A DNA stretch of 64,000 bases from the IMG/VR virus record IMGVR_UViG_3300025897_002116, positions 1 to 64,000 of that record; one strand, given 5' to 3'. A program made the translations under genes and the position numbers. Every line of letters begins with the position of its first letter. Within the stretch, counting starts at the first letter, position 1. The notes beneath the pieces were generated by a model. It worked only from the letters and a program-made list of their open reading frames with translations. It did no database searches and was not told where the DNA came from. The DNA comes from a virus. This document shows, one piece after another, positions 1 to 64,000 of the stretch.

Positions 1-626
1 CCTACTATCCTAGAATCCTCTATTGTTAGGGTTTTAAATTTTTCAACATTACCTAAGGTAAACGTAGTAGTTTTCTTTTGCCCTGAAAATGCTTGTATCT
101 TCTTTTTTAACGTGTAACCTGTAGGGTTGTTGTTTTCTATATCTGTTATTGTTATCTCAGTAGGATCGTAAGAACTTGAAAACCTAAAATCAATACCTTT
201 ATTTAATAGAAATGTAGTTTTTGAACTTTCTGATGAAGTAAAAATTGTATCAGCGGATATGTTGGCTGCTGTTGCCCAGTTGGGTTGGTAGTTTGGAGAT
301 CCTAAAGTATCAATGGTTTGTGTTGCTTCTATTTCTACTTCCGATACTCCTGTTACTTTAGGTTTATACCCCATCATATAAGCTAATGAATAAAGATTCT
401 TAGGGTCTTTAGCGTAAGTAAGATAGGTTTCCTGTAGTTGACTGTCTTGATAGAAAGATAGAATATCGCCTACATAAGCAGCCATCTCTATAAACATCAT
501 CCCGGGGGAGGTAGGAGAAAAATCATTATAGGTATCAGGGAAATAGTTTTTAGCGTATTCAACCAGTTGACTCCTAAAATCTGTAAAGTCTCTATTAACG
601 TATTTTATATCTCTTTCTTCAGCCAT
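1..626 (-). CDS. Baseplate wedge protein, T4 gp6-like (runs off the left edge)
   Basis: An open frame of 208 codons starts with ATG at 626 and continues past position 1, so only the N-terminal part is visible. It begins MAEERDIKYVNRDFTDF and contains SPTSPGMMFIEMAAYVGD followed by LSFYQDSQLQETYL, a block typical of the N-terminal region of T4 gp6/baseplate J-like wedge proteins. Its ATG shares a base with the stop of the gp25-like gene upstream (TAATG), which fixes the start and indicates translational coupling. Together with the gp25-like and gp5-like neighbours it marks a contractile-tail baseplate operon. The C-terminal part cannot be judged. Confidence 0.85.
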   Translation of the reverse strand, partial: MAEERDIKYVNRDFTDFRSQLVEYAKNYFPDTYNDFSPTSPGMMFIEMAAYVGDILSFYQDSQLQETYLTYAKDPKNLYSLAYMMGYKPKVTGVSEVEIEATQTIDTLGSPNYQPNWATAANISADTIFTSSESSKTTFLLNKGIDFRFSSSYDPTEITITDIENNNPTGYTLKKKIQAFSGQKKTTTFTLGNVEKFKTLTIEDSRIV

Positions 627-1036
627 TATTGTTCTACATCTACTGTTACTTGGTCTTCTATGTTACTGTCTATAATTCTATATTTCATATAAAACCTGAC
701 TGTGTGTGTATCTGGGTCGCTTTTTAATTCTATTTGAGTTGGGGATACCCGTGGAAAATAGTCTTTTACAGCATCCGTGATTACTTCTTTAACACCTTCT
801 AAACTATCATTAGTTATATTTTCAAATAATAAAGATCTCAGGTTAGAACCAAAATCGGGGTTTAGATAACGCTCTCTTTTATTAGTTAAAAAAAAGTTAA
901 TTAGATTTGCTTTTATTGCATCTTTAGTTTTATATGTTCTGTTAAATACAGCACCGGCAGAGAATGGAATACTTACGCCCACACCTATGCTTGGAGTTAA
1001 ATCTGATGGATCTATATGTTTTACGTCGTATGCCAT
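626..1036 (-). CDS. Baseplate wedge protein, gp25/GPW family
   Basis: A 136-residue protein of the usual gp25 size. The central region (about residues 40-75: KANLINFFLTNKRERYLNPD, then FGSNLRSLLFENIT) matches the core of the gpW/gp25 family, which forms the inner wedge of contractile-tail baseplates and resembles a minimal T4-type lysozyme fold without catalytic function. The C-terminal strand-rich part (RVSPTQIELKSD... FYMKYRI) also fits. It is coupled by TAATG overlaps to genes on both sides. Family assignment is by motif and context. Confidence 0.85.
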   Translation of the reverse strand: MAYDVKHIDPSDLTPSIGVGVSIPFSAGAVFNRTYKTKDAIKANLINFFLTNKRERYLNPDFGSNLRSLLFENITNDSLEGVKEVITDAVKDYFPRVSPTQIELKSDPDTHTVRFYMKYRIIDSNIEDQVTVDVEQ

Positions 1037-1461
1037 TAAACCTTCTGTCTTGTTTTATCTTTCTCGTTAGAAGCATCAAATACTGCTTTTGCTTTTTTTA
1101 CAAAATCTAATCCACTCAAATCTAAACCAGGCTCTGCTCCGGTCATTCCCATTTGAGAAGCCATGGATTGAGCTAGTGGTGGTTTTGCAACATTTGTTGA
1201 GTCCATACTAACTATTTGGTTATAGTCTTCTGGTGTCATGGATTGCTTAGTTATGTTAAGCATTTCCATTATTGGATCGTTAGTTGGTTTTTGAGCTTGC
1301 TTAGGTGCCGACCAGCTTGTTTGACCTGCTTTAGGGGCAGGTTGCATTTTAGTTGGTGCACTAGCTATCTTAATAGCTTCGGTTAGCATATCCTGTACTT
1401 CTTCTTTTACGGCTGCTCTAACTTCTTCTCTTATGACTTTTCTAAGTTCGTCTAGTTTCAT
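1036..1461 (-). CDS. Hypothetical virion-associated protein with N-terminal charged helix
   Basis: A 141-residue protein of unknown family. Residues 1-30 (KLDELRKVIREEVRAAVKEE) form a strongly charged amphipathic helix, followed by a Pro/Ala/Gln/Lys-rich linker (about 35-60) and a Met-rich segment. Such an N-terminal helix plus disordered body suits an assembly or scaffold role, but this is inference. Its stop overlaps the gp25-like start as TAATG. The ATG at 1461 lies 6 nt after a CTATTTATA motif that may be a late promoter. Confidence 0.7.
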   Translation of the reverse strand: MKLDELRKVIREEVRAAVKEEVQDMLTEAIKIASAPTKMQPAPKAGQTSWSAPKQAQKPTNDPIMEMLNITKQSMTPEDYNQIVSMDSTNVAKPPLAQSMASQMGMTGAEPGLDLSGLDFVKKAKAVFDASNEKDKTRQKV

Positions 1462-1466
1462 ATGTA

Positions 1467-1475
1467 TATAAATAG
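1467..1475 (-). promoter_or_regulatory. Candidate late-promoter motif CTATTTATA
   Basis: On the minus strand CTATTTATA lies just upstream of the ATG at 1461. The same motif precedes the genes at 3805 and 46543, and the shorter form CTATTTAT precedes several others. A gp55-like sigma factor is encoded nearby. Late-promoter function is inferred from recurrence and position only. Confidence 0.35.
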
Positions 1476-1480
1476 TAGGG

Positions 1481-2305
1481 TTATGGAAGTTGATTATCTA
1501 ATCTAAATTTTAATTCATCCAGTAATACTTGTTCAGAGCTAGCAAAAGAAAGTGGACCTTCTAAAACAACGATACCTCTGTAGTCTTTTGCTATTGCTTT
1601 CCTCTTAGGAACTATTGTTGTTACGTTTTCTTCTATTACTACACTTAACGTATATGATCGTCCGTTTGCTGCTGTATAACTTAGACCGGGTAGATTAGGG
1701 TCTTGTGTGTTGCCTTGTGTGTTACCTTGCGTGTTACTTTGTGCTCCTTTTAAAATAGCATCTCTTTCGGCTTGGGTTAGATTAGGGTTTGAAGCACATT
1801 CGGTTAATAGAGATTCTATTAAACCTAACTTAGTCTTAACAGGTTCAAATATGCCTGAGGCTGAGCTAACAACTGTTAGTATTGCTTTTTGATCGTTTTC
1901 AATATTTTCAACCATCTTACGAGTGAAGACTAAGAAGTTTGCTTGAGCTTGAATTAGACCAATAGGTATACCCACGCCGGGTGGTACTGCAGCAGGTATG
2001 GGAAGATGGGAAAGTAGCTCTACAATCACCTTACCTACGGTAATAGCTTTATCGAGTTTTTTAGGTAACTTAGTCATAACCTGTACTTGCTTATCAGTCT
2101 TATTCATTAAGCTTTTTAGGTTGTCTAAGGTTTTAGTTACTTCTATAAAGACCTCCGGGGGCGGGCACTCTTTTCTGAGTTCAGCTATAATTTCGTTTGC
2201 TTTTACATTAGCATAGGTTACCGCCATTGCTTTTAGCTGACCTAAGTTCGATGCTGCTAGAGTGGATAGTTGACTTTTATAATCTTTTAATAGAGCGTGT
2301 GGCAT
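1481..2305 (-). CDS. Hypothetical baseplate-region structural protein
   Basis: A 274-residue protein I cannot assign. The first 180 residues are predicted mostly helical, with a hydrophobic Pro/Gly stretch (LLSHLPIPAAVPPGVGIPIG, about 95-115). A short Gln/Asn/Thr repeat (QSNTQGNTQGNTQ, about 190-202) links to a strand-rich C-terminal part (SYTLSVVIEENVTTIVPKRK). Its ATG overlaps the stop of the gp5-like gene (TAATG), so it belongs to the baseplate operon. A tail-completion or hub-associated role is inference from position. Confidence 0.75.
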   Translation of the reverse strand: MPHALLKDYKSQLSTLAASNLGQLKAMAVTYANVKANEIIAELRKECPPPEVFIEVTKTLDNLKSLMNKTDKQVQVMTKLPKKLDKAITVGKVIVELLSHLPIPAAVPPGVGIPIGLIQAQANFLVFTRKMVENIENDQKAILTVVSSASGIFEPVKTKLGLIESLLTECASNPNLTQAERDAILKGAQSNTQGNTQGNTQDPNLPGLSYTAANGRSYTLSVVIEENVTTIVPKRKAIAKDYRGIVVLEGPLSFASSEQVLLDELKFRLDNQLP

Positions 2306-3459
2306 TATTCAGTAAATACTTTTTTAGATTTGATTGATGATGGTCCACCTGGGTTGATTAGTGTTAGAAGTCTCTGTGCTTCTTTGATGATTGTTGGACC
2401 TTCGGTGTTTAAATTTACTACCGGGCCCCCTGTTAAAGAGGTAGCAACTTGTAACTGCACTCCTAGGTTTCTAATCAAAACCAATAAGTCTTTTAATAAT
2501 CCTTCAAGAGCATCTCCTTTTATTATAGGTTCTCTTTCATTTTTTAATGCTTGTTTACCTAGGTATATTTTTGTAGCATCTAATCCTATACTATTAATAC
2601 CGTCGATACTCGTATTTTCTGAAGTAAAAGCAATTGTCTTTTTTGCTGAAAGTATTATACTCTCTTCTCTTGCATTAAAGAATAAGCGATTGCTGTTCAT
2701 AAGTATCTGAGAACCTTTATATACGTCTGCTTGTACTAGGGTATCTCCTTTATTAGCATCCGCTTTATTATTAGAAGGGGTTAGAGGTATAGTGTGGTTA
2801 GAGGTTAGAAAGATTGAAGAAGCGTCTTTGTTAACATCCTCTACTATATGGTCATCTTCATTACCGTTTTGACCATTACTTATAACAGTAAACGGGTCAC
2901 CGTTATTAGAATTATCTGAGAATATATTTCCGTATCCACTAGTACCTGATAGTCTTATGGATTGTCCTAACCTACCTTCTATTAAGGTATCACCGGGGAA
3001 AGGCTGTAAAGGTTTAATTTCCGTATTTTCTTCAAAATCAGAACCAAAGTCTACTTTAGCACTGCTTCCTGCGTCTATTGATGCATTATGATTAGGGTGA
3101 TTCCATACAGAAACTACTGTGGTGTAGTATTTATGTGAATCCGTACTAAGGTTATTAGATGCCTCTACTGTTGGTCCATCTGTCAATAGAACTATTTCAT
3201 TTTTTAGAGGAAGAAATCTTATATTAGAGCTAATAGGAAAAGCTACCGGTAGGGTTGATGGATCACTTACATCAATAGCTCTATCAGCAATAGAATACTT
3301 AATTGCCCCAATAGCATTAGATCTGCCGTATTTTTCATACTCAGGATGAGTGGCGTCTAATATTACATCAACAACCCGGACAGGTACTGTCTTACGTTTA
3401 AATGTCGGACGTGTATCTTGACTAGAAGTAATATTAAAAGATTTATTCCTTATCGGCAT
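2305..3459 (-). CDS. Baseplate hub/spike protein, gp5-like
   Basis: A 384-residue protein. Residues 15-130 resemble an OB-fold-type N-terminal part (RVVDVILDATHPEYEKYGRS... FLPLKNEIVLLTDGP), and the C-terminal third has the strand periodicity seen in spike beta-helices (GSQILMNSNRLFFNAREESI, then ILSAKKTIAFTSENTSID, and IYLG) before a helical end. No lysozyme domain with catalytic residues is visible, so it would be a structural hub/spike rather than the T4 gp5 lysozyme. It overlaps the next gene upstream by 17 nt. Family call is by architecture and context. Confidence 0.6.
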   Translation of the reverse strand: MPIRNKSFNITSSQDTRPTFKRKTVPVRVVDVILDATHPEYEKYGRSNAIGAIKYSIADRAIDVSDPSTLPVAFPISSNIRFLPLKNEIVLLTDGPTVEASNNLSTDSHKYYTTVVSVWNHPNHNASIDAGSSAKVDFGSDFEENTEIKPLQPFPGDTLIEGRLGQSIRLSGTSGYGNIFSDNSNNGDPFTVISNGQNGNEDDHIVEDVNKDASSIFLTSNHTIPLTPSNNKADANKGDTLVQADVYKGSQILMNSNRLFFNAREESIILSAKKTIAFTSENTSIDGINSIGLDATKIYLGKQALKNEREPIIKGDALEGLLKDLLVLIRNLGVQLQVATSLTGGPVVNLNTEGPTIIKEAQRLLTLINPGGPSSIKSKKVFTE

Positions 3460-3805
3460 TATCTTGTTTCTGTTCTAATTGCTGATCTGTATTTTCTTGC
3501 TCTAATAACAAATCCTGAATATCTGAAAAGTCGAAATCACCGCTATCTCCTTTTGTTATAGCACTTTCAATTCTCTGTATGATTGTCGCTAACTTAATCA
3601 AGGCATCGTCGTTCTTTACTCCTATCTCCATGTATTCTTTTATCATAGGAACAATCAGAGTTGCATCGCCAATGTTCTCTATAAGAGGTTTAAGCTCAGA
3701 GATGAGAGATTTTACTTGTACTTTAGTCTCTTTAGAATTATCGTAAATTTCTCCAAAAAGATCAGATAGAGTCTTACCTTTAAATATTTCTTTATCTAAG
3801 CTCAT
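3443..3805 (-). CDS. Hypothetical helical protein of the baseplate block
   Basis: A 120-residue acidic, almost wholly helical protein (LSDLFGEIYDNSKETKVQVK at about 13-32) with a Gln/Glu/Asp-rich tail (LEQKQDNADKE). No family is recognised. The gene overlaps the gp5-like gene by 17 nt. The ATG at 3805 follows a CTATTTATA motif at 3827-3819, so it may be the first gene of a late structural operon. Confidence 0.7.
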   Translation of the reverse strand: MSLDKEIFKGKTLSDLFGEIYDNSKETKVQVKSLISELKPLIENIGDATLIVPMIKEYMEIGVKNDDALIKLATIIQRIESAITKGDSGDFDFSDIQDLLLEQENTDQQLEQKQDNADKE

Positions 3806-3818
3806 ATTAATACTTTAG

Positions 3819-3827
3819 TATAAATAG
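3819..3827 (-). promoter_or_regulatory. Candidate late-promoter motif CTATTTATA
   Basis: CTATTTATACTAAA on the minus strand, 13 nt before the ATG at 3805. The same 14 bases occur upstream of the holin gene at 46543. It sits between the sigma-factor gene and the baseplate operon, where a late promoter is expected. Confidence 0.4.
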
Positions 3828-3828
3828 A

Positions 3829-4533
3829 CTAGATATAATTACTTGAAAGAAGACCTCTGTCGTAATATGTCTGGTATTTTTTATAAAACTCCTCTTTAAG
3901 TCTGGCTATAACTCTAGTCAATGGAGGTGTTTCACAATCTGTCATCTCTCTAATGTATATGTAAAGAGCTTTTTTCTTAAAAATATCTAAATCATTTCTG
4001 GTTTTAAAGATAGTCAAAACTGCATCCGCTATTTGTGTTTCGGATTCTTTAGGAAATAAAGTATCTAACTCTCCATACATTTGAATTACCCATTCATCTA
4101 TAAAGGAACTTAATGTGATACCGGATGGCTCATCTAGGTTTAGATTTTGATCAAATGATTCATCCATGTCGCTGAATGATCCTATCTGTTTTAATTTCTT
4201 ATAGTTCTTGTTGTTGTAGTTAATCAACCAACGCTTAACAATTGTACCGTAATAGGAATATGCCTTAGCTCCATTACTAGGGTCAAATTTATCAATCTTT
4301 TCTTCTAGCAAAACAGATACAATCTCATGCTTTAAAGATTCTATATCATCTGTATCGGTGTAGTAGAACTTAAAGGTATGAATTATATTTTCTGCGAGCT
4401 TATAAAAGGGTAAATAGATATGATCCGTGAATATCTTTGCTCGATAAACCGGATCCTTAGAGTTATTATAAAGTACTATATAATTTTCTGTATCTTTTGT
4501 AAAATAGTTACTGTTAGCTTTCTTTCTTGCCAT
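3829..4533 (-). CDS. Late-transcription sigma factor, T4 gp55-like
   Basis: A 234-residue protein. The region around residues 55-115 (IESLKHEIVSVLLEEKIDKF, then DPSNGAKAYSYYGTIVKRWL) matches the sigma-70 region-2-like core of T4-like gp55 proteins, where 'DP..G.+A.SYF' is characteristic. Gp55 redirects host RNA polymerase to phage late promoters. The C-terminal part (LTRVIARLKEEFYKKYQTYY) is helical and basic. It overlaps the small gene upstream by 20 nt. Which motif it recognises is unknown; the CTATTTATA sites are candidates. Confidence 0.8.
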   Translation of the reverse strand: MARKKANSNYFTKDTENYIVLYNNSKDPVYRAKIFTDHIYLPFYKLAENIIHTFKFYYTDTDDIESLKHEIVSVLLEEKIDKFDPSNGAKAYSYYGTIVKRWLINYNNKNYKKLKQIGSFSDMDESFDQNLNLDEPSGITLSSFIDEWVIQMYGELDTLFPKESETQIADAVLTIFKTRNDLDIFKKKALYIYIREMTDCETPPLTRVIARLKEEFYKKYQTYYDRGLLSSNYI

Positions 4534-4807
4534 AATTTTTTGGTAGCATATACTTATTTAATTCCTCTTGTATTGTTTTCATATGATTGAAGAATTGTCC
4601 AACTTCATCATCTGATTGAAATACTCCTTTTTCATCAAGGGCATGTAATTGTTTACCTGAATCTAGTATAATATCGGAAATATTTTGCATATAACCTACT
4701 TGATCTTGAACTATATCTTCATATTTTTCAACTTTTTTTATTGAGTTAAAAACTCCATACATTAGTAGTAGGTTTATAACTGAGGAAATTACTATTAAGG
4801 TTATCAT
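4514..4807 (-). CDS. Small N-terminally anchored membrane protein
   Basis: A 97-residue protein with a hydrophobic N-terminal segment (about residues 2-20, TLIVISSVINLLLMYGVF) followed by a charged helical body, so a single-pass protein with a soluble C-terminal domain. No family is recognised. It overlaps the sigma gene by 20 nt and sits 1 nt from the HD gene, so it is co-transcribed with both. Confidence 0.7.
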   Translation of the reverse strand: MITLIVISSVINLLLMYGVFNSIKKVEKYEDIVQDQVGYMQNISDIILDSGKQLHALDEKGVFQSDDEVGQFFNHMKTIQEELNKYMLPKNYGKKES

Positions 4808-4808
4808 A

Positions 4809-5543
4809 TTACAGTCCTTTTAAAATGTTACTTAGTCCTTCTGAGGATTTAATTGCCTTTCCGGTGGTAGAAACTCTTTTTTGTACTTTAGGGGTACTGC
4901 TTCCACCCTCCCTCTTCCAAATATCATACTCAACCTTAGAAGCTAGAAAGTCTGCTGAGTGAAGTATAGATATAATACTTGTTTTCTGTCTTGATGATTC
5001 CATATGGCTAAAAAAGTATGCTTCGTTAGCTTTATCAAACACACCATCATGTAATCTAATGGCTAAAAACTCCTTTTGGTTAACTTTGATACCAAATTTC
5101 TGTAAAATAAATAAAGATCTATCTGGTATGAGCATAAAATCAAGGTCTGAATTGAAAGTATACATTTCCGATAGCTTATCTTGTCGCCATTTATCGGTTT
5201 GAGGTATGTAATTAGGCTTCTCACCGTCTCCTATCTTACCTAAATCATGAAATAGGGCAGAAAAAACCAATTCTTCCTCGGTAAAGTCAACAGTTCCGCC
5301 CATCTCTGCGTAAAGTCTTGCCTGTTTTACTGCATATTGTACGACTCTATTAACGTGATCGACATAACCTCCGGGGAAAGCACTATGATACCATGTCTTT
5401 CCACTAGCAGGTGCCATAATATACACCTCGGACAAAGAATCTAACATGGTTTTTACTTGATCCTTCCGGGTAGTAAGGTAGGTATCAACAATTTTTAAAT
5501 GTTTTTCCCAATTTAATTGGATTTTATCGGCAGATATGGACAT
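4809..5543 (-). CDS. HD-domain phosphohydrolase
   Basis: A 244-residue protein with the metal-binding pattern of the HD superfamily: candidate first His at about 53 or 63 (YHSAFPGGYVDHVNRV), the HD doublet at about 99-100 (ALFHDLGKIG) and a later Asp in SILHSADFLASKVEYD (about 192-206). HD proteins hydrolyse phosphoesters, often nucleotides; the substrate here is unknown. The start is preceded by AAAAAGGTTAT, the leader box seen throughout this phage, and by a promoter 150 nt upstream. Confidence 0.8.
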   Translation of the reverse strand: MSISADKIQLNWEKHLKIVDTYLTTRKDQVKTMLDSLSEVYIMAPASGKTWYHSAFPGGYVDHVNRVVQYAVKQARLYAEMGGTVDFTEEELVFSALFHDLGKIGDGEKPNYIPQTDKWRQDKLSEMYTFNSDLDFMLIPDRSLFILQKFGIKVNQKEFLAIRLHDGVFDKANEAYFFSHMESSRQKTSIISILHSADFLASKVEYDIWKREGGSSTPKVQKRVSTTGKAIKSSEGLSNILKGL

Positions 5544-5692
5544 AGATAACCTTTTTTTAGTTTAATTATATATTTTATTACTTTGTTATTAAAATTATAT
5601 TTACTATATTGTTAAAAATATTATTAATTATTACTATTATTATTATTTTATAATTAATTATTTATATATTCTTTAATATCTTATTATATACT
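5544..5692. other. Very AT-rich untranslated leader
   Basis: About 150 bases made almost only of A and T lie between the promoter at 5694-5724 and the HD gene. I see no ORF or stable hairpin in it. It may be a long 5' leader or a DNA-unwinding region; nothing decides between these. Confidence 0.4.
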
Positions 5693-5693
5693 T

Positions 5694-5724
5694 CTAAGTT
5701 ATACTAAAAAACGCATAATGGCAA
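5694..5724 (-). promoter_or_regulatory. Bacteroidetes-type promoter for the HD/sigma genes
   Basis: AGTTGCC with TTG at 5724-5722, a 20-nt spacer and TAACTTAG at 5701-5694, directly beyond the stop of the lipoprotein gene. The -7 box is weaker than in the other copies. Confidence 0.45.
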
Positions 5725-6357
5725 CTATTCCACAATAAATTTTTCATATATATTTTTTTTAAGTACGGATTGAGAGCTTGCATCCCAAAACACTTTCATT
5801 TTTAGTGTTACTGTATCCCCAATAAAGGTAGGAGGGATTGGTCCAACGGTTCTTCTACTGTAAACTTTAGAGTTTTTATTATTAGAAAAGTAAATAGACG
5901 TATTTTGTACCAAATTCATAACTGTACCTTCAAACTGATTTAATACAACTGTTGTTGTTCCTACCGAGAGAAGATTTCCTGAAACAGAGTAGTTACTTTC
6001 TAAAAAGTTATATAGAGGCAATGTATAGGTAACACTCGAACCTAACTCCCAATATTTATCTGTATCAAATTCTGCTGATACTACTGAGATTTCATTATAT
6101 CGGTACAGGGGGTTTACATCGGAGGCCTCTACATCTACAAGAAAGTAGGGCAAATAATCTCTATTCCAATTAAGCTTAACATGGTAATACCCATTTTCAT
6201 CAGCCGGAGTACTAAATAACATCCTAGCTTCACATTCACCTCCAAGACAGGCAGGAGGGTAATCAAATTGCTCTTCACAGGAAAAGAGTGTGGGGATTAA
6301 TAAAAAGACAACCGCCGCGCGAAACGCGCGAAGTTGCCACGAAAAATTATCTTCCAT
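5725..6357 (-). CDS. Predicted lipoprotein
   Basis: A 210-residue protein with an n-region holding two arginines, a hydrophobic stretch (AAVVFLLIPTLF) and a lipobox ending LFSC with the lipidated Cys at about residue 27, followed by EEQ. The mature part is strand-rich with no recognised domain. It resembles Bacteroidetes surface lipoproteins more than a virion protein. The N-terminal codons contain the palindrome CGCGCG-TTT-CGCGCG, far more GC-rich than the surroundings. The gene overlaps the GIY-YIG-like gene by 11 nt. A role such as superinfection exclusion would be inference. Confidence 0.7.
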   Translation of the reverse strand: MEDNFSWQLRAFRAAVVFLLIPTLFSCEEQFDYPPACLGGECEARMLFSTPADENGYYHVKLNWNRDYLPYFLVDVEASDVNPLYRYNEISVVSAEFDTDKYWELGSSVTYTLPLYNFLESNYSVSGNLLSVGTTTVVLNQFEGTVMNLVQNTSIYFSNNKNSKVYSRRTVGPIPPTFIGDTVTLKMKVFWDASSQSVLKKNIYEKFIVE

Positions 6358-6874
6358 AATCAGTCATTTTATAAGATTCTCCCAAACGTTCGACCACCGA
6401 ACGGCCTTGATCAACGGTGATATTAAAAAACTCTTTCTTTTTATTAACCCTAAAGCCTTCGACCTCAAGATAGGCATGTATCTCTCTCTCCAATGCATGC
6501 GCATTAAAGCAAGGGAATGCCCATTCAACCTTAAAATCTAAGGCAACTCCAGTTGCAGCATTAATCTGTTTGGCTCTCTCCCCGGGTCGGTTCTTTGTAA
6601 AGCCGATCTTCACCAGTCCGGGCATTGTGATATTAGACAGTATATAGATCCATTGGCAATTGACCTGACCTTTTGGCATCTGTGTATGTCTGGGTCGATT
6701 GGTATAGTATCTAACGTCCTCCCAGCCCTCTGATATCGGGTAGTCTGAGTTACTAGATGGAGTTAATGTGAAATATTCGGCAGGTGTGGATAATTGATCA
6801 TCGGCACATGCAATGAATTTAGATGCTTTTTTGGGTGTGATCCTTGTGATTTTGAATCCTTCTTGTTTTCTCAT
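6347..6874 (-). CDS. GIY-YIG-like protein (T5orf172/MUG113 type)
   Basis: A 175-residue protein. Residues about 73-140 carry the pattern WIYILSNITMPGLVKIGFTK followed by ERAKQINAATG and a later HALEREIHAYL, which is the signature of the T5orf172/MUG113 branch of the GIY-YIG fold. The first motif is YIL rather than GIY, as is usual in this branch. Nuclease activity is not assured. A -33/-7 promoter and AAAGGTTAT leader precede the ATG at 6874. Confidence 0.75.
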   Translation of the reverse strand: MRKQEGFKITRITPKKASKFIACADDQLSTPAEYFTLTPSSNSDYPISEGWEDVRYYTNRPRHTQMPKGQVNCQWIYILSNITMPGLVKIGFTKNRPGERAKQINAATGVALDFKVEWAFPCFNAHALEREIHAYLEVEGFRVNKKKEFFNITVDQGRSVVERLGESYKMTDYGR

Positions 6875-6898
6875 ACGATATAACCTTTATTTTTATAT

Positions 6899-6930
6899 CT
6901 AAAGATAAGAACTTTTACTCAATTAAACAA
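6899..6930 (-). promoter_or_regulatory. Bacteroidetes-type promoter
   Basis: TTG at 6930-6928, 20-nt spacer ending AAAGTTCT, TATCTTTAG at 6907-6899. It drives the GIY-YIG-like gene and probably the lipoprotein gene. Confidence 0.75.
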
Positions 6931-6952
6931 CTTATTTACACTAAAAGTTAAA

Positions 6953-7363
6953 TTAAAGTTCGGTGAGTAGCTTTATATATTTCTTTATTACATTGCATTT
7001 TTCATACTCCTCCACACTTTCAAAGTAGATTCTCATCTCATCTAAACCATCATACACATCATCTTTTTCATAAGAGGTACCTATAGTGTAGATTGTCTCA
7101 AACCTGTCGCTATTGATGCGAGTTAGGTAGCTATATATTCGGCTATAGTATTTGTATTTGATACTGGTAGACACCTTCTCATACTCTTGGGGATAGTTTC
7201 TCTTATACATTACATCCATTAGAATATAGCTTTGAAGGCCATTCAACACCATCCCCATTAGTACATAAGGATTTTTAAGAGCATCCGAGGCTTCCTTATA
7301 AATCTCCTCATCACCGGATTCAAAGATAGAGAATAAAGTATTTTTATTTAACGGTTGCATCAT
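6953..7363 (-). CDS. Hypothetical protein with UVR-like C-terminus
   Basis: A 136-residue, mostly helical protein; no family recognised. The C-terminal segment EEYEKCNVIKKYIKLL resembles the short UVR helix-hairpin motif used for protein contacts. Two in-frame ATGs (7363 and 7360) are possible starts. CTATTTATG lies directly upstream of the start. Confidence 0.65.
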   Translation of the reverse strand: MMQPLNKNTLFSIFESGDEEIYKEASDALKNPYVLMGMVLNGLQSYILMDVMYKRNYPQEYEKVSTSIKYKYYSRIYSYLTRINSDRFETIYTIGTSYEKDDVYDGLDEMRIYFESVEEYEKCNVIKKYIKLLTEL

Positions 7364-7454
7364 TCATAAATAGTTCTTATATTATGTAATATACAATACC
7401 CCTATATGGTAAAAATTTTGCCAAAAAATTTCTTTAAGTATTTTGTATAAACAG

Positions 7455-7487
7455 TTGGAAAGTAGAGAAATATTTCGTATATTATAG
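7455..7487 (+). promoter_or_regulatory. Possible plus-strand promoter
   Basis: TTG at 7455-7457, exactly 20 nt, then TATATTATAG at 7478-7487, preceded by TTCG as in the minus-strand promoters. It is the best plus-strand match I noticed in this gap and points at the folded segment just downstream. Confidence 0.4.
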
Positions 7488-7491
7488 TATA

Positions 7492-7620
7492 GAGAAAAGG
7501 TAAGATCTTAATGCCGATAGAATTATTCGGGGGAATGTCCGGAGGCAGCCCATATTAAGATCGCACCATAGAACTATAACACCCAGCATCCTCTGTATAG
7601 GACATAAGAGTATACAGATA
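7492..7620 (+). ncRNA. Candidate structured RNA
   Basis: Downstream of the plus-strand promoter, GATCTTAAT (7504-7512) pairs perfectly with ATTAAGATC (7554-7562) around 41 bases that can form two further stems (CCGA/TCGG and TGTC/GGCA). A second hairpin follows (TCTGTATA 7592-7599 with TATACAGA 7611-7618). It is not a tRNA or tmRNA: no T-loop is present. Function unknown. Confidence 0.3.
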
Positions 7621-7894
7621 TAGAGATAATATAAGATGTGAGTGAGAACGAATGGGCAAGTAAATGATTGATGTATAAGATGAATGATGATTGATGAATG
7701 GAGTATGAATGGAAAGGTTTGTATCTAATATATACATATATAAATATATATTACCTATATACCTAAATTTCATCAGAAATATACTCCCACGTATGGCGCA
7801 GCCTTGACAGAGCCGTACCTCTTAGGGAACTATACCGGCAGTGTTATATCACCGTTAGCTCACCTTGATCAAAGCCTGCCCGTGTATGGCCGTA

Positions 7895-8233
7895 CTAAGT
7901 TTTGTAGTCACCTAATACCATCTCTGTTATGTCTATATCAGCCATGTCCATCTTGTATGTAGTCCTTGTAGACATCATATCATAAGTATAAAGATGTATG
8001 GTCGTATTGGTGATCTTATGTACGTTCATTGAAGAGGGTACACTAAGGCATGTTACTGAGTAGTCTTTATCTAGACCATCCCATGAGTTATATACCTCTA
8101 GTCTGTACTCCTTGTCTCCTTTGTAGGTAAAGCGTAAGCTGCCTCCTTTGGTAAGGTTCTTGATTAAAGCTATCTTAGACACAGCCGCCTTAACTCTTTG
8201 ATTGTATGTGGTAAATAATGTATTAGTATCCAT
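7895..8233 (-). CDS. Hypothetical early protein
   Basis: A 112-residue protein with a helical N-terminus (TYNQRVKAAVSKIALIKNLT) and a strand-rich remainder (LRFTYKGDKEYRLEVYNSWD). No family recognised. It has its own promoter cassette and AAAGGTTATG start, as do most small genes up to 14.3 kb, which supports an early transcribed gene. It starts a few bases after the promoter that overlaps the end of the gene upstream. Confidence 0.7.
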   Translation of the reverse strand: MDTNTLFTTYNQRVKAAVSKIALIKNLTKGGSLRFTYKGDKEYRLEVYNSWDGLDKDYSVTCLSVPSSMNVHKITNTTIHLYTYDMMSTRTTYKMDMADIDITEMVLGDYKT

Positions 8234-8263
8234 AACCTTTATTTTTATCTATTTGACTTATAC

Positions 8264-8295
8264 CTAAATATACGAACTTTAATTCAGAAAGGCAA
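8264..8295 (-). promoter_or_regulatory. Reiterated promoter cassette
   Basis: AAGTTGCCTTTC with TTG at 8295-8293, 20-nt spacer ending AAAGTTCG, TATATTTAGG from 8272, then GTATAAG and AAAGGTTATG. It starts immediately after the stop of the 83-residue gene. Confidence 0.85.
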
Positions 8296-8296
8296 C

Positions 8297-8548
8297 TTAT
8301 GCCGAACAACGATCATCACCTAAATCTACCTCTCTACGGTACACCGCACCCTTTACAGAGTCTTCCCAGTACCCTTTAACAATAGCCTGCTTACATTCAC
8401 CAAGAGTATCGCAATGTAGATGGTCACCGAGTTTGTTATTAACCGGCTTAATAATCCAATCATTGTATATGGCTCGGTAGGAAGCTATGAAAGATAAACT
8501 AGCCGTAACTATGTTATAACTGCCTGCTTTAATTTTAGTAACCTTCAT
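8297..8548 (-). CDS. Hypothetical early protein
   Basis: An 83-residue protein (starts MKVTKIKAGSYNIVTA) of unknown family with two cysteines and a 'GECKQAIVKGYW' segment. The ATG is preceded by AAAGGTT and lies 12 nt after the stop of the 50-residue gene, so both form one operon from the promoter at 8733-8764. Confidence 0.65.
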   Translation of the reverse strand: MKVTKIKAGSYNIVTASLSFIASYRAIYNDWIIKPVNNKLGDHLHCDTLGECKQAIVKGYWEDSVKGAVYRREVDLGDDRCSA

Positions 8549-8560
8549 AACCTTTATTGT

Positions 8561-8713
8561 TTAATGTCCTGTATAAATGTCTTGCCCTGATATCGTAGTA
8601 ACCTCACCCGTAATAAGATCTGTCATCTCTATCAGCTCATCATCCGTTATATAACCTGAACCCCATGCCTTAATAAGATCGTTGATTGCCTGCTGTGTTG
8701 ATTGTCTGTCCAT
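8561..8713 (-). CDS. Hypothetical 50-residue early protein
   Basis: The protein MDRQSTQQAINDLIKAWGSG... ends with SGQDIYTGH. A longer ORF (to 8764) exists, but its extra 17 codons overlie the promoter, and the conserved leader AGAGGTTATG points to the ATG at 8713; that start is chosen. Short helical acidic protein, no family recognised. Confidence 0.65.
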   Translation of the reverse strand: MDRQSTQQAINDLIKAWGSGYITDDELIEMTDLITGEVTTISGQDIYTGH

Positions 8714-8732
8714 AACCTCTTTCTTTATATAC

Positions 8733-8764
8733 CTAAAGATACGAACTATAAGTTTAAAAGGCAA
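8733..8764 (-). promoter_or_regulatory. Reiterated promoter cassette
   Basis: TTG at 8764-8762, 20-nt spacer ending TAGTTCG, TATCTTTAGG from 8741. It decides the start of the following gene at 8713. Confidence 0.85.
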
Positions 8765-9155
8765 CTATTATAGGAGATTTACATTCCGTCTAAGGTTCTC
8801 TTTATTCCTTTACCCTTCTCCTACCCTACCACATAGGCAACGTTATGAATATGCTAAAGGAATTAGGTTTTAGGGGTATACACGTCTAAATATATTTTGT
8901 ATGGCCGGAAAAGTTGTAAGGGAGACACATGCAGCCCAATACTTCACTTTCTAACCCCACAACAAACTACTTCATTTTTCTACACATCATACATCTATTC
9001 ATAGTACAATACAATCAATTCAATATATACATATATACTTACAATATAGTTCATACACTTCACCGTAAACAATCACCTTAACCTTCTTTCTCCCTTGATC
9101 TCTCTATGTCTGTCCATATATCGTATGTACCGGTGTACCTATGTTTGGTCAAAGT
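8765..9155. other. 391-base gap, no convincing protein gene
   Basis: All frames carry only short ORFs. On the minus strand TTG (9074-9072 region) and TATATTGTAAG with a ~21-nt spacer form a possible promoter near 9045-9075, which would drive an untranslated RNA or the tail of an operon through this gap. Nothing else is recognised. Confidence 0.35.
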
Positions 9156-9260
9156 CTATAATAACTCAGAGACGGGGTACGCCAGTACCTCCTCACCCTT
9201 TATCATCAGGTTTGGGAAGGCACGCCATTGTTGTTTGGTTGGTTGATAGGTTGGCTTCAT
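9156..9260 (-). CDS. Possible 34-residue peptide gene
   Basis: ATG at 9260 opens a 34-codon frame (MKPTYQPTKQQWRAFPNL...YPVSELL). It follows hairpin element 1 in the same way that two accepted genes follow elements 2 and 3, which is the main reason to list it. Base composition is GC-richer than neighbouring genes, and a longer frame to 9365 runs through the hairpin and is not accepted. Confidence 0.3.
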   Translation of the reverse strand: MKPTYQPTKQQWRAFPNLMIKGEEVLAYPVSELL

Positions 9261-9276
9261 TTGAGACTTTAGTTGA

Positions 9277-9326
9277 AAATGCGCGTGGCACCTTCGGTGG
9301 AGAGATGAAAACCCCCTCCCCCTCAT
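9277..9326 (-). repeat. Covarying hairpin element, copy 1
   Basis: Read on the minus strand: a G-rich run (GAGGGGGAGGGGG), CTCTCC, a CACC-GAA-GGTG hairpin and CACGCGC. The stem sequence differs from copies 2 and 3 but pairing is kept; GGAGGG can pair with CTCTCC. It lies between the gene ending at 9369 and the possible peptide starting at 9260. Confidence 0.6.
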
Positions 9327-9368
9327 CATTCCTATCCTCCATCCAATCCCATTCCCTACCGGCATTGA

Positions 9369-9890
9369 TCATAATACTGCATTACTATTAATCTGTCTAT
9401 CAAAGCAAAATGTCTCATAATCTTTCTCATTAACCTTATACCCCCAATGCAATAAAGATTGCTGTATCCTTGGAGATATATTCCAATTGCCTTCATTATG
9501 TATCTTTGTATATATTCCTGTTCTCCATCTACCGTTGCTACCGCAGAACTCCTGCCATCTCTGTATCTGTCTATTATCGTCTGAGTGCCTTCTTCCGTTA
9601 TGGTACTTTGTATACCACTCAAACCAACCATATGGATCATCCTTATGCATCCATTTCATATCCCTCCAATAAGCATAGTTCATTCCACTTCTTATCTTGA
9701 ACTTATTCATCTTAGGTTTGTATGTTTCTCCTAAGTATAAGCTTGTGTCTACGTTATCGTACGTTTCAAATAGAGTACTATACTCACAATCACCTTCTAG
9801 TTTTTCTATACCAAAATACGATCCTCCGAATATTCCTTCTCTAAGCATCTCACTTGGTGTCAATAAAGGGTTGAATTGTAATGTACTCAT
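9369..9890 (-). CDS. Conserved hypothetical protein (YxxYHxGRR...DDxRQIxRW type)
   Basis: A 173-residue protein. The segment WFEWYTKYHNGRRHSDDNRQ followed by IQRWQEFCGSNGRW is a pattern I recall from a widespread uncharacterised protein family; no catalytic function is known to me. N-terminus MSTLQFNPLLTPSEMLREGI and FGGSYF also look conserved. Hairpin element 2 sits between it and the gene upstream. A shorter overlapping ORF in another frame is a shadow. Confidence 0.75.
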   Translation of the reverse strand: MSTLQFNPLLTPSEMLREGIFGGSYFGIEKLEGDCEYSTLFETYDNVDTSLYLGETYKPKMNKFKIRSGMNYAYWRDMKWMHKDDPYGWFEWYTKYHNGRRHSDDNRQIQRWQEFCGSNGRWRTGIYTKIHNEGNWNISPRIQQSLLHWGYKVNEKDYETFCFDRQINSNAVL

Positions 9891-9905
9891 ATGTAGTTTA
9901 TGTTA

Positions 9906-9959
9906 ATTTCGCGCGTGTCAACTTCGTTGACGGGAGAACAAACGCCCCCGCCCCCTCAT
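9906..9959 (-). repeat. Covarying hairpin element, copy 2
   Basis: Minus strand: GAGGGGGCGGGGGCG, TCTCCC, the perfect 6-bp hairpin GTCAAC-GAA-GTTGAC, then ACGCGCGAA and, 16 nt later, the ATG at 9890. CGGGGG can pair with CTCCCG. Intercistronic position between two small genes. Confidence 0.65.
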
Positions 9960-9980
9960 CCTTATCCTTCTACTTAAAAA

Positions 9981-10199
9981 TTAGCGCTGTACGTTGCTAA
10001 AATAAGTCTTCAATGTATCCAATCTATCATCTGCATCTGTTAGCATCATTAATGCATCTTCGGCATTTTTATAGAAATCATCTGTTGAATGATCTCCTAT
10101 GCCGGCCGGATGATTAGATAAAAGATTTAATGTTAGTAGGGCCTTTGCTTTATCTGCCTTTGCAGATGATTTTAACATAATGTATAGTTCTTCTTTCAT
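9981..10199 (-). CDS. Hypothetical helical protein
   Basis: A 72-residue protein (MKEELYIMLKSSAKADKAKA...) predicted to be all helical; no family recognised. It lies 11 nt after the stop of the 52-residue gene, as part of the same operon. Confidence 0.65.
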   Translation of the reverse strand: MKEELYIMLKSSAKADKAKALLTLNLLSNHPAGIGDHSTDDFYKNAEDALMMLTDADDRLDTLKTYFSNVQR

Positions 10200-10210
10200 A
10201 GTTCTGAGGT

Positions 10211-10369
10211 TTAGCTTTTAGAAATATATTTGTAGTATCTGTATATCTCATCTTTGGTACCCATAATTTCAATCACCTCTGGAATTCCTTTCTCCTCTAA
10301 TTCTCTGAGTAGATCTTTATCCGTAGCGTTCATAAAGTCAACTGTTACCTGCATGAATATTTGTTTCAT
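10211..10369 (-). CDS. Hypothetical 52-residue protein
   Basis: A short gene found by reading the gap: MKQIFMQVTVDFMNATDKDL...EIYRYYKYISKS. Its ATG overlaps the stop of the gene upstream as ATGA, and its stop is 11 nt before the next gene, so spacing on both sides is that of a coupled operon. A strand followed by a helical body is likely; no family recognised. Confidence 0.6.
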   Translation of the reverse strand: MKQIFMQVTVDFMNATDKDLLRELEEKGIPEVIEIMGTKDEIYRYYKYISKS

Positions 10370-10581
10370 TTTATCTTATATTTCTTCTTATATATATCAA
10401 TGAATGCTTTTCCTACACCTACATCCAATATCTCCATTCCGGCTGGTATCTTCTTTGATCTCTCTGCAAGTATAGGATCTACATATCTTAGGTCCGTAAA
10501 TACTTTAAGCCAAACTTTTCTACCGTTTGGTTTCTTGTATGTTACTGCTATCGGGATCTGTTCTTTTGGTATATATGTCAT
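10366..10581 (-). CDS. Hypothetical basic protein
   Basis: The start is set at the ATG at 10581 (MTYIPKEQIPIAVTYKKPNG...), giving 71 residues; the longer frame to 10629 would run through hairpin element 3, which ends just upstream of this ATG. Lys-rich with conserved-looking KVWLKVFTDLRYVDPILAER. Function unknown. Confidence 0.65.
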   Translation of the reverse strand: MTYIPKEQIPIAVTYKKPNGRKVWLKVFTDLRYVDPILAERSKKIPAGMEILDVGVGKAFIDIYKKKYKIK

Positions 10582-10582
10582 A

Positions 10583-10636
10583 ATTCGCGCGTGACTCCTT
10601 CGGAGGAGAGAGGTTAAACGCACCCTCACCCCCTTA
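10583..10636 (-). repeat. Covarying hairpin element, copy 3
   Basis: Minus strand: AAGGGGGTGAGGGTGCG, CTCTCTCC, the hairpin CTCC-GAA-GGAG, then CACGCGCGAATT directly before the ATG at 10581. GAGGG can pair with CTCTC. Same order of parts as copies 1 and 2. Confidence 0.65.
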
Positions 10637-10642
10637 GTTTAA

Positions 10643-11149
10643 TTATTCAAATAAACTTAACTGTACTGTACGTATTTCAGGAACTATCTTATAAGCACTC
10701 AAAACCTTTCTAGTTGGTCTGAATGCTTCAATGCCCCAGTCAGCTAATTCTCCATCTATTACTGCTACTGCATGCTTTGCAACCGTCACTATATAGTTAC
10801 CTTTAGGATGAGATTGAACAAAGCTTTTTAAAGTCTTCTTTCTCCATACAAAATCACCGTTGAATTTATACCTATTCTTAGTCGACTTAGATCCTAATAC
10901 CTCAACTTTAGCTTTCTTATCACCAAGCAGTATTCCTTTTGATTCAGCTTCTTCGAATTTACTATTAATAACTTTTTCTAAAGTTCCTTTTTTATCCTTC
11001 CTAGCGAAGGTCTCTTTTGCAACTTTATGTGCTATTGTATAATCTACTTCTCCTGCTATCGCTAATGCTCTCACAAAGCAATCATTTTTCTCTTTTGCAG
11101 CAAGAGGTGAACTAAATTCCGAGTAATTTTTTTGAATGTCTAAATACAT
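10643..11149 (-). CDS. Papain-like cysteine peptidase fold protein with C-terminal clamp-binding motif
   Basis: A 168-residue protein. NDCFVRALAIAG (Cys at about 24), a later KHAVAVIDG (His about 126) and ADWG (Asp about 136) have the Cys-His-Asp order of papain-like/C39-like peptidases. The last residues, TVQLSLFE, contain QLSLF, the consensus bacterial beta-sliding-clamp-binding motif. The gene has its own promoter cassette, so it is probably expressed early. Catalysis and clamp binding are inferred from motifs only. Confidence 0.6.
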   Translation of the reverse strand: MYLDIQKNYSEFSSPLAAKEKNDCFVRALAIAGEVDYTIAHKVAKETFARKDKKGTLEKVINSKFEEAESKGILLGDKKAKVEVLGSKSTKNRYKFNGDFVWRKKTLKSFVQSHPKGNYIVTVAKHAVAVIDGELADWGIEAFRPTRKVLSAYKIVPEIRTVQLSLFE

Positions 11150-11176
11150 AACCTTTTTTTTTATTTTAACTTATAC

Positions 11177-11208
11177 CTAAATATACGAACTTTAATTGTA
11201 AAAAGCAA
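11177..11208 (-). promoter_or_regulatory. Reiterated promoter cassette
   Basis: TTG at 11208-11206, 20-nt spacer ending AAAGTTCG, TATATTTAGG from 11185, then AAAAGGTTATG. Drives the cysteine-peptidase-like gene and the genes coupled to it. Confidence 0.85.
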
Positions 11209-11212
11209 CCTT

Positions 11213-11596
11213 TTAGGCTACTTTATTTTCTACAAAAACTTTGTCTGCCCAAGTCTTAGCATTCACAGCTGAGTATTGGTGCTGATCATATAGGTTCGTG
11301 TTAAAGAATAGTTGATTGACTTCTCCTACAGTCACCTGAGCCATGAGCTCTTTATCCATAAAAACTATGGTTTTTCCTTTACGAGCAAATACTGTTAACC
11401 AGAACTCTGAACCTTCGGCTCTGAATTGAATAGTTTGCAAAGCTCCTTTCTTCCAATTACTTAACTTTGGCATGATAGTACCAACTTCGTAAGCTTTCAT
11501 AAATCCAGCTTTTACTTTAACGATTGCTTGGTAAGTTCCTTTTTGACCTTTGATGTAGTCTACTATGTTGATCGATGTTGTATTTCTAATTTCCAT
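11213..11596 (-). CDS. Hypothetical early protein
   Basis: A 127-residue protein, alternating strands and loops (TYQAIVKVKAGFMKAYEVGT; SEFWLTVFARKGKTIVFMDK), no family recognised. Single-gene transcription unit: promoter cassette upstream and the next gene's cassette directly downstream. Confidence 0.7.
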   Translation of the reverse strand: MEIRNTTSINIVDYIKGQKGTYQAIVKVKAGFMKAYEVGTIMPKLSNWKKGALQTIQFRAEGSEFWLTVFARKGKTIVFMDKELMAQVTVGEVNQLFFNTNLYDQHQYSAVNAKTWADKVFVENKVA

Positions 11597-11626
11597 AACC
11601 TTTATTTTTATCTTTTTAACTTATAC

Positions 11627-11658
11627 CTAAATATACGAACTTTAAGCCGGAAAGGCAA
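11627..11658 (-). promoter_or_regulatory. Reiterated promoter cassette
   Basis: TTG at 11658-11656, 20-nt spacer ending AAAGTTCG, TATATTTAGG from 11635, AAATAAAGGTTATG at the start codon. It directly follows an intrinsic terminator. Confidence 0.9.
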
Positions 11659-11667
11659 CTTTTAACC

Positions 11668-11693
11668 AAAAAAAAACGGAAAGAATTCCGTTT
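11668..11693 (-). terminator. Intrinsic terminator
   Basis: Minus strand: AAACGGAA, loop TTCT, TTCCGTTT, then six more T. It ends the unit carrying the 83- and 257-residue genes, just before the next promoter. Confidence 0.85.
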
Positions 11694-11711
11694 AATTTTA
11701 AAAACAAGGGG

Positions 11712-11963
11712 CTATGAAATCCTAGTATTTATTTGTTCTTTCTTAATTTCCAATTGTATTACCAAGTCTTCATAAAAAAGACTAACAAGTTCATTTGTAA
11801 AAAAAGTATTACCTTTGGCAGTCAGCCAGGGAGGTGATAAATACATTCTTATAAAATTATTGGCAAGCTTCTGAGAGGTTCCAATTTGCTCTAAAGTTAA
11901 ACAGGAGTTTATTGCTCTCACTGTAAATTTGTAATTCTTAAGAATTTGTCTCTTTAGTTTCAT
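11712..11963 (-). CDS. Hypothetical helical protein
   Basis: An 83-residue, basic N-terminus, helical protein (MKLKRQILKNYKFTVRAINS...). No family recognised. Four bases separate it from the gene upstream; an intrinsic terminator follows 18 nt after the stop. Confidence 0.65.
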   Translation of the reverse strand: MKLKRQILKNYKFTVRAINSCLTLEQIGTSQKLANNFIRMYLSPPWLTAKGNTFFTNELVSLFYEDLVIQLEIKKEQINTRIS

Positions 11964-11967
11964 AAGC

Positions 11968-12741
11968 TTATTTGATGATTAGGTCTTTAAAGTCATTAAC
12001 GAATACCTCTACATTACTAACTCTTACTCCTTTTACTTTATGAATATGTTTAATATTATCATACGTGGAATGAGTAGTTACTAATAGATCAGCTGATTTG
12101 CCGGACGCAGTTACCTTACTAGCAGCAATTCTAACTATATTGGATAGAGTATGATCAAATTTAACTCTAAGTTTAGTTCTATCACTTCTATTAAAATTAA
12201 TACCTTTAGTTAGAAGGTTATCTAATAAGTTAACTTTATCTAAAGAGTCTACTACAGTTCTTTGAGCCTCAATTAACTTAAATAGTTCCGTACGCTTAGT
12301 CTTAAACGTTTCAATAAACTTATTGTATTTAGTAGTACAATTATTTAAGTCTGTAAGGATATCCTCTTTGTATTCAACAGCAATATTGATATAATGATCA
12401 ATCACATTTCGTTTTTCTCTAAGAATTATGTCATTACTGATTTCATATCTTTGAGAACTCATTGATAACTCAATTGAATTATGTAATCGAAAATTATCAT
12501 CATTCCATGAGGTATAGGTATATAGCGACAGTATAGTTGAATTGTTTTTAAAATCATTTATTTCAACATATTCATTACCTATTCTAACTTTGAAGTTTTC
12601 AGAAAAGTCATCTTGAAAATAACGAGCTAGTATTTCTCTCTTTTCATTATCAGCTCTTTGAGTTAAAGAACTAATTCTGATATCCAATTCTGCTTTTTCT
12701 GTAGTTAGCTTATCTAACTGATCTCTATGTAAATTTTTCAT
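11968..12741 (-). CDS. Hypothetical coiled-coil protein
   Basis: A 257-residue protein. Residues 1-35 (LDKLTTEKAELDIRISSLTQ) and about 140-175 form coiled-coil-like helices around a strand-rich middle. No family recognised. It is the first gene after a promoter cassette and is coupled to the 83-residue gene. Confidence 0.7.
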   Translation of the reverse strand: MKNLHRDQLDKLTTEKAELDIRISSLTQRADNEKREILARYFQDDFSENFKVRIGNEYVEINDFKNNSTILSLYTYTSWNDDNFRLHNSIELSMSSQRYEISNDIILREKRNVIDHYINIAVEYKEDILTDLNNCTTKYNKFIETFKTKRTELFKLIEAQRTVVDSLDKVNLLDNLLTKGINFNRSDRTKLRVKFDHTLSNIVRIAASKVTASGKSADLLVTTHSTYDNIKHIHKVKGVRVSNVEVFVNDFKDLIIK

Positions 12742-12771
12742 AACCTTTATTTTTATCTTTTTAACTTATAC

Positions 12772-12803
12772 CTAAAGATACGAACTTTAAGCCGGAAAGG
12801 CAA
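12772..12803 (-). promoter_or_regulatory. Reiterated promoter cassette
   Basis: TTG at 12803-12801, 20-nt spacer ending AAAGTTCG, TATCTTTAGG from 12780, AAATAAAGGTTATG. Confidence 0.9.
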
Positions 12804-12825
12804 CTATTATCTTAATATTATTTAG

Positions 12826-13188
12826 TTAAAGGCTATTTAATAGCCCTAATGATCCAGAGAAGTCTACTCCAGCTATTACAGATTCCGGAGAGTCAACTAC
12901 CTTAGTAACCATTTCTTTTAACTGTGTATGTATTTCTTCCTCCAGTTTTACTGCAGATCTCTGTTTACTTCTCTCCTGTTCAGTCCAGCCTTCACCACCT
13001 AGTCTGATAGAATCATGACTTGCAAAATCACATTCTCTGGTAAGTTCACCGCTCAGGGTATGACCTTCATAGTCAATTAGCATACTAAAAAAGTATCCTT
13101 CATTATGTACACTGTAGGCTTTGTACTCGTCTATGAGTAGATTCTTGGCTTTACTAAAATTCTTTTTTCTTAATGCTGTTTTTGTCAT
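12826..13188 (-). CDS. Hypothetical early protein
   Basis: A 120-residue acidic protein (MTKTALRKKNFSKAKNLLID... LKEMVTKVVDSPESVIAGVD) with no recognised family. It has its own promoter cassette. Confidence 0.7.
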   Translation of the reverse strand: MTKTALRKKNFSKAKNLLIDEYKAYSVHNEGYFFSMLIDYEGHTLSGELTRECDFASHDSIRLGGEGWTEQERSKQRSAVKLEEEIHTQLKEMVTKVVDSPESVIAGVDFSGSLGLLNSL

Positions 13189-13218
13189 AACCTTTATTTA
13201 TATCTTTTTAACTTATAC

Positions 13219-13250
13219 CTAAATATACGAACTTTAAACCAGAAAAGCAA
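13219..13250 (-). promoter_or_regulatory. Reiterated promoter cassette
   Basis: TTG at 13250-13248, 20-nt spacer ending AAAGTTCG, TATATTTAGG from 13227, AAAGGTTATG at the start. Confidence 0.9.
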
Positions 13251-13268
13251 CTGCTTTTGTGACGTATT

Positions 13269-13364
13269 TTACCTACTATTAAACCACCAAATGAGTGTAT
13301 GTACGATTATTGCCACTAGTAACCACCATTGTATTCTTCTTGATTCACGTTTCTGAGAGTTCAT
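13269..13364 (-). CDS. 31-residue single-pass membrane peptide
   Basis: MNSQKRESRRIQWWLLVAII followed by VHTLIWWFNSR. Basic N-terminus and one Trp-rich hydrophobic helix (about residues 12-28). Its ATG overlaps the stop of the 32-residue gene as ATGA, which supports it as the third gene of a small membrane-peptide operon. Confidence 0.55.
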   Translation of the reverse strand: MNSQKRESRRIQWWLLVAIIVHTLIWWFNSR

Positions 13365-13459
13365 TTTTTGTATTTATCTTTAAGGAAGCTAATCATAGAC
13401 ATACAGTATAATACGAATATTAATGTTGCAATATCTATTATTAATCTAAATTCATCCAT
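13361..13459 (-). CDS. 32-residue single-pass membrane peptide
   Basis: MDEFRLIIDIATLIFVLYCM then SMISFLKDKYKK. One hydrophobic helix (about 5-25) with a basic tail. Five bases separate it from the 74-residue gene; it overlaps the next gene by 4 nt. Confidence 0.55.
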   Translation of the reverse strand: MDEFRLIIDIATLIFVLYCMSMISFLKDKYKK

Positions 13460-13464
13460 ATTGA

Positions 13465-13689
13465 TTATACGTTTTCTTTTCTTTTATTATCCTGAACAAC
13501 AAAGTAGTAAGAGAACCCTATAAGGGCTATTGATAGAATTAAAAGTGTAGTAATTGGATTCATCATCATTACATATAAGACTAAGAAAAAAGCCTTGATT
13601 GACTGTATCAACAAAAATACTGCGCATATTGTAGCCCCTATGGCTGCAAGTATGGTGAGGAATCTAAATATTAAATCTTCTATTTTCAT
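13465..13689 (-). CDS. Small two-pass membrane protein
   Basis: A 74-residue protein with two hydrophobic segments (about 8-32 and 44-66) and a basic tail (QDNKRKENV). First gene after a promoter cassette and followed by two tiny membrane peptides in the same unit. Early membrane-targeting function is inference. Confidence 0.7.
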   Translation of the reverse strand: MKIEDLIFRFLTILAAIGATICAVFLLIQSIKAFFLVLYVMMMNPITTLLILSIALIGFSYYFVVQDNKRKENV

Positions 13690-13719
13690 AACCTTTATTT
13701 ATATCTTTTTAACTTATAC

Positions 13720-13751
13720 CTAAAGATACGAACTTTATCTTAAAAAGGCAA
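13720..13751 (-). promoter_or_regulatory. Reiterated promoter cassette
   Basis: TTG at 13751-13749, 20-nt spacer ending AACTTTA-type bases before CG, TATCTTTAGG from 13728, AAAGGTTATG. Confidence 0.85.
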
Positions 13752-13769
13752 CTTTCTTACGTTTTATTT

Positions 13770-13871
13770 TTAATGCCCTAAATGCATTTCTATCTCCCAC
13801 ATCTCCATTTCTTCAATTTCTTTTGAGGTGAAGTTTGTATTAGCTAGCATTAATTCTTTTAGGTATTCCAT
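13770..13871 (-). CDS. 33-residue acidic peptide
   Basis: MEYLKELMLANTNFTSKEIE then EMEMWEIEMHLGH. Short, acidic, Met-rich, helical. It lies 10 nt after the gene upstream and ends just before the next promoter cassette. Unknown function. Confidence 0.5.
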   Translation of the reverse strand: MEYLKELMLANTNFTSKEIEEMEMWEIEMHLGH

Positions 13872-13881
13872 AACTATTATT

Positions 13882-14082
13882 TTATTTTTTTATAGGTTGA
13901 TGACCCTCAAGCATTAGATTCCAATACTTCCTTAATTTAGAGGGCAGTGACGAATTGGGAGGAGATTTTAGTTTTGCTAATTCACTACATAACCATCCGT
14001 AGTCTGGATGTTTGTTCGTAGCTAATAACGTAAATGAGATTGCATCGGCCAATTTTCTTGTTTCTTTATCAATTCTTTTCAT
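13882..14082 (-). CDS. Hypothetical 66-residue protein
   Basis: Start placed at the ATG at 14082 (MKRIDKETRKLADAISFTLL...), which overlaps the end of the 38-residue gene by 14 nt; a start at 14106 is possible but would overlap it by 38 nt. Basic helical protein, no family recognised. Confidence 0.6.
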   Translation of the reverse strand: MKRIDKETRKLADAISFTLLATNKHPDYGWLCSELAKLKSPPNSSLPSKLRKYWNLMLEGHQPIKK

Positions 14083-14185
14083 TATGTATTTTTTTATTAA
14101 TACCACTTGATATTACAGTTCCAACGGAATTTGCATGAACACTCAGTAAGTACATAGCTTTTTCTAATTCACTCATCTTTTTCAT
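14069..14185 (-). CDS. Hypothetical 38-residue peptide
   Basis: MKKMSELEKAMYLLSVHANS then VGTVISSGINKKIHNEKN. It starts exactly at the AAAGGTTATG-type leader of a promoter cassette, which is good evidence that it is translated. Unknown function. Confidence 0.6.
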   Translation of the reverse strand: MKKMSELEKAMYLLSVHANSVGTVISSGINKKIHNEKN

Positions 14186-14215
14186 AACCTTTATTTTTAT
14201 CTTTTTAACTTATAC

Positions 14216-14247
14216 CTAAATATACGAACTTAAAATCAGAAAGGCAA
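14216..14247 (-). promoter_or_regulatory. Reiterated promoter cassette
   Basis: TTG at 14247-14245, 20-nt spacer ending AAGTTCG, TATATTTAGG from 14224, AAATAAAGGTTATG. Rightmost member of the tandem series. Confidence 0.9.
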
Positions 14248-14304
14248 CTGTTTTTCAATGTTTTTTTTGGGGATCTATGGGTTAACTCCGCTATAATGAT
14301 CTTA

Positions 14305-14430
14305 CTATCTTCTTGTTTCTCTCCATTTTTCCAATATGTTGGCAATTACTGCAAAAAAGATAGGTACAGGAAGTACTGCGCATATTCCTAAAAATGTAAT
14401 GATAACTATTTCTATTACAGTTGGACCCAT
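14305..14430 (-). CDS. 41-residue single-pass membrane peptide
   Basis: MGPTVIEIVIITFLGICAVL then PVPIFFAVIANILEKWRETRR. One long hydrophobic stretch (about 5-32) and a basic C-terminus. No promoter cassette directly upstream; listed because composition and codon use look coding. Confidence 0.45.
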   Translation of the reverse strand: MGPTVIEIVIITFLGICAVLPVPIFFAVIANILEKWRETRR

Positions 14431-14650
14431 GGCGGTTACTAGTTTATATTATGTTACTGTAACCGGCTATACTCAAATAAGTATGTTTATATTGAGTTTT
14501 TTATACTAAGACTATACTTCTATGAACTTTTATATTAATGATAAATATTACTAGTTAACCATTATCTTGATTGTATTTGTAGATAAATTCATTAAAGTAG
14601 AGATTTAACTATTGTAATAAAGTTTCTATTTATTATCGGTAGAGAAGGTT
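14431..14650. other. 220-base divergent intergenic region
   Basis: AT-rich region between the minus-strand early genes and the only plus-strand gene. No clear -33/-7 pair was found for the plus-strand gene and no stable hairpin was seen. Confidence 0.4.
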
Positions 14651-14704
14651 ATGGCAGAATGGTTTTTATTCACCTGTAACTATTTACCTGCATGCCAAAA
14701 GTAG
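14651..14704 (+). CDS. Possible 17-codon leader peptide
   Basis: ATG at 14651 follows GAAGGTT, the same leader box used by the minus-strand genes, and encodes MAEWFLFTCNYLPACQK. Its end overlaps the MscS-like start (14692) by 13 nt, as expected for a coupling leader. May also be chance. Confidence 0.3.
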   Translation: MAEWFLFTCNYLPACQK

Positions 14705-15075
14705 AATTATCAGCTTTTTATATAGAATTTATTGGATTTATACTTACCTTGATTGTAGGCTTAGCTATTAGAGATATGGCTATGTCTTTCGTACAAGGTA
14801 TGAAATTTAAAATGCATAAAGCTTTCAAGGAAGGAGATAGGGTCCTACTAGATGATGATCATGCATTAATTGTAAAAATAGGATTTACCGAAACAGTTTT
14901 TGGTATTTACGGAGAACAAGGATATACATGGAGATATATTCCAAATTCCAGAATAGCAGGATTGAAGTTAGAAAAAATTGTTGATCCGGACTTGCATCCT
15001 GATACGAGAGAAGAGCGTGCTCAAAAACTTCTAGATACTATTAACGTTGCTAAGAAAATAAGAACAAAATCTTAG
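14692..15075 (+). CDS. Minimal MscS-like mechanosensitive channel domain protein
   Basis: A 127-residue protein with one N-terminal transmembrane helix (about 9-36, Gly/Ala spaced as in MscS TM3: FILTLIVGLAIRDMAMSF) followed by a beta-domain-like segment: FKEGDRVLLDDD, IVKIGFTETVF and RYIPNSRIAG match the F..GD.V, G.V..I....T and IPNS pattern of MscS channels. Full MscS has ~280 residues and three helices, so this is a core-only form. It is the only plus-strand gene in the window and converges on the next gene with a 5-nt gap. Confidence 0.65.
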   Translation: MPKVELSAFYIEFIGFILTLIVGLAIRDMAMSFVQGMKFKMHKAFKEGDRVLLDDDHALIVKIGFTETVFGIYGEQGYTWRYIPNSRIAGLKLEKIVDPDLHPDTREERAQKLLDTINVAKKIRTKS

Positions 15076-15080
15076 CCCTC

Positions 15081-15500
15081 TTAATTTTTAAACATTTCTA
15101 AATACTGTGGATTTTTAGCTAAAATAGAAAAACTATTGGTTTTAGATAATCTTTTAAATTTTTGATTATTTAACAAACCTTTAAATTCTCCAAGGTTAGT
15201 AGTATCTAAGTTAGTATTTTCTATGAACTCAGTAAAATTTGCAGAGTGTATAAACTTATTAAAGTTCTCATCTTTTAGTAATTCCTGAAATTCATCATTT
15301 TGTAGAAGTATCTGTAGATCTTCACCTTCAAGCTCTACTTCGGTATCATCTTCAATTTTATATTTATTTGCTTTTTGAACTCCTTTTATTGCAGAACCCG
15401 TCATAGTATCTATTGGGAACCCTGTTGTGAGTTGTATAATGTATATAGCAACTGATATTGCTACTAAAGTAAGTGCTATTTTTATACTTGATTTTTTCAT
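15081..15500 (-). CDS. N-terminally anchored acidic repeat protein
   Basis: A 139-residue protein with one hydrophobic N-terminal segment (about 7-27) and a body of short repeats built on 'L-x-x-N-x-x-F' units (QNDEFQELLKDENFNKFIHS, then FTEFIENTN and GLLNNQKFKRL). Helical repeat surface is likely. No family recognised. Position at the end of a convergent gene pair. Confidence 0.65.
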   Translation of the reverse strand: MKKSSIKIALTLVAISVAIYIIQLTTGFPIDTMTGSAIKGVQKANKYKIEDDTEVELEGEDLQILLQNDEFQELLKDENFNKFIHSANFTEFIENTNLDTTNLGEFKGLLNNQKFKRLSKTNSFSILAKNPQYLEMFKN

Positions 15501-15529
15501 AATCTTATTGGTTTTGTTTTTTTAAGTTA

Positions 15530-16153
15530 TTATATTAAATTAGGTTTCTGTATGGTAAGAAGTTTATTAAAAGTTTTTTCATCATACCCATAAAAAGGAA
15601 GTGGCGTAATATCAGAATCTACTCCAGGATATTGTTTAAAGTATCTACTATTCAATTGGTCCTCTTTTAATATTCCTTTATTTTTAATACCACCGTACAT
15701 TAAATCTAATCCCTCTGGTAATCTATTTTCTTCAATGAAGTTCAATAGCTTTTTAGCTCCTTCGGGCCAAATTATATAAGCTAAAATAGAAAAAGTATCT
15801 GGTACTAACCAAAATGTATCTAAATCTGTTCTATCTAATATTTCTTCAAATGAAAAATCAATAGGCTTCATTAATTCGGCATCATCTTCTATAATAACAT
15901 AAGGAGCATTACTTGCAATACATTCTTCATAAAGTCTCATATGCATTCTATTTGCACATACAAGAGATGGTATATGAATCTGCAATGAATCATATTTATT
16001 TCCTTCAATCATTCTCGTATCTTCTTTGGTTAATTTATACTCTAACCCATCAACCGCATCTACAAATTCAAAATCGAAATAAGGACTAAATGTATTAGTA
16101 AATTTAGTTCTACGGTCTTGTCTTCTTTTTAACGAAATAACTTTGATGTTCAT
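15530..16153 (-). CDS. Glycosyltransferase family 25-like protein
   Basis: A 207-residue protein. N-terminal VISLKRRQDRRTKF and a central YVIIEDDAELM (DD metal-binding motif, about residues 88-98) are signatures of GT25 (LPS/glycan glycosyltransferases). Size is close to bacterial family members. It is the last gene of a glycan-modification cluster spanning 15.5-19.6 kb. Acceptor unknown. Confidence 0.8.
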   Translation of the reverse strand: MNIKVISLKRRQDRRTKFTNTFSPYFDFEFVDAVDGLEYKLTKEDTRMIEGNKYDSLQIHIPSLVCANRMHMRLYEECIASNAPYVIIEDDAELMKPIDFSFEEILDRTDLDTFWLVPDTFSILAYIIWPEGAKKLLNFIEENRLPEGLDLMYGGIKNKGILKEDQLNSRYFKQYPGVDSDITPLPFYGYDEKTFNKLLTIQKPNLI

Positions 16154-16163
16154 ATAATATAAT

Positions 16164-16922
16164 TTAAAGCATGTATCTATCTGATTCTCTGTTTAGGCTT
16201 TCAAAAATATATTTATCGAATTTTGAAAAACCAAAGTAATGTTTGTACTTATTAGATTTATAATCTTTTGTAAAATTATACTTAGTGTTATTTTTTTCAC
16301 AGATATTTGTAAAATAGTACTGACAAATTATAGTTGATACAATTATTCCTTGTGTTATTAGTTTCTCTGTCGGTTCTATGTTTGTTAAGTAATATTTTCT
16401 AACTTTATAATATGAATCAATAAAAAGATTCTTTATATCTTCTGTTTTAAACCTCAGTATGCCGACATTGAATACAAGTTTTGGATCAAATGAAAAGTCT
16501 GAAAACACCTCATCCATTTTATATTTTTTTAAAATATTCAATATATCTCTGTGGCATTGTTGTAGTCTTTCTTTTTGTTCAAATACAATATCAGATGTTT
16601 CATCAACTGAAAGTTTAGTGTGTAAAATTATATCCCCATCAAATGTAATACTTCCTGCTGGTTCCTGAGTATGTACGTAAATCTTTAGGTCATCTGTAAT
16701 CTCAAATTCAACATTTTCTACATTAACAAAGACATCGTAATAACCTTTTAAATAATTTAAAGAGTAATCACAACCATAGAATTTTATTTTATGGCCAAGT
16801 GATTTTGCTCGTTCCATTGATATTTTATATAACTTTAGAACATGGTCTGTTTCATTATCTTTGGTATATCTACCACCTTTATAATCTCCAATATGTGTTG
16901 AAAAACTAAAAATTAATGTCAT
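16164..16922 (-). CDS. Putative GT-A-type glycosyltransferase
   Basis: A 252-residue protein: SFSTHIGDYKGGR at the start, a sugar-nucleotide-type TFDGDIIL (DGD, about 94-98), and FDPKLVFNVGILRF, resembling the phage and Bacteroidetes glycosyltransferase-like family of the genes at 18723 and 26416. It overlaps the SGNH gene by 4 nt. Donor and acceptor unknown. Confidence 0.6.
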   Translation of the reverse strand: MTLIFSFSTHIGDYKGGRYTKDNETDHVLKLYKISMERAKSLGHKIKFYGCDYSLNYLKGYYDVFVNVENVEFEITDDLKIYVHTQEPAGSITFDGDIILHTKLSVDETSDIVFEQKERLQQCHRDILNILKKYKMDEVFSDFSFDPKLVFNVGILRFKTEDIKNLFIDSYYKVRKYYLTNIEPTEKLITQGIIVSTIICQYYFTNICEKNNTKYNFTKDYKSNKYKHYFGFSKFDKYIFESLNRESDRYML

Positions 16923-17497
16923 ATTAAACTATAGTTTTTATTTTCAATAAGATCGGTTACCCATTTAGAAACTTTTTGATGTCCCTCGAAACTCCAATGA
17001 CCTCCATCTTCTTCTTCCTGCATATCTATTTTGTTAAGAGCCCACCAATTATTATCAGATGGAAAGTAATAAGAATCTATTTCATTAGAGTTAAGATACT
17101 TTACTAAACAATTAAAAGTGGTTTGGTAATATCTCTTGAGAGGTTCTTCATATTCTGCTCTCATTGCATAATAATTATCACTATATCTTTCACGAATTTT
17201 AATATATGAAGATTTCGGCCAATTAGAATAGAAATCTGATTCTTCCCTAACAAATGATGACCTTGCTGAATGTGTATCAAATATAAAAAGATAATCTCCT
17301 TTTTTGACTTTATTTATATTTGTTAGTATACTAAATAATATATTTTCATTTGAGTAACCATATTGAGCCAAATTCTTTTCCTTACAATTTAAATGTTCGG
17401 TTACAATTTGTGACATTATTTTATCTTTATCATTGGTTCTATCTCTACAGCCCCAACCGTAGACAAAAGAATCTCCAAAAAACCAAGCAGTTTTCAT
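16919..17497 (-). CDS. SGNH/GDSL-type hydrolase
   Basis: A 192-residue protein with block I FFGDSFVYGWG (Ser about 10), block II-like GYSNEN, and block V DGGHWSFEGHQKVSKWV carrying the D..H pair (about residues 163-168). These are the motifs of SGNH esterases and acyltransferases that trim or transfer acetyl groups on glycans. It is coupled to glycosyltransferase genes on both sides. Confidence 0.75.
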   Translation of the reverse strand: MKTAWFFGDSFVYGWGCRDRTNDKDKIMSQIVTEHLNCKEKNLAQYGYSNENILFSILTNINKVKKGDYLFIFDTHSARSSFVREESDFYSNWPKSSYIKIRERYSDNYYAMRAEYEEPLKRYYQTTFNCLVKYLNSNEIDSYYFPSDNNWWALNKIDMQEEEDGGHWSFEGHQKVSKWVTDLIENKNYSLI

Positions 17498-17498
17498 A

Positions 17499-18080
17499 TT
17501 AAATTAAATTTATTTTTTCTAGTTTTTTTTTAATCCAAGAGGAATCATCAAATGTTTTATCAGGATATCCAATTACCTCCTGTATCGCAGTAACTACACT
17601 AGGCCACTTTTTTTGATAATCGTGTCCGCCAATAGATCCACCTGGTTTTACTTTAGGGTAATACAATGTTAAATCTTGCTTTACTGATTCATATAAGTGA
17701 TTGGCATCTATGTAAATAAAATCTATACTATTATCTTCAAACGTATCAACAACATTATAACTATAATCTGATATTAAGGATATGTTATCGAAGTATCGTG
17801 TATTTATTTCGAATTGTTGTTTAACAAGTTCCCAAGAATAATCATGGTTCTCGTTAAATATCTCGTGCCCCTCATGTGGCTCTACTGTATAAATCTTATC
17901 AAATATTTGAGATGATGCAAATAACATCGTGGATTCTCCCATATAGGAACCTATCTCAATCATAGTAGTGTTCTTGCCTTTTAGAGTTTTAAGTTCCGTT
18001 AGCATATCCACAAACCCAAAAAACATATTATTTGTATTACCTTTGAACCAATGTGGTGTATGTAATCTTTGAGTATTCAT
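17499..18080 (-). CDS. Class I SAM-dependent methyltransferase
   Basis: A 193-residue protein with motif I MIEIGSYMGESTMLFA (about 40-55), an acidic ribose-binding segment (YTVEPH) and IDFIYIDANHLYESVKQDL followed by KPGGSIGGHDY, typical of the Methyltransf_24/cephalosporin-hydroxylase-like group that often modifies sugars. Overlaps the oxygenase gene upstream by 4 nt. Confidence 0.8.
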   Translation of the reverse strand: MNTQRLHTPHWFKGNTNNMFFGFVDMLTELKTLKGKNTTMIEIGSYMGESTMLFASSQIFDKIYTVEPHEGHEIFNENHDYSWELVKQQFEINTRYFDNISLISDYSYNVVDTFEDNSIDFIYIDANHLYESVKQDLTLYYPKVKPGGSIGGHDYQKKWPSVVTAIQEVIGYPDKTFDDSSWIKKKLEKINLI

Positions 18081-18697
18081 ATAATGGATTTTACTATTCT
18101 TTCTTTATAGAAGTTTTTAAAAATAATTTGTTTATCACTATAAACACACGCATATAAACATCTTGGTTTATCTGATTTGTTTGATTCTGATTGATGTGTA
18201 GTATCTCCATGTATTGCAACTATATCTCCGGCTTTTGGATATATCTTTGTATCTCTTAATTGTAGTGTTCCGTTCTCATCCGTAAAGTCATTCAGTATTA
18301 CAGACATATTTACTGTATTAGCTCCTTCGTTAAAATTACCTCCGATTGTATTATCAGTATGTTTTCCAAATCCAAAATTATCATTGGGTAATTTAACAAC
18401 AATCTGGTCATTATATAACCAAACATCTTTACTATTCAGAAGTTGTGTTGCAATATCAATCATAAGGTTTGATTTATAAAAATCCAAAAGATAGGGATCA
18501 TACATCCCCGCACATCCCAATCCATTCCAATGAATATCTCCTCCATATTTAGAGGGCTTTCCTACCTTATCACTTACCCATTTTCTTAATTTAATAGAAC
18601 GAGTTTGTAATTCATGAACTACATCTTCACTTATCATTTTTTGTAAATGTACCCATCCATGTTTTTTATAAAATTGTAAATTATTATGTATATTCAT
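18077..18697 (-). CDS. PhyH-type Fe(II)/2-oxoglutarate dioxygenase
   Basis: A 206-residue protein with the full facial triad: HTD in FGKHTDNTIGG (about 113-118), the distal His in IHGDTTHQSES (about 165-171) and an Arg (KPRCLYACVY) for 2-oxoglutarate. The substrate is unknown; its neighbours suggest a glycan or methylated sugar. A strong Shine-Dalgarno (AGGAGG, 9 nt before the ATG) is unusual for this phage. Confidence 0.75.
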   Translation of the reverse strand: MNIHNNLQFYKKHGWVHLQKMISEDVVHELQTRSIKLRKWVSDKVGKPSKYGGDIHWNGLGCAGMYDPYLLDFYKSNLMIDIATQLLNSKDVWLYNDQIVVKLPNDNFGFGKHTDNTIGGNFNEGANTVNMSVILNDFTDENGTLQLRDTKIYPKAGDIVAIHGDTTHQSESNKSDKPRCLYACVYSDKQIIFKNFYKERIVKSII

Positions 18698-18722
18698 GAA
18701 TGCCTTCCTCCTGGTACATCAA

Positions 18723-19643
18723 TCATAATAAAACCCTTTGTTTAGTATCATTATAAATATTGTTTAAATAATACATGACCTCTTCACGGTATATTAAATC
18801 TTTTTTAATTGTAGATTTATCTAACCAAATATGCCAATATTTAAAGTTACCAATAGTATTTGAACTATTTGAATCAACCCACATAGGAGAATAACCACAA
18901 TCCGAATGAGATACATCAGCAGATAGCTGTTCTTCAGAAAACGCTAAATAAGTTTTATCCTCAATACACCCAACCTTTAAATTTAATTCTCTTGCACAAT
19001 AACCAAGTATTGATTGGTCCGATAATAACCACAACCATTCTGGTGTATTTTTGTATTTAGTTGAAACTACATTAAGATGATTTACATAGTAATTATTTTG
19101 TAATTCTTTATTATTCATAAATACAAAAGAAGTATTTGGCATTAACATTCTTTGATTAAAATTTGTAATAGGAACTTTATATTCTTTTATTAATTCATCT
19201 GTAATAAAGTATTTTCCTCTATGCAATTCCCAATGTGTATGAACTAAATCATAATTAAATACTGATTTTGGTAGTTCACTTTGAACTATGAAATCATTAT
19301 CTAAAAATAAAAATGGGCCCACTTCTTTTCCTATTGCTACTGATTTACCACTTGTCCACCATTTACCTGCATCTAAAGTATCTTCATTGTACTTATTTAA
19401 TGTATCTATATCTATTTCATCGAACAACTTAATCATGTTGTGTTTTTTATAAAAAGAATACCCAACATCATCAGTATACAATTTGATTGGAACTTTTAAA
19501 AACTTTCTGGCACTTGTTATTGCTGCTTTGTTGATTAGTAATTCGTAATCAACTATATCATATTCTTTACCTTTATTTTTATAAAAGAAAGGTTTTGTCC
19601 AATTAACAAATATTACTTTATAATTTACTTGTATGCCAGCCAT
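18723..19643 (-). CDS. Putative glycosyltransferase (DUF6734-like)
   Basis: A 306-residue protein with GT-A-like features: a nucleotide-sugar pocket region PIKLYTDDVG, the metal-binding FLFLDNDFIV (DND, about 112-120), a later PNTSFVFMNN and WLLSDQSILGYCAREL, ending with a KYWHIW segment. The same layout occurs in the gene at 26416. Family name from memory. Confidence 0.65.
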   Translation of the reverse strand: MAGIQVNYKVIFVNWTKPFFYKNKGKEYDIVDYELLINKAAITSARKFLKVPIKLYTDDVGYSFYKKHNMIKLFDEIDIDTLNKYNEDTLDAGKWWTSGKSVAIGKEVGPFLFLDNDFIVQSELPKSVFNYDLVHTHWELHRGKYFITDELIKEYKVPITNFNQRMLMPNTSFVFMNNKELQNNYYVNHLNVVSTKYKNTPEWLWLLSDQSILGYCARELNLKVGCIEDKTYLAFSEEQLSADVSHSDCGYSPMWVDSNSSNTIGNFKYWHIWLDKSTIKKDLIYREEVMYYLNNIYNDTKQRVLL

Positions 19644-19644
19644 T

Positions 19645-19953
19645 TTACATAAAACCTAATTCAAGTCTTGCTGAATCCGACATCATAGAGGAAACATATG
19701 GAGGATTAAATGTTAACTCTACGTACACATCATTAACCCAGCTAATCGATTTGACCATCTGTTCTACTGAACCTGGTATTTCTTCTGCTGAAGGACATGA
19801 GGGTGAAGTCAAAGTCATAACTACATGTACGTTGTTGTCTGAATTAATGTTTACTTCATAAATTAGACCTAATTCGTATATATCTACAGGGATTTCTGGG
19901 TCGTAAATGGTTTTTATAGCATCTATAACTTCCTCTTGTTGGGTTTGTACCAT
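19645..19953 (-). CDS. SufT/MIP18-family Fe-S assembly protein
   Basis: A 102-residue protein covering one full MIP18/PaaD-like domain: DPEIPVDIYELGLIYEVNI (about 19-37), TLTSPSCPSAEEIPGSVEQ with the conserved Cys (about 53), and VELTFNPPY. In bacteria these proteins assist maturation of iron-sulfur proteins (SufT). The phage encodes a radical SAM enzyme and a Cys-cluster nuclease that could be clients, which is inference. Confidence 0.85.
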   Translation of the reverse strand: MVQTQQEEVIDAIKTIYDPEIPVDIYELGLIYEVNINSDNNVHVVMTLTSPSCPSAEEIPGSVEQMVKSISWVNDVYVELTFNPPYVSSMMSDSARLELGFM

Positions 19954-19956
19954 AAC

Positions 19957-20211
19957 TTACTTTTTTTCTTTACCTTCAATGTATCCTTTTTCATATTGAA
20001 GTTCTTTTTCTATTTCAACTATCCTATCTTCTAATTCGCTGATAACTTTAATTTTTTTATCTAATCTATCATGTACACTAGTCAACTCTACTTGAAGAGC
20101 AGTGAACTGAGCAAATATAGTACCGGCAGTAAATATAGCTACTAGTATACCGGCTACGATTGACCAGTTATTTACTATAATCTTATTTAAATTCATCTCA
20201 TCCTTACTCAC
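19957..20211 (-). CDS. Single-pass membrane coiled-coil protein
   Basis: An 84-residue protein with one transmembrane helix (about 17-37, SIVAGILVAIFTAGTIFAQF) and a C-terminal coiled coil (DRLDKKIKVISELEDRIVEI). Spanin-like in shape, but a better spanin pair lies at 45 kb. Function unknown. Confidence 0.65.
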   Translation of the reverse strand: MSKDEMNLNKIIVNNWSIVAGILVAIFTAGTIFAQFTALQVELTSVHDRLDKKIKVISELEDRIVEIEKELQYEKGYIEGKEKK

Positions 20212-20262
20212 TTTTATTTATTTTTCAGTGTTTTAATTATCTAGTTCCGGCTATCTATGAAG

Positions 20263-20520
20263 TTATTGGGAAAGTATTACTTCATTTTTAATATCCAAAA
20301 GCATTTCACAATGCTCGTACATTTCATGTTCTTCAGCGTAGGTAATTAACCCATCTAGATCTTCTAGTTTATCTTCAATAGTAATCTCATCAGTTTCAAT
20401 ATAATCTTTCCTTGCTTTAGAATCTTCGTATAACATCTCAATTGAATCATGGTATATGCCTTGAATAATTGTAGGAAGTTTATCTAAATTACGGTTGATT
20501 CTATCTTCTGGGTTATTCAT
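20263..20520 (-). CDS. Hypothetical acidic helical protein
   Basis: An 85-residue protein (starts MNNPEDRINRNLDKLPTIIQ). The C-terminal segment YAEEHEMYEHCEMLLDIKNE resembles a UVR-type contact motif, as in the gene at 6953. Function unknown. Confidence 0.65.
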   Translation of the reverse strand: MNNPEDRINRNLDKLPTIIQGIYHDSIEMLYEDSKARKDYIETDEITIEDKLEDLDGLITYAEEHEMYEHCEMLLDIKNEVILSQ

Positions 20521-20565
20521 ATCAAGTTTATTTAAACATGTTTTATAGTCTGCTCTTTTATAACT

Positions 20566-21348
20566 TCACTCACTCCAATGCTTAAATTGTAGCTCTTTCA
20601 TATCAATTGGCTCCCTTTTCATATGTCCACCTTTTGAGAAATTTGCTCCTCTTTTAAGATACCCTCCTAATAGGTTTCTTCTCATTCTATTAGAATTATT
20701 AGTTTCGGAACCATGAACGTTATGAGAGTGTAGTAATACCACCTGCCCTTTTTTTAATACTCCTTCTAGTTTCCTAAAATCATGACCTTCCGGCATGATA
20801 CAAGGCTTGCCTCTTTCATTATTCCAGAATGCTGGGTTGGTTTTTACTCTTTCCTGGTCTACTTCTATCGGTAATATTGGAAGTCTGTGTGATCCTTCGT
20901 ATACCCAAACGGCTCCATTACCTTCATCATGATTATCTAAAGCTAAGGCCGTATTGATAATTTCATTGTGACCGCATTTAGTGTAGAATGCATTTTGATG
21001 CTGATCTCTGCCTAGCTGTCCGGGTGGTTTGAAGTAACACCAATCTTGCATTCCATCTATTGGACCATCCATTAGGTACTCAACTGCTTCTAAAATTTTT
21101 GGATGTGCAAAATATTTCTCTAGTAATAGTGAGAGTTTATGGGGGTAAGCAAATGGGTCCCACTCTCCCCAAATCTTTCCGTCGGGTGATTCGGTTCCTG
21201 TTCTTTCTTTTCTTAGACGGCTTAGTTCATCGTTAATCAAATCACATTCTTCTTCTGTGATTAGTTCTAAAACGGTAAAGCCTTTATACCTCCAGTCAAA
21301 TGTAATTTGCTGTAGTTCTTCTTCGCTAAGGTATTTTAATTTTGACAT
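20566..21348 (-). CDS. PhyH-family dioxygenase with HxN instead of HxD
   Basis: A 260-residue protein matching PhyH-type oxygenases: GRDQHQNAFYT, ALALDNHDEGNGAVWVYEGS and LLHSHNVHGSETNNSNRMRR, with the distal His and the 2-oxoglutarate Arg present. The first metal motif is HQN (about 118-120) where HxD is usual, so metal binding may differ, or the Asn may be a lineage trait. Full length for the family; substrate unknown. Confidence 0.75.
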   Translation of the reverse strand: MSKLKYLSEEELQQITFDWRYKGFTVLELITEEECDLINDELSRLRKERTGTESPDGKIWGEWDPFAYPHKLSLLLEKYFAHPKILEAVEYLMDGPIDGMQDWCYFKPPGQLGRDQHQNAFYTKCGHNEIINTALALDNHDEGNGAVWVYEGSHRLPILPIEVDQERVKTNPAFWNNERGKPCIMPEGHDFRKLEGVLKKGQVVLLHSHNVHGSETNNSNRMRRNLLGGYLKRGANFSKGGHMKREPIDMKELQFKHWSE

Positions 21349-21367
21349 AAAACTTGTTTGTAGACTG

Positions 21368-21571
21368 TTAATTAATTATTTCTTTTATTAATGCAACAAT
21401 AAATATAACTAGACTTAAAGGCCAATATAGAATATGGTAAAGTCTTTCTTTCCAGCTCCATGGCTCTGCTATTTTTCCATTAAAATTATTTAGTGTAAAA
21501 TTCTCTAAGAATCCTGTATAAACTAAACCTATTAATATGTACCCTCCTATTTTAAGTATTAAAGTTTCCAT
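21368..21571 (-). CDS. Small membrane protein
   Basis: A 67-residue protein with two hydrophobic segments (about 4-22 and 46-64) separated by a WSWKERLYHILYWP interface-like stretch. Overlaps the SWIM gene upstream by 13 nt. Function unknown. Confidence 0.65.
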   Translation of the reverse strand: METLILKIGGYILIGLVYTGFLENFTLNNFNGKIAEPWSWKERLYHILYWPLSLVIFIVALIKEIIN

Positions 21572-21738
21572 TGAGTGTTTACCTGTTTAGTATGTTTACA
21601 TTTTTTATGGGCCATATACCCCCAGCAGTTACAGTACGGTCCATTTTTACCTAACTTAACTCTATATTCTTTTTCTGAGGATTCAGATTTAAATAGCCAA
21701 TATTTTTCTTCTTGAAATAGTTCTTCAAATAATTCCAT
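21559..21738 (-). CDS. Small SWIM-type zinc-finger protein
   Basis: A 59-residue gene found in the gap between two listed genes. YCNCWGYMAHKKCKHTKQV shows the CxC...CxH arrangement of SWIM zinc fingers (about residues 36-49), which bind DNA or proteins. It overlaps the following gene by 13 nt and starts 1 nt after the stop of the gene upstream. Confidence 0.65.
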   Translation of the reverse strand: MELFEELFQEEKYWLFKSESSEKEYRVKLGKNGPYCNCWGYMAHKKCKHTKQVNTQWKL

Positions 21739-21739
21739 T

Positions 21740-22276
21740 TTACATCCATTTTATATTACTATGAAACGTTACAGAAGAATAGTGACATGTATTATTTTTA
21801 TATCCTTCTTCAAGATTCATCTTAATATTAAGTTTACCAGCCGGAGGAACAGTAACTTGCTCTGTAAATTGTTTTCTTGTTAGCAATACTACTCCTGTAG
21901 GGCTTAATAAAGGAGAATAAAAAGCAATATGAGTAAAAGCATATTTACCGTCTTTATTTTTTTTCTGTTTTATGCTCTGAAATGAGACGTATTTATTATC
22001 TGGTTTCCAGCTAGTCTTTACTTCAATGGAAATTTCTTCATCTAAACTTTTAACATCAAAGCCAAATTGATTAGATAGTGTACCGACCTCCATATCTCTT
22101 CTGAAGTAATGAGAAGCCCAATTTTTTATAATTACTTCTGATAATATGGGTAGACCTCCACGTTTTAAAGCATCTCTTGCCTCTTGGTTATCTCTTATAT
22201 ACTTATCTAAAATCTTTTTAGGAAATCCTAAATCTTCTTCGTACATACTTAAAATTGCTTTTTTATTTACCATCAT
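21740..22276 (-). CDS. Putative PD-(D/E)XK-like nuclease
   Basis: A 178-residue protein. FGFDVKSLDEEISIEVKTSW (about 70-89) contains the spaced Asp and ExK core of the restriction-endonuclease fold, followed by YVSFQSIKQKK. N-terminus is helical and basic. Fold assignment is by motif only, so nuclease activity is a suggestion. Confidence 0.5.
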   Translation of the reverse strand: MMVNKKAILSMYEEDLGFPKKILDKYIRDNQEARDALKRGGLPILSEVIIKNWASHYFRRDMEVGTLSNQFGFDVKSLDEEISIEVKTSWKPDNKYVSFQSIKQKKNKDGKYAFTHIAFYSPLLSPTGVVLLTRKQFTEQVTVPPAGKLNIKMNLEEGYKNNTCHYSSVTFHSNIKWM

Positions 22277-22285
22277 ACTATACGG

Positions 22286-22648
22286 TTAAAAAAGTCCAAT
22301 CCAATTATCTTCTTCTGAGAATGCTGCAATCTCATAGGGGTGATCGTAATAACCGTAACCCATATTATAGTACCTTGTCATCCATGTAGGGGATTGTAGG
22401 TAATGTACATACTCGTGAACTACTGTTCTAATAACTTCTACAGTCGTTTTTATATTACTGAAGTATAAAATTATTTCATTTGAATCTTGTATGTATTCAC
22501 CTAGAAGGTCTGGGTCGGAAGTATTACTGGTTGTATTTCTTTCTAAGACTAGATAGGGTGTAGTTTGTTTAAATTTACTTTCACCGTAAACTTCCACACA
22601 TTCAGCTAAGTATTTTTCAGCGATTTTTTTAACAGTTCTTTGATGCAT
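22286..22648 (-). CDS. Putative HExxH zinc metallopeptidase
   Basis: A 120-residue protein with VVHEYVHYLQSP (HEYVH, about 87-91) and a later HPYEIAAFSEE whose Glu can be the third ligand, the arrangement of gluzincin/SprT-like minimal peptidases. Single promoter of the -33/-7 type upstream; the start is set by AAAGGTTAT. Confidence 0.7.
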   Translation of the reverse strand: MHQRTVKKIAEKYLAECVEVYGESKFKQTTPYLVLERNTTSNTSDPDLLGEYIQDSNEIILYFSNIKTTVEVIRTVVHEYVHYLQSPTWMTRYYNMGYGYYDHPYEIAAFSEEDNWIGLF

Positions 22649-22671
22649 ATAACCTTTGTTTTTAAATGTAA

Positions 22672-22703
22672 CTAAATATACGAAATTTAACTTAGAAAAA
22701 CAA
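22672..22703 (-). promoter_or_regulatory. Bacteroidetes-type promoter
   Basis: TTG at 22703-22701, 20-nt spacer ending AATTTCG, TATATTTAG at 22680-22672. Serves the metallopeptidase gene and overlaps almost to the stop of thyA (22706). Confidence 0.8.
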
Positions 22704-22705
22704 CT

Positions 22706-23770
22706 TTAGTTTGATAAAGGTGCTTTAATATTTGGGTGTGATTGATAGTTTACTAAATGAAAATCAATTTGCCCATTGATAGCTTCATCAAATGATCTAT
22801 GTTCTAAATTAGCTAAAAATATAGGATTCATTTTTAATTTAGGTAATTTAAATGAGTCTCTACCAATTTGTTTTTTAGCTTGTTCAATATGATTTGAATA
22901 TAAGTGAACATCTCCAAGATTCCCAATTAACTCATCAGGCACCATATTTACTTCCTTAGCTATGATTTCTAGTAATAAACCATATGATGCTATGTTAAAT
23001 GGAAGCCCTAAGAAAGTATCTACAGAGCGTTGATTCCACATTAAGGAGATAGATCTTGTTGGTATTCCGTAAGTATCTAAACCTGTATCCCATATTTTAT
23101 TATTAGAGGTAAATTGATTATTTTGTTCTTCATTTTCAAGTCGAAACTTATCGTTCCAGAGACCTAATCTTTCTTCATAACTCAACTCTTTTGTATAAAC
23201 TTGAAAACCATAATGACAAGGAGGTAGTGTCATCTCTGATAACTCTCCAACATTCCATGCTGATACCATCAACCTTCTACTATCTGGATTCTCTTTGAGA
23301 TTATTGATAAGAATTTTTATTTGGTCAAACCATTGGTTTCTGTACCCTGATTCTACTGTCCAATCTCTCCATTGTTTACCGTAAATAGGTCCAAGTGATC
23401 CCCATACATTTGCAAAATTTTTATCTGTTTTTATTTTTTGAACAAAATCTTTTAATGGTAATGGTTCATCTAAATCATGAGCATATGTACGCTCATATAC
23501 CTTATAAGCATCCCCATTCCAAATATTACAGCCATTATCAACTAAGTACTTTATGTTTGTATCTCCTTTAAGAAACCATATAAGTTCAGTAACTATAGTT
23601 TTAAGTGGAAGTTTTTTAGTAGTAAGTAGAGGAAAGCCTTCACTCATATTATGTTTAATATGTCTACCAAATATAGATACAGTACCAGTTCCTGTTCTAT
23701 CCTTTTTGATTACTCCATTATCAAGAATATCATGTAGGAGGTCTTGGTACTGTTTATCTAAACTGTTCAT
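22706..23770 (-). CDS. thyA: Thymidylate synthase
   Basis: A 354-residue ThyA that methylates dUMP to dTMP with methylene-tetrahydrofolate. Seen: DRTGTGTVSIFG (about 24-35), GPIYGKQWRDW, PDSRRLMVSAWNVGE, the catalytic Cys in LPPCHYGFQVY (about 183), WNQRSVDTFLGLPFNIASY and GDVHLYSNH. It is ~90 residues longer than E. coli ThyA because of an insert before GPIYGKQWR and another after the catalytic loop (about 190-235). Supplies dTMP for phage replication. Confidence 0.97.
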   Translation of the reverse strand: MNSLDKQYQDLLHDILDNGVIKKDRTGTGTVSIFGRHIKHNMSEGFPLLTTKKLPLKTIVTELIWFLKGDTNIKYLVDNGCNIWNGDAYKVYERTYAHDLDEPLPLKDFVQKIKTDKNFANVWGSLGPIYGKQWRDWTVESGYRNQWFDQIKILINNLKENPDSRRLMVSAWNVGELSEMTLPPCHYGFQVYTKELSYEERLGLWNDKFRLENEEQNNQFTSNNKIWDTGLDTYGIPTRSISLMWNQRSVDTFLGLPFNIASYGLLLEIIAKEVNMVPDELIGNLGDVHLYSNHIEQAKKQIGRDSFKLPKLKMNPIFLANLEHRSFDEAINGQIDFHLVNYQSHPNIKAPLSN

Positions 23771-23952
23771 AATCTGGGATCTTGTTTTTCTAACTGACTC
23801 TCATTGAAAATATGTAACATACCATTATCTTCCATTTCAGCTACTATTCTTATCTTACCTTCAGTTGTACCGAAAATAGATACTATAGTACAAGGGAATT
23901 TATAACCTGAGGGTTTAAATGCCTTATCTCCTAATTTAAATTTATACTTCAT
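23767..23952 (-). CDS. Small conserved phage protein
   Basis: A 61-residue strand-rich protein (FKLGDKAFKPSGYKF; IRIVAEMEDNGMLHIFNESQ) resembling short KOW/SH3-like phage proteins. It overlaps the thyA start as ATGA. Function unknown. Confidence 0.65.
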   Translation of the reverse strand: MKYKFKLGDKAFKPSGYKFPCTIVSIFGTTEGKIRIVAEMEDNGMLHIFNESQLEKQDPRL

Positions 23953-23956
23953 TTTT

Positions 23957-24145
23957 TTATCCGTAAATTACAATTTTTTCTTTTGTTACTTCGTTAAATA
24001 ACCTTCTAACTACTCTTCTTCCGACAGGACGTTTAGAGATTCTTTCATAAGTGTAGCCGGCAATACCTATATGGTGGCCGTATTGAACCGAGTCTTCTAT
24101 CTTATGGTTTATTTTAGTAGCGGTAACGTAAAATGATTTTTTCAT
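23957..24145 (-). CDS. Small basic hypothetical protein
   Basis: A 62-residue basic protein (MKKSFYVTATKINHKIEDSV...). Its own promoter lies upstream; the unit continues through the 61-residue gene into thyA, so thyA is likely transcribed from it. Confidence 0.65.
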   Translation of the reverse strand: MKKSFYVTATKINHKIEDSVQYGHHIGIAGYTYERISKRPVGRRVVRRLFNEVTKEKIVIYG

Positions 24146-24175
24146 AACATTTGATTTTTATATGATTTCTAATAC

Positions 24176-24207
24176 CTAAATATAGTCGAGTTTGCGCAGA
24201 AAAACAA
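24176..24207 (-). promoter_or_regulatory. Bacteroidetes-type promoter (thyA unit)
   Basis: TTG at 24207-24205, 20-nt spacer, TATATTTAGG from 24184, GTTATG start. Spacer sequence differs from the early cassettes. Confidence 0.8.
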
Positions 24208-24240
24208 CTTTCTACGAATTATTTTTCTTTTACTTTGCTT

Positions 24241-24678
24241 TCATTTTATACTTGGTTTTAAATATATTTTATAACCCTCGGGTGTAGGCTTAAAGTGAGA
24301 TATCTCCGTACCTTTTAACTCCTTAGCTATAGTTTCTACAGGCATATCTTCACATAGATACGGTCCACCGCTTGGATCAACCATATCAATTCTACTAGTA
24401 TCGCTTGTAACATATCGTAAAAATTCTTGTGATATAAAACTCTGTTTAATTTCTTTAGTCTCTTTATCAAAGGACTGTTGATGTACATGTATTTTAAAAT
24501 CTTCAAGTGACATAGGGTCACGTGAGTACCCTAAGTACTTCTTGTAGGCTTGGGTATAATCATTAGGAGACCCAAATCTACACCGTTTAAAATCTCCTTG
24601 CCATAATATTGTTCCATCGTCCTGTGGTGTGAAGCTATGCTCATTATTATAACGGTTCAGTATTTTATACGTTTTCAT
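24241..24678 (-). CDS. Hypothetical protein
   Basis: A 145-residue protein (MKTYKILNRYNNEHSFTPQD...). No family recognised. It overlaps the gene upstream by 14 nt. Confidence 0.65.
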   Translation of the reverse strand: MKTYKILNRYNNEHSFTPQDDGTILWQGDFKRCRFGSPNDYTQAYKKYLGYSRDPMSLEDFKIHVHQQSFDKETKEIKQSFISQEFLRYVTSDTSRIDMVDPSGGPYLCEDMPVETIAKELKGTEISHFKPTPEGYKIYLKPSIK

Positions 24679-25288
24679 TGTTTGTTATTTTTTCTAGTTT
24701 TTTAAGTTGTTTCTCAAATCGTTCAATACTACCCCATATGATTGAGGCATCTGGGTCAAGTAATTTTATTTGCTCAACCAACTCTTGTTGCCTGCCCCTA
24801 CTATGAAATCCACGTTCAATATCATATGCTAAATCTTGTAAGTGTTTTGGTGCTGAGATACTAATTCGTAAATCATAGTGATCCCATTTAGTTTTCCAAT
24901 CAACAAACCCAATACCTTTAGTTAGTGTATTAAGTAGATTATGTAGTCTACGATTACGAACTCTTACTATTGATTTATCACTTCCAAATACATGAAGGAA
25001 TCGTAAAAACCATCTTGGGCAATATTTAGGCTTTGCTTTGTAATCTAAAGCAAGTACAAGTGGGTAAAGTGCTTTAAAATAATCACCATCTCCCCATATT
25101 TGAGTTCCTAAATAGCCATACCGCTCAAATCCTTTTGGAAAGAATATGAAACGCAAATCATCCCATTCTAAATTACGAGTATAAACCATGCCCTTATTTC
25201 GACCTTTCCAAAACAACATACTTTTCCCAAACGCCATCATTTTCTCACTACTAGTTCTATTGTCTTTTATTTCAAATTTACTTTTCAT
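24665..25288 (-). CDS. Hypothetical protein
   Basis: A 207-residue basic, Trp/Phe-rich protein (LEWDDLRFIFFPKGFERYGY; HLQDLAYDIERGFHSRGRQQ). No family recognised. It is coupled to neighbours on both sides by short overlaps. Confidence 0.65.
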   Translation of the reverse strand: MKSKFEIKDNRTSSEKMMAFGKSMLFWKGRNKGMVYTRNLEWDDLRFIFFPKGFERYGYLGTQIWGDGDYFKALYPLVLALDYKAKPKYCPRWFLRFLHVFGSDKSIVRVRNRRLHNLLNTLTKGIGFVDWKTKWDHYDLRISISAPKHLQDLAYDIERGFHSRGRQQELVEQIKLLDPDASIIWGSIERFEKQLKKLEKITNNENV

Positions 25289-25442
25289 AATCTATGATTA
25301 AATTGCTTGTGCTACATTTTTCACACAATCTTTTATTGCTATAAACTAAACCTAACTTAGGTGTGTGCATGGTAACCTTCATACAACTATTACAAAACTG
25401 CTTACCTCGTTTAAGTACTTCCGCTATTTTCTTTCTACCCAT
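25278..25442 (-). CDS. 54-residue zinc-ribbon protein
   Basis: A short gene read in the gap: MGRKKIAEVLKRGKQFCNSC ... RLCEKCSTSNLIIDYEK. Two CxxC pairs (about 17-20 and 40-43) form a zinc ribbon. The stop overlaps the following ATG region by 11 nt and the start lies 12 nt after the DUF932 gene. Confidence 0.6.
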   Translation of the reverse strand: MGRKKIAEVLKRGKQFCNSCMKVTMHTPKLGLVYSNKRLCEKCSTSNLIIDYEK

Positions 25443-25454
25443 GATAGTAGTATA

Positions 25455-26312
25455 TTAACTATAAAGTAAATTAGTTGCTAATTTGAATAGTTCTCTATTT
25501 ACTTTTATATCTTTCTCAAAAGATTTAATCTTTCGTACTTTTTGCACTTTTGCTCCAGTTAAAGCAACATGGAAGTCACCCTGTATAATTTTTTCCTGCA
25601 AAGTATTAAAAACTTTCCAAAGATCATTACCTCTATCTTCGTCCCTGTTAGGTGAAAGTAGTGACTTAAGTGTTATAATATTATACTCTATTCCAGAAGC
25701 CTGTTCAGATCCTATCTTTATTCCTGCTCTAATAAGCATTGAATCAGTAGCGAGTTGATGCTTTTCTTCTTCAGATAAGATTCTATTCTTCATACTGTTC
25801 AGTACCTCTACCTTACTAGGGAGATCTTGGACTGCCTGTGAGACAACGTTTCTAAGCTCATCAAAACTATAACCTTTATGTCGGATGGAGAAATCATTAA
25901 ACTTTTCGTCAGCAACAACTAAACCATTAGAGCATACAAGTCTGTATATACCTAACATAAACTTAAATGCCTGTGTACCGTCATGACTGTTTGTAAGAAG
26001 TATACGAGGGTAAGCATCGTCACCTTTTTCACCCTTAATCAAAATATCAGGATTTTGGAAACTAACCATATGTTTTGAGTAAACAGTTCCTTCTGTTTTA
26101 CGAGGTGATCGTTGGGCAGCTTTGACTGGAAACCAATTAAGCTTAGCTAGATCATCTATGATGGTTTCTGTATTAACAAATAAGTACTGATTGCTAAGTA
26201 AAGGATTTGTAGGCTTTTCTGCAAAAACTAAAGGAGCCTGTATCTTAATTTGTTCTTTAGTGAGGTAGGTATCTAAACCTTTACCTGTCTTCATTATTAT
26301 ATCGCTGTTCAT
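25455..26312 (-). CDS. DUF932-family protein
   Basis: A 285-residue protein. RILLTNSHDGTQAFKFMLGI followed by YRLVCSNGLVV (about 105-135) is the hallmark of DUF932, common in phages and plasmids, function unproven. N-terminal half (PLLSNQYLFVNTETIIDDL) also fits. It has its own -33/-7 promoter. Confidence 0.85.
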   Translation of the reverse strand: MNSDIIMKTGKGLDTYLTKEQIKIQAPLVFAEKPTNPLLSNQYLFVNTETIIDDLAKLNWFPVKAAQRSPRKTEGTVYSKHMVSFQNPDILIKGEKGDDAYPRILLTNSHDGTQAFKFMLGIYRLVCSNGLVVADEKFNDFSIRHKGYSFDELRNVVSQAVQDLPSKVEVLNSMKNRILSEEEKHQLATDSMLIRAGIKIGSEQASGIEYNIITLKSLLSPNRDEDRGNDLWKVFNTLQEKIIQGDFHVALTGAKVQKVRKIKSFEKDIKVNRELFKLATNLLYS

Positions 26313-26351
26313 AATTATAACCTTTTAAGTTTATTTTTACTTTTAATATAC

Positions 26352-26383
26352 TTAAAGATACGAACTTAAATTAAGAAAGGCAA
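26352..26383 (-). promoter_or_regulatory. Bacteroidetes-type promoter
   Basis: TTG at 26383-26381, 20-nt spacer ending AAGTTCG, TATCTTTAA at 26360-26352, then AAAAGGTTATAATTATG. Confidence 0.8.
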
Positions 26384-26415
26384 CTAACTTACAAAGAACT
26401 TTTATATGTATGAGC

Positions 26416-27522
26416 TTAATCTAATTCTATAAATTTAAAGCCCGTTAAGTTTTCGTAAAGCTCTTCACCTTTAGATTTCATTGGTAATGGGTCTGATGAA
26501 TTTTCCAAGCTTAGTAGATTCTGCGGGAGGTTAGGATGTATCTTCCGGAAATAAGAATGTATTTTTTGAAGTTGATTATCCCCTATTTCTTTTCTTAACT
26601 TATGAATAATCATTGCTTGAAAAATATCAAACCATTTTTGATAAGTAAGATGAAGGAATCCGTTAAAATTGTAATCTAAGAATGATAAAAGAGTTTCCCT
26701 AGTTTTATCTTCTAGGGTATATTTTACCATTTCTTGGGTATCTTTATGTATTACATTATACGTCAATGGGAAGGTTAGACCTTCAAGACTCACAGCATCA
26801 TTGTTAACGCTATTATTTCTGTTGTCCACACTAAAGGGAATATTATTAAAGAAGACATGATTGTGTTTGTCCGATATTTGCAAATACTCTGAGTTTAGTT
26901 CTCTTAATTTAAAATGAAGCATGAGTTGATCTATAAAACATGGTCCATCAATATCTTGATCAATCACTTTTTTATGTTTACCGTAAAAATCTAAAACAAA
27001 ATCACTGGCCTCTTTAAATAATTTAGGATTCCCTATATAAGCCAAATTCGTATTAGGAATAGATGAAAAATCAAACGTATTTAATATTCCAGCAGGCATT
27101 TCGTCCTTTAATTTTGAAAATAATTTTGAATAACAATTATTTTCGTTTAATATAAACTCAGTGCGATTTGAAGGACCTAAGTCTAGGTGACTAAACACAT
27201 TAGAATTTTTGTATTCTCCTAGTTGAAATTTATCAAATAAGAGTGTATCTGTATCTAAATGTAAGTATTGTTCCTCTATAGTGTTAAATACTTTAACTTT
27301 AGGAACAGACCAGCATTTTAAATCTTGCTGATTAATGGTTTTATCGTCTATAAAATCATATGGTAAGTTTAATTCTTCTACTTGCTTTCTAATCTTTGGT
27401 GTACAGTAGAAGGATATATTTCCGTAGTGTTTCTTTGCTAATATCGCACTAAGGTATTGAGTGTACAGAAGCTCTTTCCAAAGTACTTCGTGTTGATTAG
27501 CGTATGTATGTATTACTTTCAT
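26416..27522 (-). CDS. Putative glycosyltransferase (DUF6734-like)
   Basis: A 368-residue protein with the GT-A-like order seen in the gene at 18723: LAKKHYGNISFYCTPK, EEQYLHLDTDTLLF (DTD, about 84-90), FNIPNTNLAYIGNPKL-type acceptor region and DQLMLHFKLRELN. Acts presumably on sugars with a nucleotide-sugar donor; acceptor unknown. Four bases separate it from the gene upstream. Confidence 0.65.
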   Translation of the reverse strand: MKVIHTYANQHEVLWKELLYTQYLSAILAKKHYGNISFYCTPKIRKQVEELNLPYDFIDDKTINQQDLKCWSVPKVKVFNTIEEQYLHLDTDTLLFDKFQLGEYKNSNVFSHLDLGPSNRTEFILNENNCYSKLFSKLKDEMPAGILNTFDFSSIPNTNLAYIGNPKLFKEASDFVLDFYGKHKKVIDQDIDGPCFIDQLMLHFKLRELNSEYLQISDKHNHVFFNNIPFSVDNRNNSVNNDAVSLEGLTFPLTYNVIHKDTQEMVKYTLEDKTRETLLSFLDYNFNGFLHLTYQKWFDIFQAMIIHKLRKEIGDNQLQKIHSYFRKIHPNLPQNLLSLENSSDPLPMKSKGEELYENLTGFKFIELD

Positions 27523-27526
27523 ATTA

Positions 27527-27820
27527 TTAAACCTTTACTGCTTCTAATAAGTGCCAGGTATCTATCTGCTGGTCGGCTAATTCTAGTTCATGGTAATGAT
27601 CTAAACAGCTCTGTAAAGCATCTTCCCATTGTGATTGTAGTAGAGATACTTCAAACATTGTATCGGCATTATCAAAGGTTAGTTCAAATACTAAAGCTCT
27701 TTTAGTCCTGTTAATCATTGCATTTTCAATTGCCTTGAATATACTATCAGTTACCTCTTTATTTTTGCTTTTAAAAGTAGCTTCAAAATCTGCTGTTGAT
27801 TCAAAATGTAATTTTACCAT
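27527..27820 (-). CDS. Hypothetical acidic protein
   Basis: A 97-residue protein (MVKLHFESTADFEATFKSKN...) of mixed strands and helices; no family recognised. Operon position between the 99-residue gene and the glycosyltransferase. Confidence 0.65.
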   Translation of the reverse strand: MVKLHFESTADFEATFKSKNKEVTDSIFKAIENAMINRTKRALVFELTFDNADTMFEVSLLQSQWEDALQSCLDHYHELELADQQIDTWHLLEAVKV

Positions 27821-27840
27821 TTTTTTGTGGTTAGTAGTAT

Positions 27841-28140
27841 TTAAACTTGAAGTGAACCTCTTTTGGAACTGTCCTCTACTTTTCCTGAGTTAGTGAATGG
27901 TACTATCGTGTTTGATCCCCAATTATAAACAGGGCCTAAATATTCTTCAGTAACTTGACGAGCATTTGTACCTTTTACTACCTCTATAGGTGAGGTAATC
28001 CTTCTTAGTCCATTAAAAGCACGAAAATCTCTTTCAGTAACTCTATACCATTTTTCTCTTTTAGGCATATATACCTCTAGTAATCCATTTGGATTAAAAT
28101 TCATCTCTAATTTTCCGGTTTCCCCTCTCTTTTCTGCCAT
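27841..28140 (-). CDS. Hypothetical protein
   Basis: A 99-residue basic protein (LEMNFNPNGLLEVYMPKREK; YRVTERDFRAFNGLRRI). No family recognised. First gene after a promoter; start marked by AAAGGTTATG. Confidence 0.7.
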   Translation of the reverse strand: MAEKRGETGKLEMNFNPNGLLEVYMPKREKWYRVTERDFRAFNGLRRITSPIEVVKGTNARQVTEEYLGPVYNWGSNTIVPFTNSGKVEDSSKRGSLQV

Positions 28141-28161
28141 AACCTTTATATACTTTAGTCG

Positions 28162-28193
28162 TTAAATATAGTTAATAAATCGGAGAATTCCAA
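28162..28193 (-). promoter_or_regulatory. Bacteroidetes-type promoter
   Basis: TTG at 28193-28191, 20-nt spacer, TATATTTAA at 28170-28162, then TATAAAGGTTATG. Confidence 0.75.
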
Positions 28194-28235
28194 CTCTTTA
28201 TGTATATAAGTAGTATAGTGTTAAGTTTAATTACT

Positions 28236-28829
28236 TTAATTTAAAGCTAAATTATAGCCACTAAACTGCACCATATACTCTTTAATTCCGGTTCCTAAAC
28301 CATCTTTAAAATCTACACCGGTGCGCAGAAATTTCTTAACACTAGAAGGGCCTCCTAGATGAGCGGCTGCTAATAAACCGGAAGGGGTAATTTGCACTCC
28401 GTAAACTACTTTACCACTGTACCGTCCAATTTCGTTTTTTAGTACAGTGTTATTGTGTATTAGTAACTTAAACATTGCTTCTTCTTGTATCCTAGGTGAA
28501 TTTAAGAACTGAGAGTTTGTAACGTTTCTATATCCAAGGCCGTTTAAAGTCTTTCTACCAAATTGATATTTTCCTAAATATCCGAATTTGTTGATTGCTT
28601 TATAATTATTGGACGATTCTCTAGCTCCGATAGATTGCAAAAAATCATTATGAGATTTTATAGCAGGGTAATAGTTAATTACTTCAACTAGATTGTAATT
28701 TAAAGGTGTAATTTGTTTTTTTACTATATTAATACTTTCTAACTTACTGAGCGGTCTTTCCACATTGGCAAAAGCCATAATAACAAACATAGTTGTAGTC
28801 ATAGCGATAAAAGTCAATAAATGTTTCAT
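28236..28829 (-). CDS. Secreted lytic transglycosylase/lysozyme-like protein
   Basis: A 197-residue protein with an N-terminal signal segment (about 1-21, LLTFIAMTTTMFVIMAFA). GARESSNNYKAINKFGYLGK followed by YQFG (Glu about 71) is the SLT-type catalytic region, and GLLAAAHLGGPSSVKKFL matches the later transglycosylase motif. It should cleave peptidoglycan in the periplasm. It lies 16 kb from the main lysis cassette, so an entry, virion or accessory lysis role is possible. Confidence 0.75.
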   Translation of the reverse strand: MKHLLTFIAMTTTMFVIMAFANVERPLSKLESINIVKKQITPLNYNLVEVINYYPAIKSHNDFLQSIGARESSNNYKAINKFGYLGKYQFGRKTLNGLGYRNVTNSQFLNSPRIQEEAMFKLLIHNNTVLKNEIGRYSGKVVYGVQITPSGLLAAAHLGGPSSVKKFLRTGVDFKDGLGTGIKEYMVQFSGYNLALN

Positions 28830-28844
28830 GAGTTTTTGTTTAGG

Positions 28845-28994
28845 TTAAAATAGATCCAAGAATGATGTTCCGATCTCTTTTTTGCGCAACTTTTCATTAC
28901 GTTCGTGCAGTTTTACTAAACTGTCTGCAACTTTACGTTCAACTGTTTTAGATTTTTTGAACGTGGAAAACTTGATTATTTTGGTTTTTTCCAT
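28845..28994 (-). CDS. 49-residue basic peptide
   Basis: A short gene in the gap: MEKTKIIKFSTFKKSKTVER ... KEIGTSFLDLF. Lys-rich helix, no membrane segment. CTATTTATTAAC directly precedes the ATG. Stop is 15 nt before the transglycosylase gene. Confidence 0.55.
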   Translation of the reverse strand: MEKTKIIKFSTFKKSKTVERKVADSLVKLHERNEKLRKKEIGTSFLDLF

Positions 28995-29008
28995 GTTAAT
29001 AAATAGCA

Positions 29009-29647
29009 TTAAATTCTTGAGATGTATTCATCACCGGGTTTGCTATTGTCCTGCGACCAAAGTCCTAGTTCTTTTAAGTGTTCTATGTGGTGCTCATCTA
29101 ACTCCCAATCTACCTGTTCTGCTTTCTTATCCAGATAATCCTCCATTACCTCAACCTGCTGGTCTGTTATAGGAGAAGTAGCGTAAAGAAAAGAACAGTT
29201 ATAGCATAAAAATTCTAAATTATCTAAATGCCAATTTTTTTTATCGCCATTTTTATGCTGTAGTATAAGAGGTACTTTTGTATCCAGAACTCTTCGTTCA
29301 CTAAAAGAACAGTGAGCGCATTTTTCTTCAATTAGAGCTTCAAATATGATCCTTTGTTTTATTTTCTTTGGATCAAAATGTTCTGCTGGTACTCTACCTT
29401 CAAGTAAATCAAGAAGTGGTGGTTCCTTTCCTCCGTTGGTTAAAAACTTTGGAATACCTTTCCCTTCTTGGTTCATATGAATTTCCAATAAAGTTTTACC
29501 AGTTGCTTCATCTTTATAAAGCTTGGCATACTTTTTATAATGATTATAGGATACATTAAGGTACCTTGCTGCTGCTCTATTTGAACGAGTAACAGTTATA
29601 GCTCTCAACATAGCTTCTTTAGTCAATATTTTGGAAGGTCTTGGCAT
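29009..29647 (-). CDS. HNH endonuclease-like protein with N-terminal HTH
   Basis: A 212-residue protein. Residues 10-35 look like a helix-turn-helix (AMLRAITVTRSNRAAARYLN). The centre has EKCAHCSF, a later LQHKNGDKKNWHLDNLEFLC and YNC, i.e. an HNH core with two CxxC zinc pairs (about 115-160). Such phage proteins are often homing-type or packaging-associated nucleases; which one applies here is open. Confidence 0.8.
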   Translation of the reverse strand: MPRPSKILTKEAMLRAITVTRSNRAAARYLNVSYNHYKKYAKLYKDEATGKTLLEIHMNQEGKGIPKFLTNGGKEPPLLDLLEGRVPAEHFDPKKIKQRIIFEALIEEKCAHCSFSERRVLDTKVPLILQHKNGDKKNWHLDNLEFLCYNCSFLYATSPITDQQVEVMEDYLDKKAEQVDWELDEHHIEHLKELGLWSQDNSKPGDEYISRI

Positions 29648-29656
29648 TATGTAAGT

Positions 29657-30016
29657 CTATCTTTCTATTGAGTTAGGATTAAGCATATCATTGTCTTGAG
29701 AATCTTGTTCTAATTTTCTAGTCACTCTACCTTTTACGAATTGATCTGTCTGTTGATCATCTGTTTCAAAGTCTAAGACTTCTATCAATGCCTTTTGACC
29801 TGATAGTTCTGAAGCTCTTCTAGCTATTGCTACAGCTTGGTCGTGGTCCATAATAATTAAACCATTATAAGTATCCTCACCATGGCCTTCTACAGTCGTG
29901 ATACCTACTAAGGGTTTTACAGTGGAACAGTTTATACAAACTGCGTAACCTAATTCTTTTCTCTTTAATGGAAAGTCGTTGCCGCACTTAGGGCATTCAA
30001 TCATTTCTAATTGCAT
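29657..30016 (-). CDS. Zinc-ribbon protein
   Basis: A 119-residue protein with CPKCGNDF and VCINCSTVK (two CxxC pairs, about residues 8-30) and a mixed C-terminal region including MDHDQAVAIARRASELSG. No specific family recognised. Preceded by its own promoter. Confidence 0.65.
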   Translation of the reverse strand: MQLEMIECPKCGNDFPLKRKELGYAVCINCSTVKPLVGITTVEGHGEDTYNGLIIMDHDQAVAIARRASELSGQKALIEVLDFETDDQQTDQFVKGRVTRKLEQDSQDNDMLNPNSIER

Positions 30017-30048
30017 ATCGTATAACCTTTTACATTTTAAATTTATAC

Positions 30049-30080
30049 CTAAAGATAAGTAATAAAATTCAGAAAGGCAA
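30049..30080 (-). promoter_or_regulatory. Bacteroidetes-type promoter
   Basis: GAGTTGCCTTTC with TTG at 30080-30078, 20-nt spacer, TATCTTTAGG from 30057, AAAAGGTTAT before the ATG at 30016. Confidence 0.8.
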
Positions 30081-30094
30081 CTCTTTCTTAAACT

Positions 30095-30499
30095 TTATTT
30101 ATTTATTTTATTTATTACATTCCAGACGTCTTCTGGTTTCTTAAAATCGACCTCTTTTTGTTTTTTATCTACATTTATAGTTATTTTACCGTTCCAATCC
30201 ATATCGGGCATGAGTTGGTATAGGTACGTATTAATTAGAGTGTACTGCTCTTTTGAGAACGACATTCTAAATAAGTTCTCTATAACATCGAAGAATTGAT
30301 CTTCGTAGACAGTCATATCTAACCCTATCTCAGTTTCCATAAAATCTCTTCTTTCTTCTATTTTACGAAGGCCGTCTAAAATTTGTACAAAGAGTTTTTT
30401 GTTCATAGTTTCTGCACTAAGTGGTTTTTGTGTTATCCGGTAAGAAATTTTGTGGGCAGAAAATAGTACTTGGCGAATCCTTTTTTTTGGTTCAATCAT
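30095..30499 (-). CDS. Hypothetical protein
   Basis: Start placed at the ATG at 30499 (MIEPKKRIRQVLFSAHKISY...), 134 residues. The longer frame to 30583 begins at GTG and overlaps the gene upstream. Helical, with MSFSKEQYTLINTYLYQLMP. No family recognised. Confidence 0.65.
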   Translation of the reverse strand: MIEPKKRIRQVLFSAHKISYRITQKPLSAETMNKKLFVQILDGLRKIEERRDFMETEIGLDMTVYEDQFFDVIENLFRMSFSKEQYTLINTYLYQLMPDMDWNGKITINVDKKQKEVDFKKPEDVWNVINKINK

Positions 30500-30551
30500 A
30501 ATAATCCACTTTAATAGTTTATTGTCACCGTTATAACCTTTAGGTTTAAAT

Positions 30552-30938
30552 TTAAACTTGTCCTGGATCAGCTCCAGTATCACCTTGATCAGGATTCTCT
30601 CCTGCTAAAGCTTTACGAATAATTCTATCAAAGTATTCAATGTAAATAAAGAAACCAATTATTGTCTTGTCTTTCAAGTTTCTATCTCTTTCAACTCTCA
30701 TATCAAATTCACCTAATCCTTTTTCAAGTCTAGTTTCTAATTCAATAGCGATGTCGTTTTGTTGGGTTGGAGTTATAGAACCAAATTCTGTAGGAATAAA
30801 TTGAATTTTCACTCCTTTTTTCTGAGGGTCTTCATTTGTATCTACTTTTAGTAGAAAGGAATGTCCAGCAAATTTAATTTTGGCAGCTTCGGTTATAACT
30901 TCTTTTACTAATTTTTCTAAATGGGTTAATTGCTTCAT
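30552..30938 (-). CDS. Hypothetical protein from a near-leaderless promoter
   Basis: Start placed at the ATG at 30938 (MKQLTHLEKLVKEVITEAAK...), 128 residues; the longer frame to 30965 begins at TTG inside the promoter. Helical N-terminus, then strands (HSFLLKVDTNED; GFFIYIEYFDRIIRK) and an acidic Gly/Asp-rich tail. No family recognised. Confidence 0.65.
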   Translation of the reverse strand: MKQLTHLEKLVKEVITEAAKIKFAGHSFLLKVDTNEDPQKKGVKIQFIPTEFGSITPTQQNDIAIELETRLEKGLGEFDMRVERDRNLKDKTIIGFFIYIEYFDRIIRKALAGENPDQGDTGADPGQV

Positions 30939-30941
30939 ATT

Positions 30942-30973
30942 ATAAAGATAGGTAATTAAATTCAATTATACAA
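30942..30973 (-). promoter_or_regulatory. Promoter giving a near-leaderless transcript
   Basis: TTG at 30973-30971, 20-nt spacer, TATCTTTAT at 30950-30942, only 3 nt from the ATG at 30938. By the usual distance, transcription would begin at about the start codon. Confidence 0.65.
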
Positions 30974-30981
30974 ATAAATAG

Positions 30982-31155
30982 TTAACCAAATAGCATTTTC
31001 TTTTGTTTTGCATTATTTTCATTCAAGATTTGGTGATTTACTATCTTTCTATTACGACAATATTGGTCAATTGTCCATACTAAATCATCAGTATTAAATT
31101 CTACCTCTTCTTTTGTTCCGTTGAGGTACGTAAATTCTATTATATATTTTTTCAT
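30982..31155 (-). CDS. Hypothetical 57-residue protein
   Basis: A short gene in the gap: MKKYIIEFTYLNGTKEEVEF ... NAKQKKMLFG. Strand-strand-helix pattern, no family recognised. It sits 2 nt after the GT2 gene upstream, so it ends the glycan operon. Confidence 0.6.
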   Translation of the reverse strand: MKKYIIEFTYLNGTKEEVEFNTDDLVWTIDQYCRNRKIVNHQILNENNAKQKKMLFG

Positions 31156-31157
31156 AT

Positions 31158-31949
31158 CTAAAAAGTTATTCCTTTAATTTCTTGACCAATCGGTCTATGT
31201 GAATTATTTTTGTACCGGGTTGGCGGTGTTCCCCACTTATAAATATACGTCTCTGCTGCTGGACCTTCTGTTGCCTTAAACGCTGTACCTTCCTTACCGT
31301 TTTTTGTTGCTGAGGAGCCGAAGTGGTAAAAATGTGCTTGATGAGTTCTGATAAAAGTCATTCCTTTAAGGTCTAATTTTAAAAAGAAATCCCAATCACA
31401 TATAAATGGAGATTTATAGAGTGTATCGAATCCTCCAACGATCATGTAGTCTATCTTTTGCATAGCAAAAGGAAAAATTCCTCCATCATTAGTAGTCTTC
31501 ACCTCACTAATACTTTTTTCATACTTAAGAAATCCTTCGTAGTCAAAGGTACTGGGTGTACGACCTAAATCCTTTGCAGGAAAGTTAAAAATCCCAGGTC
31601 CTTCTGGTTCAATCTGATTAATAGTAAGAACTGTATTAGTGAGTTCTGTTTGCTCTATGACTGTATCCCAGCCTTTACTTAGAACATTGTCATCATTTAT
31701 AATACATATTTTTTTATTTTTTGCATTATATACTCCAAGGTTTAAAGCCATCTGCATTCCTTGATTATCAGCTAGTGGAAGCACATTAATGCTGTCTTTA
31801 TATCTGTTCAGTATATGTTTGCTCTCTTCTACAAATCCATCTACAATTACTATTATTTCATTTTTATTATCTTGACCTTCGAGAGCAGATCTTAAGCATA
31901 TATCCAAAAACTCAGGATTTCTATAGGTAGGTATTATTAAACTAATCAT
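31158..31949 (-). CDS. Family 2 glycosyltransferase
   Basis: A 263-residue GT-A protein: SLIIPTYRNPEFLDICLRSA, IIVIVDGFVEES, NQGMQMALNLGVYNAKN and the metal-binding ICIINDDNVLS (about 86-95), then a CDWDFFLKLDLKG acceptor region. Standard GT2 layout. Overlaps the epimerase gene by 8 nt. Confidence 0.85.
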   Translation of the reverse strand: MISLIIPTYRNPEFLDICLRSALEGQDNKNEIIVIVDGFVEESKHILNRYKDSINVLPLADNQGMQMALNLGVYNAKNKKICIINDDNVLSKGWDTVIEQTELTNTVLTINQIEPEGPGIFNFPAKDLGRTPSTFDYEGFLKYEKSISEVKTTNDGGIFPFAMQKIDYMIVGGFDTLYKSPFICDWDFFLKLDLKGMTFIRTHQAHFYHFGSSATKNGKEGTAFKATEGPAAETYIYKWGTPPTRYKNNSHRPIGQEIKGITF

Positions 31950-32949
31950 TTTTCCAAAATTTATAAATTCCTTTTTCTAATTCATATTTTTCCCATACAA
32001 ATCTATCTTGCATAGGTTGGTGATTTGCCCAAATCCACATTTTTTCTAAACCATCTCTCAATGTAGTTGTAAATTTAAAATCTAATAAATCAATAGATTT
32101 TTGAAAGGTTGGTATTGAATGTTTTACTTCATGTCTTGCTTCTAAGTACCTAAATTTATCCTCAGTTCCAATTACGGATTTAAGAGTATTAGCAGCTTCC
32201 TCTATTGATATTTCCTCAACACCTCCTAAGTTAATAATTTGTTTTGATGTTTGTTCCCTTACAGCAGCATTCCATAAAGGCTCTAATATATCATCTATAA
32301 AACTAAATGCCCTAGTTTGTGAACCATCTCCAAATATAGTCATTTGTTCCTGATTGATATACTGGTACATCCATATGCCTAGTACATTTCTATACTTGTC
32401 CCATATATTTTGTTTAATACCGTAAACATTATGGGGTCTTATTATACAGTAATCTAATCCGTGCTGTTCGTTTGCAATTTGGATATCCATTTCACAGGCA
32501 TATTTTGCTACACCGTATGGGTCAATAGGCTTAGGTACTTGTTTTTCGTCAAATATGCCACCATACCCATGACCGTATACAGCAAGTGTTGATGTAAATA
32601 CTAGCCGTTTAACGTCGTTTTTAATACATTCATTGACTATACGTGCTGTAACCTTTAAGTTGTTATCATAGTTAAAGCAGCGAATAAAAGGTGATAATCC
32701 TTCTGCTGCATAGGCAGCAAAGTGAAACACATAATCAAACTTATGAACTTCAAAGCAGTTCTCAATAGGGTGATCTACTAAGTTCATTTGCCAAAATGTA
32801 ACTTTAGGGTGTACATTAGTTTTATACCCCCCACTTAGATCATCAATACCTACTACTTCATATTCTGGTTTATTTTCTATAATCCAATCTGCTAGTCTGC
32901 TTCCTAGTAGTCCTGCTACTCCTGTAATTAGTATTGTTTTCTTACTCAT
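31942..32949 (-). CDS. NAD-dependent nucleotide-sugar epimerase/dehydratase
   Basis: A 335-residue extended SDR: TGVAGLLGSRLADWI (GxxGxxG, about 7-15), VFHFAAYAAEG, TSTLAVYGHG and YGVAKYACEMD (YxxxK, about 147-151), IRPHNVYG and GDGSQTRAFSFIDDI. This pattern is that of UDP-glucose 4-epimerase-like enzymes. It makes a nucleotide sugar for the neighbouring glycosyltransferases; exact product unknown. Confidence 0.85.
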   Translation of the reverse strand: MSKKTILITGVAGLLGSRLADWIIENKPEYEVVGIDDLSGGYKTNVHPKVTFWQMNLVDHPIENCFEVHKFDYVFHFAAYAAEGLSPFIRCFNYDNNLKVTARIVNECIKNDVKRLVFTSTLAVYGHGYGGIFDEKQVPKPIDPYGVAKYACEMDIQIANEQHGLDYCIIRPHNVYGIKQNIWDKYRNVLGIWMYQYINQEQMTIFGDGSQTRAFSFIDDILEPLWNAAVREQTSKQIINLGGVEEISIEEAANTLKSVIGTEDKFRYLEARHEVKHSIPTFQKSIDLLDFKFTTTLRDGLEKMWIWANHQPMQDRFVWEKYELEKGIYKFWKND

Positions 32950-33650
32950 ATCTTATCCCAATTTGTTAAAGGTGCTAGCCAAGCTGTTTCTCCGTGAGTT
33001 GCGTAACCTGGAAGTGGTGTTACTAATAATTCGTTTTTCTCTCTAAGTTCTGTAAACATATTAAAGTCATTAGGATATGTACCGATTGTATGCTTTTTCA
33101 TTATTTCGTTTACTTTCTTTAATGTTTTAACTCTAGCAGCAAATGTCATTGTGGTACTGTTAGTTATCTTCCAATGTACACTATCCGTTAAGTACACTCT
33201 AGTATCTTCTGCGTTACCTTTACAGTAAGGGTTACCACCTTTTGATGGATCTAAATACTTATCGGGGTGGTCATATAAAGATACGAAACTTGCTCCTAAT
33301 AAAAAACCTTCTTCCAATATTTTTTTACTATCAGGTTTATGTAAGTAGTCATTTTCAATAAAATAGACTATCTCTTCATTATCAAACTTTAAAGCTTCAT
33401 TTAATCCAATATTAAAAGTACCAGCTCCATGTCCTATAGAAACATACTTAATTGTTACATTTTTCAAAAACGGAGTCTTTGTATACTTATAAAGCATATG
33501 GTTTGTTTCCTCTGAGGTATCATCGGCTATGATAATCCATTCTGCATCTTTAAATTCTTTTACTGCATTTTTTAAGCAGTTTTCATTGTTAATGTAATCT
33601 GGTTTAACTTTATTGTATCCGCTATCTGAAATTCTATATATTACTTTCAT
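32946..33650 (-). CDS. Glycosyltransferase family 2-like protein
   Basis: A 234-residue protein: AEWIIIADDTSEETNHMLY, GAGTFNIGLNEALK and VYFIENDYLHKPDS (END metal site, about 95-101), with THGETAWLAP near the end. GT-A fold by pattern. ATGA overlap with the epimerase gene. Confidence 0.7.
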   Translation of the reverse strand: MKVIYRISDSGYNKVKPDYINNENCLKNAVKEFKDAEWIIIADDTSEETNHMLYKYTKTPFLKNVTIKYVSIGHGAGTFNIGLNEALKFDNEEIVYFIENDYLHKPDSKKILEEGFLLGASFVSLYDHPDKYLDPSKGGNPYCKGNAEDTRVYLTDSVHWKITNSTTMTFAARVKTLKKVNEIMKKHTIGTYPNDFNMFTELREKNELLVTPLPGYATHGETAWLAPLTNWDKI

Positions 33651-34399
33651 TTTAAAAGCTTTATTAGAGCGTCCTGCATTCTTTTTTCATCTGATCTCTG
33701 TTTAACTCTATATTCAATCTCTCCAGGTCCTCCATCTATATAAATGTTAGGGAGGTGATGAATAAGATTATCTTCAAAATCTGATATGCATATTAGTTTT
33801 TTCATTCCGGCATGTCCATATATGTCTGTATTAGTTTTACATTTAACACTAAAATGATCATTAGAGAAAAATTGAGTAAAATCTTTTTCTGACTTAATTT
33901 TTAATAATTGCTCTTTTGATAAGATAAAGGAGGCTTGATGAATGTTTGTAAAGTGTGCAAATTTCTTGCCGTTATACTCTTCTACCGAATTATAATCCCA
34001 GTCGTAGATCCAATGATAGGCAGGGTAGTAACGCCCTGTATGGTTCTGTTCGTACTGTATCAATCCTGCTATTCTATCTTGAGGTAGTATTTTTGTGTAC
34101 TCTATAAACTTATCAACGTGGTGTTCTTTCCATAAATGGTCATTCTCAGAAAAAATAAAGTAATCAAAATTATTTGATTCTTGATTAATCATCTGACGGC
34201 ATGTCATAGGTAGAAGCTGGTAATCTTCTAGTTCTATTTTATTTACCAGATCAATTCCTTTTATAGAAGGAAGATCTATATTTGAATGAACGACTACGGT
34301 GATTTCGTACTTCTTAAAAGACTTTAACTCCGCTACTACCTGTTGTAGGTAATTTAGTTGCTCCTCACCAAAATTTACTAAAACTGCTAATATTCTCAT
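33647..34399 (-). CDS. Glycosyltransferase-like protein
   Basis: A 250-residue protein with a GT-A-type order: ITVVVHSNIDLP, YQLLPMTCRQMINQE and FDYFIFSENDHLW (END, about 82-88), followed by HFTNIHQASFILSKEQL. Overlaps the next gene by 4 nt. Substrates unknown. Confidence 0.65.
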   Translation of the reverse strand: MRILAVLVNFGEEQLNYLQQVVAELKSFKKYEITVVVHSNIDLPSIKGIDLVNKIELEDYQLLPMTCRQMINQESNNFDYFIFSENDHLWKEHHVDKFIEYTKILPQDRIAGLIQYEQNHTGRYYPAYHWIYDWDYNSVEEYNGKKFAHFTNIHQASFILSKEQLLKIKSEKDFTQFFSNDHFSVKCKTNTDIYGHAGMKKLICISDFEDNLIHHLPNIYIDGGPGEIEYRVKQRSDEKRMQDALIKLLK

Positions 34400-34406
34400 A
34401 ACTTAC

Positions 34407-35192
34407 CTACCATCTATTTTTTACTTCTTTGATTAAGCTTTTATAGGAATTAAATCCTAATATGTTTGCTCCACTGAGGAGTTTTAACCATGAATCTGTT
34501 TTCCAGATACCTCTTCCTGCTCCTATTCCTTGGGGGCTGTCAAATATCATTACATCTCCTCCAAAATAAGAAGCAATACATGCATTTCCTCCCGATACTG
34601 TTATATGTCTTTCTGATGAGGCTTCTATCGTAAACTGTAATGTATTATAGCTCATATCTGGGTACATTCTTGTAAAGTCTTCTATGGTGTATACTTCCGG
34701 ATGTTCCTTTTTTATAAACGCATAGTCTTCAAACTCTTTAATTTCGTTTTCATCAGTGTAATAGTCCTTAGCTTTACCTGTAGGTCTTATATATACAATA
34801 TCGTATTTTTCTTTTAAATATCCAAATAATTCACCTAGTACTTCTATTGTAAAATAGTTAAATACACCTTGTGACCACTCTAATGCAAATTTATTTTGAA
34901 TAACTACAACAGGTTTATTGAAACTAATCTTATTTTTGAAATGGTCTTTAATCGGCGGTGGGGACCATTGAGATTCTGTGTAATAAGGAGGTTCTAAATT
35001 ATATGAAACAGTATCATTAATCGCATCGAATCTTTCTACTTCTTCTACATCCGAACTAAAATAGTAAACAGATTTTAATCCTGGTTTGCATTTTACCTGG
35101 TAAGGTAAATTAATATTTTGGAAGTAATAAGCTTTAGGTAGAGATTTAATCATATCCCAAGTAAACTCATGAAACTCTTCTACTACTTTCAT
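34407..35192 (-). CDS. Putative GT-B-like glycan enzyme
   Basis: A 261-residue protein. PVVVIQNKFALEW, YDIVYIRPTGKAKDYYT and ITVSGGNACIASYFGGDVMI suggest a two-domain Rossmann-type (GT-B-like) protein with a Gly-rich binding loop. I cannot name the family. Operon position argues for sugar transfer or modification. Confidence 0.5.
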   Translation of the reverse strand: MKVVEEFHEFTWDMIKSLPKAYYFQNINLPYQVKCKPGLKSVYYFSSDVEEVERFDAINDTVSYNLEPPYYTESQWSPPPIKDHFKNKISFNKPVVVIQNKFALEWSQGVFNYFTIEVLGELFGYLKEKYDIVYIRPTGKAKDYYTDENEIKEFEDYAFIKKEHPEVYTIEDFTRMYPDMSYNTLQFTIEASSERHITVSGGNACIASYFGGDVMIFDSPQGIGAGRGIWKTDSWLKLLSGANILGFNSYKSLIKEVKNRW

Positions 35193-35812
35193 TTATTTAA
35201 ATTTAAACTCTTATGATAACCTCTTGTTGCCTTGCCTACATATGGATCAAATACACTCCCTACATCTATATATGTGTTTGTCTTATTTTCTTTCCATAAT
35301 TCGTGTATGAAGACATTTGTTGCCATTCCAGCTGAGAAGCAATACACTTTCTGTTTATCGTCAAATGTGCTTCTAACTAAGTTTAACAATGCCTCTCTCT
35401 GTAGCCAAACATTATTTTGAGGAATAGTTATAAATTCTGTTACAAATGAAAGTTTTTTTAGATCTTGATTACCAATATAGGTTACCCATTTATTTTTTAA
35501 TGTCTCAATAAGAGGTTGAAGATTTCCTTGCATACTAGCTTTATGAAATATATCAGCATCTATCCAGTCTTGATAGTATTTCTCAACGTCTGAGTCTAGA
35601 TTAAAAGTTTTGTAATCTTGTGCTCCTAATATGTAATCTTGTTTTACACTAACTATTTCTTTTAACGCATCTCCTAAGTCCGGGTAGTATATATTACCAT
35701 CACAGTTGGCTCCTTTAAGTTTTCTAATATTATACCATTCTCCATCTCCCCAACGTGTTAGGGCAAAAGGTTGGTTTGTTTCTAATTTAAAAAGTATATC
35801 TTTAAGTGTCAT
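35189..35812 (-). CDS. GT-D-fold glycosyltransferase-like protein
   Basis: A 207-residue protein with FALTRWGDGEWYNIR near the N-terminus (about 16-30) and YIDVGSVFDPYVGKATRGYH near the C-terminus. The 'TR.GDGE' motif and the D.G....Y ending match the GT-D (DUF1792) glucosyltransferase domain. Coupled to neighbours by overlaps. Confidence 0.7.
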   Translation of the reverse strand: MTLKDILFKLETNQPFALTRWGDGEWYNIRKLKGANCDGNIYYPDLGDALKEIVSVKQDYILGAQDYKTFNLDSDVEKYYQDWIDADIFHKASMQGNLQPLIETLKNKWVTYIGNQDLKKLSFVTEFITIPQNNVWLQREALLNLVRSTFDDKQKVYCFSAGMATNVFIHELWKENKTNTYIDVGSVFDPYVGKATRGYHKSLNLNK

Positions 35813-36638
35813 TACTTTCGCTAATTGCTCTACCTTTGCTTTTCTCCCAGTCTTTTTCTGGTCTAACCTCTAGGTTTGTTTTCCAACCTCCTTTGATAGT
35901 ATGCAAGGGACTATCTAATTTATCAGCTAATGTAATTAATGCATTTACATCCTTAGGGAAACATGTTCCTCCGTATCCTAGTTTTCCATCTGGGCCAGGT
36001 ACATGTAGGTGACTATCTCCTATTCTCCCGTCTGAAGCGAAGCCGTATAATGCATCATTCCAGTTAGCACCTAGCTTGTCTGATAGTACTTTAAATTCAT
36101 TTACTATGGAAACCTTAGTAGCAAAAAAAGTATTATTCATATATTTAATTAGTTCGGCGGTAATATAATCAGTTTGAATTATATGTCTATTTCTAAATCT
36201 CTGCTCAAATAGCTGTGTTACTTTAGAACACAGATCTTTAGGTCCTCCGAAAATAATTCTTGCTTGAGTCAACATATCTAATTTAGCGGTTCTCTCAGTG
36301 AGAAACTCCGGACTAAATACTATATTAATTTTAGGGTACTTCTTTGAGAGAGCTAATGTAGTACCGGGTAGTACAGTGGATTTAAGTATATAGATAGGAC
36401 CTTCTGCAGCATCTTCAAATACTCTATCTACATAGGATGTGTCTTGAGATCCATCTTTAAACATTGGGGTTGGTACACAAACAAAAATAAAATCGCATTG
36501 ATCTATCTCCTCTTTTGTGTGAGTAGTTTTTAAAGGATCTAAATCATAGATTCTTAAATCAGTTGTTGGGGAGAAAGCAAATGCTTGACTCTCTCCTACA
36601 AACCCATTTCCTATCACTCCTACTTTAAATTTTTCCAT
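35802..36638 (-). CDS. Short UDP-glucose/GDP-mannose dehydrogenase-like protein
   Basis: A 278-residue protein with the NAD-binding start VGVIGNGFVGESQAFA, FIFVCVPTP, STVLPGTT, SPEFLTE and the catalytic-Cys motif GYGGTCFPKD (about 221-230). Normal family members have 390-450 residues; the C-terminal nucleotide-binding domain is absent here, a short form I associate with marine phages. Makes or binds uronic-acid-type nucleotide sugars if active. Confidence 0.85.
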   Translation of the reverse strand: MEKFKVGVIGNGFVGESQAFAFSPTTDLRIYDLDPLKTTHTKEEIDQCDFIFVCVPTPMFKDGSQDTSYVDRVFEDAAEGPIYILKSTVLPGTTLALSKKYPKINIVFSPEFLTERTAKLDMLTQARIIFGGPKDLCSKVTQLFEQRFRNRHIIQTDYITAELIKYMNNTFFATKVSIVNEFKVLSDKLGANWNDALYGFASDGRIGDSHLHVPGPDGKLGYGGTCFPKDVNALITLADKLDSPLHTIKGGWKTNLEVRPEKDWEKSKGRAISESNDT

Positions 36639-37302
36639 ATAGTAATTCTGCTATTTTGAATTGCCATTTATAATCTATATCAAATGCTTGATGCTCTTCT
36701 ATAGTATATAAGATAAGGTTTTCTTTTGAATAATCCACCATAAAATGATTATTTTTTATAATATTTAATTTCGATGCATATAAACAATGAGCTGCTTCGT
36801 AAGTGGGGTTTATAACTTTTGTGTTCATTATAGTTTCTCCAGCCGGCCAGGAGTTAATCATGTTACCGGATGCATCCCAATAGTACTGTTTTTTTTCTAT
36901 AACCGCAAATAAATTTTCTTCATCTTGAGTTAAAAATTTAGAAACAAAATCATCTATAGTTTTTATAGTCAAAAAAGGAATACATCCTGAGATTAGTACA
37001 ACATATTTGTAGTCAAGTTTATCATGCCATTCATATATTGTTTTAAGATCCTTATCTTCATTAGCAGATTCTTGACTCCTACTGTAAATATGTATACCTT
37101 TTTTAGAAGCTATGTTTTTTAACTCCTCCTCATATACCGAGGCAATGATTTGTTTTTTAGGTATAATAGAAGAAGTAATTAACTTGTCTAATACTAGATC
37201 AAATAAGGTAGTGCCTGCAAAAGGTTCAAGCATTTTTTGAGGAACCCTCTGACTGTTTAGTCTTGCTTGAACAATAAATGCTACATCTTTAATGTCTTTC
37301 AC
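36625..37302 (-). CDS. Cytidylyltransferase of the NeuA/PseF/SpsF type
   Basis: A 225-residue protein with the CTP-binding loop FIVQARLNSQRVPQKML (about 9-25), VVLISGCIPFL and a DIDYKWQF ending, the pattern of acylneuraminate cytidylyltransferases. It should activate a nonulosonic acid as the CMP-sugar. Overlaps the synthase gene by 4 nt, which supports a shared pathway. Confidence 0.8.
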   Translation of the reverse strand: MKDIKDVAFIVQARLNSQRVPQKMLEPFAGTTLFDLVLDKLITSSIIPKKQIIASVYEEELKNIASKKGIHIYSRSQESANEDKDLKTIYEWHDKLDYKYVVLISGCIPFLTIKTIDDFVSKFLTQDEENLFAVIEKKQYYWDASGNMINSWPAGETIMNTKVINPTYEAAHCLYASKLNIIKNNHFMVDYSKENLILYTIEEHQAFDIDYKWQFKIAELLYGKI

Positions 37303-38156
37303 CCTCTTAGTTTCTTTTTAATTTCTTCTTCAGCTTCTGTAACAACTATCTTTCCATCACCATAGGCTTCCTCTAGTTCCCTTATTCCGGAAACTAATTT
37401 AAAGAGGCCATGTGGGGTGACAGAACAGCTATGATCAGATCCCCAGCTCGTTCTATCTAAAGTTACATGTCTTTCTATAATAGTGGCCCCTAGGTATATA
37501 GCAGCAACTGTTGTGCCTAAAAGTAACTCATGTCCTGAGTATCCTATTTCACAGTCGGTGTATTTTTCAGCTAATGTATTTATAGCAGATAGATTAAGAT
37601 CTCTAACCGGTGTAGGGTATGAAGAATTACAATGAAGTATTCCTATTTGATGACCGTTTTTAAATAGGTCTTTTGCTTTTCTTAAAACATTTACTGCCGA
37701 GTCGATCTCCTCCTCTGTGGACATTCCTGTGGAAAGAATAACTTTCATGTTACTTTTCATACAAGATATAAGTATCTCATAATTAGTTAACATTGCAGAA
37801 GGTATTTTAATAAAAGGCAGGTTATATTGTTTTAAAAATTCTACCGAATCGTAATCCCAAGGAGAAGCAGACCAAGTAATTCCGGACTGTTTACAGTATG
37901 AATCTATAAAATCATATTCTTTTTTACCGAACTCTATCTTGTTTTTATATTCAAGATAGGGCATTTTTCCCCATGGAGTATCTCTTATAATATTTTTTTG
38001 ATGTTCAGGAATACTTTTATCAGGGTTTCTTTTTTGGAATTTGACTGCATTACAGCCTGCTGCTGCTGCTATATCTATAAGTTTTTTTGCAACAGAAAGA
38101 TCGCCGTTGTGATTAATACCTATTTCAGCTATGATATAGGTGTCAAATTTCTTCAA
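37299..38156 (-). CDS. Nonulosonic-acid synthase, NeuB/PseI/LegI family
   Basis: A 285-residue protein covering the TIM-barrel: IIAEIGINHNGDLSVAKKLI (about 8-27), AVKFQKR, LSTGMSTEEEID, LHCNSSYPTP, IGYSGHE and ERHVTLDR. These enzymes condense phosphoenolpyruvate with a hexosamine to give sialic-, pseudaminic- or legionaminic-type acids. The C-terminal SAF/antifreeze domain (~60 residues) present in most members is missing. Confidence 0.88.
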   Translation of the reverse strand: MKKFDTYIIAEIGINHNGDLSVAKKLIDIAAAAGCNAVKFQKRNPDKSIPEHQKNIIRDTPWGKMPYLEYKNKIEFGKKEYDFIDSYCKQSGITWSASPWDYDSVEFLKQYNLPFIKIPSAMLTNYEILISCMKSNMKVILSTGMSTEEEIDSAVNVLRKAKDLFKNGHQIGILHCNSSYPTPVRDLNLSAINTLAEKYTDCEIGYSGHELLLGTTVAAIYLGATIIERHVTLDRTSWGSDHSCSVTPHGLFKLVSGIRELEEAYGDGKIVVTEAEEEIKKKLRG

Positions 38157-38445
38157 TTCTTCTAGATTTATCGCAAATTAACAAGTCGTATGGAGGTTTA
38201 TCCCCTACTCTTAATTGATGGTATTTGCAACTCCATTCATCAAGTTGTTTTTTTGTTAAATCATAATGGTTTATACCAGATTTTGATCCTCTTGCTGTCC
38301 AGTATGTAATGTTATGACCTTCATCATACAGTTTATTAATCTTATCTATATTAACCTGTATAGGGCTGGCTAAAGCATACGCTCGAAAGTCTCCTCCGTA
38401 AACGTAATCACAAATTGTTTCATCAATATCTACGTAGATGTTCAT
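38143..38445 (-). CDS. HAD-family phosphatase
   Basis: A 100-residue protein: IYVDIDETIC (DxD, about 4-12), ITYWTARGS (motif II) and LLICDKSRRIEE. A minimal cap-less HAD. Between synthase and glycosyltransferase genes it may dephosphorylate the nonulosonic-acid 9-phosphate, as HAD phosphatases do in those pathways; this is inference. Confidence 0.75.
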   Translation of the reverse strand: MNIYVDIDETICDYVYGGDFRAYALASPIQVNIDKINKLYDEGHNITYWTARGSKSGINHYDLTKKQLDEWSCKYHQLRVGDKPPYDLLICDKSRRIEEI

Positions 38446-39062
38446 AATGTACTGTAGTATTTATTTTGTTTTTCTTGTCTTATTATATCTTTTGGATGAT
38501 ATAGAGCCCACTCTTCTTCCATAGGGAGCATACCATGTAACTTAAAACCCTTTAATACTTCATGAACCTTATTAACCCATTTAATATCTAAATGGTTTCT
38601 ATATATTCTCATCTGCCAATCAGCCCAGTTTACCCATCCTTTTTCATTTACATTCCAGCCCCATTTTTTAATATGATCTTCTGTTAATCCTTGTACAGTA
38701 TTTACTCGAGGCACTCTTAGCATATCAACTTCAGAATTTGCTTCTAATAATGCTGGTAGGTTGTCTATTAAGTGTTTGTTAGGTATCTCATCTGCATCTA
38801 TCTGAAATATATATTCTCCAGAGCAGTAACTTGTAAGTTGATTTTTCCAATCTGCAAAATGATTATCAAAATCATCATTAAACACTTTAACCTCTACATA
38901 GTCTAAACCACTTAGGTAAGTGAAAACACTACTATCCCCATTTTTAGAATCATAAAGAACCACTATTTCATCTTCTTCTCTTTTGTTAAAGATTAAAAAA
39001 CTAATAAGCTTCTGTACTTCTACTAACTCATTACAAACAGTTACAGCGTAACTTATTTTCAT
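38442..39062 (-). CDS. Family 2 glycosyltransferase
   Basis: A 206-residue GT2-like protein: YAVTVCNELVEVQKLISFLI, IVVLYDSKNGD, FADWKNQLTSYCSGEYIFQI followed by DADE (about 92-95) and RMYRNH-type acceptor region with KVHEVLKG. Coupled to both neighbours. Confidence 0.8.
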   Translation of the reverse strand: MKISYAVTVCNELVEVQKLISFLIFNKREEDEIVVLYDSKNGDSSVFTYLSGLDYVEVKVFNDDFDNHFADWKNQLTSYCSGEYIFQIDADEIPNKHLIDNLPALLEANSEVDMLRVPRVNTVQGLTEDHIKKWGWNVNEKGWVNWADWQMRIYRNHLDIKWVNKVHEVLKGFKLHGMLPMEEEWALYHPKDIIRQEKQNKYYSTL

Positions 39063-39508
39063 GCTTCAAAAAATCCGATTGCATCTAGAGCATCCATAAA
39101 ATCTTTTTGTCCAAATTGCTTAGAATTTTTCATATCCATTCTATATGTTTGATCAGAAGGAAATTGCTTTATTTTTCTTTCTTCTTCTGTAATTTCTATG
39201 GCTTTAACAGAAGACCATTTCCAATTTGTTTTATTTGTTCCATCTATAAACACCATTCCTTTAGCTGGTAATGTAACCGTTGATGGAAGCCAGGTTTGCT
39301 TATTTGAGTCTTCAAACATTAAATCTTTGTATAACTCAGGGGATGTTTCAATTGCATCAGTGATAACTTTGCTTCCTTTCACTAACTCGGTACTAGACGT
39401 AAAACCACATCCCAGGCATAGCCATGTTGTTAGTTTTTCACTAAGTACTTGTTCATAACATGCGTTACCGTTGCATCGGCCGCATTCTACTAATTGGTCT
39501 TTATCCAT
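39059..39508 (-). CDS. Zinc-ribbon protein
   Basis: A 149-residue protein with CGRCNGNACYE and WLCLGCGFTSST (CxxC pairs, about 9-12 and 31-34), then a strand-rich body. A similar protein accompanies structural or glycosyl genes in marine T4-like phages as far as I recall. Function unknown. Confidence 0.65.
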   Translation of the reverse strand: MDKDQLVECGRCNGNACYEQVLSEKLTTWLCLGCGFTSSTELVKGSKVITDAIETSPELYKDLMFEDSNKQTWLPSTVTLPAKGMVFIDGTNKTNWKWSSVKAIEITEEERKIKQFPSDQTYRMDMKNSKQFGQKDFMDALDAIGFFEA

Positions 39509-40790
39509 TTGTTTGTAATTTTGGTAAATTTAATTTAGGTAAATTTAATTCGATTTGTTTGGGAAAATCAGGAAGGGTTCTTTCTAGAATTATTCCTAGT
39601 TCCTCAGTCATTTTATCTAAACTAAAATTAGTCCTGTTTTTAAATCCTAATTTTTTCGCGTTAACTGTGAAGCTCTTATAATTCTTATAGACATTTTTTA
39701 TCGCATTAGCAGCTTGCCCATCATCTGGGGTGAACCATTTTGAAGTCTCAATTATAGTGCCTTGTGATAAAGCTGATTTATGTACATCGGTTAGTGTTCC
39801 TCCTACTAGTATGGCAAGATCTTTATCTAAAAAATCTAATTGACCAGACCAACCAGATGATATGATAGGTTTATTACTAAGGCTAAACTCTAATAAAGGT
39901 CTTCCAAATCCTTCTCCTTTTGTAAAACTCACCATTGCCTTTACTTTAGGGTGGTTGTATAGCTCATTAACTTCTTCATCGGTAATATCGCCGTGAAAAA
40001 GATATATGTTAGGTAAGGATCCTTTAACAGTAGATTTTATACTTTCAATTTTATCTAATACCTCTTCCCTGTCAAGTAAGGATGTAGTAGCGTTATTAGT
40101 TTTTAAAATTAATGCAGGAGGATTAGGTTTATTTTTAAATACCTCTAAGAAAGACTTGACTGTGTATCCAACATTTTTCCTATCATGTCCGAAATCTCCT
40201 TGGAGCCAATGTCCCACAAATAGAAAACAAAAGGACTCTTTAATCTGATTTAAGGCTATAGTAACTTCCGAATTAGGTCTAGGTGTGGTAGGAAAATATT
40301 TTGTAATATCAGCTCCTTCGAAAATTACTTCAATAGGAGTTTCTAATTTTACCTTACCTACTGTCTTATTTGTATTTTGATCTACTGCATCAAATGAAGT
40401 TTCAAGAAAAATATCTTTACTGTGTTGAGATGATGTTAGTATTAGATCCATACTATTGCAACCTTTAATCCAGCTAGCATCTGCAAGATTTGTTTCTATA
40501 CCTGCAGTTAATCCTATATTAAACTTCCCTGTCTTTTTGAACTCATTTGGGACAGTAATTTGAATCCATACATCAGGTTGAGATTGCAAGTTATGTACTA
40601 TTAGATTTTGAAGTTCTACTTCTTGATGATCAGCTAAATAACCGAATCGAGTATTTCCCCATCTCTGGCTTAATACTTTAACTTCGTATTTCTCTAATGA
40701 TAATAAAGCTTTAATGAAATCTCTAGATCTTGCTCCATATCCTGAGTATGTGTCAATTGGGCAAGAAACTACTACTGTTGTTTTATTCAT
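39501..40790 (-). CDS. Family 1/4 (GT-B) glycosyltransferase
   Basis: A 429-residue protein: SGYGARSRDFIKALL near the start, LLFVGHWLQGDFG-type Rossmann strand region, VSFTKGEGFGRPLLEFSLSN (nucleotide-sugar binding E-x7-E-like, about 290-310) and SSGWSGQLDFL. The C-terminus has a short repeat (NLPKLNLPKL), encoded by the duplicated GGTAAATTTAATT. Overlaps the zinc-ribbon gene by 8 nt. Confidence 0.82.
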   Translation of the reverse strand: MNKTTVVVSCPIDTYSGYGARSRDFIKALLSLEKYEVKVLSQRWGNTRFGYLADHQEVELQNLIVHNLQSQPDVWIQITVPNEFKKTGKFNIGLTAGIETNLADASWIKGCNSMDLILTSSQHSKDIFLETSFDAVDQNTNKTVGKVKLETPIEVIFEGADITKYFPTTPRPNSEVTIALNQIKESFCFLFVGHWLQGDFGHDRKNVGYTVKSFLEVFKNKPNPPALILKTNNATTSLLDREEVLDKIESIKSTVKGSLPNIYLFHGDITDEEVNELYNHPKVKAMVSFTKGEGFGRPLLEFSLSNKPIISSGWSGQLDFLDKDLAILVGGTLTDVHKSALSQGTIIETSKWFTPDDGQAANAIKNVYKNYKSFTVNAKKLGFKNRTNFSLDKMTEELGIILERTLPDFPKQIELNLPKLNLPKLQTNG

Positions 40791-40791
40791 C

Positions 40792-42237
40792 TTAATAACC
40801 AGTTAATTTATGCTTAATGTACTTTGAAGGTCTTTTTTTAGTCTTAATTAAATCAAATCTAGATCTAGGTTTAAATTTATCAAAAGCTTCATCTAATGTT
40901 TCAACTATATTTTTACACATAGCAGATGCAGACATTTGTGACTCATCTGATGTCACCCACTCTCTGCCTTTAAGACCTCTTTTTTCTCTATCTTCAGAAG
41001 AAAGGTTGTAAACCTTTTCTATAGCCTTAGCTACATCTTCAGGTTGACATCTATCATCGAAAATATAAGGGGTGGTTGGGGAGCCTGTAAGTGAAATATT
41101 AGATGGGAAAACCGGTTCTACCCACTCCCCACATTCTTTTACAGTACCTCTATGGTTAGAAGGAAAATCAGCGTCAAAATCTATCCACTTACCGTCTTTT
41201 TCAAATCTCATTTGATCTTGCATACCTCCGGTTACATTACCGATAATCATCTTACCAGCCATCATAGATTCAGTTAAACTTAATCCCCAACCTTCGTTAG
41301 AAGAAATTAAAACCGTAACATCTGAGATATTATACATGAGGTTCATTTGACTAGGATTAATACGGGCCTGTGAAAAATACACATTAACGTAACTTGGATC
41401 GGTTAATGCCTCTTTTACAGCTCTTAGATCAGTTCCATTATTGTCACTAACATGAGTATGCATTATAAGAGCACATTTTTTTGCTTTTTCTTCTCCAATT
41501 AAGTCACAGAAAAGTCTATACGCAAAAATTACATCAGCAGGTTTTTTTCTTTGAATATTTCTAGAATTGAAAAATACTATAAATTCAATATCGTCTCTAC
41601 CAAGAGTATTCTTTTTAAACTCTAAAAGATTTTCATATAGAGAATGCTTAGAATCTATAGGGAAAAAATCATTTTCGTTAATTCCATGAGGAACATACTT
41701 TAGTATCTTACTATCGGCTTTTTCACCTAGGACTAATCTATTAATATTGTTAGTTTGTTTTGAAATTGCCATAAGTACATCAACTGAATCATAATAGTTG
41801 ACATTATACCCTGGGGCTGGGTAGTCATCCCATATATTGAGCCAGAAGATTGGTATCTTGGACCTAATTTCCCTTTCTATTTGGAATAACCATACCCAAT
41901 ATCTTGGATCGGTAAAGATAAAAATAGCATCAGGTTTCTCTCTTTCAATTAACGCTCTCATTAACTCAGCATCTCCGTAACCATTGTTCGGCAGTACCTG
42001 TACAAGTGAATCTGTGATTCCTATTATTTTGTTTACCTCCTCTGATAGATCGTAGATTTTACCAATCTCAGGATGCTTTACAGCGGCTCCTACATTGAAC
42101 CAATTAAAGTGCTGTGCTGTACCGACTGTGAACTCTCTTGCCATTGTGGCAATTCCGGAGTTCATTCTGATATCATCACATAAAAGTAAGATCTTTTTCC
42201 GATCCTTCTTTTCGATATAACGAAACTGTTCTTTCAT
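40792..42237 (-). CDS. Family 1/4 (GT-B) glycosyltransferase
   Basis: A 481-residue protein: LLLCDDIRMNSGIATMAREF, KYVPHGINENDFFPID, FIVFFNSRNIQRKKPADVIF and LISSNEGWGLSLTESMMAGK (E-x7-E, about 335-350), the standard GT4 donor-binding site. Largest enzyme of the glycan operon and probably near its 5' end. Confidence 0.85.
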   Translation of the reverse strand: MKEQFRYIEKKDRKKILLLCDDIRMNSGIATMAREFTVGTAQHFNWFNVGAAVKHPEIGKIYDLSEEVNKIIGITDSLVQVLPNNGYGDAELMRALIEREKPDAIFIFTDPRYWVWLFQIEREIRSKIPIFWLNIWDDYPAPGYNVNYYDSVDVLMAISKQTNNINRLVLGEKADSKILKYVPHGINENDFFPIDSKHSLYENLLEFKKNTLGRDDIEFIVFFNSRNIQRKKPADVIFAYRLFCDLIGEEKAKKCALIMHTHVSDNNGTDLRAVKEALTDPSYVNVYFSQARINPSQMNLMYNISDVTVLISSNEGWGLSLTESMMAGKMIIGNVTGGMQDQMRFEKDGKWIDFDADFPSNHRGTVKECGEWVEPVFPSNISLTGSPTTPYIFDDRCQPEDVAKAIEKVYNLSSEDREKRGLKGREWVTSDESQMSASAMCKNIVETLDEAFDKFKPRSRFDLIKTKKRPSKYIKHKLTGY

Positions 42238-42241
42238 GGAA

Positions 42242-42424
42242 CTATTTTAATTTTAATGTAGTTTGTTTATGAAGTTTTTCTCTAAATTCTATATCATTAA
42301 GATAAAGAAAAATAGCACGATCGGCAAGCTTTTTAAAAGAAAAGTTGTCCTGATAGCAAGCTATTTTAAATTGATCAAAGAGAGGTTGGGTTACTTTTAC
42401 TGAGGTGAGTCTTTCTTGTGCCAT
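42242..42424 (-). CDS. Small ribbon-helix-helix-like protein
   Basis: A 60-residue protein: RLTSVKVTQPLFDQFKIACY then FSFKKLADRAIFLYLND. A short strand followed by two helices is the RHH/CopG-type DNA-binding layout, so it may be a regulator. It lies 4 nt before the GT4 gene. Confidence 0.6.
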   Translation of the reverse strand: MAQERLTSVKVTQPLFDQFKIACYQDNFSFKKLADRAIFLYLNDIEFREKLHKQTTLKLK

Positions 42425-42460
42425 AACTTTTTAATTTATATATAAATATATACGTATATA

Positions 42461-43423
42461 TTAAACCGCATCAGGACATAGCCTGTTTTGTTTAAAAGAG
42501 CAAAATCTACAATTATGTTTTGAAGGTGAAGTAGGGTACTCTTTATCTATATACTCTCCGTTTAGGTCCACTGCAGTTTTTACAAAATTATTCATTAGTG
42601 AAATTGCTTGACCTCTTTTAATCTTACCAGCGGATGGTTTAAACTCTTGTACTCTTTTTTGCATTGAGGCAAACTCTGCTTCAACAGGTACTTTTCTTTT
42701 TAGGATAAAATATTCTACTTCAATTCTATCTATGTCAATCCCAAATTGATTAGCAAAGAATTCTTTATATAGTAAGATTTGTGCTATTTTTTTATCGTCT
42801 TTCTTAGCATAATCATTCCATCCTGATGTTGATGTTTTAATATCAACAATAGTCCAAATATCTGCAGTAGAGTTATAAAAAACTAAGTCAATAAAGCCTT
42901 TAAACATCACTCCAGGTCTTAACTCCTGGTATAATAGTGTCTCTATGCCAGCTAAATACGTATTGTTAGTACTAAAGTACCCTCCTCGTTTTTTCTTTAA
43001 GTAATCTAGTATGTGTTTCCCGTCTAAGTAGAACATATTCAACTCTGCTGCGGTTGAAAAATGCTGATGACTGTTTTGTGCTTTATTAGATTTATAGGCT
43101 TTAATCATATTATCATAAAAAAGCTTATCTAAATCCATCTCATTGGCTGTCTTTACTTTATCTCGGTAAAGAACCTCTAGCCAGGTTTGTATAGTAGAGT
43201 GCATAGCTGTACCAAAGGCTGCATGAATAGAAGCTTGGTAGGGTGCTAAGTTTCTAACATAGGTTAAGTACCATTGCTTCTGACAGGAGGCAAAGGTAGA
43301 TAACTGGCTGTATGAAATATGTTTATTTGATTTAGGAGATTGTTTAAGTTTACTCTCCCATACTTGTTTTACTAAGGGATTAGCCTTAGTTTTTGTACCC
43401 TCGGGGTATATTTTTTTTGGCAT
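42461..43423 (-). CDS. RecB/Cas4-like PD-(D/E)XK nuclease with cysteine cluster
   Basis: A 320-residue protein: ISYSQLSTFASCQKQWYL, GTAMHSTIQTWLE (motif I His), FKGFIDLVFYN, WTIVDIKTSTSGW (D-x-K) and the QhxxY motif IAQILLYKEFF, all in RecB-nuclease order. One Cys near residue 48 and three near the end (HNCRFCSFKQNRLCPDAV) match the four-Cys iron-sulfur site of Cas4/AddB-type nucleases. Likely involved in DNA end processing during recombination. Confidence 0.8.
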   Translation of the reverse strand: MPKKIYPEGTKTKANPLVKQVWESKLKQSPKSNKHISYSQLSTFASCQKQWYLTYVRNLAPYQASIHAAFGTAMHSTIQTWLEVLYRDKVKTANEMDLDKLFYDNMIKAYKSNKAQNSHQHFSTAAELNMFYLDGKHILDYLKKKRGGYFSTNNTYLAGIETLLYQELRPGVMFKGFIDLVFYNSTADIWTIVDIKTSTSGWNDYAKKDDKKIAQILLYKEFFANQFGIDIDRIEVEYFILKRKVPVEAEFASMQKRVQEFKPSAGKIKRGQAISLMNNFVKTAVDLNGEYIDKEYPTSPSKHNCRFCSFKQNRLCPDAV

Positions 43424-43454
43424 AACTCTTATTTTTTTTACTCATAACTCGAAG

Positions 43455-43673
43455 CTACTCAATACCGTACTTCTCTTTAAGTACAGCTTTTATTTTTTCT
43501 AAGTATAACGTTAAGTCCATAGCCTCCTCTTGAGCATGTTCTAACCAATCTAAAAGATTTAAGTCTTCTCTTTCTAAAGTAGTATTATATTTTTTAATAC
43601 CTGTTTGAGATCTTATTTCAAACTTTTTTTTGACTAATTCTACGTACTTATCCTTCTTTAAATTTTTTTCCAT
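43455..43673 (-). CDS. Small conserved phage protein (MazG-like/pyrophosphohydrolase-like)
   Basis: A 72-residue protein: SQTGIKKYNTTLEREDLNLL followed by LDWLEHAQEEAMDLTLYLEK. This block is common in phage proteins often annotated as nucleotide pyrophosphohydrolase-like; here the EExxD-type pattern (EEAMD) is present. Expressed from a near-leaderless promoter. Confidence 0.65.
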   Translation of the reverse strand: MEKNLKKDKYVELVKKKFEIRSQTGIKKYNTTLEREDLNLLDWLEHAQEEAMDLTLYLEKIKAVLKEKYGIE

Positions 43674-43677
43674 ATAA

Positions 43678-43709
43678 CTAAATATACGAACTTTTTGGTG
43701 AGATTACAA
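43678..43709 (-). promoter_or_regulatory. Promoter giving a near-leaderless transcript
   Basis: TTG at 43709-43707 overlaps the last codon and stop of the gene upstream; 20-nt spacer ending AAAAGTTCG; TATATTTAG at 43686-43678, 4 nt from the ATG at 43673. Confidence 0.75.
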
Positions 43710-44933
43710 ATATCTCTTAATACTTTTCTTTTCTTTCCAACCCTCTGTACCGTCGGTGTATTTAACTCTAATCTTACTAGGGGACTTTTGTAGAACTCTT
43801 GCTACTTTTTTTTCTTTTAATTCTGATCCGTCTTCATTGAGAGTTATCCATTCATCTTCCGGAGCTTTTTCTTTTATTGCTTCTGTAACTTCTGCTTCTT
43901 CTTTAATCTCCTCCAAATTTTCTGGTGTCGGGAGTGAAGTTTCTTCTATAATTTGTTCTTTTTTTACTTCAATATCATCTAGTACTTCATCTAATGTTTC
44001 TTCTAAACTTTCTATTTTAGAATCTTTATCTATGGAGTTAAAAAAGTCTACAGCTTCTTCTTCAGTGTAATTTAGTTTACCTTCTTGAAGTTCTCCGTAT
44101 AGATTTTCTTCATATTTCTTTTTAGGGAAAGCTTGCTCAAAAGCAAAGTTTGCTGCAATTACTAGGGAAAGTGCTAGTGGGTCAAAAACAAATATAATTA
44201 TAAGGAGTAAAATATTTATAATTTTATCCATAGGTACACCTGTTAGTCCGGAAAGGTATTGAAGTGGGCCTAATTCACCAGTAGCTTCATTATCGTTCTC
44301 TAAAGTAAGTATATTGAGTTGGTATTTTTGTAGGCTATCAGCAACTATTTCTCTTTTTGCTTGAACTGCTTTCCTATTTTCTTCTTCTACTGTTATCCTT
44401 TTTTGAGATAACCTAAGTTCAGTAGTCGATATAGTATTTCTTATCCCTGTTGCTGCCGTAGTATCTCTAACCTGTATACCGGTGGCTTTGGCGTTGGAGA
44501 GTATAGATATATTCTCTGATATTCTATTGAGTTCTGTATCGTACCTCTTGACATCGCTTTCGTAGAAGTCTTTTTTTTGAGTCAAGAATAAAACTTTATT
44601 GTCTTTAATTGATAGACTCCTATAAGTATCCTGATATGCTGCACTTAGGAAACCGTAGATACCCATACTAGTAATGAGTACTAGCACTAGGGCAGCAATG
44701 GAGAGATACGCTCTAAGCCATTTGTTTAGGTTACCCCAGTACTGATAAAGAAGTGAAGCTATAACCAGCTTAGCTATTTCTAATGAACCAGCCATAAGTA
44801 TGACTGCGAATGATGCTCCGGCAAAAAGTTTACTAAGGCCGCTGACTGAGTAAAAAGCAGCTGAAGCTGATACAGATAAGGCGGATAAGGTAATTACAGA
44901 GGGGAAGAATCCTTTCTTAATATTTTTCCACAT
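43704..44933 (-). CDS. Multi-pass membrane protein with coiled coil and acidic tail
   Basis: A 409-residue protein: four hydrophobic segments (about 12-30, 34-62, 75-98 and 233-262), a long charged coiled coil between the third and fourth (about 105-210), then an acidic Glu-rich tail and a short Tudor/SH3-like end (PSKIRVKYTDGTEGWKEKK). Resembles large DUF4407-like phage membrane proteins in shape only. Function unknown. Confidence 0.7.
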   Translation of the reverse strand: MWKNIKKGFFPSVITLSALSVSASAAFYSVSGLSKLFAGASFAVILMAGSLEIAKLVIASLLYQYWGNLNKWLRAYLSIAALVLVLITSMGIYGFLSAAYQDTYRSLSIKDNKVLFLTQKKDFYESDVKRYDTELNRISENISILSNAKATGIQVRDTTAATGIRNTISTTELRLSQKRITVEEENRKAVQAKREIVADSLQKYQLNILTLENDNEATGELGPLQYLSGLTGVPMDKIINILLLIIIFVFDPLALSLVIAANFAFEQAFPKKKYEENLYGELQEGKLNYTEEEAVDFFNSIDKDSKIESLEETLDEVLDDIEVKKEQIIEETSLPTPENLEEIKEEAEVTEAIKEKAPEDEWITLNEDGSELKEKKVARVLQKSPSKIRVKYTDGTEGWKEKKSIKRYL

Positions 44934-44948
44934 AGAGTTCTTTATTAG

Positions 44949-45383
44949 TTAAGTACCAATTATATTTAATAAGAGTACTACAGCTCCGATTACAGAACCT
45001 ATCTGGTATAATTTTTTTTGTTTTTGAGCTTTCTTTAAAGACGATTGTAGTTGATCTGAGAGTTCTTGAAAAGCTGTTAATTGTTTGTCTTTGTTACTGG
45101 ATATTAAGTTTAAATTCTCGATTTGTTTTTGCTGATTGAATACTAGTTCGTTCAAACTTAATACTTTACCGTTGATGCTTTCAATTAATTCATTTAGATT
45201 TATATTTTCTAAAACTACTCCATCAAGCCTAGTTAGATCCTTAGCTACTAATTTAGCGATTGGAGTTGTTAGTTGAATCGTTTTTGTAGTATCCGTAGCG
45301 TTTTGCGAAAAACTGTTCAAGCTCATCATCACCAAAGTAATCAATAGCATCCAATTTAATTTTTGTTTCATCTTGTATGACAA
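44949..45383 (-). CDS. Outer spanin-like protein (overlapping gene)
   Basis: A 144-residue protein with a signal-like N-terminus ending LNSFSQ (about 8-26), a periplasmic coiled coil (about 60-120) and a C-terminal hydrophobic helix (LYQIGSVIGAVVLLLNIIGT). It overlaps the i-spanin-like gene by 131 nt in another frame, as Rz/Rz1 pairs do. No lipobox Cys is present, so it is not a classical o-spanin; a C-terminal-anchored variant is possible. Confidence 0.6.
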   Translation of the reverse strand: MSYKMKQKLNWMLLITLVMMSLNSFSQNATDTTKTIQLTTPIAKLVAKDLTRLDGVVLENINLNELIESINGKVLSLNELVFNQQKQIENLNLISSNKDKQLTAFQELSDQLQSSLKKAQKQKKLYQIGSVIGAVVLLLNIIGT

Positions 45384-45633
45384 TTATTTTTGTATTAAGT
45401 TTTTTAATTTTAATATCATAAGAAGCTATTTCTTCATTAAGATTAGTAGCCTGTATTTTTAAACTATCATTTAGAAATTGGACAGAATCTACTCTTAGTT
45501 GTAATGAATCAATCTGTGATTTGTAAACATCAATGTCTACTACTTCTTCACTTGATTTTATGAAAACCATATAAATTAGAAGTAACCCGGCAATTAAAAG
45601 CCCTAGATTTTTCTTTATATACTTTATCATCAT
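45253..45633 (-). CDS. Inner spanin-like protein (Rz-type)
   Basis: A 126-residue protein with one N-terminal transmembrane helix (about 9-26, LGLLIAGLLLIYMVFI) and a long periplasmic coiled coil (IDSLQLRVDSVQFLNDSLKI). This is the shape of i-spanins that bridge the envelope in the last lysis step. It follows holin and endolysin genes and contains the start of the second spanin-like gene out of frame. Confidence 0.65.
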   Translation of the reverse strand: MMIKYIKKNLGLLIAGLLLIYMVFIKSSEEVVDIDVYKSQIDSLQLRVDSVQFLNDSLKIQATNLNEEIASYDIKIKKLNTKIIVIQDETKIKLDAIDYFGDDELEQFFAKRYGYYKNDSTNNSNR

Positions 45634-45657
45634 ATTAATATAGTAAAATTTTTCCCC

Positions 45658-46269
45658 TTATGCAACTATATCCTTAGATTCTATTAGAGTGTAGGTAAAT
45701 GAATTACCCCATACATCTTTAGCTTTATTACAGATCTCCATAAATTGATTGAAATCTGATTCTTTTGCAAACACTTGGCAGCCGGCAGACCATTTATCTA
45801 TCTGAGTTGATCCAGCTACTCTTGATCCTGCTTTATGTATGTTAATACCAAATATCCCTTCTTTTACATTTTCTTCAATCATATCATACTTTCCGTCTTC
45901 ATTATTATCACGGTAAACTTTAACAGGTTTTTGCTGCCTTAAAGCTTCATACTTACCTTGATGTAATCCAACCTTATGAGACCCTCTATACTGGCCTGGT
46001 TTTAAAATAGCTACGCCATCTTCATTCATTATATTCTCTACCCAGTGTTTTCCAGGGTCTGTGGTACAGTCTGATTCGTAGTATTTCCAGTTACCGTCTG
46101 GGTCTTTAAATGATATTGTCATCTTATCGTCAAACTTATTTGTTACTTGATCGCCGGTACTTGAATTTCTAATTCCAACGATGTTAACGTCTAATCCTTT
46201 ATCACTTGTAAAGTACTTATATCCTTTACTTCTTACTGCTTTTTCAATTTGATCTCTAGTATAACTCAT
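45658..46269 (-). CDS. Endolysin-like protein with L,D-transpeptidase-type motif
   Basis: A 203-residue protein. GIFGINIHKAG (about 136-146) and WSAGCQVFAKESDFNQFMEI (Cys about 162) form the H...(S)xGC arrangement of YkuD-like L,D-transpeptidase/peptidase domains. No signal peptide, so release through the holin is expected. Gene order holin-endolysin-spanins supports a lysis role; hydrolase activity is inferred. Confidence 0.65.
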   Translation of the reverse strand: MSYTRDQIEKAVRSKGYKYFTSDKGLDVNIVGIRNSSTGDQVTNKFDDKMTISFKDPDGNWKYYESDCTTDPGKHWVENIMNEDGVAILKPGQYRGSHKVGLHQGKYEALRQQKPVKVYRDNNEDGKYDMIEENVKEGIFGINIHKAGSRVAGSTQIDKWSAGCQVFAKESDFNQFMEICNKAKDVWGNSFTYTLIESKDIVA

Positions 46270-46279
46270 AATTTATTTT

Positions 46280-46543
46280 TTATTCGGATTCTCCTTTTTT
46301 TCCGAAGATTTTTCCGGCTTCAGCGATTCCAAAAGAACCTAATGTGATTATTACAAATGAATTGTAAACAAATTCATTAATTTCTAGTTCCTGGCCAGTA
46401 AACCCTGTTACTATGTCAGCTGTTGCAAATAGTACCATTACTGCAAATGAAGAAAAACCAACTACTGATTTTTCGTTAATATCGTTTTTATCTTTGAAAA
46501 TGTCTCTGAAGGCCATCCATTTATGATTTAAATAATTAAACAT
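46280..46543 (-). CDS. Holin-like membrane protein
   Basis: An 87-residue protein with two hydrophobic segments (about 27-47 and 58-77) and a charged C-terminus, the size and shape of class II holins. It is 10 nt upstream of the endolysin-like gene. CTATTTATACTAAA, also found before the baseplate operon, lies 35 nt before its ATG. Confidence 0.6.
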   Translation of the reverse strand: MFNYLNHKWMAFRDIFKDKNDINEKSVVGFSSFAVMVLFATADIVTGFTGQELEINEFVYNSFVIITLGSFGIAEAGKIFGKKGESE

Positions 46544-46578
46544 AGCTTAATAACATTTTAAGTAAAACATTTATTTAG

Positions 46579-46587
46579 TATAAATAG
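46579..46587 (-). promoter_or_regulatory. Candidate late-promoter motif CTATTTATA
   Basis: CTATTTATACTAAA on the minus strand upstream of the holin gene, identical over 14 bases to the site at 3819. Late timing would fit lysis genes. Confidence 0.4.
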
Positions 46588-46614
46588 TCAAGTAGAAACA
46601 CGGAATTGGGGTTC

Positions 46615-47604
46615 CTAAGTAGAGAGGTTTTTCTTGAAAATAATCTTTCTCCAATAATTATTTAATTCACTTAGTAATAAACCAGCTTCACCAAGTTCAG
46701 AACGGTTATCGGGATATCCTATTTCTTTATCATAATCAAAATCTTCTACATCTTCTATGAATTCATACATATCAGGATTAACTCTCTTTAACTTTGGAAT
46801 ATCCCTTCTCCAAAGATGTGAAGGTAATTGTGTTTGGGATTTATATAAATTATTTATATGGTCATCTGGTAGTTCGTTATCTCCTGTAAATGAATGAATC
46901 ATTTTAGTTCCCATTTGTCCTATGAGTGTTTGATAAGTGGCAAGTGAAGTATGTAGTATACCATCTTCTTTATCTAATACTAAATCAGCAGGCATATTTA
47001 TAACCTTCATACTATCAAGAAGTTCTCGTAAAGAATTAACATTAACTATATACGATTGAGCTCCTGGTGCTTCAAATCTTCTGATATGCTGTAATCTACC
47101 ATTCAAATTTATTCCTCGTATTTCGGGTGTTGCTCTACCCAACCAGAGTATATCGAATGAAAGTTTTATAATATCTTCTACCAATAGAGTGTACTCACCA
47201 TCTTGAATAGAATTAATTAATGCAGTTGTTGGTCTAGCATCATCTTCTAAAAATAAAAAATATCCTAGTGAATTTCCATTAGAATCGAATTCATTCAAAG
47301 CAATCTCATACGCCTTCTGATGAGATAATGCAACTCCAATAATATTTTTAGAAAGATTCCCTGATGGGTCTATAAATGTATCCAATCTACCAGTTTGTAT
47401 CATAGATTTGATATCAAGATCTCTACCCATTATAGCATCTACAAATTCATATTCTAAATCAGACCATTCCCAAGCTTTAGTAAATTCCTGTCTTCTATAA
47501 CTATCCTTTTCGGATATTACATAAACTTTATCTGCTCCAAAATTTTGTAAGTGGGCAATATTAGTCTTTATCGACACTCTTAATTTCCTTTGGCAAGAAT
47601 TCAA
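46615..47604 (-). CDS. Glycosyltransferase family 25-like protein
   Basis: A protein of up to 329 residues: VYVISEKDSYRRQEFTKAW near the N-terminus, YEFVDAIMGRDL and LGYFLFLEDDARPT (EDD, about 118-124), the GT25 layout as in the gene at 15530. The frame begins at TTG (47604); GTG (47577) or ATT just after the upstream stop are alternatives, and no ATG is available, so the start is uncertain. Confidence 0.7.
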   Translation of the reverse strand: MNSCQRKLRVSIKTNIAHLQNFGADKVYVISEKDSYRRQEFTKAWEWSDLEYEFVDAIMGRDLDIKSMIQTGRLDTFIDPSGNLSKNIIGVALSHQKAYEIALNEFDSNGNSLGYFLFLEDDARPTTALINSIQDGEYTLLVEDIIKLSFDILWLGRATPEIRGINLNGRLQHIRRFEAPGAQSYIVNVNSLRELLDSMKVINMPADLVLDKEDGILHTSLATYQTLIGQMGTKMIHSFTGDNELPDDHINNLYKSQTQLPSHLWRRDIPKLKRVNPDMYEFIEDVEDFDYDKEIGYPDNRSELGEAGLLLSELNNYWRKIIFKKNLST

Positions 47605-47788
47605 CGTTTACATGTCCGCATTTAGTACAAGCAAAAACGGGAATTGGAATATAAGAGGGTTTTCCAGTTCCTGTAAGAAATCCTGATGCTTTTCTTATAA
47701 TGATATGCTGTTCAAAATAAACTCCATTGCATTCATCACACGTAATTCCTGTTGTCTGGTTAAGATCTATGTTTAGTTGTTGTTCCAT
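47561..47788 (-). CDS. Conserved T4-like zinc-ribbon protein
   Basis: A 75-residue protein: TGITCDECNGVYFEQHIIIR, KASGFLTGTGKPSYIPIPVF and ACTKCGHVNVEFLPK. Two CxxC pairs and the LTGTG...IPIPVFAC.KCGHVN.EFLP pattern are, as I recall, conserved in marine T4-like phages. Structural zinc site; function unknown. Confidence 0.75.
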   Translation of the reverse strand: MEQQLNIDLNQTTGITCDECNGVYFEQHIIIRKASGFLTGTGKPSYIPIPVFACTKCGHVNVEFLPKEIKSVDKD

Positions 47789-47794
47789 AGTTAC

Positions 47795-47974
47795 TTACTT
47801 TTTAACTATAGTCGATTTTTTAGCACGAGGCTTTCTAGGTTTTGCAGATGGTTTTTTTGTTTTTTTGATTTGTGCTGCAGCTTTGGCTTTTCGTTCAGCT
47901 GCAAACTTAGATACGACATAGATTACTAGTACAGTAGATATTAGGATTAAACTAAAAATTGCAAATAATTTCAT
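47795..47974 (-). CDS. 59-residue membrane peptide with Lys/Ala/Pro-rich tail
   Basis: A short gene in the gap: MKLFAIFSLILISTVLVIYV, then a Lys/Ala/Pro-rich tail (KKTKKPSAKPRKPRAKKS). One transmembrane helix (about 3-22) plus a histone-H1-like basic tail that could bind DNA or acidic lipids at the membrane. Six bases separate it from the zinc-ribbon gene. Unknown family. Confidence 0.6.
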   Translation of the reverse strand: MKLFAIFSLILISTVLVIYVVSKFAAERKAKAAAQIKKTKKPSAKPRKPRAKKSTIVKK

Positions 47975-48019
47975 AGGTGTTTTTTAAAATTTGATATAAA
48001 TATATATTAATTAACTAAG

Positions 48020-48490
48020 TTAGTATTTATTTTCTAAGTAGAAATAAAAATCTAGGATAGTGCCTTTAGATTCTAAGATTTCATCATCGTACTCTTTGTC
48101 GGGAATGCCGAATTTTTTACATAAGCCTTTTTTTAGTGCTTCTAATCGTTTTGATTCTTCTTTTTCAAAATCTACGAGAAGTCTTTTTCTTCTAGCCCTT
48201 GCTAGTGAGGTTTCTTCCACCCATTTAAGTTGGTCTCGGATTGAAAGTTGGAATTTTTCATTTAACTGGTGTTCTACTATTTCAGCTTCAAATTCAAATG
48301 GTGCATAATCAAAATCGCCATTCTCTATTCTATCAAGAATAGGCGCGTTTGCCGGTAAAGGTTTAGTTTTTGCCGTAAAACTTCTCCACCACATAAATCG
48401 ATCATATGGCTTTTTATAGTAATTTTTTTTAAAGTATCTTTCTAACCAAGTTAATTTATGGGTAGGACTATAAGGTAATGAAATATCCAT
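48020..48490 (-). CDS. Hypothetical conserved phage protein
   Basis: A 156-residue protein, aromatic-rich N-terminus (LTWLERYFKKNYYKKPYDRF) and helical body. I recall similar marine T4-like phage proteins near head/lysis genes but cannot name a function. Confidence 0.65.
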   Translation of the reverse strand: MDISLPYSPTHKLTWLERYFKKNYYKKPYDRFMWWRSFTAKTKPLPANAPILDRIENGDFDYAPFEFEAEIVEHQLNEKFQLSIRDQLKWVEETSLARARRKRLLVDFEKEESKRLEALKKGLCKKFGIPDKEYDDEILESKGTILDFYFYLENKY

Positions 48491-48504
48491 ATCTAAATAT
48501 AGTA

Positions 48505-48948
48505 TTAAATTTTTAAAAATCCAACTTTTTCAAAGAATTTCTGTCCTCTTATATTATCTTTAACGCAATAAAGTCTAATATCTTTACCTACATGATAGCA
48601 AACATAATTACAGAAATCATGGGAGTCACCGTGTATTCTCTTTTTTGAGACAAACATATTATAGAGGTAATTATTATCAAACCAAACATAGCCGAGAACA
48701 TTATTATTCTCCTTTAAAACAAACATTAAATTGTTTTTTTGAAATCTATGTTTGGCTTCTTCAACATTAAACATTCCTGCCCATTGTATTTCTGAGTTGA
48801 ATAAGTCAATGCATTTTTGGACTAGATGGAGATCATCAGGTTCTACTTGTTGAACATTTAAATTAGGTCTAAGTGTAGGTGCTTTAAAAACCTCTTTATC
48901 GGCAATGTACCAAATTTTTTTTGTAGGATCTTCAACAAGTGGAAACAT
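48505..48948 (-). CDS. GNAT-type acetyltransferase-like protein
   Basis: A 147-residue protein: VLGYVWFDNNYLYNMFVSKK (strand 4-5 region, about 88-107), then FCNYVCYHVGKDIRLYCVKD and RGQKFFEKVGFLKI, the classical GNAT C-terminal ending. The acetyl-CoA loop (Q/RxxGxG/A) is not clear. Substrate unknown. Starts with a TAATG overlap. Confidence 0.65.
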   Translation of the reverse strand: MFPLVEDPTKKIWYIADKEVFKAPTLRPNLNVQQVEPDDLHLVQKCIDLFNSEIQWAGMFNVEEAKHRFQKNNLMFVLKENNNVLGYVWFDNNYLYNMFVSKKRIHGDSHDFCNYVCYHVGKDIRLYCVKDNIRGQKFFEKVGFLKI

Positions 48949-49121
48949 TACTTAGTCTTTTGTAGTATTTCAAGAGCGCGTTGTATTTCTTCAGTTGTGT
49001 ATTCTAAGAGAATTTGATAAGCTCGTCGATCATCTACTTTTCGTTTAAAGTCTTTTGATTCGCTTTGATGACTTGAAAGTCTATTTTGTCTATCATGCCA
49101 GGCTGTAATTGTATCACTCAT
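48948..49121 (-). CDS. Hypothetical 57-residue protein
   Basis: A short gene in the gap: MSDTITAWHDRQNRLSSHQS ... RALEILQKTK. Charged, helical. It starts at GTTATG of a promoter and its stop overlaps the GNAT start as TAATG, so it is very likely real. Confidence 0.65.
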   Translation of the reverse strand: MSDTITAWHDRQNRLSSHQSESKDFKRKVDDRRAYQILLEYTTEEIQRALEILQKTK

Positions 49122-49143
49122 AACTTTCTATTTTTATATTTAC

Positions 49144-49175
49144 TTAAAGATAGTATAATTTAACCAGAAAACCAA
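49144..49175 (-). promoter_or_regulatory. Bacteroidetes-type promoter
   Basis: TTG at 49175-49173, 20-nt spacer, TATCTTTAA at 49152-49144, then AAAGTTATG at the 57-residue gene. Confidence 0.75.
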
Positions 49176-49178
49176 CTA

Positions 49179-49679
49179 TTACAAGTTTTTATTATGAACT
49201 AAAATACCATTAGCAAAAAAATTACTATTGTCTTCTACATGAAAAATATAAGTCTGTACTGGTTCTCTCTCCTGTTCTTCTAAGTCTACAAGTTTTACAT
49301 TCTCTAGTTCCAAATCAATTAAACTATCTCCTACTTTAAGTTGATTAATTTCGGAGGTAAAAGTGTATCTTGCTGATGTTAGGTTTGGTTTATAAGATGC
49401 TAGGTGTTTACCCTCAACATAGTATGGATGATCAAATGTAGAAATTATTTCAATATCATTTTCTAATATCAATTTGATTAAGTCATTATGTATAGAGGTA
49501 GAAACTTCTATTACTTCTTTAACTTCTATTTCTTGAGTTTTTTCGTTATAAGAGAGAACAAAATCACCTATTCTAATGTCCTCTATGTACTTAGTATAGT
49601 AATCCTCCATGGTAACCTCTGTACCTGCTACAAAGCAAAGTTTATTGGACATTTGTTTACTATTTAAAAATTTTTCCAT
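49179..49679 (-). CDS. Stand-alone Hint (intein-like) domain protein
   Basis: A 166-residue protein that is nearly all Hint domain: first Cys in LCFVAGTEVTM (about 15), STFDHPYYV (TxxH block, about 82) and the ending NFFANGILVHNKNL with the His-Asn pair (about 161-162). Only ~14 residues precede and three follow it; the residue after HN is Lys, so C-terminal cleavage rather than splicing is expected. Paralogous to the last Hint domain of the gene at 52084. Confidence 0.85.
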   Translation of the reverse strand: MEKFLNSKQMSNKLCFVAGTEVTMEDYYTKYIEDIRIGDFVLSYNEKTQEIEVKEVIEVSTSIHNDLIKLILENDIEIISTFDHPYYVEGKHLASYKPNLTSARYTFTSEINQLKVGDSLIDLELENVKLVDLEEQEREPVQTYIFHVEDNSNFFANGILVHNKNL

Positions 49680-49761
49680 TTATATCTATTAAATTTTTGA
49701 AATATTTACACTTGCTTTAAGGAAATAAAACAGTCTGCACTATACTTTTCATATGCTACTT

Positions 49762-50904
49762 TCAAATTAAACTTTTTGCTTTCTTTTTTAAATCTTTATT
49801 TTTTACTTGTATTACTATTTGGTATTTAGTTCCTTCTTCTACTTTATCATATGTCATATGCTGCCAAGGTTTATAAATATATACATCTCCTTGTTTAATC
49901 TTACAAACAGCGCATCCTCCTTCTTTACTTCGTTCCCAACTTTCTTCTGCAATAAGGTTACCTCCTTTGAAATTATCATTTAAGTATATATCAATACTCA
50001 TACATAGTTGTTCAGGGGCAGATAAAGGCATTCCTTTAGTAGTCATAACATGTCTATCGTATTTATCTCCTTCTTTGTATCTGAATAGACTGATATCTAA
50101 ATCATTAAAATTAACATTATTAAACTCTTTAAATATTTTCTCACTAATGATACTATTTAATCTTTGATTAGATTTAATTTTTGGTACATATCCAAATCCT
50201 CTAGAATGCACTACTCCTTTTACTAAAGCTGAAGTTTTATGATCTTTTAAATCGTTAATATTATCTTCTAGAAGTTCATTACAAAGATCTTGAGGTATTA
50301 TATTAGTTAATTTACGAAAAAGAGGAGTGCAAACAAACTCTTTACCTACATAATAAGTCCAACATACTTCTTTATAGTCTCTCATAAATTTAGGATAAGA
50401 TTTGAGAGAGTCTTTCTTGAAATGATATATCTTTTTGTTTAAAAGTTTATCTTTTTTTAATCTAGCATATTCATATATCGATAAACAACAGTTTTGGTTA
50501 GCTATAGATTTAGCTGCTTCTTCAAACTTACCGTAACTTCTATCTTTATATGTATCCATAAAGATACCATCATACTTAATGCCTTTCTCTGCTAATGTAG
50601 GTATTACTTCAGTCCAGTCACCAAATAAGATAGTAACATTTGACTTACCTATAGCCCATTCTAACGCTTTTTCATAAATCTGAGGGTTTATTTCTATACA
50701 GGTGTAGTGGTTTGCAAGTTCTGACATTTTATTTGCCGAGAATCCCATTCCGAATCCAACATCAAGAACGTTGCCTCCATTTTCACAAACTACGTTTGAA
50801 TACATATCCATCAGAGATTTGGATATAGAATCCATTACAATGGAACGATTATTATTTTTTAGGTAAATTGTTTTACCTGTAAATACTACCTCTTTATCTC
50901 TCAT
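49762..50904 (-). CDS. Methyltransferase fused to a 2OG-Fe(II) oxygenase-like domain
   Basis: A 380-residue protein. N-terminal half: VLDVGFGMGFSANKMSEL (motif I, about 46-63), TCIEINPQIYEKALEW, ILFGDWTEVIPTL and GIFMDTY, a class I SAM methyltransferase of the arginine/guanidinoacetate N-methyltransferase-like type. C-terminal half: KYDRHVMTTKG, DIYLNDNFKGGNLIAEE and PWQHMTYDKV...GTKYQIVIQV, prolyl-4-hydroxylase-like, but with HVM in place of HxD and Lys in place of the 2-oxoglutarate Arg, so activity is doubtful. Confidence 0.75.
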   Translation of the reverse strand: MRDKEVVFTGKTIYLKNNNRSIVMDSISKSLMDMYSNVVCENGGNVLDVGFGMGFSANKMSELANHYTCIEINPQIYEKALEWAIGKSNVTILFGDWTEVIPTLAEKGIKYDGIFMDTYKDRSYGKFEEAAKSIANQNCCLSIYEYARLKKDKLLNKKIYHFKKDSLKSYPKFMRDYKEVCWTYYVGKEFVCTPLFRKLTNIIPQDLCNELLEDNINDLKDHKTSALVKGVVHSRGFGYVPKIKSNQRLNSIISEKIFKEFNNVNFNDLDISLFRYKEGDKYDRHVMTTKGMPLSAPEQLCMSIDIYLNDNFKGGNLIAEESWERSKEGGCAVCKIKQGDVYIYKPWQHMTYDKVEEGTKYQIVIQVKNKDLKKKAKSLI

Positions 50905-51425
50905 ATTAAACTTGTATCTAATTTTAATCGCGTTTTTGATATTCCTATTTGGAATATTTCAATATTATGTGGGAGTTCAATTACGAATTTTATAATATTA
51001 GAAACTTCTGAGAATTTTAGTTTTTGATTTTTTACTAACTTAGCACTCTCTAATGTATTAGGGTATACATTTATAATACGAACTTCCTTTTCTATATCTC
51101 GTAATTCAAATGTTTTTTGTTCTAAATGTTTTTTATCCTCAATATACTTTTGATTAGGGCCTCCAAATATTAATGCAGATGTTAGTATATTAATTATAGT
51201 TTTAGGTTTATATTTCCACTCTTTATAAACAAGTTCAAATAAATCAGATTGTAATTTATCTTTATATTCATTATTAATAAATACATCATACTCGTTTATC
51301 ACATTTGAAAAGTAATGTGCATACGAATCAGTAGTACTTAGGGAATCAGCTTTATGACCATTTGAAGAGAGATGATCTTTTATATTCTTTCCCAATCCAT
51401 AATTTCCTGTAACTAATATTTTCAT
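50901..51425 (-). CDS. SDR-like NAD(P)-binding protein
   Basis: A 174-residue protein: ILVTGNYGLGKNIKDHLSS (GxxGxG, about 4-20), DVFINNEYKD (NN.. motif) and IINILTSALIFGGPNQKYIE with a YxxxK-like YIEDK. A short Rossmann dehydrogenase or epimerase. Overlaps the fusion gene by 4 nt. Confidence 0.65.
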   Translation of the reverse strand: MKILVTGNYGLGKNIKDHLSSNGHKADSLSTTDSYAHYFSNVINEYDVFINNEYKDKLQSDLFELVYKEWKYKPKTIINILTSALIFGGPNQKYIEDKKHLEQKTFELRDIEKEVRIINVYPNTLESAKLVKNQKLKFSEVSNIIKFVIELPHNIEIFQIGISKTRLKLDTSLI

Positions 51426-51437
51426 ACCATAAAGGTA

Positions 51438-51932
51438 TTACAGTAGTGGGTTTTTTAAATCTAAATGTTCGTAAAAGTAGAACCCGATTAAACTCCATCG
51501 ATTTCCCTTAGTAACTTCTAAGACTTCGTGTTCTAATGAATGTTTAAAAGTGTAAAGGGAACCTGTATTTTTTGGTAGTATCTGGTATTTCGGTTGGTGT
51601 ATAACAAAATCACCTCCTTCGTAATCTTCATTTAAAGAAGCTCCTATATTATAAATCTGATTATCATAATAGATATCTCTATGTCTACCGAACTTGTCAC
51701 CAACGGAATAGTTAAACATATGAATAGCATCTAAACTTTTAACAACTTTAATTCCAGTTGTTTCAGTAAAGTAAGAATCCATTCTATCAAAAATCCACCG
51801 TATATATTGATTCCACCCAATAGAATAAAAATTATAACTAATAGGACGTGGGTATTCATTCCTCTCTGTCTTTTGTAACTTAGCCGAAAGTTTTATAATA
51901 GCATCACATTCTTGTTTATTAAATGAAATCAT
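51438..51932 (-). CDS. Prolyl-4-hydroxylase-like 2OG-Fe(II) oxygenase
   Basis: Start at the ATG at 51932 (the frame could open at TTG 51935), 164 residues. Full triad: HRD in FGRHRDIYYD (about 97-99), distal His in TFKHSLEHEVLEVTKG and the Arg in NRWSLIGFY; ASLNEDYEGGDFVIHQP between them is the P4H core. Hydroxylates a protein or small substrate; tail-protein modification is inference from neighbours. Confidence 0.8.
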   Translation of the reverse strand: MISFNKQECDAIIKLSAKLQKTERNEYPRPISYNFYSIGWNQYIRWIFDRMDSYFTETTGIKVVKSLDAIHMFNYSVGDKFGRHRDIYYDNQIYNIGASLNEDYEGGDFVIHQPKYQILPKNTGSLYTFKHSLEHEVLEVTKGNRWSLIGFYFYEHLDLKNPLL

Positions 51933-52075
51933 CAAAGATGCTTAGCACTAAATAATTCAAAAAATTTAGTTACAGTTCGTCTAATTTGAGATTTTTCAGT
52001 ATCAGTCAATACTTGTACAGTTCGATTTTGAACATTAGTATTTGATACTTTTTTGTATAATGTTGGTTTTTTCAT
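51932..52075 (-). CDS. Hypothetical 47-residue basic protein
   Basis: A short gene in the gap: MKKPTLYKKVSNTNVQNRTV ... KFFELFSAKHL. Its stop overlaps the following ATG as TGATG, and the Hint gene ends 8 nt upstream of its start, so it is a coupled operon member. Unknown function. Confidence 0.6.
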   Translation of the reverse strand: MKKPTLYKKVSNTNVQNRTVQVLTDTEKSQIRRTVTKFFELFSAKHL

Positions 52076-52083
52076 ACTATTAA

Positions 52084-54402
52084 TTATTTATTGTGCACTA
52101 ATATTCCGTTAGCGTAAAAATTTCTATTATCTTCAACGGAAAAAATATAAGTTTGAGTTGGTACAACTGGTAGTTCCGTTATACTCAAAATAGTAGTTTC
52201 AATATCACTATCTAATGTGTATACCGTATCACCAACTTTTATCTGAGAAACTTCTAACGGTAAGTCATATCTTTCGTTTGTTAACTTAGGAGCATACGAT
52301 GCAAGTTCTAAATTATTTACATAGAATGGGTGGTCATGTGTAGATATAACTTCTGTTTGATTTGAAAAAGTATATTTAACCAAATCATCATGTACTGGTG
52401 ATTCAGTATCTAATACATTCTTATCTTGATGTATTCCAGTTTTTTCATTATACGTTAAGACTGTATCACCAACTACTACGTCTTCTATGTTTTTTTCATC
52501 TCCATTGGATAACATAATTGAAGTTCCTGCAATAAAACAATACCTATTATGTACCAATACCTTATTTGCAAAAAAGTTATGATTTACTTCTACTGTCTTT
52601 ACATTGTAAACAGCAGTTGGTTCTGTTAGTATTTCGGTTGATAATATTGTTAATTCTGAACCATCTTGTTTAAATACTTTGAATCCTTCTTCTGCTTTTG
52701 TTGTAGTAAGATTGTATACACCTGTAGTGTAATCTGGGTCCATAGATACCCATCCTTTTTCTTTTGAATATAATGGATGATCTAACGTTGATTCTATAAT
52801 ACTGTTATCTTCAAATGTGTATTTTACAGTTGTATTTACCAATTTGGATCCGATTCCTTTAACTAAGTGCGGCTCTACTACATTAGTAGCAAAATTAAAA
52901 GACAAAACAGAATCTCCTATTTTAATATCTTCTACTAATTTATACTCGCCATTTGCTAAGGTAATTTCAGTTCCTGCTACAAAACAAGGAGCGTTGTGTG
53001 ATACGATGGCTTGAAAAGAAGTAGACCCACTTATGATATATGTATCAGTATCTTCAACATCTAACTCAACAATTTTCAAACCAGTATCGGATGTTACATA
53101 AAAGTTAACCTCGTCTATATCAATAATATTACCGTTTAAATCAAAGAAATAATCATCATCCGGGTTTAGATATTGGGTAGGTTTATATGCTGTTTGATTT
53201 GAAGAAGAATTATAGACTAACCACTGTTTACCGGTGCCGGTGAATTTAGAATCTGAATCGATTACAACTTCCATAAGTGCATTATAAGTTGAATCTCTTT
53301 CTACTTTAAATACAACTTGTGATGATGTTATGAATGATCCAGATGGTAATTCGTTACCTTCAAAATTCCAAGCTAGTAATGTGGAATCGGATTCAACTTG
53401 TGGTGAACCAGAAATAAAATACGATGATACAAAGTCTCCGACTTCCGTATCTCCTATTTCGGTGAAAGTACCGTCTACCATTTGTATTTTATGAGTAGAC
53501 AATATACCAGATGATCCTGCTTTTATAAAGTTTGTAGCAAACTCATAATAATGAATATCTGATAGCTTATTAATGTACCTTGTTGTGTCCACTTCAGATG
53601 ATATGTCAGCAGGTAATTCAAATATAGAACTTATCTTATAACTATGTAGTGTTACTACACTTAAATCACTCCCATACACTATTTGAAAAGATCTTACAGA
53701 TGTTATGTGGCCATTATCATCGGTATTAGACGTATTATAGTGATATTGGAGGATTAATTTATCATCTCCTTTAATTTCCTCTACAAATGAATTCCATCTA
53801 TCTTCGTTTGACTCATTTTCTACTGTAGAACCTATTTTATAGAAACTAATAGGGTTATATACTTCGGTTATATCCTTTATAGCAACATCTGGAATATTAG
53901 ATGGGTTAATAGTTGATTCTAGTGTATTTGTAATTGAATCAGATCCAGAGTAATAATGTGAAACTACAAAACTACCGCTATCAGTTGAATCACTTGAATC
54001 AAATAAACTAAGTAGCTCTAATGTGCTTTTACAGTATACACTATCAAATAAAGCAGATTCATCATATGCTAACCTTAATATAAATTTATCATCTGAATCT
54101 TCTATACTTTCTGGGTATATTGTGTTTAAATCCTCTGGATGTAGAACTATATTATCAGCAAGTGATGGAATACTTGTGGTTATAGCAGTAGATATCGCAG
54201 AAACTATCTCATTGTGAAAAACTGGTTTGTAAGTAATATGTAACTCAGCTATGTCATTTGTAGTAAGGATTTCAGCAAATTCAGTAAAATTAAAATTTGA
54301 CAATTCATTACCGACTATACTAGTATCTGTGTTTATTTCTAATAACCTAAGATTTCCATTACTGTCTTTTGCAAAATCTGCAGAAAAAAATGTGCCTTTC
54401 AT
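52084..54402 (-). CDS. Large virion-type protein with three tandem Hint domains
   Basis: A 772-residue protein. The N-terminus (FFSADFAKDSNGNLRLLEIN, then TDT) resembles the ATP-grasp-like start of some marine T4-like phage proteins. A degenerate Hint-like region (about 290-470) lacks the first Cys but ends VSHNAP. Two intact Hint domains follow (about 472-621 and 624-772): CFVAGTEITL/STLDHPLY/LVHNR and CFIAGTSIML/STHDHPFYV/LVHNK. Residues after HN are Arg, or Lys and then the end, so autocatalytic cleavage is more likely than splicing. The function of the released parts is unknown. Confidence 0.8.
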   Translation of the reverse strand: MKGTFFSADFAKDSNGNLRLLEINTDTSIVGNELSNFNFTEFAEILTTNDIAELHITYKPVFHNEIVSAISTAITTSIPSLADNIVLHPEDLNTIYPESIEDSDDKFILRLAYDESALFDSVYCKSTLELLSLFDSSDSTDSGSFVVSHYYSGSDSITNTLESTINPSNIPDVAIKDITEVYNPISFYKIGSTVENESNEDRWNSFVEEIKGDDKLILQYHYNTSNTDDNGHITSVRSFQIVYGSDLSVVTLHSYKISSIFELPADISSEVDTTRYINKLSDIHYYEFATNFIKAGSSGILSTHKIQMVDGTFTEIGDTEVGDFVSSYFISGSPQVESDSTLLAWNFEGNELPSGSFITSSQVVFKVERDSTYNALMEVVIDSDSKFTGTGKQWLVYNSSSNQTAYKPTQYLNPDDDYFFDLNGNIIDIDEVNFYVTSDTGLKIVELDVEDTDTYIISGSTSFQAIVSHNAPCFVAGTEITLANGEYKLVEDIKIGDSVLSFNFATNVVEPHLVKGIGSKLVNTTVKYTFEDNSIIESTLDHPLYSKEKGWVSMDPDYTTGVYNLTTTKAEEGFKVFKQDGSELTILSTEILTEPTAVYNVKTVEVNHNFFANKVLVHNRYCFIAGTSIMLSNGDEKNIEDVVVGDTVLTYNEKTGIHQDKNVLDTESPVHDDLVKYTFSNQTEVISTHDHPFYVNNLELASYAPKLTNERYDLPLEVSQIKVGDTVYTLDSDIETTILSITELPVVPTQTYIFSVEDNRNFYANGILVHNK

Positions 54403-54418
54403 GTAGTAAGTATTTTAA

Positions 54419-54427
54419 AATAAATAG
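54419..54427 (-). promoter_or_regulatory. Candidate late-promoter motif CTATTTATT
   Basis: CTATTTATT lies 16 nt before the ATG at 54402 on the minus strand; weaker variant of the sites at 1467, 3819 and 46579. Confidence 0.25.
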
Positions 54428-54574
54428 AAGTATTTTCAGTAATACCTACTGATCTGTTAGTCTTTTTTACCATAGTCACCGTATAAGCATTCTACTCCCC
54501 GCTATACAGAAATTGTATCTTACTTAGCCCTACTGTGCGGTATGGGTACTTAAGGGTAACTATCTTTAATTAAT

Positions 54575-54742
54575 TTATTTGTTTTCCTCTACGGAAGCGG
54601 CACGGTAAGCTGTAATCAACTTTTTTATTTCACCTGCGAATTTGCGAGCTCTCTGTTGAGACGCTTTAGTAGTGCCGGAATTGTTTTCTGCTAATCCGTT
54701 AAAATTAGACTGTATTTCTTCAAATAACTCTTGTTTGTTCAT
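54575..54742 (-). CDS. Histone H1/Hc1-like small basic protein
   Basis: A 55-residue gene read in the gap: MNKQELFEEIQSNFNGLAEN followed by GTTKASQQRARKFAGEIKK. Length, the 'G..KA...R.RK....IK' spacing and the helical basic character match the Hc1/H1-like histone family common in Bacteroidetes. It probably binds DNA. It is 19 nt after groEL in the same direction. Confidence 0.6.
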   Translation of the reverse strand: MNKQELFEEIQSNFNGLAENNSGTTKASQQRARKFAGEIKKLITAYRAASVEENK

Positions 54743-54761
54743 AATTTTTAATTTAATTGTT

Positions 54762-56405
54762 TTAACCTAATAGCATATTTGGATCTATACTATCTTCTTT
54801 TTTATTTAACTCTGGTGTAATAGAAACTACTGCTTCTGTTATTAACATCGTACCAGCTACCGATGCGGCATTTTCTAGTGCCAGTCTTGCGACTTTGGTC
54901 GGATCAATAATACCTGCTGAGAACATATTTACTTTCTTATTCTCTCTAGGATTATACCCTAACCAATTATCTTTAGAGTTTCGTAACTCTTTATCAATAC
55001 TGTTTATACTTTCGGCAGTAAATCCAGCATTCTGTAGTATCTTCTTAAATGGTGCCACACAGGAATTAAGTACTATCTGGTATCCTTTTCGTTCATCAGT
55101 AGAATCAATTGAATCTAATCTAGTTTGTAGCATTGTAGCTGCATTTAGTAATGCAATTCCTCCTCCAGGTAATATACCTTCTTCTAAAGCTGCTTTTGTA
55201 GCATGTAGTGCATCGTCAACTCTATCTTTCTTTTCTTTCATTTCAACCTCTGTATGACCTCCTACATGTACAATTGCTACTCCTCCAATAAATTTAGCTA
55301 AACGGTCTTGAAGGGTTTCTTTTTCGTAGGGTGAAACTGTATCGTCAATCTGGTGTTTTATCTCTTCAATACGAGCTGAGATTTTTTCTTCTGTTCCTTT
55401 AGCGTCAATAAGCGTGGTGGTGTCTTTACCCACAGTAACCTTATTAGCTTTACCAAGCCAGGTAGCATCAAATTTATCTAATCTCATTCCTTTTTCAGTA
55501 GATACTACTTGACCTCCAGTCATTATTGCAATATCCTCTAATACAGCTTTTCTTCTTTCTCCAAACTCAGGAGCTTTAACCGCCACTACATTTAGAATTC
55601 CTCTCATTTTATTAACAACAAGTGTCGACAAAGCTTCTCCATCTATATCTTCAGCAATTACTAATAATGATTTACTCTGTTGGGAGGCACCTTCTAAGAT
55701 AGGTAGTAACTCTTTTACCTGTGTTAGACGTTTATCTGTAATTAAAATTAACGGATCACGAAGAACAGCTGTCATTGTGGTATTATCGGTAACAAAATAA
55801 GGAGATTTATAACCTCTATCGAATTGCATTCCTTCGACAGTTTCTAAATATGTTTCTCCTGTTTTTGATTCCTCAATTGTCACAACTCCGTCTCTACCTA
55901 CCTTATCCATGGCAGTGGAAATTAATTCGCCTACTTCCGTATCATTATTAGCTGAAATGGTAGCGACTTGTTTTAGCTGCTCTTCATCCGTTATTTCTTT
56001 AGAGTAATCTTTCTGTAGGAATTCTACGACTTCTTTTACTGCTTTATCAATTCCTCTTTTAATATCTACTGCATTTGAACCTGCATCTAGAGAATTGATA
56101 CCTTCATCAAGAATGGATTGTGCAAGTAGAGTAGAAGTTGTAGTTCCGTCGCCGGCTTGTTCTCCTGTTTTAATAGAAGCTTGTTTTACAATTTGTGCTC
56201 CTAAATTTTCAACTTTATCTTTTAATTCAATAGATTTAGCAACTGTTACTCCGTCTTTAGTAGATATTGGATTTCCCATCTCTTGTTCTAAAATAACATT
56301 ACGACCTGAGGGTCCTAGTGTTGCGGTGACTGCATTTGCTAATTTATCTACTCCGTCTGCAAGTTTATTTCTTGCTTCTTTTGAAAAAATAATTTCTTTA
56401 TTCAT
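54762..56405 (-). CDS. groEL: Chaperonin GroEL
   Basis: A full-length 547-residue Hsp60. Seen: [14 protein letters not shown] and [14 protein letters not shown] near the N-terminus, the ATP-binding [15 protein letters not shown] (about 83-97), [15 protein letters not shown] in the apical region and [20 protein letters not shown] near the C-terminus. The usual GGM-rich tail is replaced by a short DPNMLLG end. It forms the folding chamber together with GroES (1 nt upstream). Confidence 0.97.
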
Positions 56406-56406
56406 T

Positions 56407-56709
56407 TTATGATTCTTTTACAACTGCTAAAATTTCTCTGTCTTGTGCTATATAGAACTCTTCACCTTCAAAGTCAATTCGAAGTGTTCCTATTTTTGGA
56501 ACAAGTACTATGTCTCCTACCTTGCAGGATCGGACAGTAATTAATTGATTATGTTCGGACATTCGGCCAGGACCGACTGCTAGTACTTCTCCCATTTCTG
56601 GTTTTTCTTTTCCTAAATCTGGGATTACTATTGAACCGTAAGTTTGTTCTCCTTCATCTATTGGTTTTAGAAGAACGCGGTCATTTGCTGGTGATAACTT
56701 TTTTAACAT
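56407..56709 (-). CDS. groES: Co-chaperonin GroES
   Basis: A 100-residue Hsp10: NDRVLLKPIDEGEQTYGSIV (mobile loop about 19-32), IPDLGKEKPEMGEVLAVGPG and VGDIVLVPKIGTLRIDFEGE. Caps GroEL. First gene of the chaperonin unit with its own promoter. Confidence 0.95.
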   Translation of the reverse strand: MLKKLSPANDRVLLKPIDEGEQTYGSIVIPDLGKEKPEMGEVLAVGPGRMSEHNQLITVRSCKVGDIVLVPKIGTLRIDFEGEEFYIAQDREILAVVKES

Positions 56710-56728
56710 ATATATAACGTTTTAGTTT

Positions 56729-56759
56729 ATTAATATAAGAAATAAAATTTTAAGATCAA
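56729..56759 (-). promoter_or_regulatory. Promoter of groES-groEL
   Basis: TTG at 56759-56757, 19-nt spacer, TATATTAAT at 56737-56729. CGCTCTCGAG (one arm of an inverted repeat) lies directly upstream of the -33 box. Confidence 0.65.
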
Positions 56760-56760
56760 A

Positions 56761-56770
56761 CTCGAGAGCG
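56761..56770. repeat. Inverted repeat arm flanking hsp20 (left)
   Basis: CTCGAGAGCG, extended to 11 bases (ACTCGAGAGCG) shared in inverse orientation with 57244-57254. The two arms flank the Hsp20 gene and lie at its two promoter regions; operator function is a guess. Confidence 0.5.
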
Positions 56771-56777
56771 GAAATAA

Positions 56778-57188
56778 TTAAGCTATTTTCAAAGTTTTTA
56801 ACTCTGAACCTTTAGCGAAAGGGACTGTGATTTTAAGTAAACCATTTTCAAACTCAGCATTTGCTTTGCTTAAATTAAATTTACTATCAATCTTCCAACC
56901 AAGATTAAAAGATCGTTTAGCTATACCCTTATGTAGGTACTGACTAAGGTCATCTTCTTTTGGTCGGGTGTAGTTTATTCTAATTATATTACCCTGAATT
57001 TGTATCTCAACTTCTTCTTTTGAGATTCCTGTACAAGCAATATCTAGACCTAGACCGTTGTCTTTCTCGTAAATATCTACAGGATGGGGGAGTTTGGATG
57101 CTGCCAGTGGTGCGTATGCACTGGCGTCTTGGAAAAAATTCTTTACTAGAATGTCGAACGGATTGCGTTCGTAAAATAATGTACTCAT
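56778..57188 (-). CDS. Small heat-shock protein Hsp20
   Basis: A 136-residue alpha-crystallin protein: HPVDIYEKDNGLGLDIACTG (strands 2-3), EVEIQIQGNIIRINYTRP, RSFNLGWKIDSKFNLSKANA and FENGLLKITVPFA with the conserved GLL/ItvP motif. It prevents aggregation of unfolded proteins. Hsp20 is typical of marine T4-like phages. Upstream of groES in the same direction. Confidence 0.92.
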   Translation of the reverse strand: MSTLFYERNPFDILVKNFFQDASAYAPLAASKLPHPVDIYEKDNGLGLDIACTGISKEEVEIQIQGNIIRINYTRPKEDDLSQYLHKGIAKRSFNLGWKIDSKFNLSKANAEFENGLLKITVPFAKGSELKTLKIA

Positions 57189-57243
57189 ATCATTTAAAAT
57201 TTGTGATGCCCTAGGGTCATCGGTTAAAAAAAAAATATAAAAT

Positions 57244-57253
57244 CGCTCTCGAG
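57244..57253. repeat. Inverted repeat arm flanking hsp20 (right)
   Basis: CGCTCTCGAG, the inverse of 56761-56770, about 55 nt upstream of the hsp20 start. Confidence 0.5.
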
Positions 57254-57319
57254 TCGACCTTAATTACTTTTAATAAATAGGATAAAATTTACTTTCCTAC
57301 GTATCTTCCGTTTATAACT

Positions 57320-59683
57320 TTAATGACCATCTCTCCAGTTATTAGATATCTCTGGTGGTGCCTTTAGTGTAACACCGGGTAATACGGTAGTGGTCTCCAT
57401 TATATGCTGGACTATAGGGGCAAACATTTCAGCATCATTCTCCGATACGTTTATTAAGAGCTGATCATGTACCTGTGCCTGGACTGTAGCATCTATGCCG
57501 AGCTCTCTTGCTTTACGATTAATCTTCACTGCAGCTCGATTTACTACCGCAGCGGCTAAAGATTGAAGTTGAAAGTTAAGACAGTTATTTAATCCATTTC
57601 TATAATCTCTATACGCTTGCATTACTTGCTCTTTACCGTATTTGATTTCTAACTCTTTTCTAAATCTCCAGTCCATTATACGGTCTTGAAACTTAATATA
57701 GGTCTTCTGTACTTTAGGTAAGTGCCTAACTCGGCCAACGTAGTTCTTTATAAAGCCATGAGCTTTCACTTGAAGTCTAGAGTTTTCTCTCCATTCTTTA
57801 AGTTGAGGGAAACCATTTAAATACCCTTGAACTAAACTTTCAGCAGTCTTTTGATCTACCCCTAAAGTCATTTTAAGAGCATAGGCCTCCATTCCGTATG
57901 CAATACCTAAAGAGTAAGCCTTTGCCTTATTACGTGCTGGTGCATCTAAGTTTTTAAGATAGTTGGTAGCCTTTTTATCAGGCGAGACTCCGTTAGGAAA
58001 TCTTTTTAGATCCTGGTCTAGCTTTTCAGTTTTAATAGCAACGGTAGAGTAGAAATCCCATCCTTTATTAAAGATTTCCTGTAATGCAGTATCACCGGTA
58101 ACTGAAGCAAAACAATGAGGTTCAAGAGATTCATAATCAGCATCTATTACTTTTCTACCTTCACCGGCTATCATAAAAGCTCTAACAATATTATTATACT
58201 TAACTATTATAGGAACATCTTCTCCTTCTTCTTTGGTTTTAGGTAACTGTTGAGCATCTGAACCATATCGACCGGAGACAGTACCGTTCTGCTTAAAGTA
58301 AAAATAATATTTACCATCTTCGGCTCTATCTAAGAATCTATCTACGTAGGTAGATTTAATTTTAAGTAGTTTATTATAGATTCGTAAATTCTCGGCCCAT
58401 TCATAGTCTTTTGCTAATTCTTCAATCATATCCATGTCGAATTGATCTCTTCCGGATTTAGTATTACCGCCGGACTTAAGGGGAGTAATACCCATATATT
58501 TAAATACGATTTCTCCTAGATGCTTTTTAGATTGAATATTAATAAGGTCGCCGTCATTAGTTTCCTTCCACATACTCATAGAAATTCTATACATTTCTAC
58601 TTCCTCTAAAAAAGATTCATCTCCAGTAAGTAGAAACTGCTTTACTTTTTCCTCTTTTTCATTAGTAGACTCTAGGTCTTGTATTACCTTTTGAGTTAAT
58701 GTATATTTACCGGTCTTTTCAGATTTAGGTAGAGATAGAGAATAACGTTTAGCAAGATTCTGAGCCCAATTACCTTTATTTGATACCGGGAACTTATCGT
58801 TAGCGGTCTTAATTACCCAGGTTTTAGCTTCTGATGTAGCCAGTAAGGATTTCATTACAACCTCTTTATTATGAGCCAAATCAGTAGTTATTTCATTAAG
58901 AGTATTCTTTATAAGGTCCATATTAAGTTCAACTCCATATGCTTCCATAGGAACAGTAACTTCCCTATATACAGGCATTACCTCTTCTTCAAAAAAGAAC
59001 TTCTCCAGGTTTTCTTGCTTAAGTTTAGCAAGGTAAAGATTACAGATACGGAGAGTAAGGTCAGTATCAGCCGAGGCATATTTAGATAAGATTTCAAGGT
59101 CTGCTTTATATATTTCATAACTTTCTTTAGTAACGGATCCTCCGTTATTTTTTATACTTTCTTTTAATTCAAGTTGTTCCTGATTAGCGGCTTCTTCAAC
59201 GTTTAACCCTAGAGCTTCTTGATTCATAATTGCAATGGACTTTAGTCCGAATGGATTACCAAATCCAAAGGCTCCTTCTTCATAAACTGTATGAACTAGT
59301 AGCCCAGTATCTACCCAAATATCTTGTAGTAGATCCACACCAAAATAATTCTTTATAAACTGAACATCAAAGGAGGCATTATGGAAAACTAACTTTTTAC
59401 CTTTAAGAAGTTTAAGTAGATTTATAGAGATCACCTCAGTAGAGGTACCTTCTATTTCCTGTAACACTAATTCTTCTCGATGGTAATCCCATACAAGGGT
59501 AGGTAAGTAGAATCCTATGCCTTCATCTCCGGATACTGACCATCCAATAATTTTATTCTTTCTAGGATTAAGTCCGGTAGTTTCTGTATCCACCGCAAGT
59601 ACGTCTGAGTTACTTATATGTTGGTGGAGTAGCTCAAGAGTAGTTTTATCTTGAACAGTATAGTACTTTTTTTCTAATTTCAT
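57320..59683 (-). CDS. Family A DNA polymerase with 3'-5' exonuclease domain
   Basis: A 787-residue replicative polymerase. Exonuclease domain: LAVDTETTGLNP (Exo I, about 29-40), FHNASFDVQF and YASADTDLTLR (Exo III). Polymerase: VIDADYESLEPHCFASVTGD (motif A), ARNKAKAYSLGIAYGMEAYA (motif B) and VQAQVHDQLLIN (motif C). The O-helix position equal to E. coli Phe762 is Leu here (AYSLG). A T4-like phage would be expected to use family B, so this replisome is mosaic. Confidence 0.95.
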   Translation of the reverse strand: MKLEKKYYTVQDKTTLELLHQHISNSDVLAVDTETTGLNPRKNKIIGWSVSGDEGIGFYLPTLVWDYHREELVLQEIEGTSTEVISINLLKLLKGKKLVFHNASFDVQFIKNYFGVDLLQDIWVDTGLLVHTVYEEGAFGFGNPFGLKSIAIMNQEALGLNVEEAANQEQLELKESIKNNGGSVTKESYEIYKADLEILSKYASADTDLTLRICNLYLAKLKQENLEKFFFEEEVMPVYREVTVPMEAYGVELNMDLIKNTLNEITTDLAHNKEVVMKSLLATSEAKTWVIKTANDKFPVSNKGNWAQNLAKRYSLSLPKSEKTGKYTLTQKVIQDLESTNEKEEKVKQFLLTGDESFLEEVEMYRISMSMWKETNDGDLINIQSKKHLGEIVFKYMGITPLKSGGNTKSGRDQFDMDMIEELAKDYEWAENLRIYNKLLKIKSTYVDRFLDRAEDGKYYFYFKQNGTVSGRYGSDAQQLPKTKEEGEDVPIIVKYNNIVRAFMIAGEGRKVIDADYESLEPHCFASVTGDTALQEIFNKGWDFYSTVAIKTEKLDQDLKRFPNGVSPDKKATNYLKNLDAPARNKAKAYSLGIAYGMEAYALKMTLGVDQKTAESLVQGYLNGFPQLKEWRENSRLQVKAHGFIKNYVGRVRHLPKVQKTYIKFQDRIMDWRFRKELEIKYGKEQVMQAYRDYRNGLNNCLNFQLQSLAAAVVNRAAVKINRKARELGIDATVQAQVHDQLLINVSENDAEMFAPIVQHIMETTTVLPGVTLKAPPEISNNWRDGH

Positions 59684-59704
59684 ATATAACCTTTTAATTA
59701 TAAC

Positions 59705-59736
59705 TTAAATATAAGAACTTTTACTCAAATAAACAA
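59705..59736 (-). promoter_or_regulatory. Bacteroidetes-type promoter of the DNA polymerase gene
   Basis: AGTTGTTTA with TTG at 59736-59734, 20-nt spacer ending AAAGTTCT, TATATTTAA at 59713-59705, then AAAAGGTTATATATG. Confidence 0.85.
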
Positions 59737-59784
59737 CTATGTACCTATTTTAATTTAGGTCTACAGTTTGAATGCATTATATTC

Positions 59785-60045
59785 TTACATTTCTCCGTAA
59801 AGATCAAACTTTTCGGGTTCGGGCTCTTCTATCAATATTTCATTTTCCTTTATAGCAAATAACTTACCATTTAAAGGCTCTAGTCTATAATGACCTTTGA
59901 ATTGTGTTTTTCGCATATAAGCAGTTAGTGTTGCTACAAGGCCTGTGATAACTGTTGCTTTGTCTATTGTTAACTCCCAGCTATCACCAGGAGGAACTCT
60001 TTTAGCTATAAGTTCATTTTGCTCTTCTATTATTTTCTCAGTCAT
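59785..60045 (-). CDS. Hypothetical protein
   Basis: An 86-residue acidic protein (MTEKIIEEQNELIAKRVPPG...). No family recognised. Its start overlaps the radical SAM stop as TAATG, so it is the last gene of the nucleotide-modification operon. Confidence 0.7.
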   Translation of the reverse strand: MTEKIIEEQNELIAKRVPPGDSWELTIDKATVITGLVATLTAYMRKTQFKGHYRLEPLNGKLFAIKENEILIEEPEPEKFDLYGEM

Positions 60046-61604
60046 TATTTTCCTTTAATATAATCTAAAATTTCGTCTTGAATATCAGGTTCTATATAAT
60101 CTTGAGATCCTGGGTTAGAGTTTTGTGGGGATAGTACCCATCCTTCTTTTTTAGCTAGTTCTAAAACACCAGAAACTTCACTATTAGAATTAGCTGTATC
60201 ACCATTCATTGACCCCAAAAGCACAGGGGCTAATTTGGTTTCTGGAATAGAATCCCACCACTCTTTTAATGTAGGGAAGGCTTCAAGAAAGTTTTTATTT
60301 CTTCTTATATCGTATTGAGTATAGAAGGATTTCCAATCTCTTTCTCTACTTTCAAAAGAGGAAGTATGTTTATGTCCAGTCTTGATTTCTCTAATATAGG
60401 CAATAAGTCTTACTATACCATCTTTCTCCATCTCTAAGAGATACTGAGTATTCAATTCTAGCCATTTTTCGATGTGATCTGCACGTTCTTTTCTAATATA
60501 TTCCGGTAAGGTTACTATAGACTGGAAGCTTGGAAATCTTAAAATATTAAAAGAGCAGATTGGAAAATGATCTCCATATTTTTGTTTCAATTTTATTACT
60601 TCGTCCATAAATTCTGTTATAGAGAATAGGCACAAAGCATTAATTGTCATCATAACATTTAAAGATTTGATATTAGCTTCATCACATACTCTGTACATAT
60701 TAGATAACCACTTATCCCAAATTAAATTATACCGTATATACTCAGACTGCAATCCTGTAGATTCATTAGATGTATAAAGATGAAATGATTTGATATTATG
60801 ACTTGCTTTAATTAACTCATCTAAGAGTCTATCTTTCTGCCCTAAATTAGAATTAACTGCAAACTCAACTTCACACTCTTTATGTGTTTCCCACCACTTC
60901 ATTAGTTTCCAAAAATCTGGGGACATGGTAGGTTCACCGCCTGTCACTCTTAATTCACGTAAACTAAATTGTAGCTCGGCTTCCCACCATTTATAAAAAG
61001 CTTCTACATAAGGATTATTTTCATTTTTCCTGCCGTATGGCATGGCATGACCACCATCGTGTTGGAATGCTACCGCACCATCGGATACCAGGTTTTGATA
61101 CGGGCCGAATTGTTTGATATCTTTTTGCCAAGTAGTTGAAAATGAAGCATTGCAGTAAGAACAAGCAAAATTACAATTAGGGTCAAATGCAATTTCTAAA
61201 GTCTTTAAGTCAACATCTTCTTGCCATCCAAATTTTGACTTAGCATCTTTAAGTTCCTCATCGGTATAAATTACAGATTTGTAAACTCTATCTGATATTT
61301 TATCTTCCCCTAGGTCTTCAATCTTCCAGCAATATTCACACTCTTTTGGTCTTTCTCCTTCGAGCATCTGCTTTCGGATAAGCTTCTTATAACTAGTGTT
61401 GTGTATTGCTTTATAACTTTGGGCTACTTCCTCTAAAGGTATCTTATGTGCGGGTGGGTGATGGCAGCTTGCAGTAGTACCATTTCCTAGCCATATAGTA
61501 GCGTTATACCATTTGGCTCCGCAGAAAGCAGGGGATACAGAGTTTATTGCTCTATCTCTGTATTTCTGGTAGCTTTCGTTTCCTTTTTTTGCGAATATTC
61601 CCAT
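60045..61604 (-). CDS. Twitch-domain radical SAM protein
   Basis: A 519-residue protein. Radical SAM cluster motif CNFACSYCNASFSTTW (CxxxCxxC, about 146-153), LRELRVTGGEPTMSPDFWKL (GGEP) and FAVNSNLGQKD. N-terminal and distal Cys (SCHHPPAHKI, CEYCWKIED) suit an auxiliary (twitch) cluster. Such proteins are common in marine T4-like phages; their substrates are not known to me. Directly downstream of queF in the operon, so a link to base modification is possible. Confidence 0.85.
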   Translation of the reverse strand: MGIFAKKGNESYQKYRDRAINSVSPAFCGAKWYNATIWLGNGTTASCHHPPAHKIPLEEVAQSYKAIHNTSYKKLIRKQMLEGERPKECEYCWKIEDLGEDKISDRVYKSVIYTDEELKDAKSKFGWQEDVDLKTLEIAFDPNCNFACSYCNASFSTTWQKDIKQFGPYQNLVSDGAVAFQHDGGHAMPYGRKNENNPYVEAFYKWWEAELQFSLRELRVTGGEPTMSPDFWKLMKWWETHKECEVEFAVNSNLGQKDRLLDELIKASHNIKSFHLYTSNESTGLQSEYIRYNLIWDKWLSNMYRVCDEANIKSLNVMMTINALCLFSITEFMDEVIKLKQKYGDHFPICSFNILRFPSFQSIVTLPEYIRKERADHIEKWLELNTQYLLEMEKDGIVRLIAYIREIKTGHKHTSSFESRERDWKSFYTQYDIRRNKNFLEAFPTLKEWWDSIPETKLAPVLLGSMNGDTANSNSEVSGVLELAKKEGWVLSPQNSNPGSQDYIEPDIQDEILDYIKGK

Positions 61605-61634
61605 ATTATGTTACTATCCCCCTCATGTAAATTT

Positions 61635-62543
61635 TTACTGTCTTAAAGTTTTGGCAATTCTGAACTCTGGTGAAGTAAAGAATTCTGGTATCAGCATTGA
61701 ATGCGTTGCTCTAATTGGATTAATATCAATTCCTCCTCTACGGGTGTATAAACAAGATACCATTAACTGCTCAGGTTGAAAAGCATCATATAGGTGTCTA
61801 AATATCATTTCACATATTTCTTCATGAAAATGTGATACAGTTCTATGAGAAACTATATATTTAGCGATTGATCCGGATGATGGTATTTTCTTTCCTATAA
61901 TTTTTATGTAAACATCTCCCCAATCCGGTTGATTTGTAACTCTACAGTTTGATCGAAGTAAATTTGAGGATAATTTTATTTCACTTGATTCTTCAGCAAC
62001 TTCTTCTACTGTTAGTTGAGAAGCATCGGATTGAAAAGCGGTAAAGTCTATTTGATCTAAATCTGTTGCATCTTTTAAATCTACGTACCCTTCAAAAGAA
62101 AGCGGGTGACCATCATCATTAGATGTATAAAAAGAAACAGTTGTATCAGTTTCTAATAATTCATCTAGATCCCTTTTGACTCTTGCTTCAATTCCAGAAA
62201 TACAATCTGATGCGGTCTTGCCGATTTTAGTCATATTAAGTGAATTCAAGTAAAGTTTAATTGACTTAGACTCTACGTGATTATATGAATCAGCAGGGCA
62301 AACTATTTTAAGCATTCCGGCTACGGGTTGACCTTTTTCGGTTATTGCTGAGACTTCATATGCATTCCAGGTATCTACCCCAACGAACTCTTCTCCGGTT
62401 AAGCTATATGCTTCTCGATTAAGGTATCGAGGAATTTTCACTAATAGGGATGCATCGTATTGATCTGAGTAACCATCACCGCCTACTTTACCTAAATGTC
62501 TGTTTGCTAGACTTACTACTTCTTCTTGATTCTTATCTGCCAT
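61635..62543 (-). CDS. queF: NADPH-dependent 7-cyano-7-deazaguanine reductase
   Basis: A 302-residue bimodular QueF, close to E. coli QueF in length and pattern: YDASLLVKIPRYLNREAYSL, the QueF motif ESKSIKLYLNSLNMTKIG (about 92-109), the catalytic Cys and Asp in LLRSNCRVTNQPDWG (about 195-210), SHRTVSHFHEEICE and YTRRGGIDINPIRA. It reduces preQ0 to preQ1, and in phages supplies 7-deazaguanines for DNA. Its neighbour dpdA supports that use. Confidence 0.95.
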   Translation of the reverse strand: MADKNQEEVVSLANRHLGKVGGDGYSDQYDASLLVKIPRYLNREAYSLTGEEFVGVDTWNAYEVSAITEKGQPVAGMLKIVCPADSYNHVESKSIKLYLNSLNMTKIGKTASDCISGIEARVKRDLDELLETDTTVSFYTSNDDGHPLSFEGYVDLKDATDLDQIDFTAFQSDASQLTVEEVAEESSEIKLSSNLLRSNCRVTNQPDWGDVYIKIIGKKIPSSGSIAKYIVSHRTVSHFHEEICEMIFRHLYDAFQPEQLMVSCLYTRRGGIDINPIRATHSMLIPEFFTSPEFRIAKTLRQ

Positions 62544-62547
62544 AATT

Positions 62548-63066
62548 TTATTTAATAAATTCCAATATTTGCTCTACTCTTTGCATAGGAGAACCAGTAA
62601 CTTTTATCATATTACTGTTTATACTAGCTAATTGATTTCTAAATTCTTTATCTATATCTCTTCTCCACTCTTCATTAATACTCCTAACTCCATCATCAAC
62701 TGATTTGAACTCTATAGGAAAGTAAACATAATGTGAATATTCATTTTTAATTCTTGACCAAGTATCATCAACAAACGCTACGGTTGCAGCGCTTGCTTTA
62801 TTCATATACTTAGTATATACTACTAAATCCATATAACATCGATCTAACACACAGTTATACGGTTTAAGTAATGCTTCTAAATGAAAACTAGAGATTGCTA
62901 ATTGAGTTTCCGAAGTTCCTTGTTCATTAATAGGAAACCCAAACTCTTTGACCGTACGAGTAGATTCATTTATAAACTCGTATTTAGGTAATTTACTTTT
63001 CAGTAATTCATATACTGTAGTCTTACCGGTACTGCTTGCTCCTATTAATGCTATTTTCTTTACCAT
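62548..63066 (-). CDS. P-loop kinase-like ATPase (AAA_28/NadR-like)
   Basis: Start at the ATG at 63066 (MVKKIALIGASSTGKTTVYE), 172 residues; the frame to 63093 would overlap the formyltransferase further. Walker A GASSTGKTT (about 9-17) and a Walker B-like VLDRCYMDLVVY (about 72-84), as in NadR-like kinases. Between queF and the formyltransferase it may act on a nucleoside or cofactor in the modification pathway; unproven. Confidence 0.75.
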   Translation of the reverse strand: MVKKIALIGASSTGKTTVYELLKSKLPKYEFINESTRTVKEFGFPINEQGTSETQLAISSFHLEALLKPYNCVLDRCYMDLVVYTKYMNKASAATVAFVDDTWSRIKNEYSHYVYFPIEFKSVDDGVRSINEEWRRDIDKEFRNQLASINSNMIKVTGSPMQRVEQILEFIK

Positions 63067-63617
63067 GTAACCTTTTTTAAAAACATAACCCACATACTTA
63101 AACTCGTATCTCTAAATTTAAGGAATAATTCTTCAATTTCCAACTCTTCAGCATTAAATTTTCCAGTTGCTATAACTCCTCCTTCGTCTACTCCTTTAGT
63201 TACCCTATGTAGTACACAACCTGCTTGTTTGTAATTACCTCGGTAAGCTCTTATTTGAGGATCTTTACCTTTAAGTTCTGGATACTCGGTTATAAGTCCT
63301 GGATGACCATTAATTATCTTGTATTTTTCACAGAGCTCAGGAGGAATCACTCTTAACCAACCATGTAGAGTTATAATTGGATTATCAAACTTACTTAAAA
63401 ATCTTTCATAATCCTCAACAGTAGGTTTATTAGGGGTATAGCGTACAATACCTTTATTATTAGCCCAGGAAAGTATCTGCTTATTTATTTTCCTCAAATT
63501 TTCAGGTCTCTCATTAGTAATTATTCTATCAGGCAGTCTTCCTAATTTTTCTACTAAATCTACTATTTCGGTACCTGTTTGACTAAAAAATACAATCCAG
63601 GGTTTATTCTTATTCAT
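63060..63617 (-). CDS. PurN-like formyltransferase
   Basis: A 185-residue protein: LHGWLRVIPPELCEKYKIIN followed by GHPGLITEYPELKGKDPQ (Asn-x-His of the catalytic triad, about 96-100), AGCVLHRVTKGVDEGGVIAT (catalytic Asp about 142). These are the hydrolase/formyltransferase signatures of 10-formyl-tetrahydrofolate-dependent enzymes such as PurN. It overlaps dpdA by 8 nt and the kinase by 7 nt. Formylation of a 7-deazaguanine base is the suggested role. Confidence 0.82.
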   Translation of the reverse strand: MNKNKPWIVFFSQTGTEIVDLVEKLGRLPDRIITNERPENLRKINKQILSWANNKGIVRYTPNKPTVEDYERFLSKFDNPIITLHGWLRVIPPELCEKYKIINGHPGLITEYPELKGKDPQIRAYRGNYKQAGCVLHRVTKGVDEGGVIATGKFNAEELEIEELFLKFRDTSLSMWVMFLKKVTW

Positions 63618-64000
63618 TCCAAAACTTTCTAAACTTTTTTATATTTACTTTTATTAACTCATTACTTATCTCCGCTAAAGGAGTATTGATTAATGTGAAT
63701 AGCTTTTGAGATTCCTTACTCCATAATCCCGTTTCTCCGTACTTAATATTCTTAATAGCATGTACTACAGGGTTAGATGTATCCATTGAATAGATCCATG
63801 GATAGTTTCTATAGTACATTCCTTCTTGGGGTAATGAACATCCTAATAGGTGATGAGGTTTATTCTCGTTCAATATCCCATCTTTTAATAAGTCCCCTAA
63901 TAGTTTTACTCTGCCGAGCATCCAACTAACATACTTATTTGGATGAGGAACAGACTTACTATAGTAGGAATAATCGAAAGAGATTGCAATCATATCTACG
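63610..64000 (-). CDS. dpdA: DpdA-like DNA transglycosylase, C-terminal part (runs off the right edge)
   Basis: The frame stays open to position 64000; ATG at 63993 is internal or too late, since in-frame codons precede it. Visible residues include MIAISFDYSYYSKSVPHPNK, then HHLLGCSLPQEGMYYRNYPW and IYSMDTSNPVVHAIKNIKYG. The LLGC.LPQE...YSMDTSNPV pattern is that of phage DpdA, a TGT-type enzyme that exchanges guanine in DNA for preQ0/preQ1-type bases. Adjacent queF strengthens the call. Confidence 0.75.
   Translation of the reverse strand, partial: VDMIAISFDYSYYSKSVPHPNKYVSWMLGRVKLLGDLLKDGILNENKPHHLLGCSLPQEGMYYRNYPWIYSMDTSNPVVHAIKNIKYGETGLWSKESQKLFTLINTPLAEISNELIKVNIKKFRKFWNE

Follow-up and report, generated by a model that had tools for sequence, protein, structure and literature searches.

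The question raised by this locus is what three short, similarly arranged segments between small phage genes represent. The window, as the whole analysed stretch is called here, covers the first 64,000 bases of a virus record 72,952 bases long, and Flavobacterium phage immuto is the nearest annotated relative of this phage by DNA. Three copies of a shared layout on the minus strand, listed in a preliminary description, were confirmed by sequence and by covariance models. Copy A spans positions 10581-10640, between a 168-aa gene of unknown function (PHROG 3754, 10643-11149) lying upstream of it and a 71-aa gene starting at 10581. Copy B (9905-9964) is found between a 72-aa gene (9981-10199) and a 173-aa gene of unknown function (9369-9890), designated SYFG, which neighbours copies B and C here and the element in other phages. 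Copy C (9275-9333) is located within a small ORF of 59 aa (9193-9372). All these features, and their substructures given below, are on the minus strand.

Model R1 was constructed from 59 related copies, including the three from the window; because these had been taken in, a second model, R2, was built exclusively from copies of other phages. With all filters off, R1 assigns 59.1, 61.8 and 61.4 bits to copies A, B and C, respectively, while the next best site in the window reaches 8.9 bits. R2 finds exactly the same three copies, with E = 1.2e-15, 1.6e-19 and 2e-18, and this type of search, proposed as a check, also recovers copies in many related phages. The motif CACGCGC occurs at three places in the window (0.26 expected), all of them in copies, at 10587-10593, 9911-9917 and 9281-9287. 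The sequence reveals GAA-loop hairpins precisely as initially described, CTCC-GAA-GGAG in copy A (10595-10605), GTCAAC-GAA-GTTGAC in copy B (9917-9931) and CACC-GAA-GGTG in copy C (9289-9299). The 3' sequence described as shared needs revision, as CACGCGCGA is true of two of the three copies and the common box is CACGCGC. Copies A and B do lie before start codons, as stated, and since copy C is situated 20 nt before an ATG (9260), every copy in the window is followed by a possible start codon.

The consensus element, read 5' to 3' on the coding strand, is ~50-65 nt long. Its first helix, P1 (about 7-12 bp), is formed by a G-rich and a CU-rich strand with many G-U pairs, enclosing a loop that starts with G(G)GCGY and continues U-rich. 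In copy A, a constrained fold and helix covariation in the family place P1 at 10606-10631, with the G-rich strand at 10631-10624 and the CU-rich strand at 10613-10606. The second helix, P2 (4-6 bp), is usually CNNC-GAA-GNNG and mostly abuts P1 (39 of 59 folds have no gap), being absent in some copies. It is followed by one base, CACGCGC, and an AU-rich tail close to RNWUU-YAAC-AA.

Both helices covary well above shuffled and slid controls, which corroborates the compensatory change proposed from the three copies, and the signal holds with more sequences. The covariation score is 0.456, compared to 0.299 in shuffled and at most 0.242 in slid alignments, and a further computation gave 0.440 against 0.269; these controls remove relatedness only in part, and the alignment (A4) was itself fitted to the model. 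In P2, both sides of the two inner variable pairs changed in 50 and 47 sequences, and 98.7% of cells are paired, while in P1 covariation is less clean and the helix is imperfect, with about 80% of cells paired. Single copies fold nearly as well as their dinucleotide-preserving shuffles (mean z -0.44), so that support for P1 comes from comparison across phages. The pairing of the G-rich and CU-rich tracts is thus real in the family, though weak in any one copy. Folding energy is lower on the coding strand (-17.8 kcal/mol) than on its complement (-12.8 kcal/mol; p 9e-17), which is what abundant G-U pairs in an RNA would lead one to expect. Fixed strand, G-U-rich pairing and covarying stems argue for RNA rather than DNA.

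Distant copies indicate which parts of the element are dispensable. L194:2370 and L262:1653 do without P2, and in L188:1907 P1 is built of other letters, GUAGG/CCUAC, its loop retaining GCGC and CGCGC being kept 3' of it. Box variants GACGCGC, ACCCGCGC and GACCGCGC were observed among distant copies, CGCGC being nearly constant. Because GCGY in the P1 loop and GCGC in the box are kept together, they may pair in a pseudoknot. Both putative sides are nearly invariant and hence yield no covariation, and some copies without GCG in the P1 loop nevertheless keep the box.

The same element is widespread among related phages. Pattern scans through IMG/VR disclosed 14 stretches in the first round and at least 119 in the second, from which L040 and L087, found in GC-rich contigs, were discarded as chance matches; copy numbers are lower bounds, most contigs are fragments, and gene calls around copies are mechanical. 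Since fetching loci by the element biases counts, loci were also retrieved by neighbouring proteins. Of 53 loci fetched with the SYFG protein, 36 contained the element according to R1 (E ≤ 0.014), as did 32 of 80 fetched with the Hc1-like histone protein (Pfam Hc1, one of the scores lying just below the cut-off), and all model matches in these loci are on the strand of the gene (57/57 and 32/32, respectively). Between one and three copies were found in each of thirty large records. The cultured phage immuto has two copies according to the model, a strong one 3' of the Hc1-like gene, with groES and groEL as neighbours, and a degenerate one 5' of the SYFG gene. The elements of immuto are located at 42436-42494 and 64745-64794. 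A blastn search with one copy gave no match in phage records, a result that is uninformative since the covariance model does find both copies in immuto.

Outside this group, the model had no match in Cobetia, Vibrio and Yersinia phages sharing the SYFG gene or in a 635-kb uncultured phage with an Hc1-like gene. In 257 Gb of bacterial genomes, 12 pattern matches were found, none with the G-rich/CU-rich architecture, and they are attributed to chance. As far as searched, the family is confined to one phage group. No Rfam 15 family matched in the window at gathering thresholds, 15 related loci gave no match except for a tRNA elsewhere, and permissive Rfam searches, with ribozyme models included, returned chance-level matches only. 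No published description was found in open-licence full texts. The impression that the element resembles nothing recognised is therefore supported within Rfam 15, and the family, united by covarying P1 and P2, the CGCGC box and fixed strand in both R1 and R2, is large, abundant, real and previously uncatalogued.

By simple heuristics, 96 non-redundant copies were classified by context. A start codon is present within 32 nt of 25 copies and an intrinsic terminator near 18; 23 reside in a small ORF, and the other 30 belong to none of these groups. Among copies that are not in an ORF and whose upstream gene was identified, 49 of 53 begin -33 to +7 nt of the stop codon of that gene, making this codon the common factor of non-ORF copies, whatever follows. 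Tail composition is similar across all classes. In the start-codon class the AUG is typically 14-17 nt after the box, while some copies in the terminator class are positioned 10-16 nt before the terminator. The element is itself distinct from an intrinsic terminator, as it continues into CACGCGC and a mixed AU tail with no immediate U run, and any terminator is a separate structure farther 3'. In an immuto-like subgroup (L036, L060, L136), the region 3' of the element contains a further hairpin with a C-rich and a G-rich strand (CCCCACCC...GGGGGG), which lacks a U run.

Certain loci recur, namely those of the PHROG 3754, SYFG and Hc1 histone genes. The Hc1-like gene of the window (54575-54742, (-)) follows directly after groEL and lacks the element found 3' of it in relatives, so the element is not essential there. 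All three copies are enclosed in one interval between consecutive occurrences of a putative promoter motif, TTCGTATATTTAGGTAT at 11173-11189 (-) and its counterpart at 8729-8745. The pattern TTCGTAT[AC]TTTAGGTAT has 10 matches in the window with at most one mismatch (0.02 expected), upstream of genes; eight exact ones are concentrated in 8260-14228 (-) and two more are at 26348 and 43674. The idea that the element stands in for a promoter before the SYFG gene could be compared on very few promoter cases. Elsewhere in the window, also on the minus strand, we observed Hint/intein-like domains (Pfam PT-HINT, Intein_splicing; one in 49179-49679, two in 52084-54402), a sugar-synthesis/glycosyltransferase-like cluster at about 15-42 kb with NeuB (37299-38156), a cytidylyltransferase (36625-37302) and an epimerase (31942-32949), and a radical SAM superfamily protein (60045-61604) encoded in this phage genome.

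Copies inside ORFs require separate consideration. In related small ORFs of other phages, the element keeps a conserved frame relative to CACGCGC. The N-terminal part of these ORFs is of the GWGF type, and many of them end in WCxYxGLPSPxAYM; in all 15 copies in which both peptide motifs were recognised, one open frame runs through the element, nearly always identical relative to CACGCGC. The 59-aa ORF of the window belongs to this class; it shares the start MIN[AS]GREWDWM with such ORFs and is without the C-terminal motif. This family of small ORFs (GWGF ... PRAFSTN ... WCxYxGLPSPxAYM; e.g. L034, L068, L086, L185) contains the RNA element, and the C-terminal peptide, with which the larger SYFG protein of some phages also terminates, looks like a portable tail. 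The open frame would suit a conserved protein-coding motif (PRAFSTN-like) mistaken for RNA. However, elsewhere the element comes after a stop codon, in a frame that varies, and changes in P2 track base pairing, not amino acids. The existence of non-coding copies refutes this reading for the family as a whole, and we consider it scarcely credible.

The reading we prefer, tentatively and with a probability of roughly 0.4, is that of a phage-specific cis RNA marking an mRNA boundary for processing and/or 3'-end stabilisation. According to this proposal, the element would mark a boundary in a polycistronic phage mRNA. Cleavage within the single-stranded tail or close to it, whether self-catalysed or due to a nuclease of the host or the phage, would sever the message, and/or the compact fold would block 3'-to-5' decay, so that flanking cistrons would become separate, stabilised messages. 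A boundary function is favoured over translation of the next gene alone because copies end cistrons with or without a following gene. A sole role in starting the next gene fails because many copies occupy 3' UTRs immediately 5' of a terminator and some others are embedded in ORFs. From the two functions initially suggested, translation control or RNA processing, the latter is accordingly our best guess, while the former is disfavoured as the only role. A point against the boundary reading is that cleavage at in-ORF copies would cut the message of that very ORF.

The proposed mode of action is likened to that of RNase III sites in the T7 early operon, without the element being one of them. T7 early-region sites are folded and intercistronic, several per operon, and adjoin stop and start codons; their helices, which RNase III cuts, are longer and irregular, and their sequences are poorly conserved. 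The element is likewise present in intercistronic gaps of a polycistronic message, with the qualification that the in-ORF (23/96) and pre-terminator (18/96) copies depart from this location. It differs in its short stems and its conserved CGCGC box and tail. Membership among T7-type sites was rejected, given helices of about 7-12 and 4-6 bp instead of a long one of about 20 bp.

The few loci at which the element recurs, its conserved single-stranded box and the regular distance from box to AUG would suit an operator. An RNA-binding protein of phage or host origin (or an RNA) would recognise it and so regulate a few phage genes jointly, in their translation or stability. Such an operator is an unlikely alternative, since a terminator takes the place of a gene after 18 of the 96 copies, and 23 are inside an ORF. 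Indifference to gene context, be it start codon, terminator or ORF, is in turn what a small self-cleaving ribozyme could show. Its fold would be new, with the P1 loop pairing with the CGCGC box, an optional P2 and cleavage in or beside the conserved tail. The compact fold, conserved unpaired letters and possible pseudoknot are compatible with this, as is the retention of P1 with other letters, loop GCGC and downstream CGCGC in L188:1907. No Rfam ribozyme model matches, however, and in a topology resembling HDV-like ribozymes the loop is too short for P3, so we regard a ribozyme as improbable. Slightly less probable again is the specific proposal of a new self-cleaving class in operons of Flavobacterium-type phages that would cut polycistronic messages at gene boundaries.

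The location of some copies shortly before an intrinsic terminator might instead suggest a cis antitermination or pausing element (put-/nut-like) acting on RNA polymerase. Six related loci (L008, L016, L047, L185, L186, L189) carry RTTCTTTGACATATTGG 34-53 nt 3' of the element, a sequence which we take to resemble the boxA region of Bacteroidetes rRNA leaders. This boxA-like sequence was rejected as a general companion, being limited to those six copies, and most copies have neither a terminator nor RTTCTTTGACATATTGG nearby. An outer stem between an upstream G tract and downstream C-rich sequence was rejected as well, since exchanging the partners gave pairing just as good (-7.9 kcal/mol for the actual partners, -8.1 for the swapped ones). 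Antitermination is therefore considered doubtful. Finally, the copies form GC-rich islands in AT-rich genomes, their presence varies at orthologous genes, and GAA-loop hairpins are stable in DNA too, all of which could suggest a promoter hairpin, a replication or recombination site, or a short mobile repeat. Against a DNA-level element are the fixed strand relative to genes and the many G-U pairs, while copies directly 5' of terminators make no sense as promoters and close relatives yielded no site from which the element is missing, leaving this reading very unlikely.

Comparison with catalogued RNAs places the element apart from each of them. Like HDV-like/theta ribozymes (PMC10879173), it is phage-borne, its downstream strand may pair back into the P1 loop, and an optional hairpin precedes that strand, minimal forms of those ribozymes being without P4. 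Unlike them, it has no P3/L3, tRNA association or Rfam match. Membership, defined by a nested double pseudoknot, was rejected because only about 3-10 nt separate the P1 strands, with no P3, a rejection that concerns this topology and does not extend to a ribozyme of another fold. The STAXI motif (RF01728; PMC2864571) is also a small pseudoknot motif, usually with two or three together, but it is tandem, has UUCG loops, belongs to Enterobacteriales and has no match in the window. The manA and wcaG motifs (PMC2864571) are similarly structured RNAs of marine metagenomes and T4-like phages (cyanophages), but they are 5' UTR motifs beside metabolic genes, and there is no Rfam match here. The L17 downstream element (RF01708; PMC2864571) is likewise a structured RNA, placed in a bacterial 3' UTR, but is from Lactobacillales and Listeria and has no match here.

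Phage immuto provides a cultured member of the family in which function of the element is directly testable. If mRNA is processed or protected at these sites, the element would show how Bacteroidota phages separate cistrons of one message; if it is self-cleaving, it would represent a new ribozyme class.

Follow-up and report, generated by a model that had tools for sequence, protein, structure and literature searches.

In this study, we identified a four-gene operon that, in our judgement, very probably serves DNA hypermodification by a short DpdA (probably of the DpdA3 type) and would replace dG with N-formyl-preQ1, hiding the DNA from restriction enzymes. It lies at the right-hand end of the window, which covers bases 1 to 64,000 of a 72,952-base virus record (the rest of the record was read as L002). 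In the route that we propose, GTP would be converted to preQ0 by FolE together with QueD, QueE and QueC, the latter three presumably encoded past the end of the record, and preQ0 would be reduced to preQ1 by QueF. DpdA would then swap guanine for preQ1, and a PurN-like enzyme using 10-formyl-tetrahydrofolate as donor would formylate the free aminomethyl amine, giving a DNA in which N-formyl-preQ1 stands for dG and which restriction enzymes would fail to recognize. The initial annotation had read this region as a DNA formyl-7-deazaguanine operon with dpdA, a formyltransferase, a kinase and queF, and the fold, the motifs and the recurrent gene order all support it. Formyl-deazaguanine chemistry is already known; what is new here is the kinase as a companion of short DpdAs and the swapping of other acyl enzymes into the place of the formyltransferase. 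The features are as follows.

57320-59683, minus strand: DNA polymerase family A (PF00476, 1.8e-55), on the downstream side of the operon and in the same position in phage immuto
61635-62543, minus strand: queF, bimodular 7-cyano-7-deazaguanine reductase, 302 aa
62548-63066, minus strand: P-loop kinase, 172 aa, with an ATG start and an alternative in-frame GTG upstream at 63093
63060-63617, minus strand: PurN-like formyltransferase (FT), 185 aa, candidate dPreQ1/preQ1 formyltransferase, DpdN-like
63610-64401 of the record, minus strand: full dpdA, 263 aa, of which only the 3′ part (63610-64000) is inside the window
64669-65190 of the record, beyond the window: MazG/PRA-PH protein, upstream part of the operon
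65748-66449 of the record, beyond the window: folE, upstream part of the operon

The four genes run head to tail with the junctions first described, dpdA and FT overlapping by 8 nt, FT and the kinase gene by 7 nt, and the kinase gene and queF being separated by 4 nt; the peptides LLGCSLPQE and YSMDTSNPV are likewise present in the dpdA product. Beyond the window, the upstream part of the operon encodes a 64-aa protein, the MazG/PRA-PH protein, a DUF4494 protein, a cupin, FolE, a phosphoribosyltransferase and a second AAA_28 kinase. The polymerase gene is given as context, and we do not claim it as a member of the operon. Directly after queF, at 60045-61604 on the minus strand, lies a gene for a twitch-domain radical SAM protein (NF033640, 297 bits), of which no homologue was seen in a first neighbourhood tally of 90 dpdA loci. 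It was considered as QueE and ruled out, being a twitch radical SAM protein, and the QueE of immuto matches nothing in the record. Further away (52084-54402, minus strand), a 772-aa open reading frame ends in two C-terminal Hint/intein-type domains (PF07591, PF14890, PF05203), preceded by a long region with no Pfam match. Beyond the window, on the strand of the operon, are genes for an S1/P1 nuclease (record 67673-68437), a TonB-dependent receptor of 911 aa (68483-71218) and a DNA/RNA non-specific endonuclease (71538-72125; together L002 14673-19125). The possibility that these genes mark a host chimera was ruled out, as related phage contigs have homologues at the corresponding position, those of the receptor being 65-73% identical in phage loci L021, L038, L041, L074 and L102. 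That a phage carries an outer-membrane receptor together with nucleases points to scavenging of nucleic acids or to receptor masking. The host of the phage is probably a flavobacterium.

Sequence-profile searches of Pfam, NCBIfam and PDB with DpdA gave no match, and a comparison of folds was therefore needed. Foldseek with the AlphaFold model (pLDDT 89) returned TGTs as the best matches (2pot, E 2.8e-7) and also the solved DpdA 7ui4 (E 8.7e-6), so that the completed upstream gene, which the initial annotation had called dpdA-like from its fragment, shows the TGT/DpdA fold in the predicted model. Residues D53, D84, H184 and D207 are invariant in an alignment of 16 short and 11 long DpdAs. D53, D84 and D207 are thereby catalytic-type aspartates common to known DpdAs and, by the motifs of TGT, would be equivalent to TGT D102, D156 and D280. 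The protein is 68% identical to the annotated DpdA of Flavobacterium phage vB_FspM_immuto_2-6A (NC_055915; immuto) and about 40% identical to that of Campylobacter phage CP220, with which it falls in one clade apart from the long DpdAs, in a tree that splits short from long with a support of 100/99 and has several long branches. It is a short DpdA, probably of the DpdA3 type, the subfamily of the Campylobacter-phage enzymes, and its predicted activity is the insertion of a 7-deazaguanine into DNA. Isoelectric points were compared as a possible guide to DNA binding: short DpdAs are more acidic than long ones (median 5.2 vs 6.5), but their neighbours are likewise more acidic. A Bacillus phage BSTP12 protein annotated as NadR (L184 5896-6684) is also a short DpdA homologue (profile E 1.4e-22), its gene sitting between those of a P-loop protein and DNA polymerase I; the NadR annotation looks wrong.

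QueF carries both Pfam modules (PF14819, 8e-28; PF14489, 1e-17) and is of the bimodular nitrile reductase type, matching structure 3bp1 at 1.5e-45; the Cys, Asp and ESKSxKLY motifs are found in all 77 QueF homologues scored. Its identity, first proposed from motifs, is thus borne out, and its score on the strict TIGR03138 equivalog (236 bits, below the cut-off of 293) resembles that of a divergent phage member. The initial annotation had suggested looking for queC, queD, queE and folE nearby. The folE gene is in the same operon, and homology searches of the 72,952-base record for QueC, QueD and QueE gave no match. All three are present in near-complete relatives: QueC is found in 11 of 11 large relatives (ten plus immuto), and QueD and QueE adjoin the operon in most of them. 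The record is a fragment, and the absence of queC, queD and queE most likely reflects its end.

Scans of viral and genome contigs yielded 103 distinct dpdA loci, most of the relatives being environmental contigs. Among the 71 loci with at least 4 kb of downstream DNA, 70 have the kinase, 67 QueF and 66 FT, and some 65 distinct loci repeat the arrangement dpdA-FT-kinase-queF, which is therefore not due to chance. MazG is present in 68 of the 87 loci having upstream DNA, and a purine-type phosphoribosyltransferase gene in 59 of 90. In the distant T4-like phages L169 and L170, the four genes form a minimal island, the structural genes being on the other strand; in the T4-like L090, L174 and L175, the island includes one or two further genes. 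In the L174 cassette, an IMPDH/GMP-reductase family gene (9379-10350; PF00478, 1.8e-56) lies between FT and the kinase gene. A small conserved protein is encoded just before the kinase in these T4-like cassettes (L090 10518-10895, L174 10347-10694, L175 7362-7712) and was assigned, in L090 and L174, to phrog_1485, of unknown function.

In a few rare relatives FT is replaced, and the replacing enzymes are all of acyl-transfer kinds:

L039 6123-7079 and L041 10331-11287: kinase with a C-terminal GNAT domain (Pfam 5e-4 in L039, 5.9e-7 in L041), FT missing; candidate for acetylation of preQ1
L017 5528-7054, L023 3327-4853 and L025 6918-8444: 508-aa FkbH-domain and GNAT protein (FkbH domain, TIGR01686, 151 bits vs a cut-off of 146.7) in the FT slot, together with a glyoxalase-family protein; candidate for glyceryl-type or other acylation of preQ1
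L145 9009-10055 and L179 8980-9978: amidoligase-like protein in the FT slot, a tentative assignment (PF12224, E 0.072 and 0.0021, under the curated cut-off), with a separate GNAT protein before queF

The queF gene is kept in every FT-replaced locus that extends far enough. Given that enzymes of the GNAT, FkbH and amidoligase kinds can all acylate an amine or a related nucleophile, these replacements support the view that the slot serves to cap the preQ1 amine. DpdAs that are closely related (about 68-79% identical) occur with different enzymes in this slot, so that acylation probably follows base exchange, although the formyl group could be added to free preQ1 before exchange. The swapped modules predict N-acyl-preQ1 DNA bases in identifiable phages, and could provide new enzymes for DNA labelling. 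We know of no report of such bases.

The kinase matches PF13521 (4.4e-16) and has a P-loop and a DR motif. Profile searches returned NadR, thymidylate kinase and a chain named deoxyguanosine kinase (2jaq, E 0.0048), and Foldseek with its model (pLDDT 88.5) returned deoxyadenosine kinase (2jat, 6e-7), the NadR kinase domain, dCK and TMPK; by its model, it has a deoxynucleoside/nucleotide kinase fold. It adjoins dpdA in 70 of the 71 loci with at least 4 kb downstream, also where FT is missing, and in the sole kinase-less locus, L182, the sequence upstream of dpdA is just 785 bases long. A partnership with FT was ruled out, because the kinase persists without it in CP220, which has dpdA and the kinase gene with neither FT nor QueF alongside, and in L180 (dpdA-kinase-queF-queC). 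Very divergent short DpdAs also adjoin P-loop genes: Campylobacter CC_R7 has an AAA_28 kinase in this position, Cellulophaga phiST and Chryseobacterium MA9V-3 have AAA_18-type proteins, and Bacillus BSTP12 has a P-loop protein with only weak dNK similarity. Overall, 15 of 17 short DpdAs have a P-loop kinase-like gene within 3 kb, these genes being of at least three kinds; the two exceptions, L182 and L183, are truncated on one side by the end of the contig. No such gene lies at that distance from any of 12 long DpdAs, a sample ranging from phage 9g to Arthrobacter phages, next to which sliding clamps, ParB-like proteins or que genes are encoded. Fisher's test, leaving out L182 and L183, gave 6e-8, a value that overstates the evidence because the loci are related to each other. 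Two Streptomyces phage records have a related kinase with no que or dpdA gene annotated nearby. We regard the kinase as a working part tied to DpdA and would guess, before anything else, that its substrate is a nucleoside or nucleotide of (deoxy)guanine or of 7-deazaguanine. Neither a kinase as the constant partner of short DpdAs nor an exchangeable acyl slot was found in the literature searched, whose coverage lacked key DpdA papers, and neither is known to be described in the 2023 work of Cui et al.

To our knowledge, there is no settled account of how certain phages come to carry a 7-deazaguanine in place of every guanine. Crippen et al. in 2019 reportedly detected no phosphates of dADG, and insertion after replication is reportedly the view of Cui et al. 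in 2023. Two readings of the level at which DpdA acts and of the task of the kinase have to be weighed, both of which fit the product proposed above. In the likelier one, to which we give a little under an even chance, DpdA would act on DNA after replication, and the kinase and the phosphoribosyltransferase, along with MazG, would recycle the released guanine and reshape the dGTP pool. DpdA is described in a review as a post-replicative enzyme of the DNA polymer (PMC12707154), the fold of the kinase suits nucleotides, and the frequent phosphoribosyltransferase gene and the IMPDH/GMP-reductase gene inside the L174 cassette are consistent with recycling. However, the minimal cassettes of L169 and L170 have the kinase with neither phosphoribosyltransferase nor MazG nearby, and phages with long DpdAs also release guanine, yet those sampled lack the kinase.

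The kinase pattern and the presence of MazG by dpdA call to mind the pool enzymes found in Z-genome phages (PMC8342488, PMC12884076) and make a nucleotide-level route a serious alternative, if a rather doubtful one. MazG would convert dGTP to dGMP, on which, or on dG, the short DpdA would swap the base; the kinase would phosphorylate the resulting compound towards a dNTP, for incorporation by the phage polymerase. Such a route would agree with the regular occurrence of a kinase-like gene by short DpdAs and its absence by the 12 long ones sampled, with its retention where FT is missing and with the frequency of MazG. Short-DpdA phages can reach complete replacement, as 100% of G is dADG in the Campylobacter phages CP220 and CPt10 (PMC8306585), and phages whose genomes contain Z, with PurZ, MazZ, DatZ and DpoZ, employ MazZ and other pool enzymes (PMC8342488). 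Against it stand the description of DpdA as a DNA-polymer enzyme (PMC12707154) and a comparison of MazG and a Campylobacter HD protein with solved structures, which gave no MazZ or DatZ match; moreover, the case is built on gene neighbourhood rather than biochemistry, with a sample of long DpdAs as control. The results reportedly obtained by Crippen et al. and the reported argument of Cui et al. also point the other way. Taken together with the slot, this route leads to a broader proposal, which we put forward tentatively and consider possible rather than likely: short DpdAs would be nucleotide-level transglycosylases acting on dG or dGMP before replication, the kinase would make the DNA precursor, genomes would become guanine-free, and relatives would vary the preQ1 amine by interchangeable acyl modules (formyl, GNAT-type, FkbH-type and amidoligase-like), creating unreported DNA bases. 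If true, replacement of G would be complete, as is that of A in Z-genome phages. The tie of the kinase to the short-DpdA clade and its absence by the sampled long DpdAs make the question of nucleotides versus DNA directly testable.

Within our preferred reading, formylation of preQ1 in DNA is assigned to FT. The protein matches PF00551 (9e-12) and PurN structures (about 1e-8), and it has the intact N-x-H and Asp motifs first noted in its sequence: N103, H105 and D144 are invariant in ten divergent homologues, and the catalytic motif pair is found in 84 of 85 loci. One could suppose that FT is a purine-synthesis gene formylating GAR that merely rides in the operon, the DNA carrying plain preQ1; the nearest solved relatives of FT are indeed PurN, and its immuto counterpart is annotated as phosphoribosylglycinamide formyltransferase. 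We consider this very unlikely, because FT scores 43.8 bits on the PurN equivalog TIGR00639, far below the cut-off of 150.1, and so is not a PurN equivalog, in agreement with the expectation that it would not group with true PurN; because it has a conserved SQTGxE motif where PurN has its N-terminal loop; because even the minimal cassettes keep it together with dpdA and queF; and because GNAT, FkbH or amidoligase-like enzymes occupy its slot in relatives. FT is accordingly presented as a candidate dPreQ1/preQ1 formyltransferase, DpdN-like, its predicted role in DNA resting on genomic context. FT matches in Listeria are weak, unannotated fragments. That the operon modifies tRNA by the queuosine route, not DNA, is scarcely credible: QueF and TGT-fold enzymes are members of tRNA queuosine synthesis, but this DpdA is short and matches TGT by fold and not by sequence profile, and the DNA of CP220 and CPt10, which have a homologous enzyme, is fully dADG-substituted (PMC8306585).

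Compared with known systems, the operon shares with Z-genome phages, under the nucleotide-level reading only, pool enzymes beside a base-making enzyme and the full replacement of one base; it has no PurZ, its base would come from the queuosine pathway, and it is not a member of that group. Phages with an Enterobacteria phage 9g-type DpdA (PMC6884629) share queuosine-pathway genes and a TGT-fold DNA enzyme, but their DpdA is longer and in a separate clade, with clamp or ParB-like neighbours and no kinase nearby. The Campylobacter firehammerviruses CP220 and CPt10 share a DpdA and, after it, a kinase that are homologous to those described here (about 40% and about 33%, respectively) and differ in having no FT or QueF beside dpdA and in their base, dADG at 100% of G (PMC8306585). 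The closest relative is the operon of immuto, for which DpdA, QueD, QueE, FolE and QueF are already annotated publicly. It has the same order of MazG, dpdA, FT, kinase, queF and polA, and also folE, queD and queE, with identities of 68% for dpdA, 66% for the kinase, 64% for queF and 52% for FT; unlike immuto, our record has the twitch radical SAM gene after queF, a cupin and a second AAA_28 kinase, and queC, queD and queE are outside it. In 2023, Cui et al. reportedly described phage DNA containing formyl-preQ1 and predicted a dPreQ1 formyltransferase, DpdN; with that DpdA3/DpdN fdPreQ1 system the operon shares a short DpdA, a predicted dPreQ1 formyltransferase and QueF.
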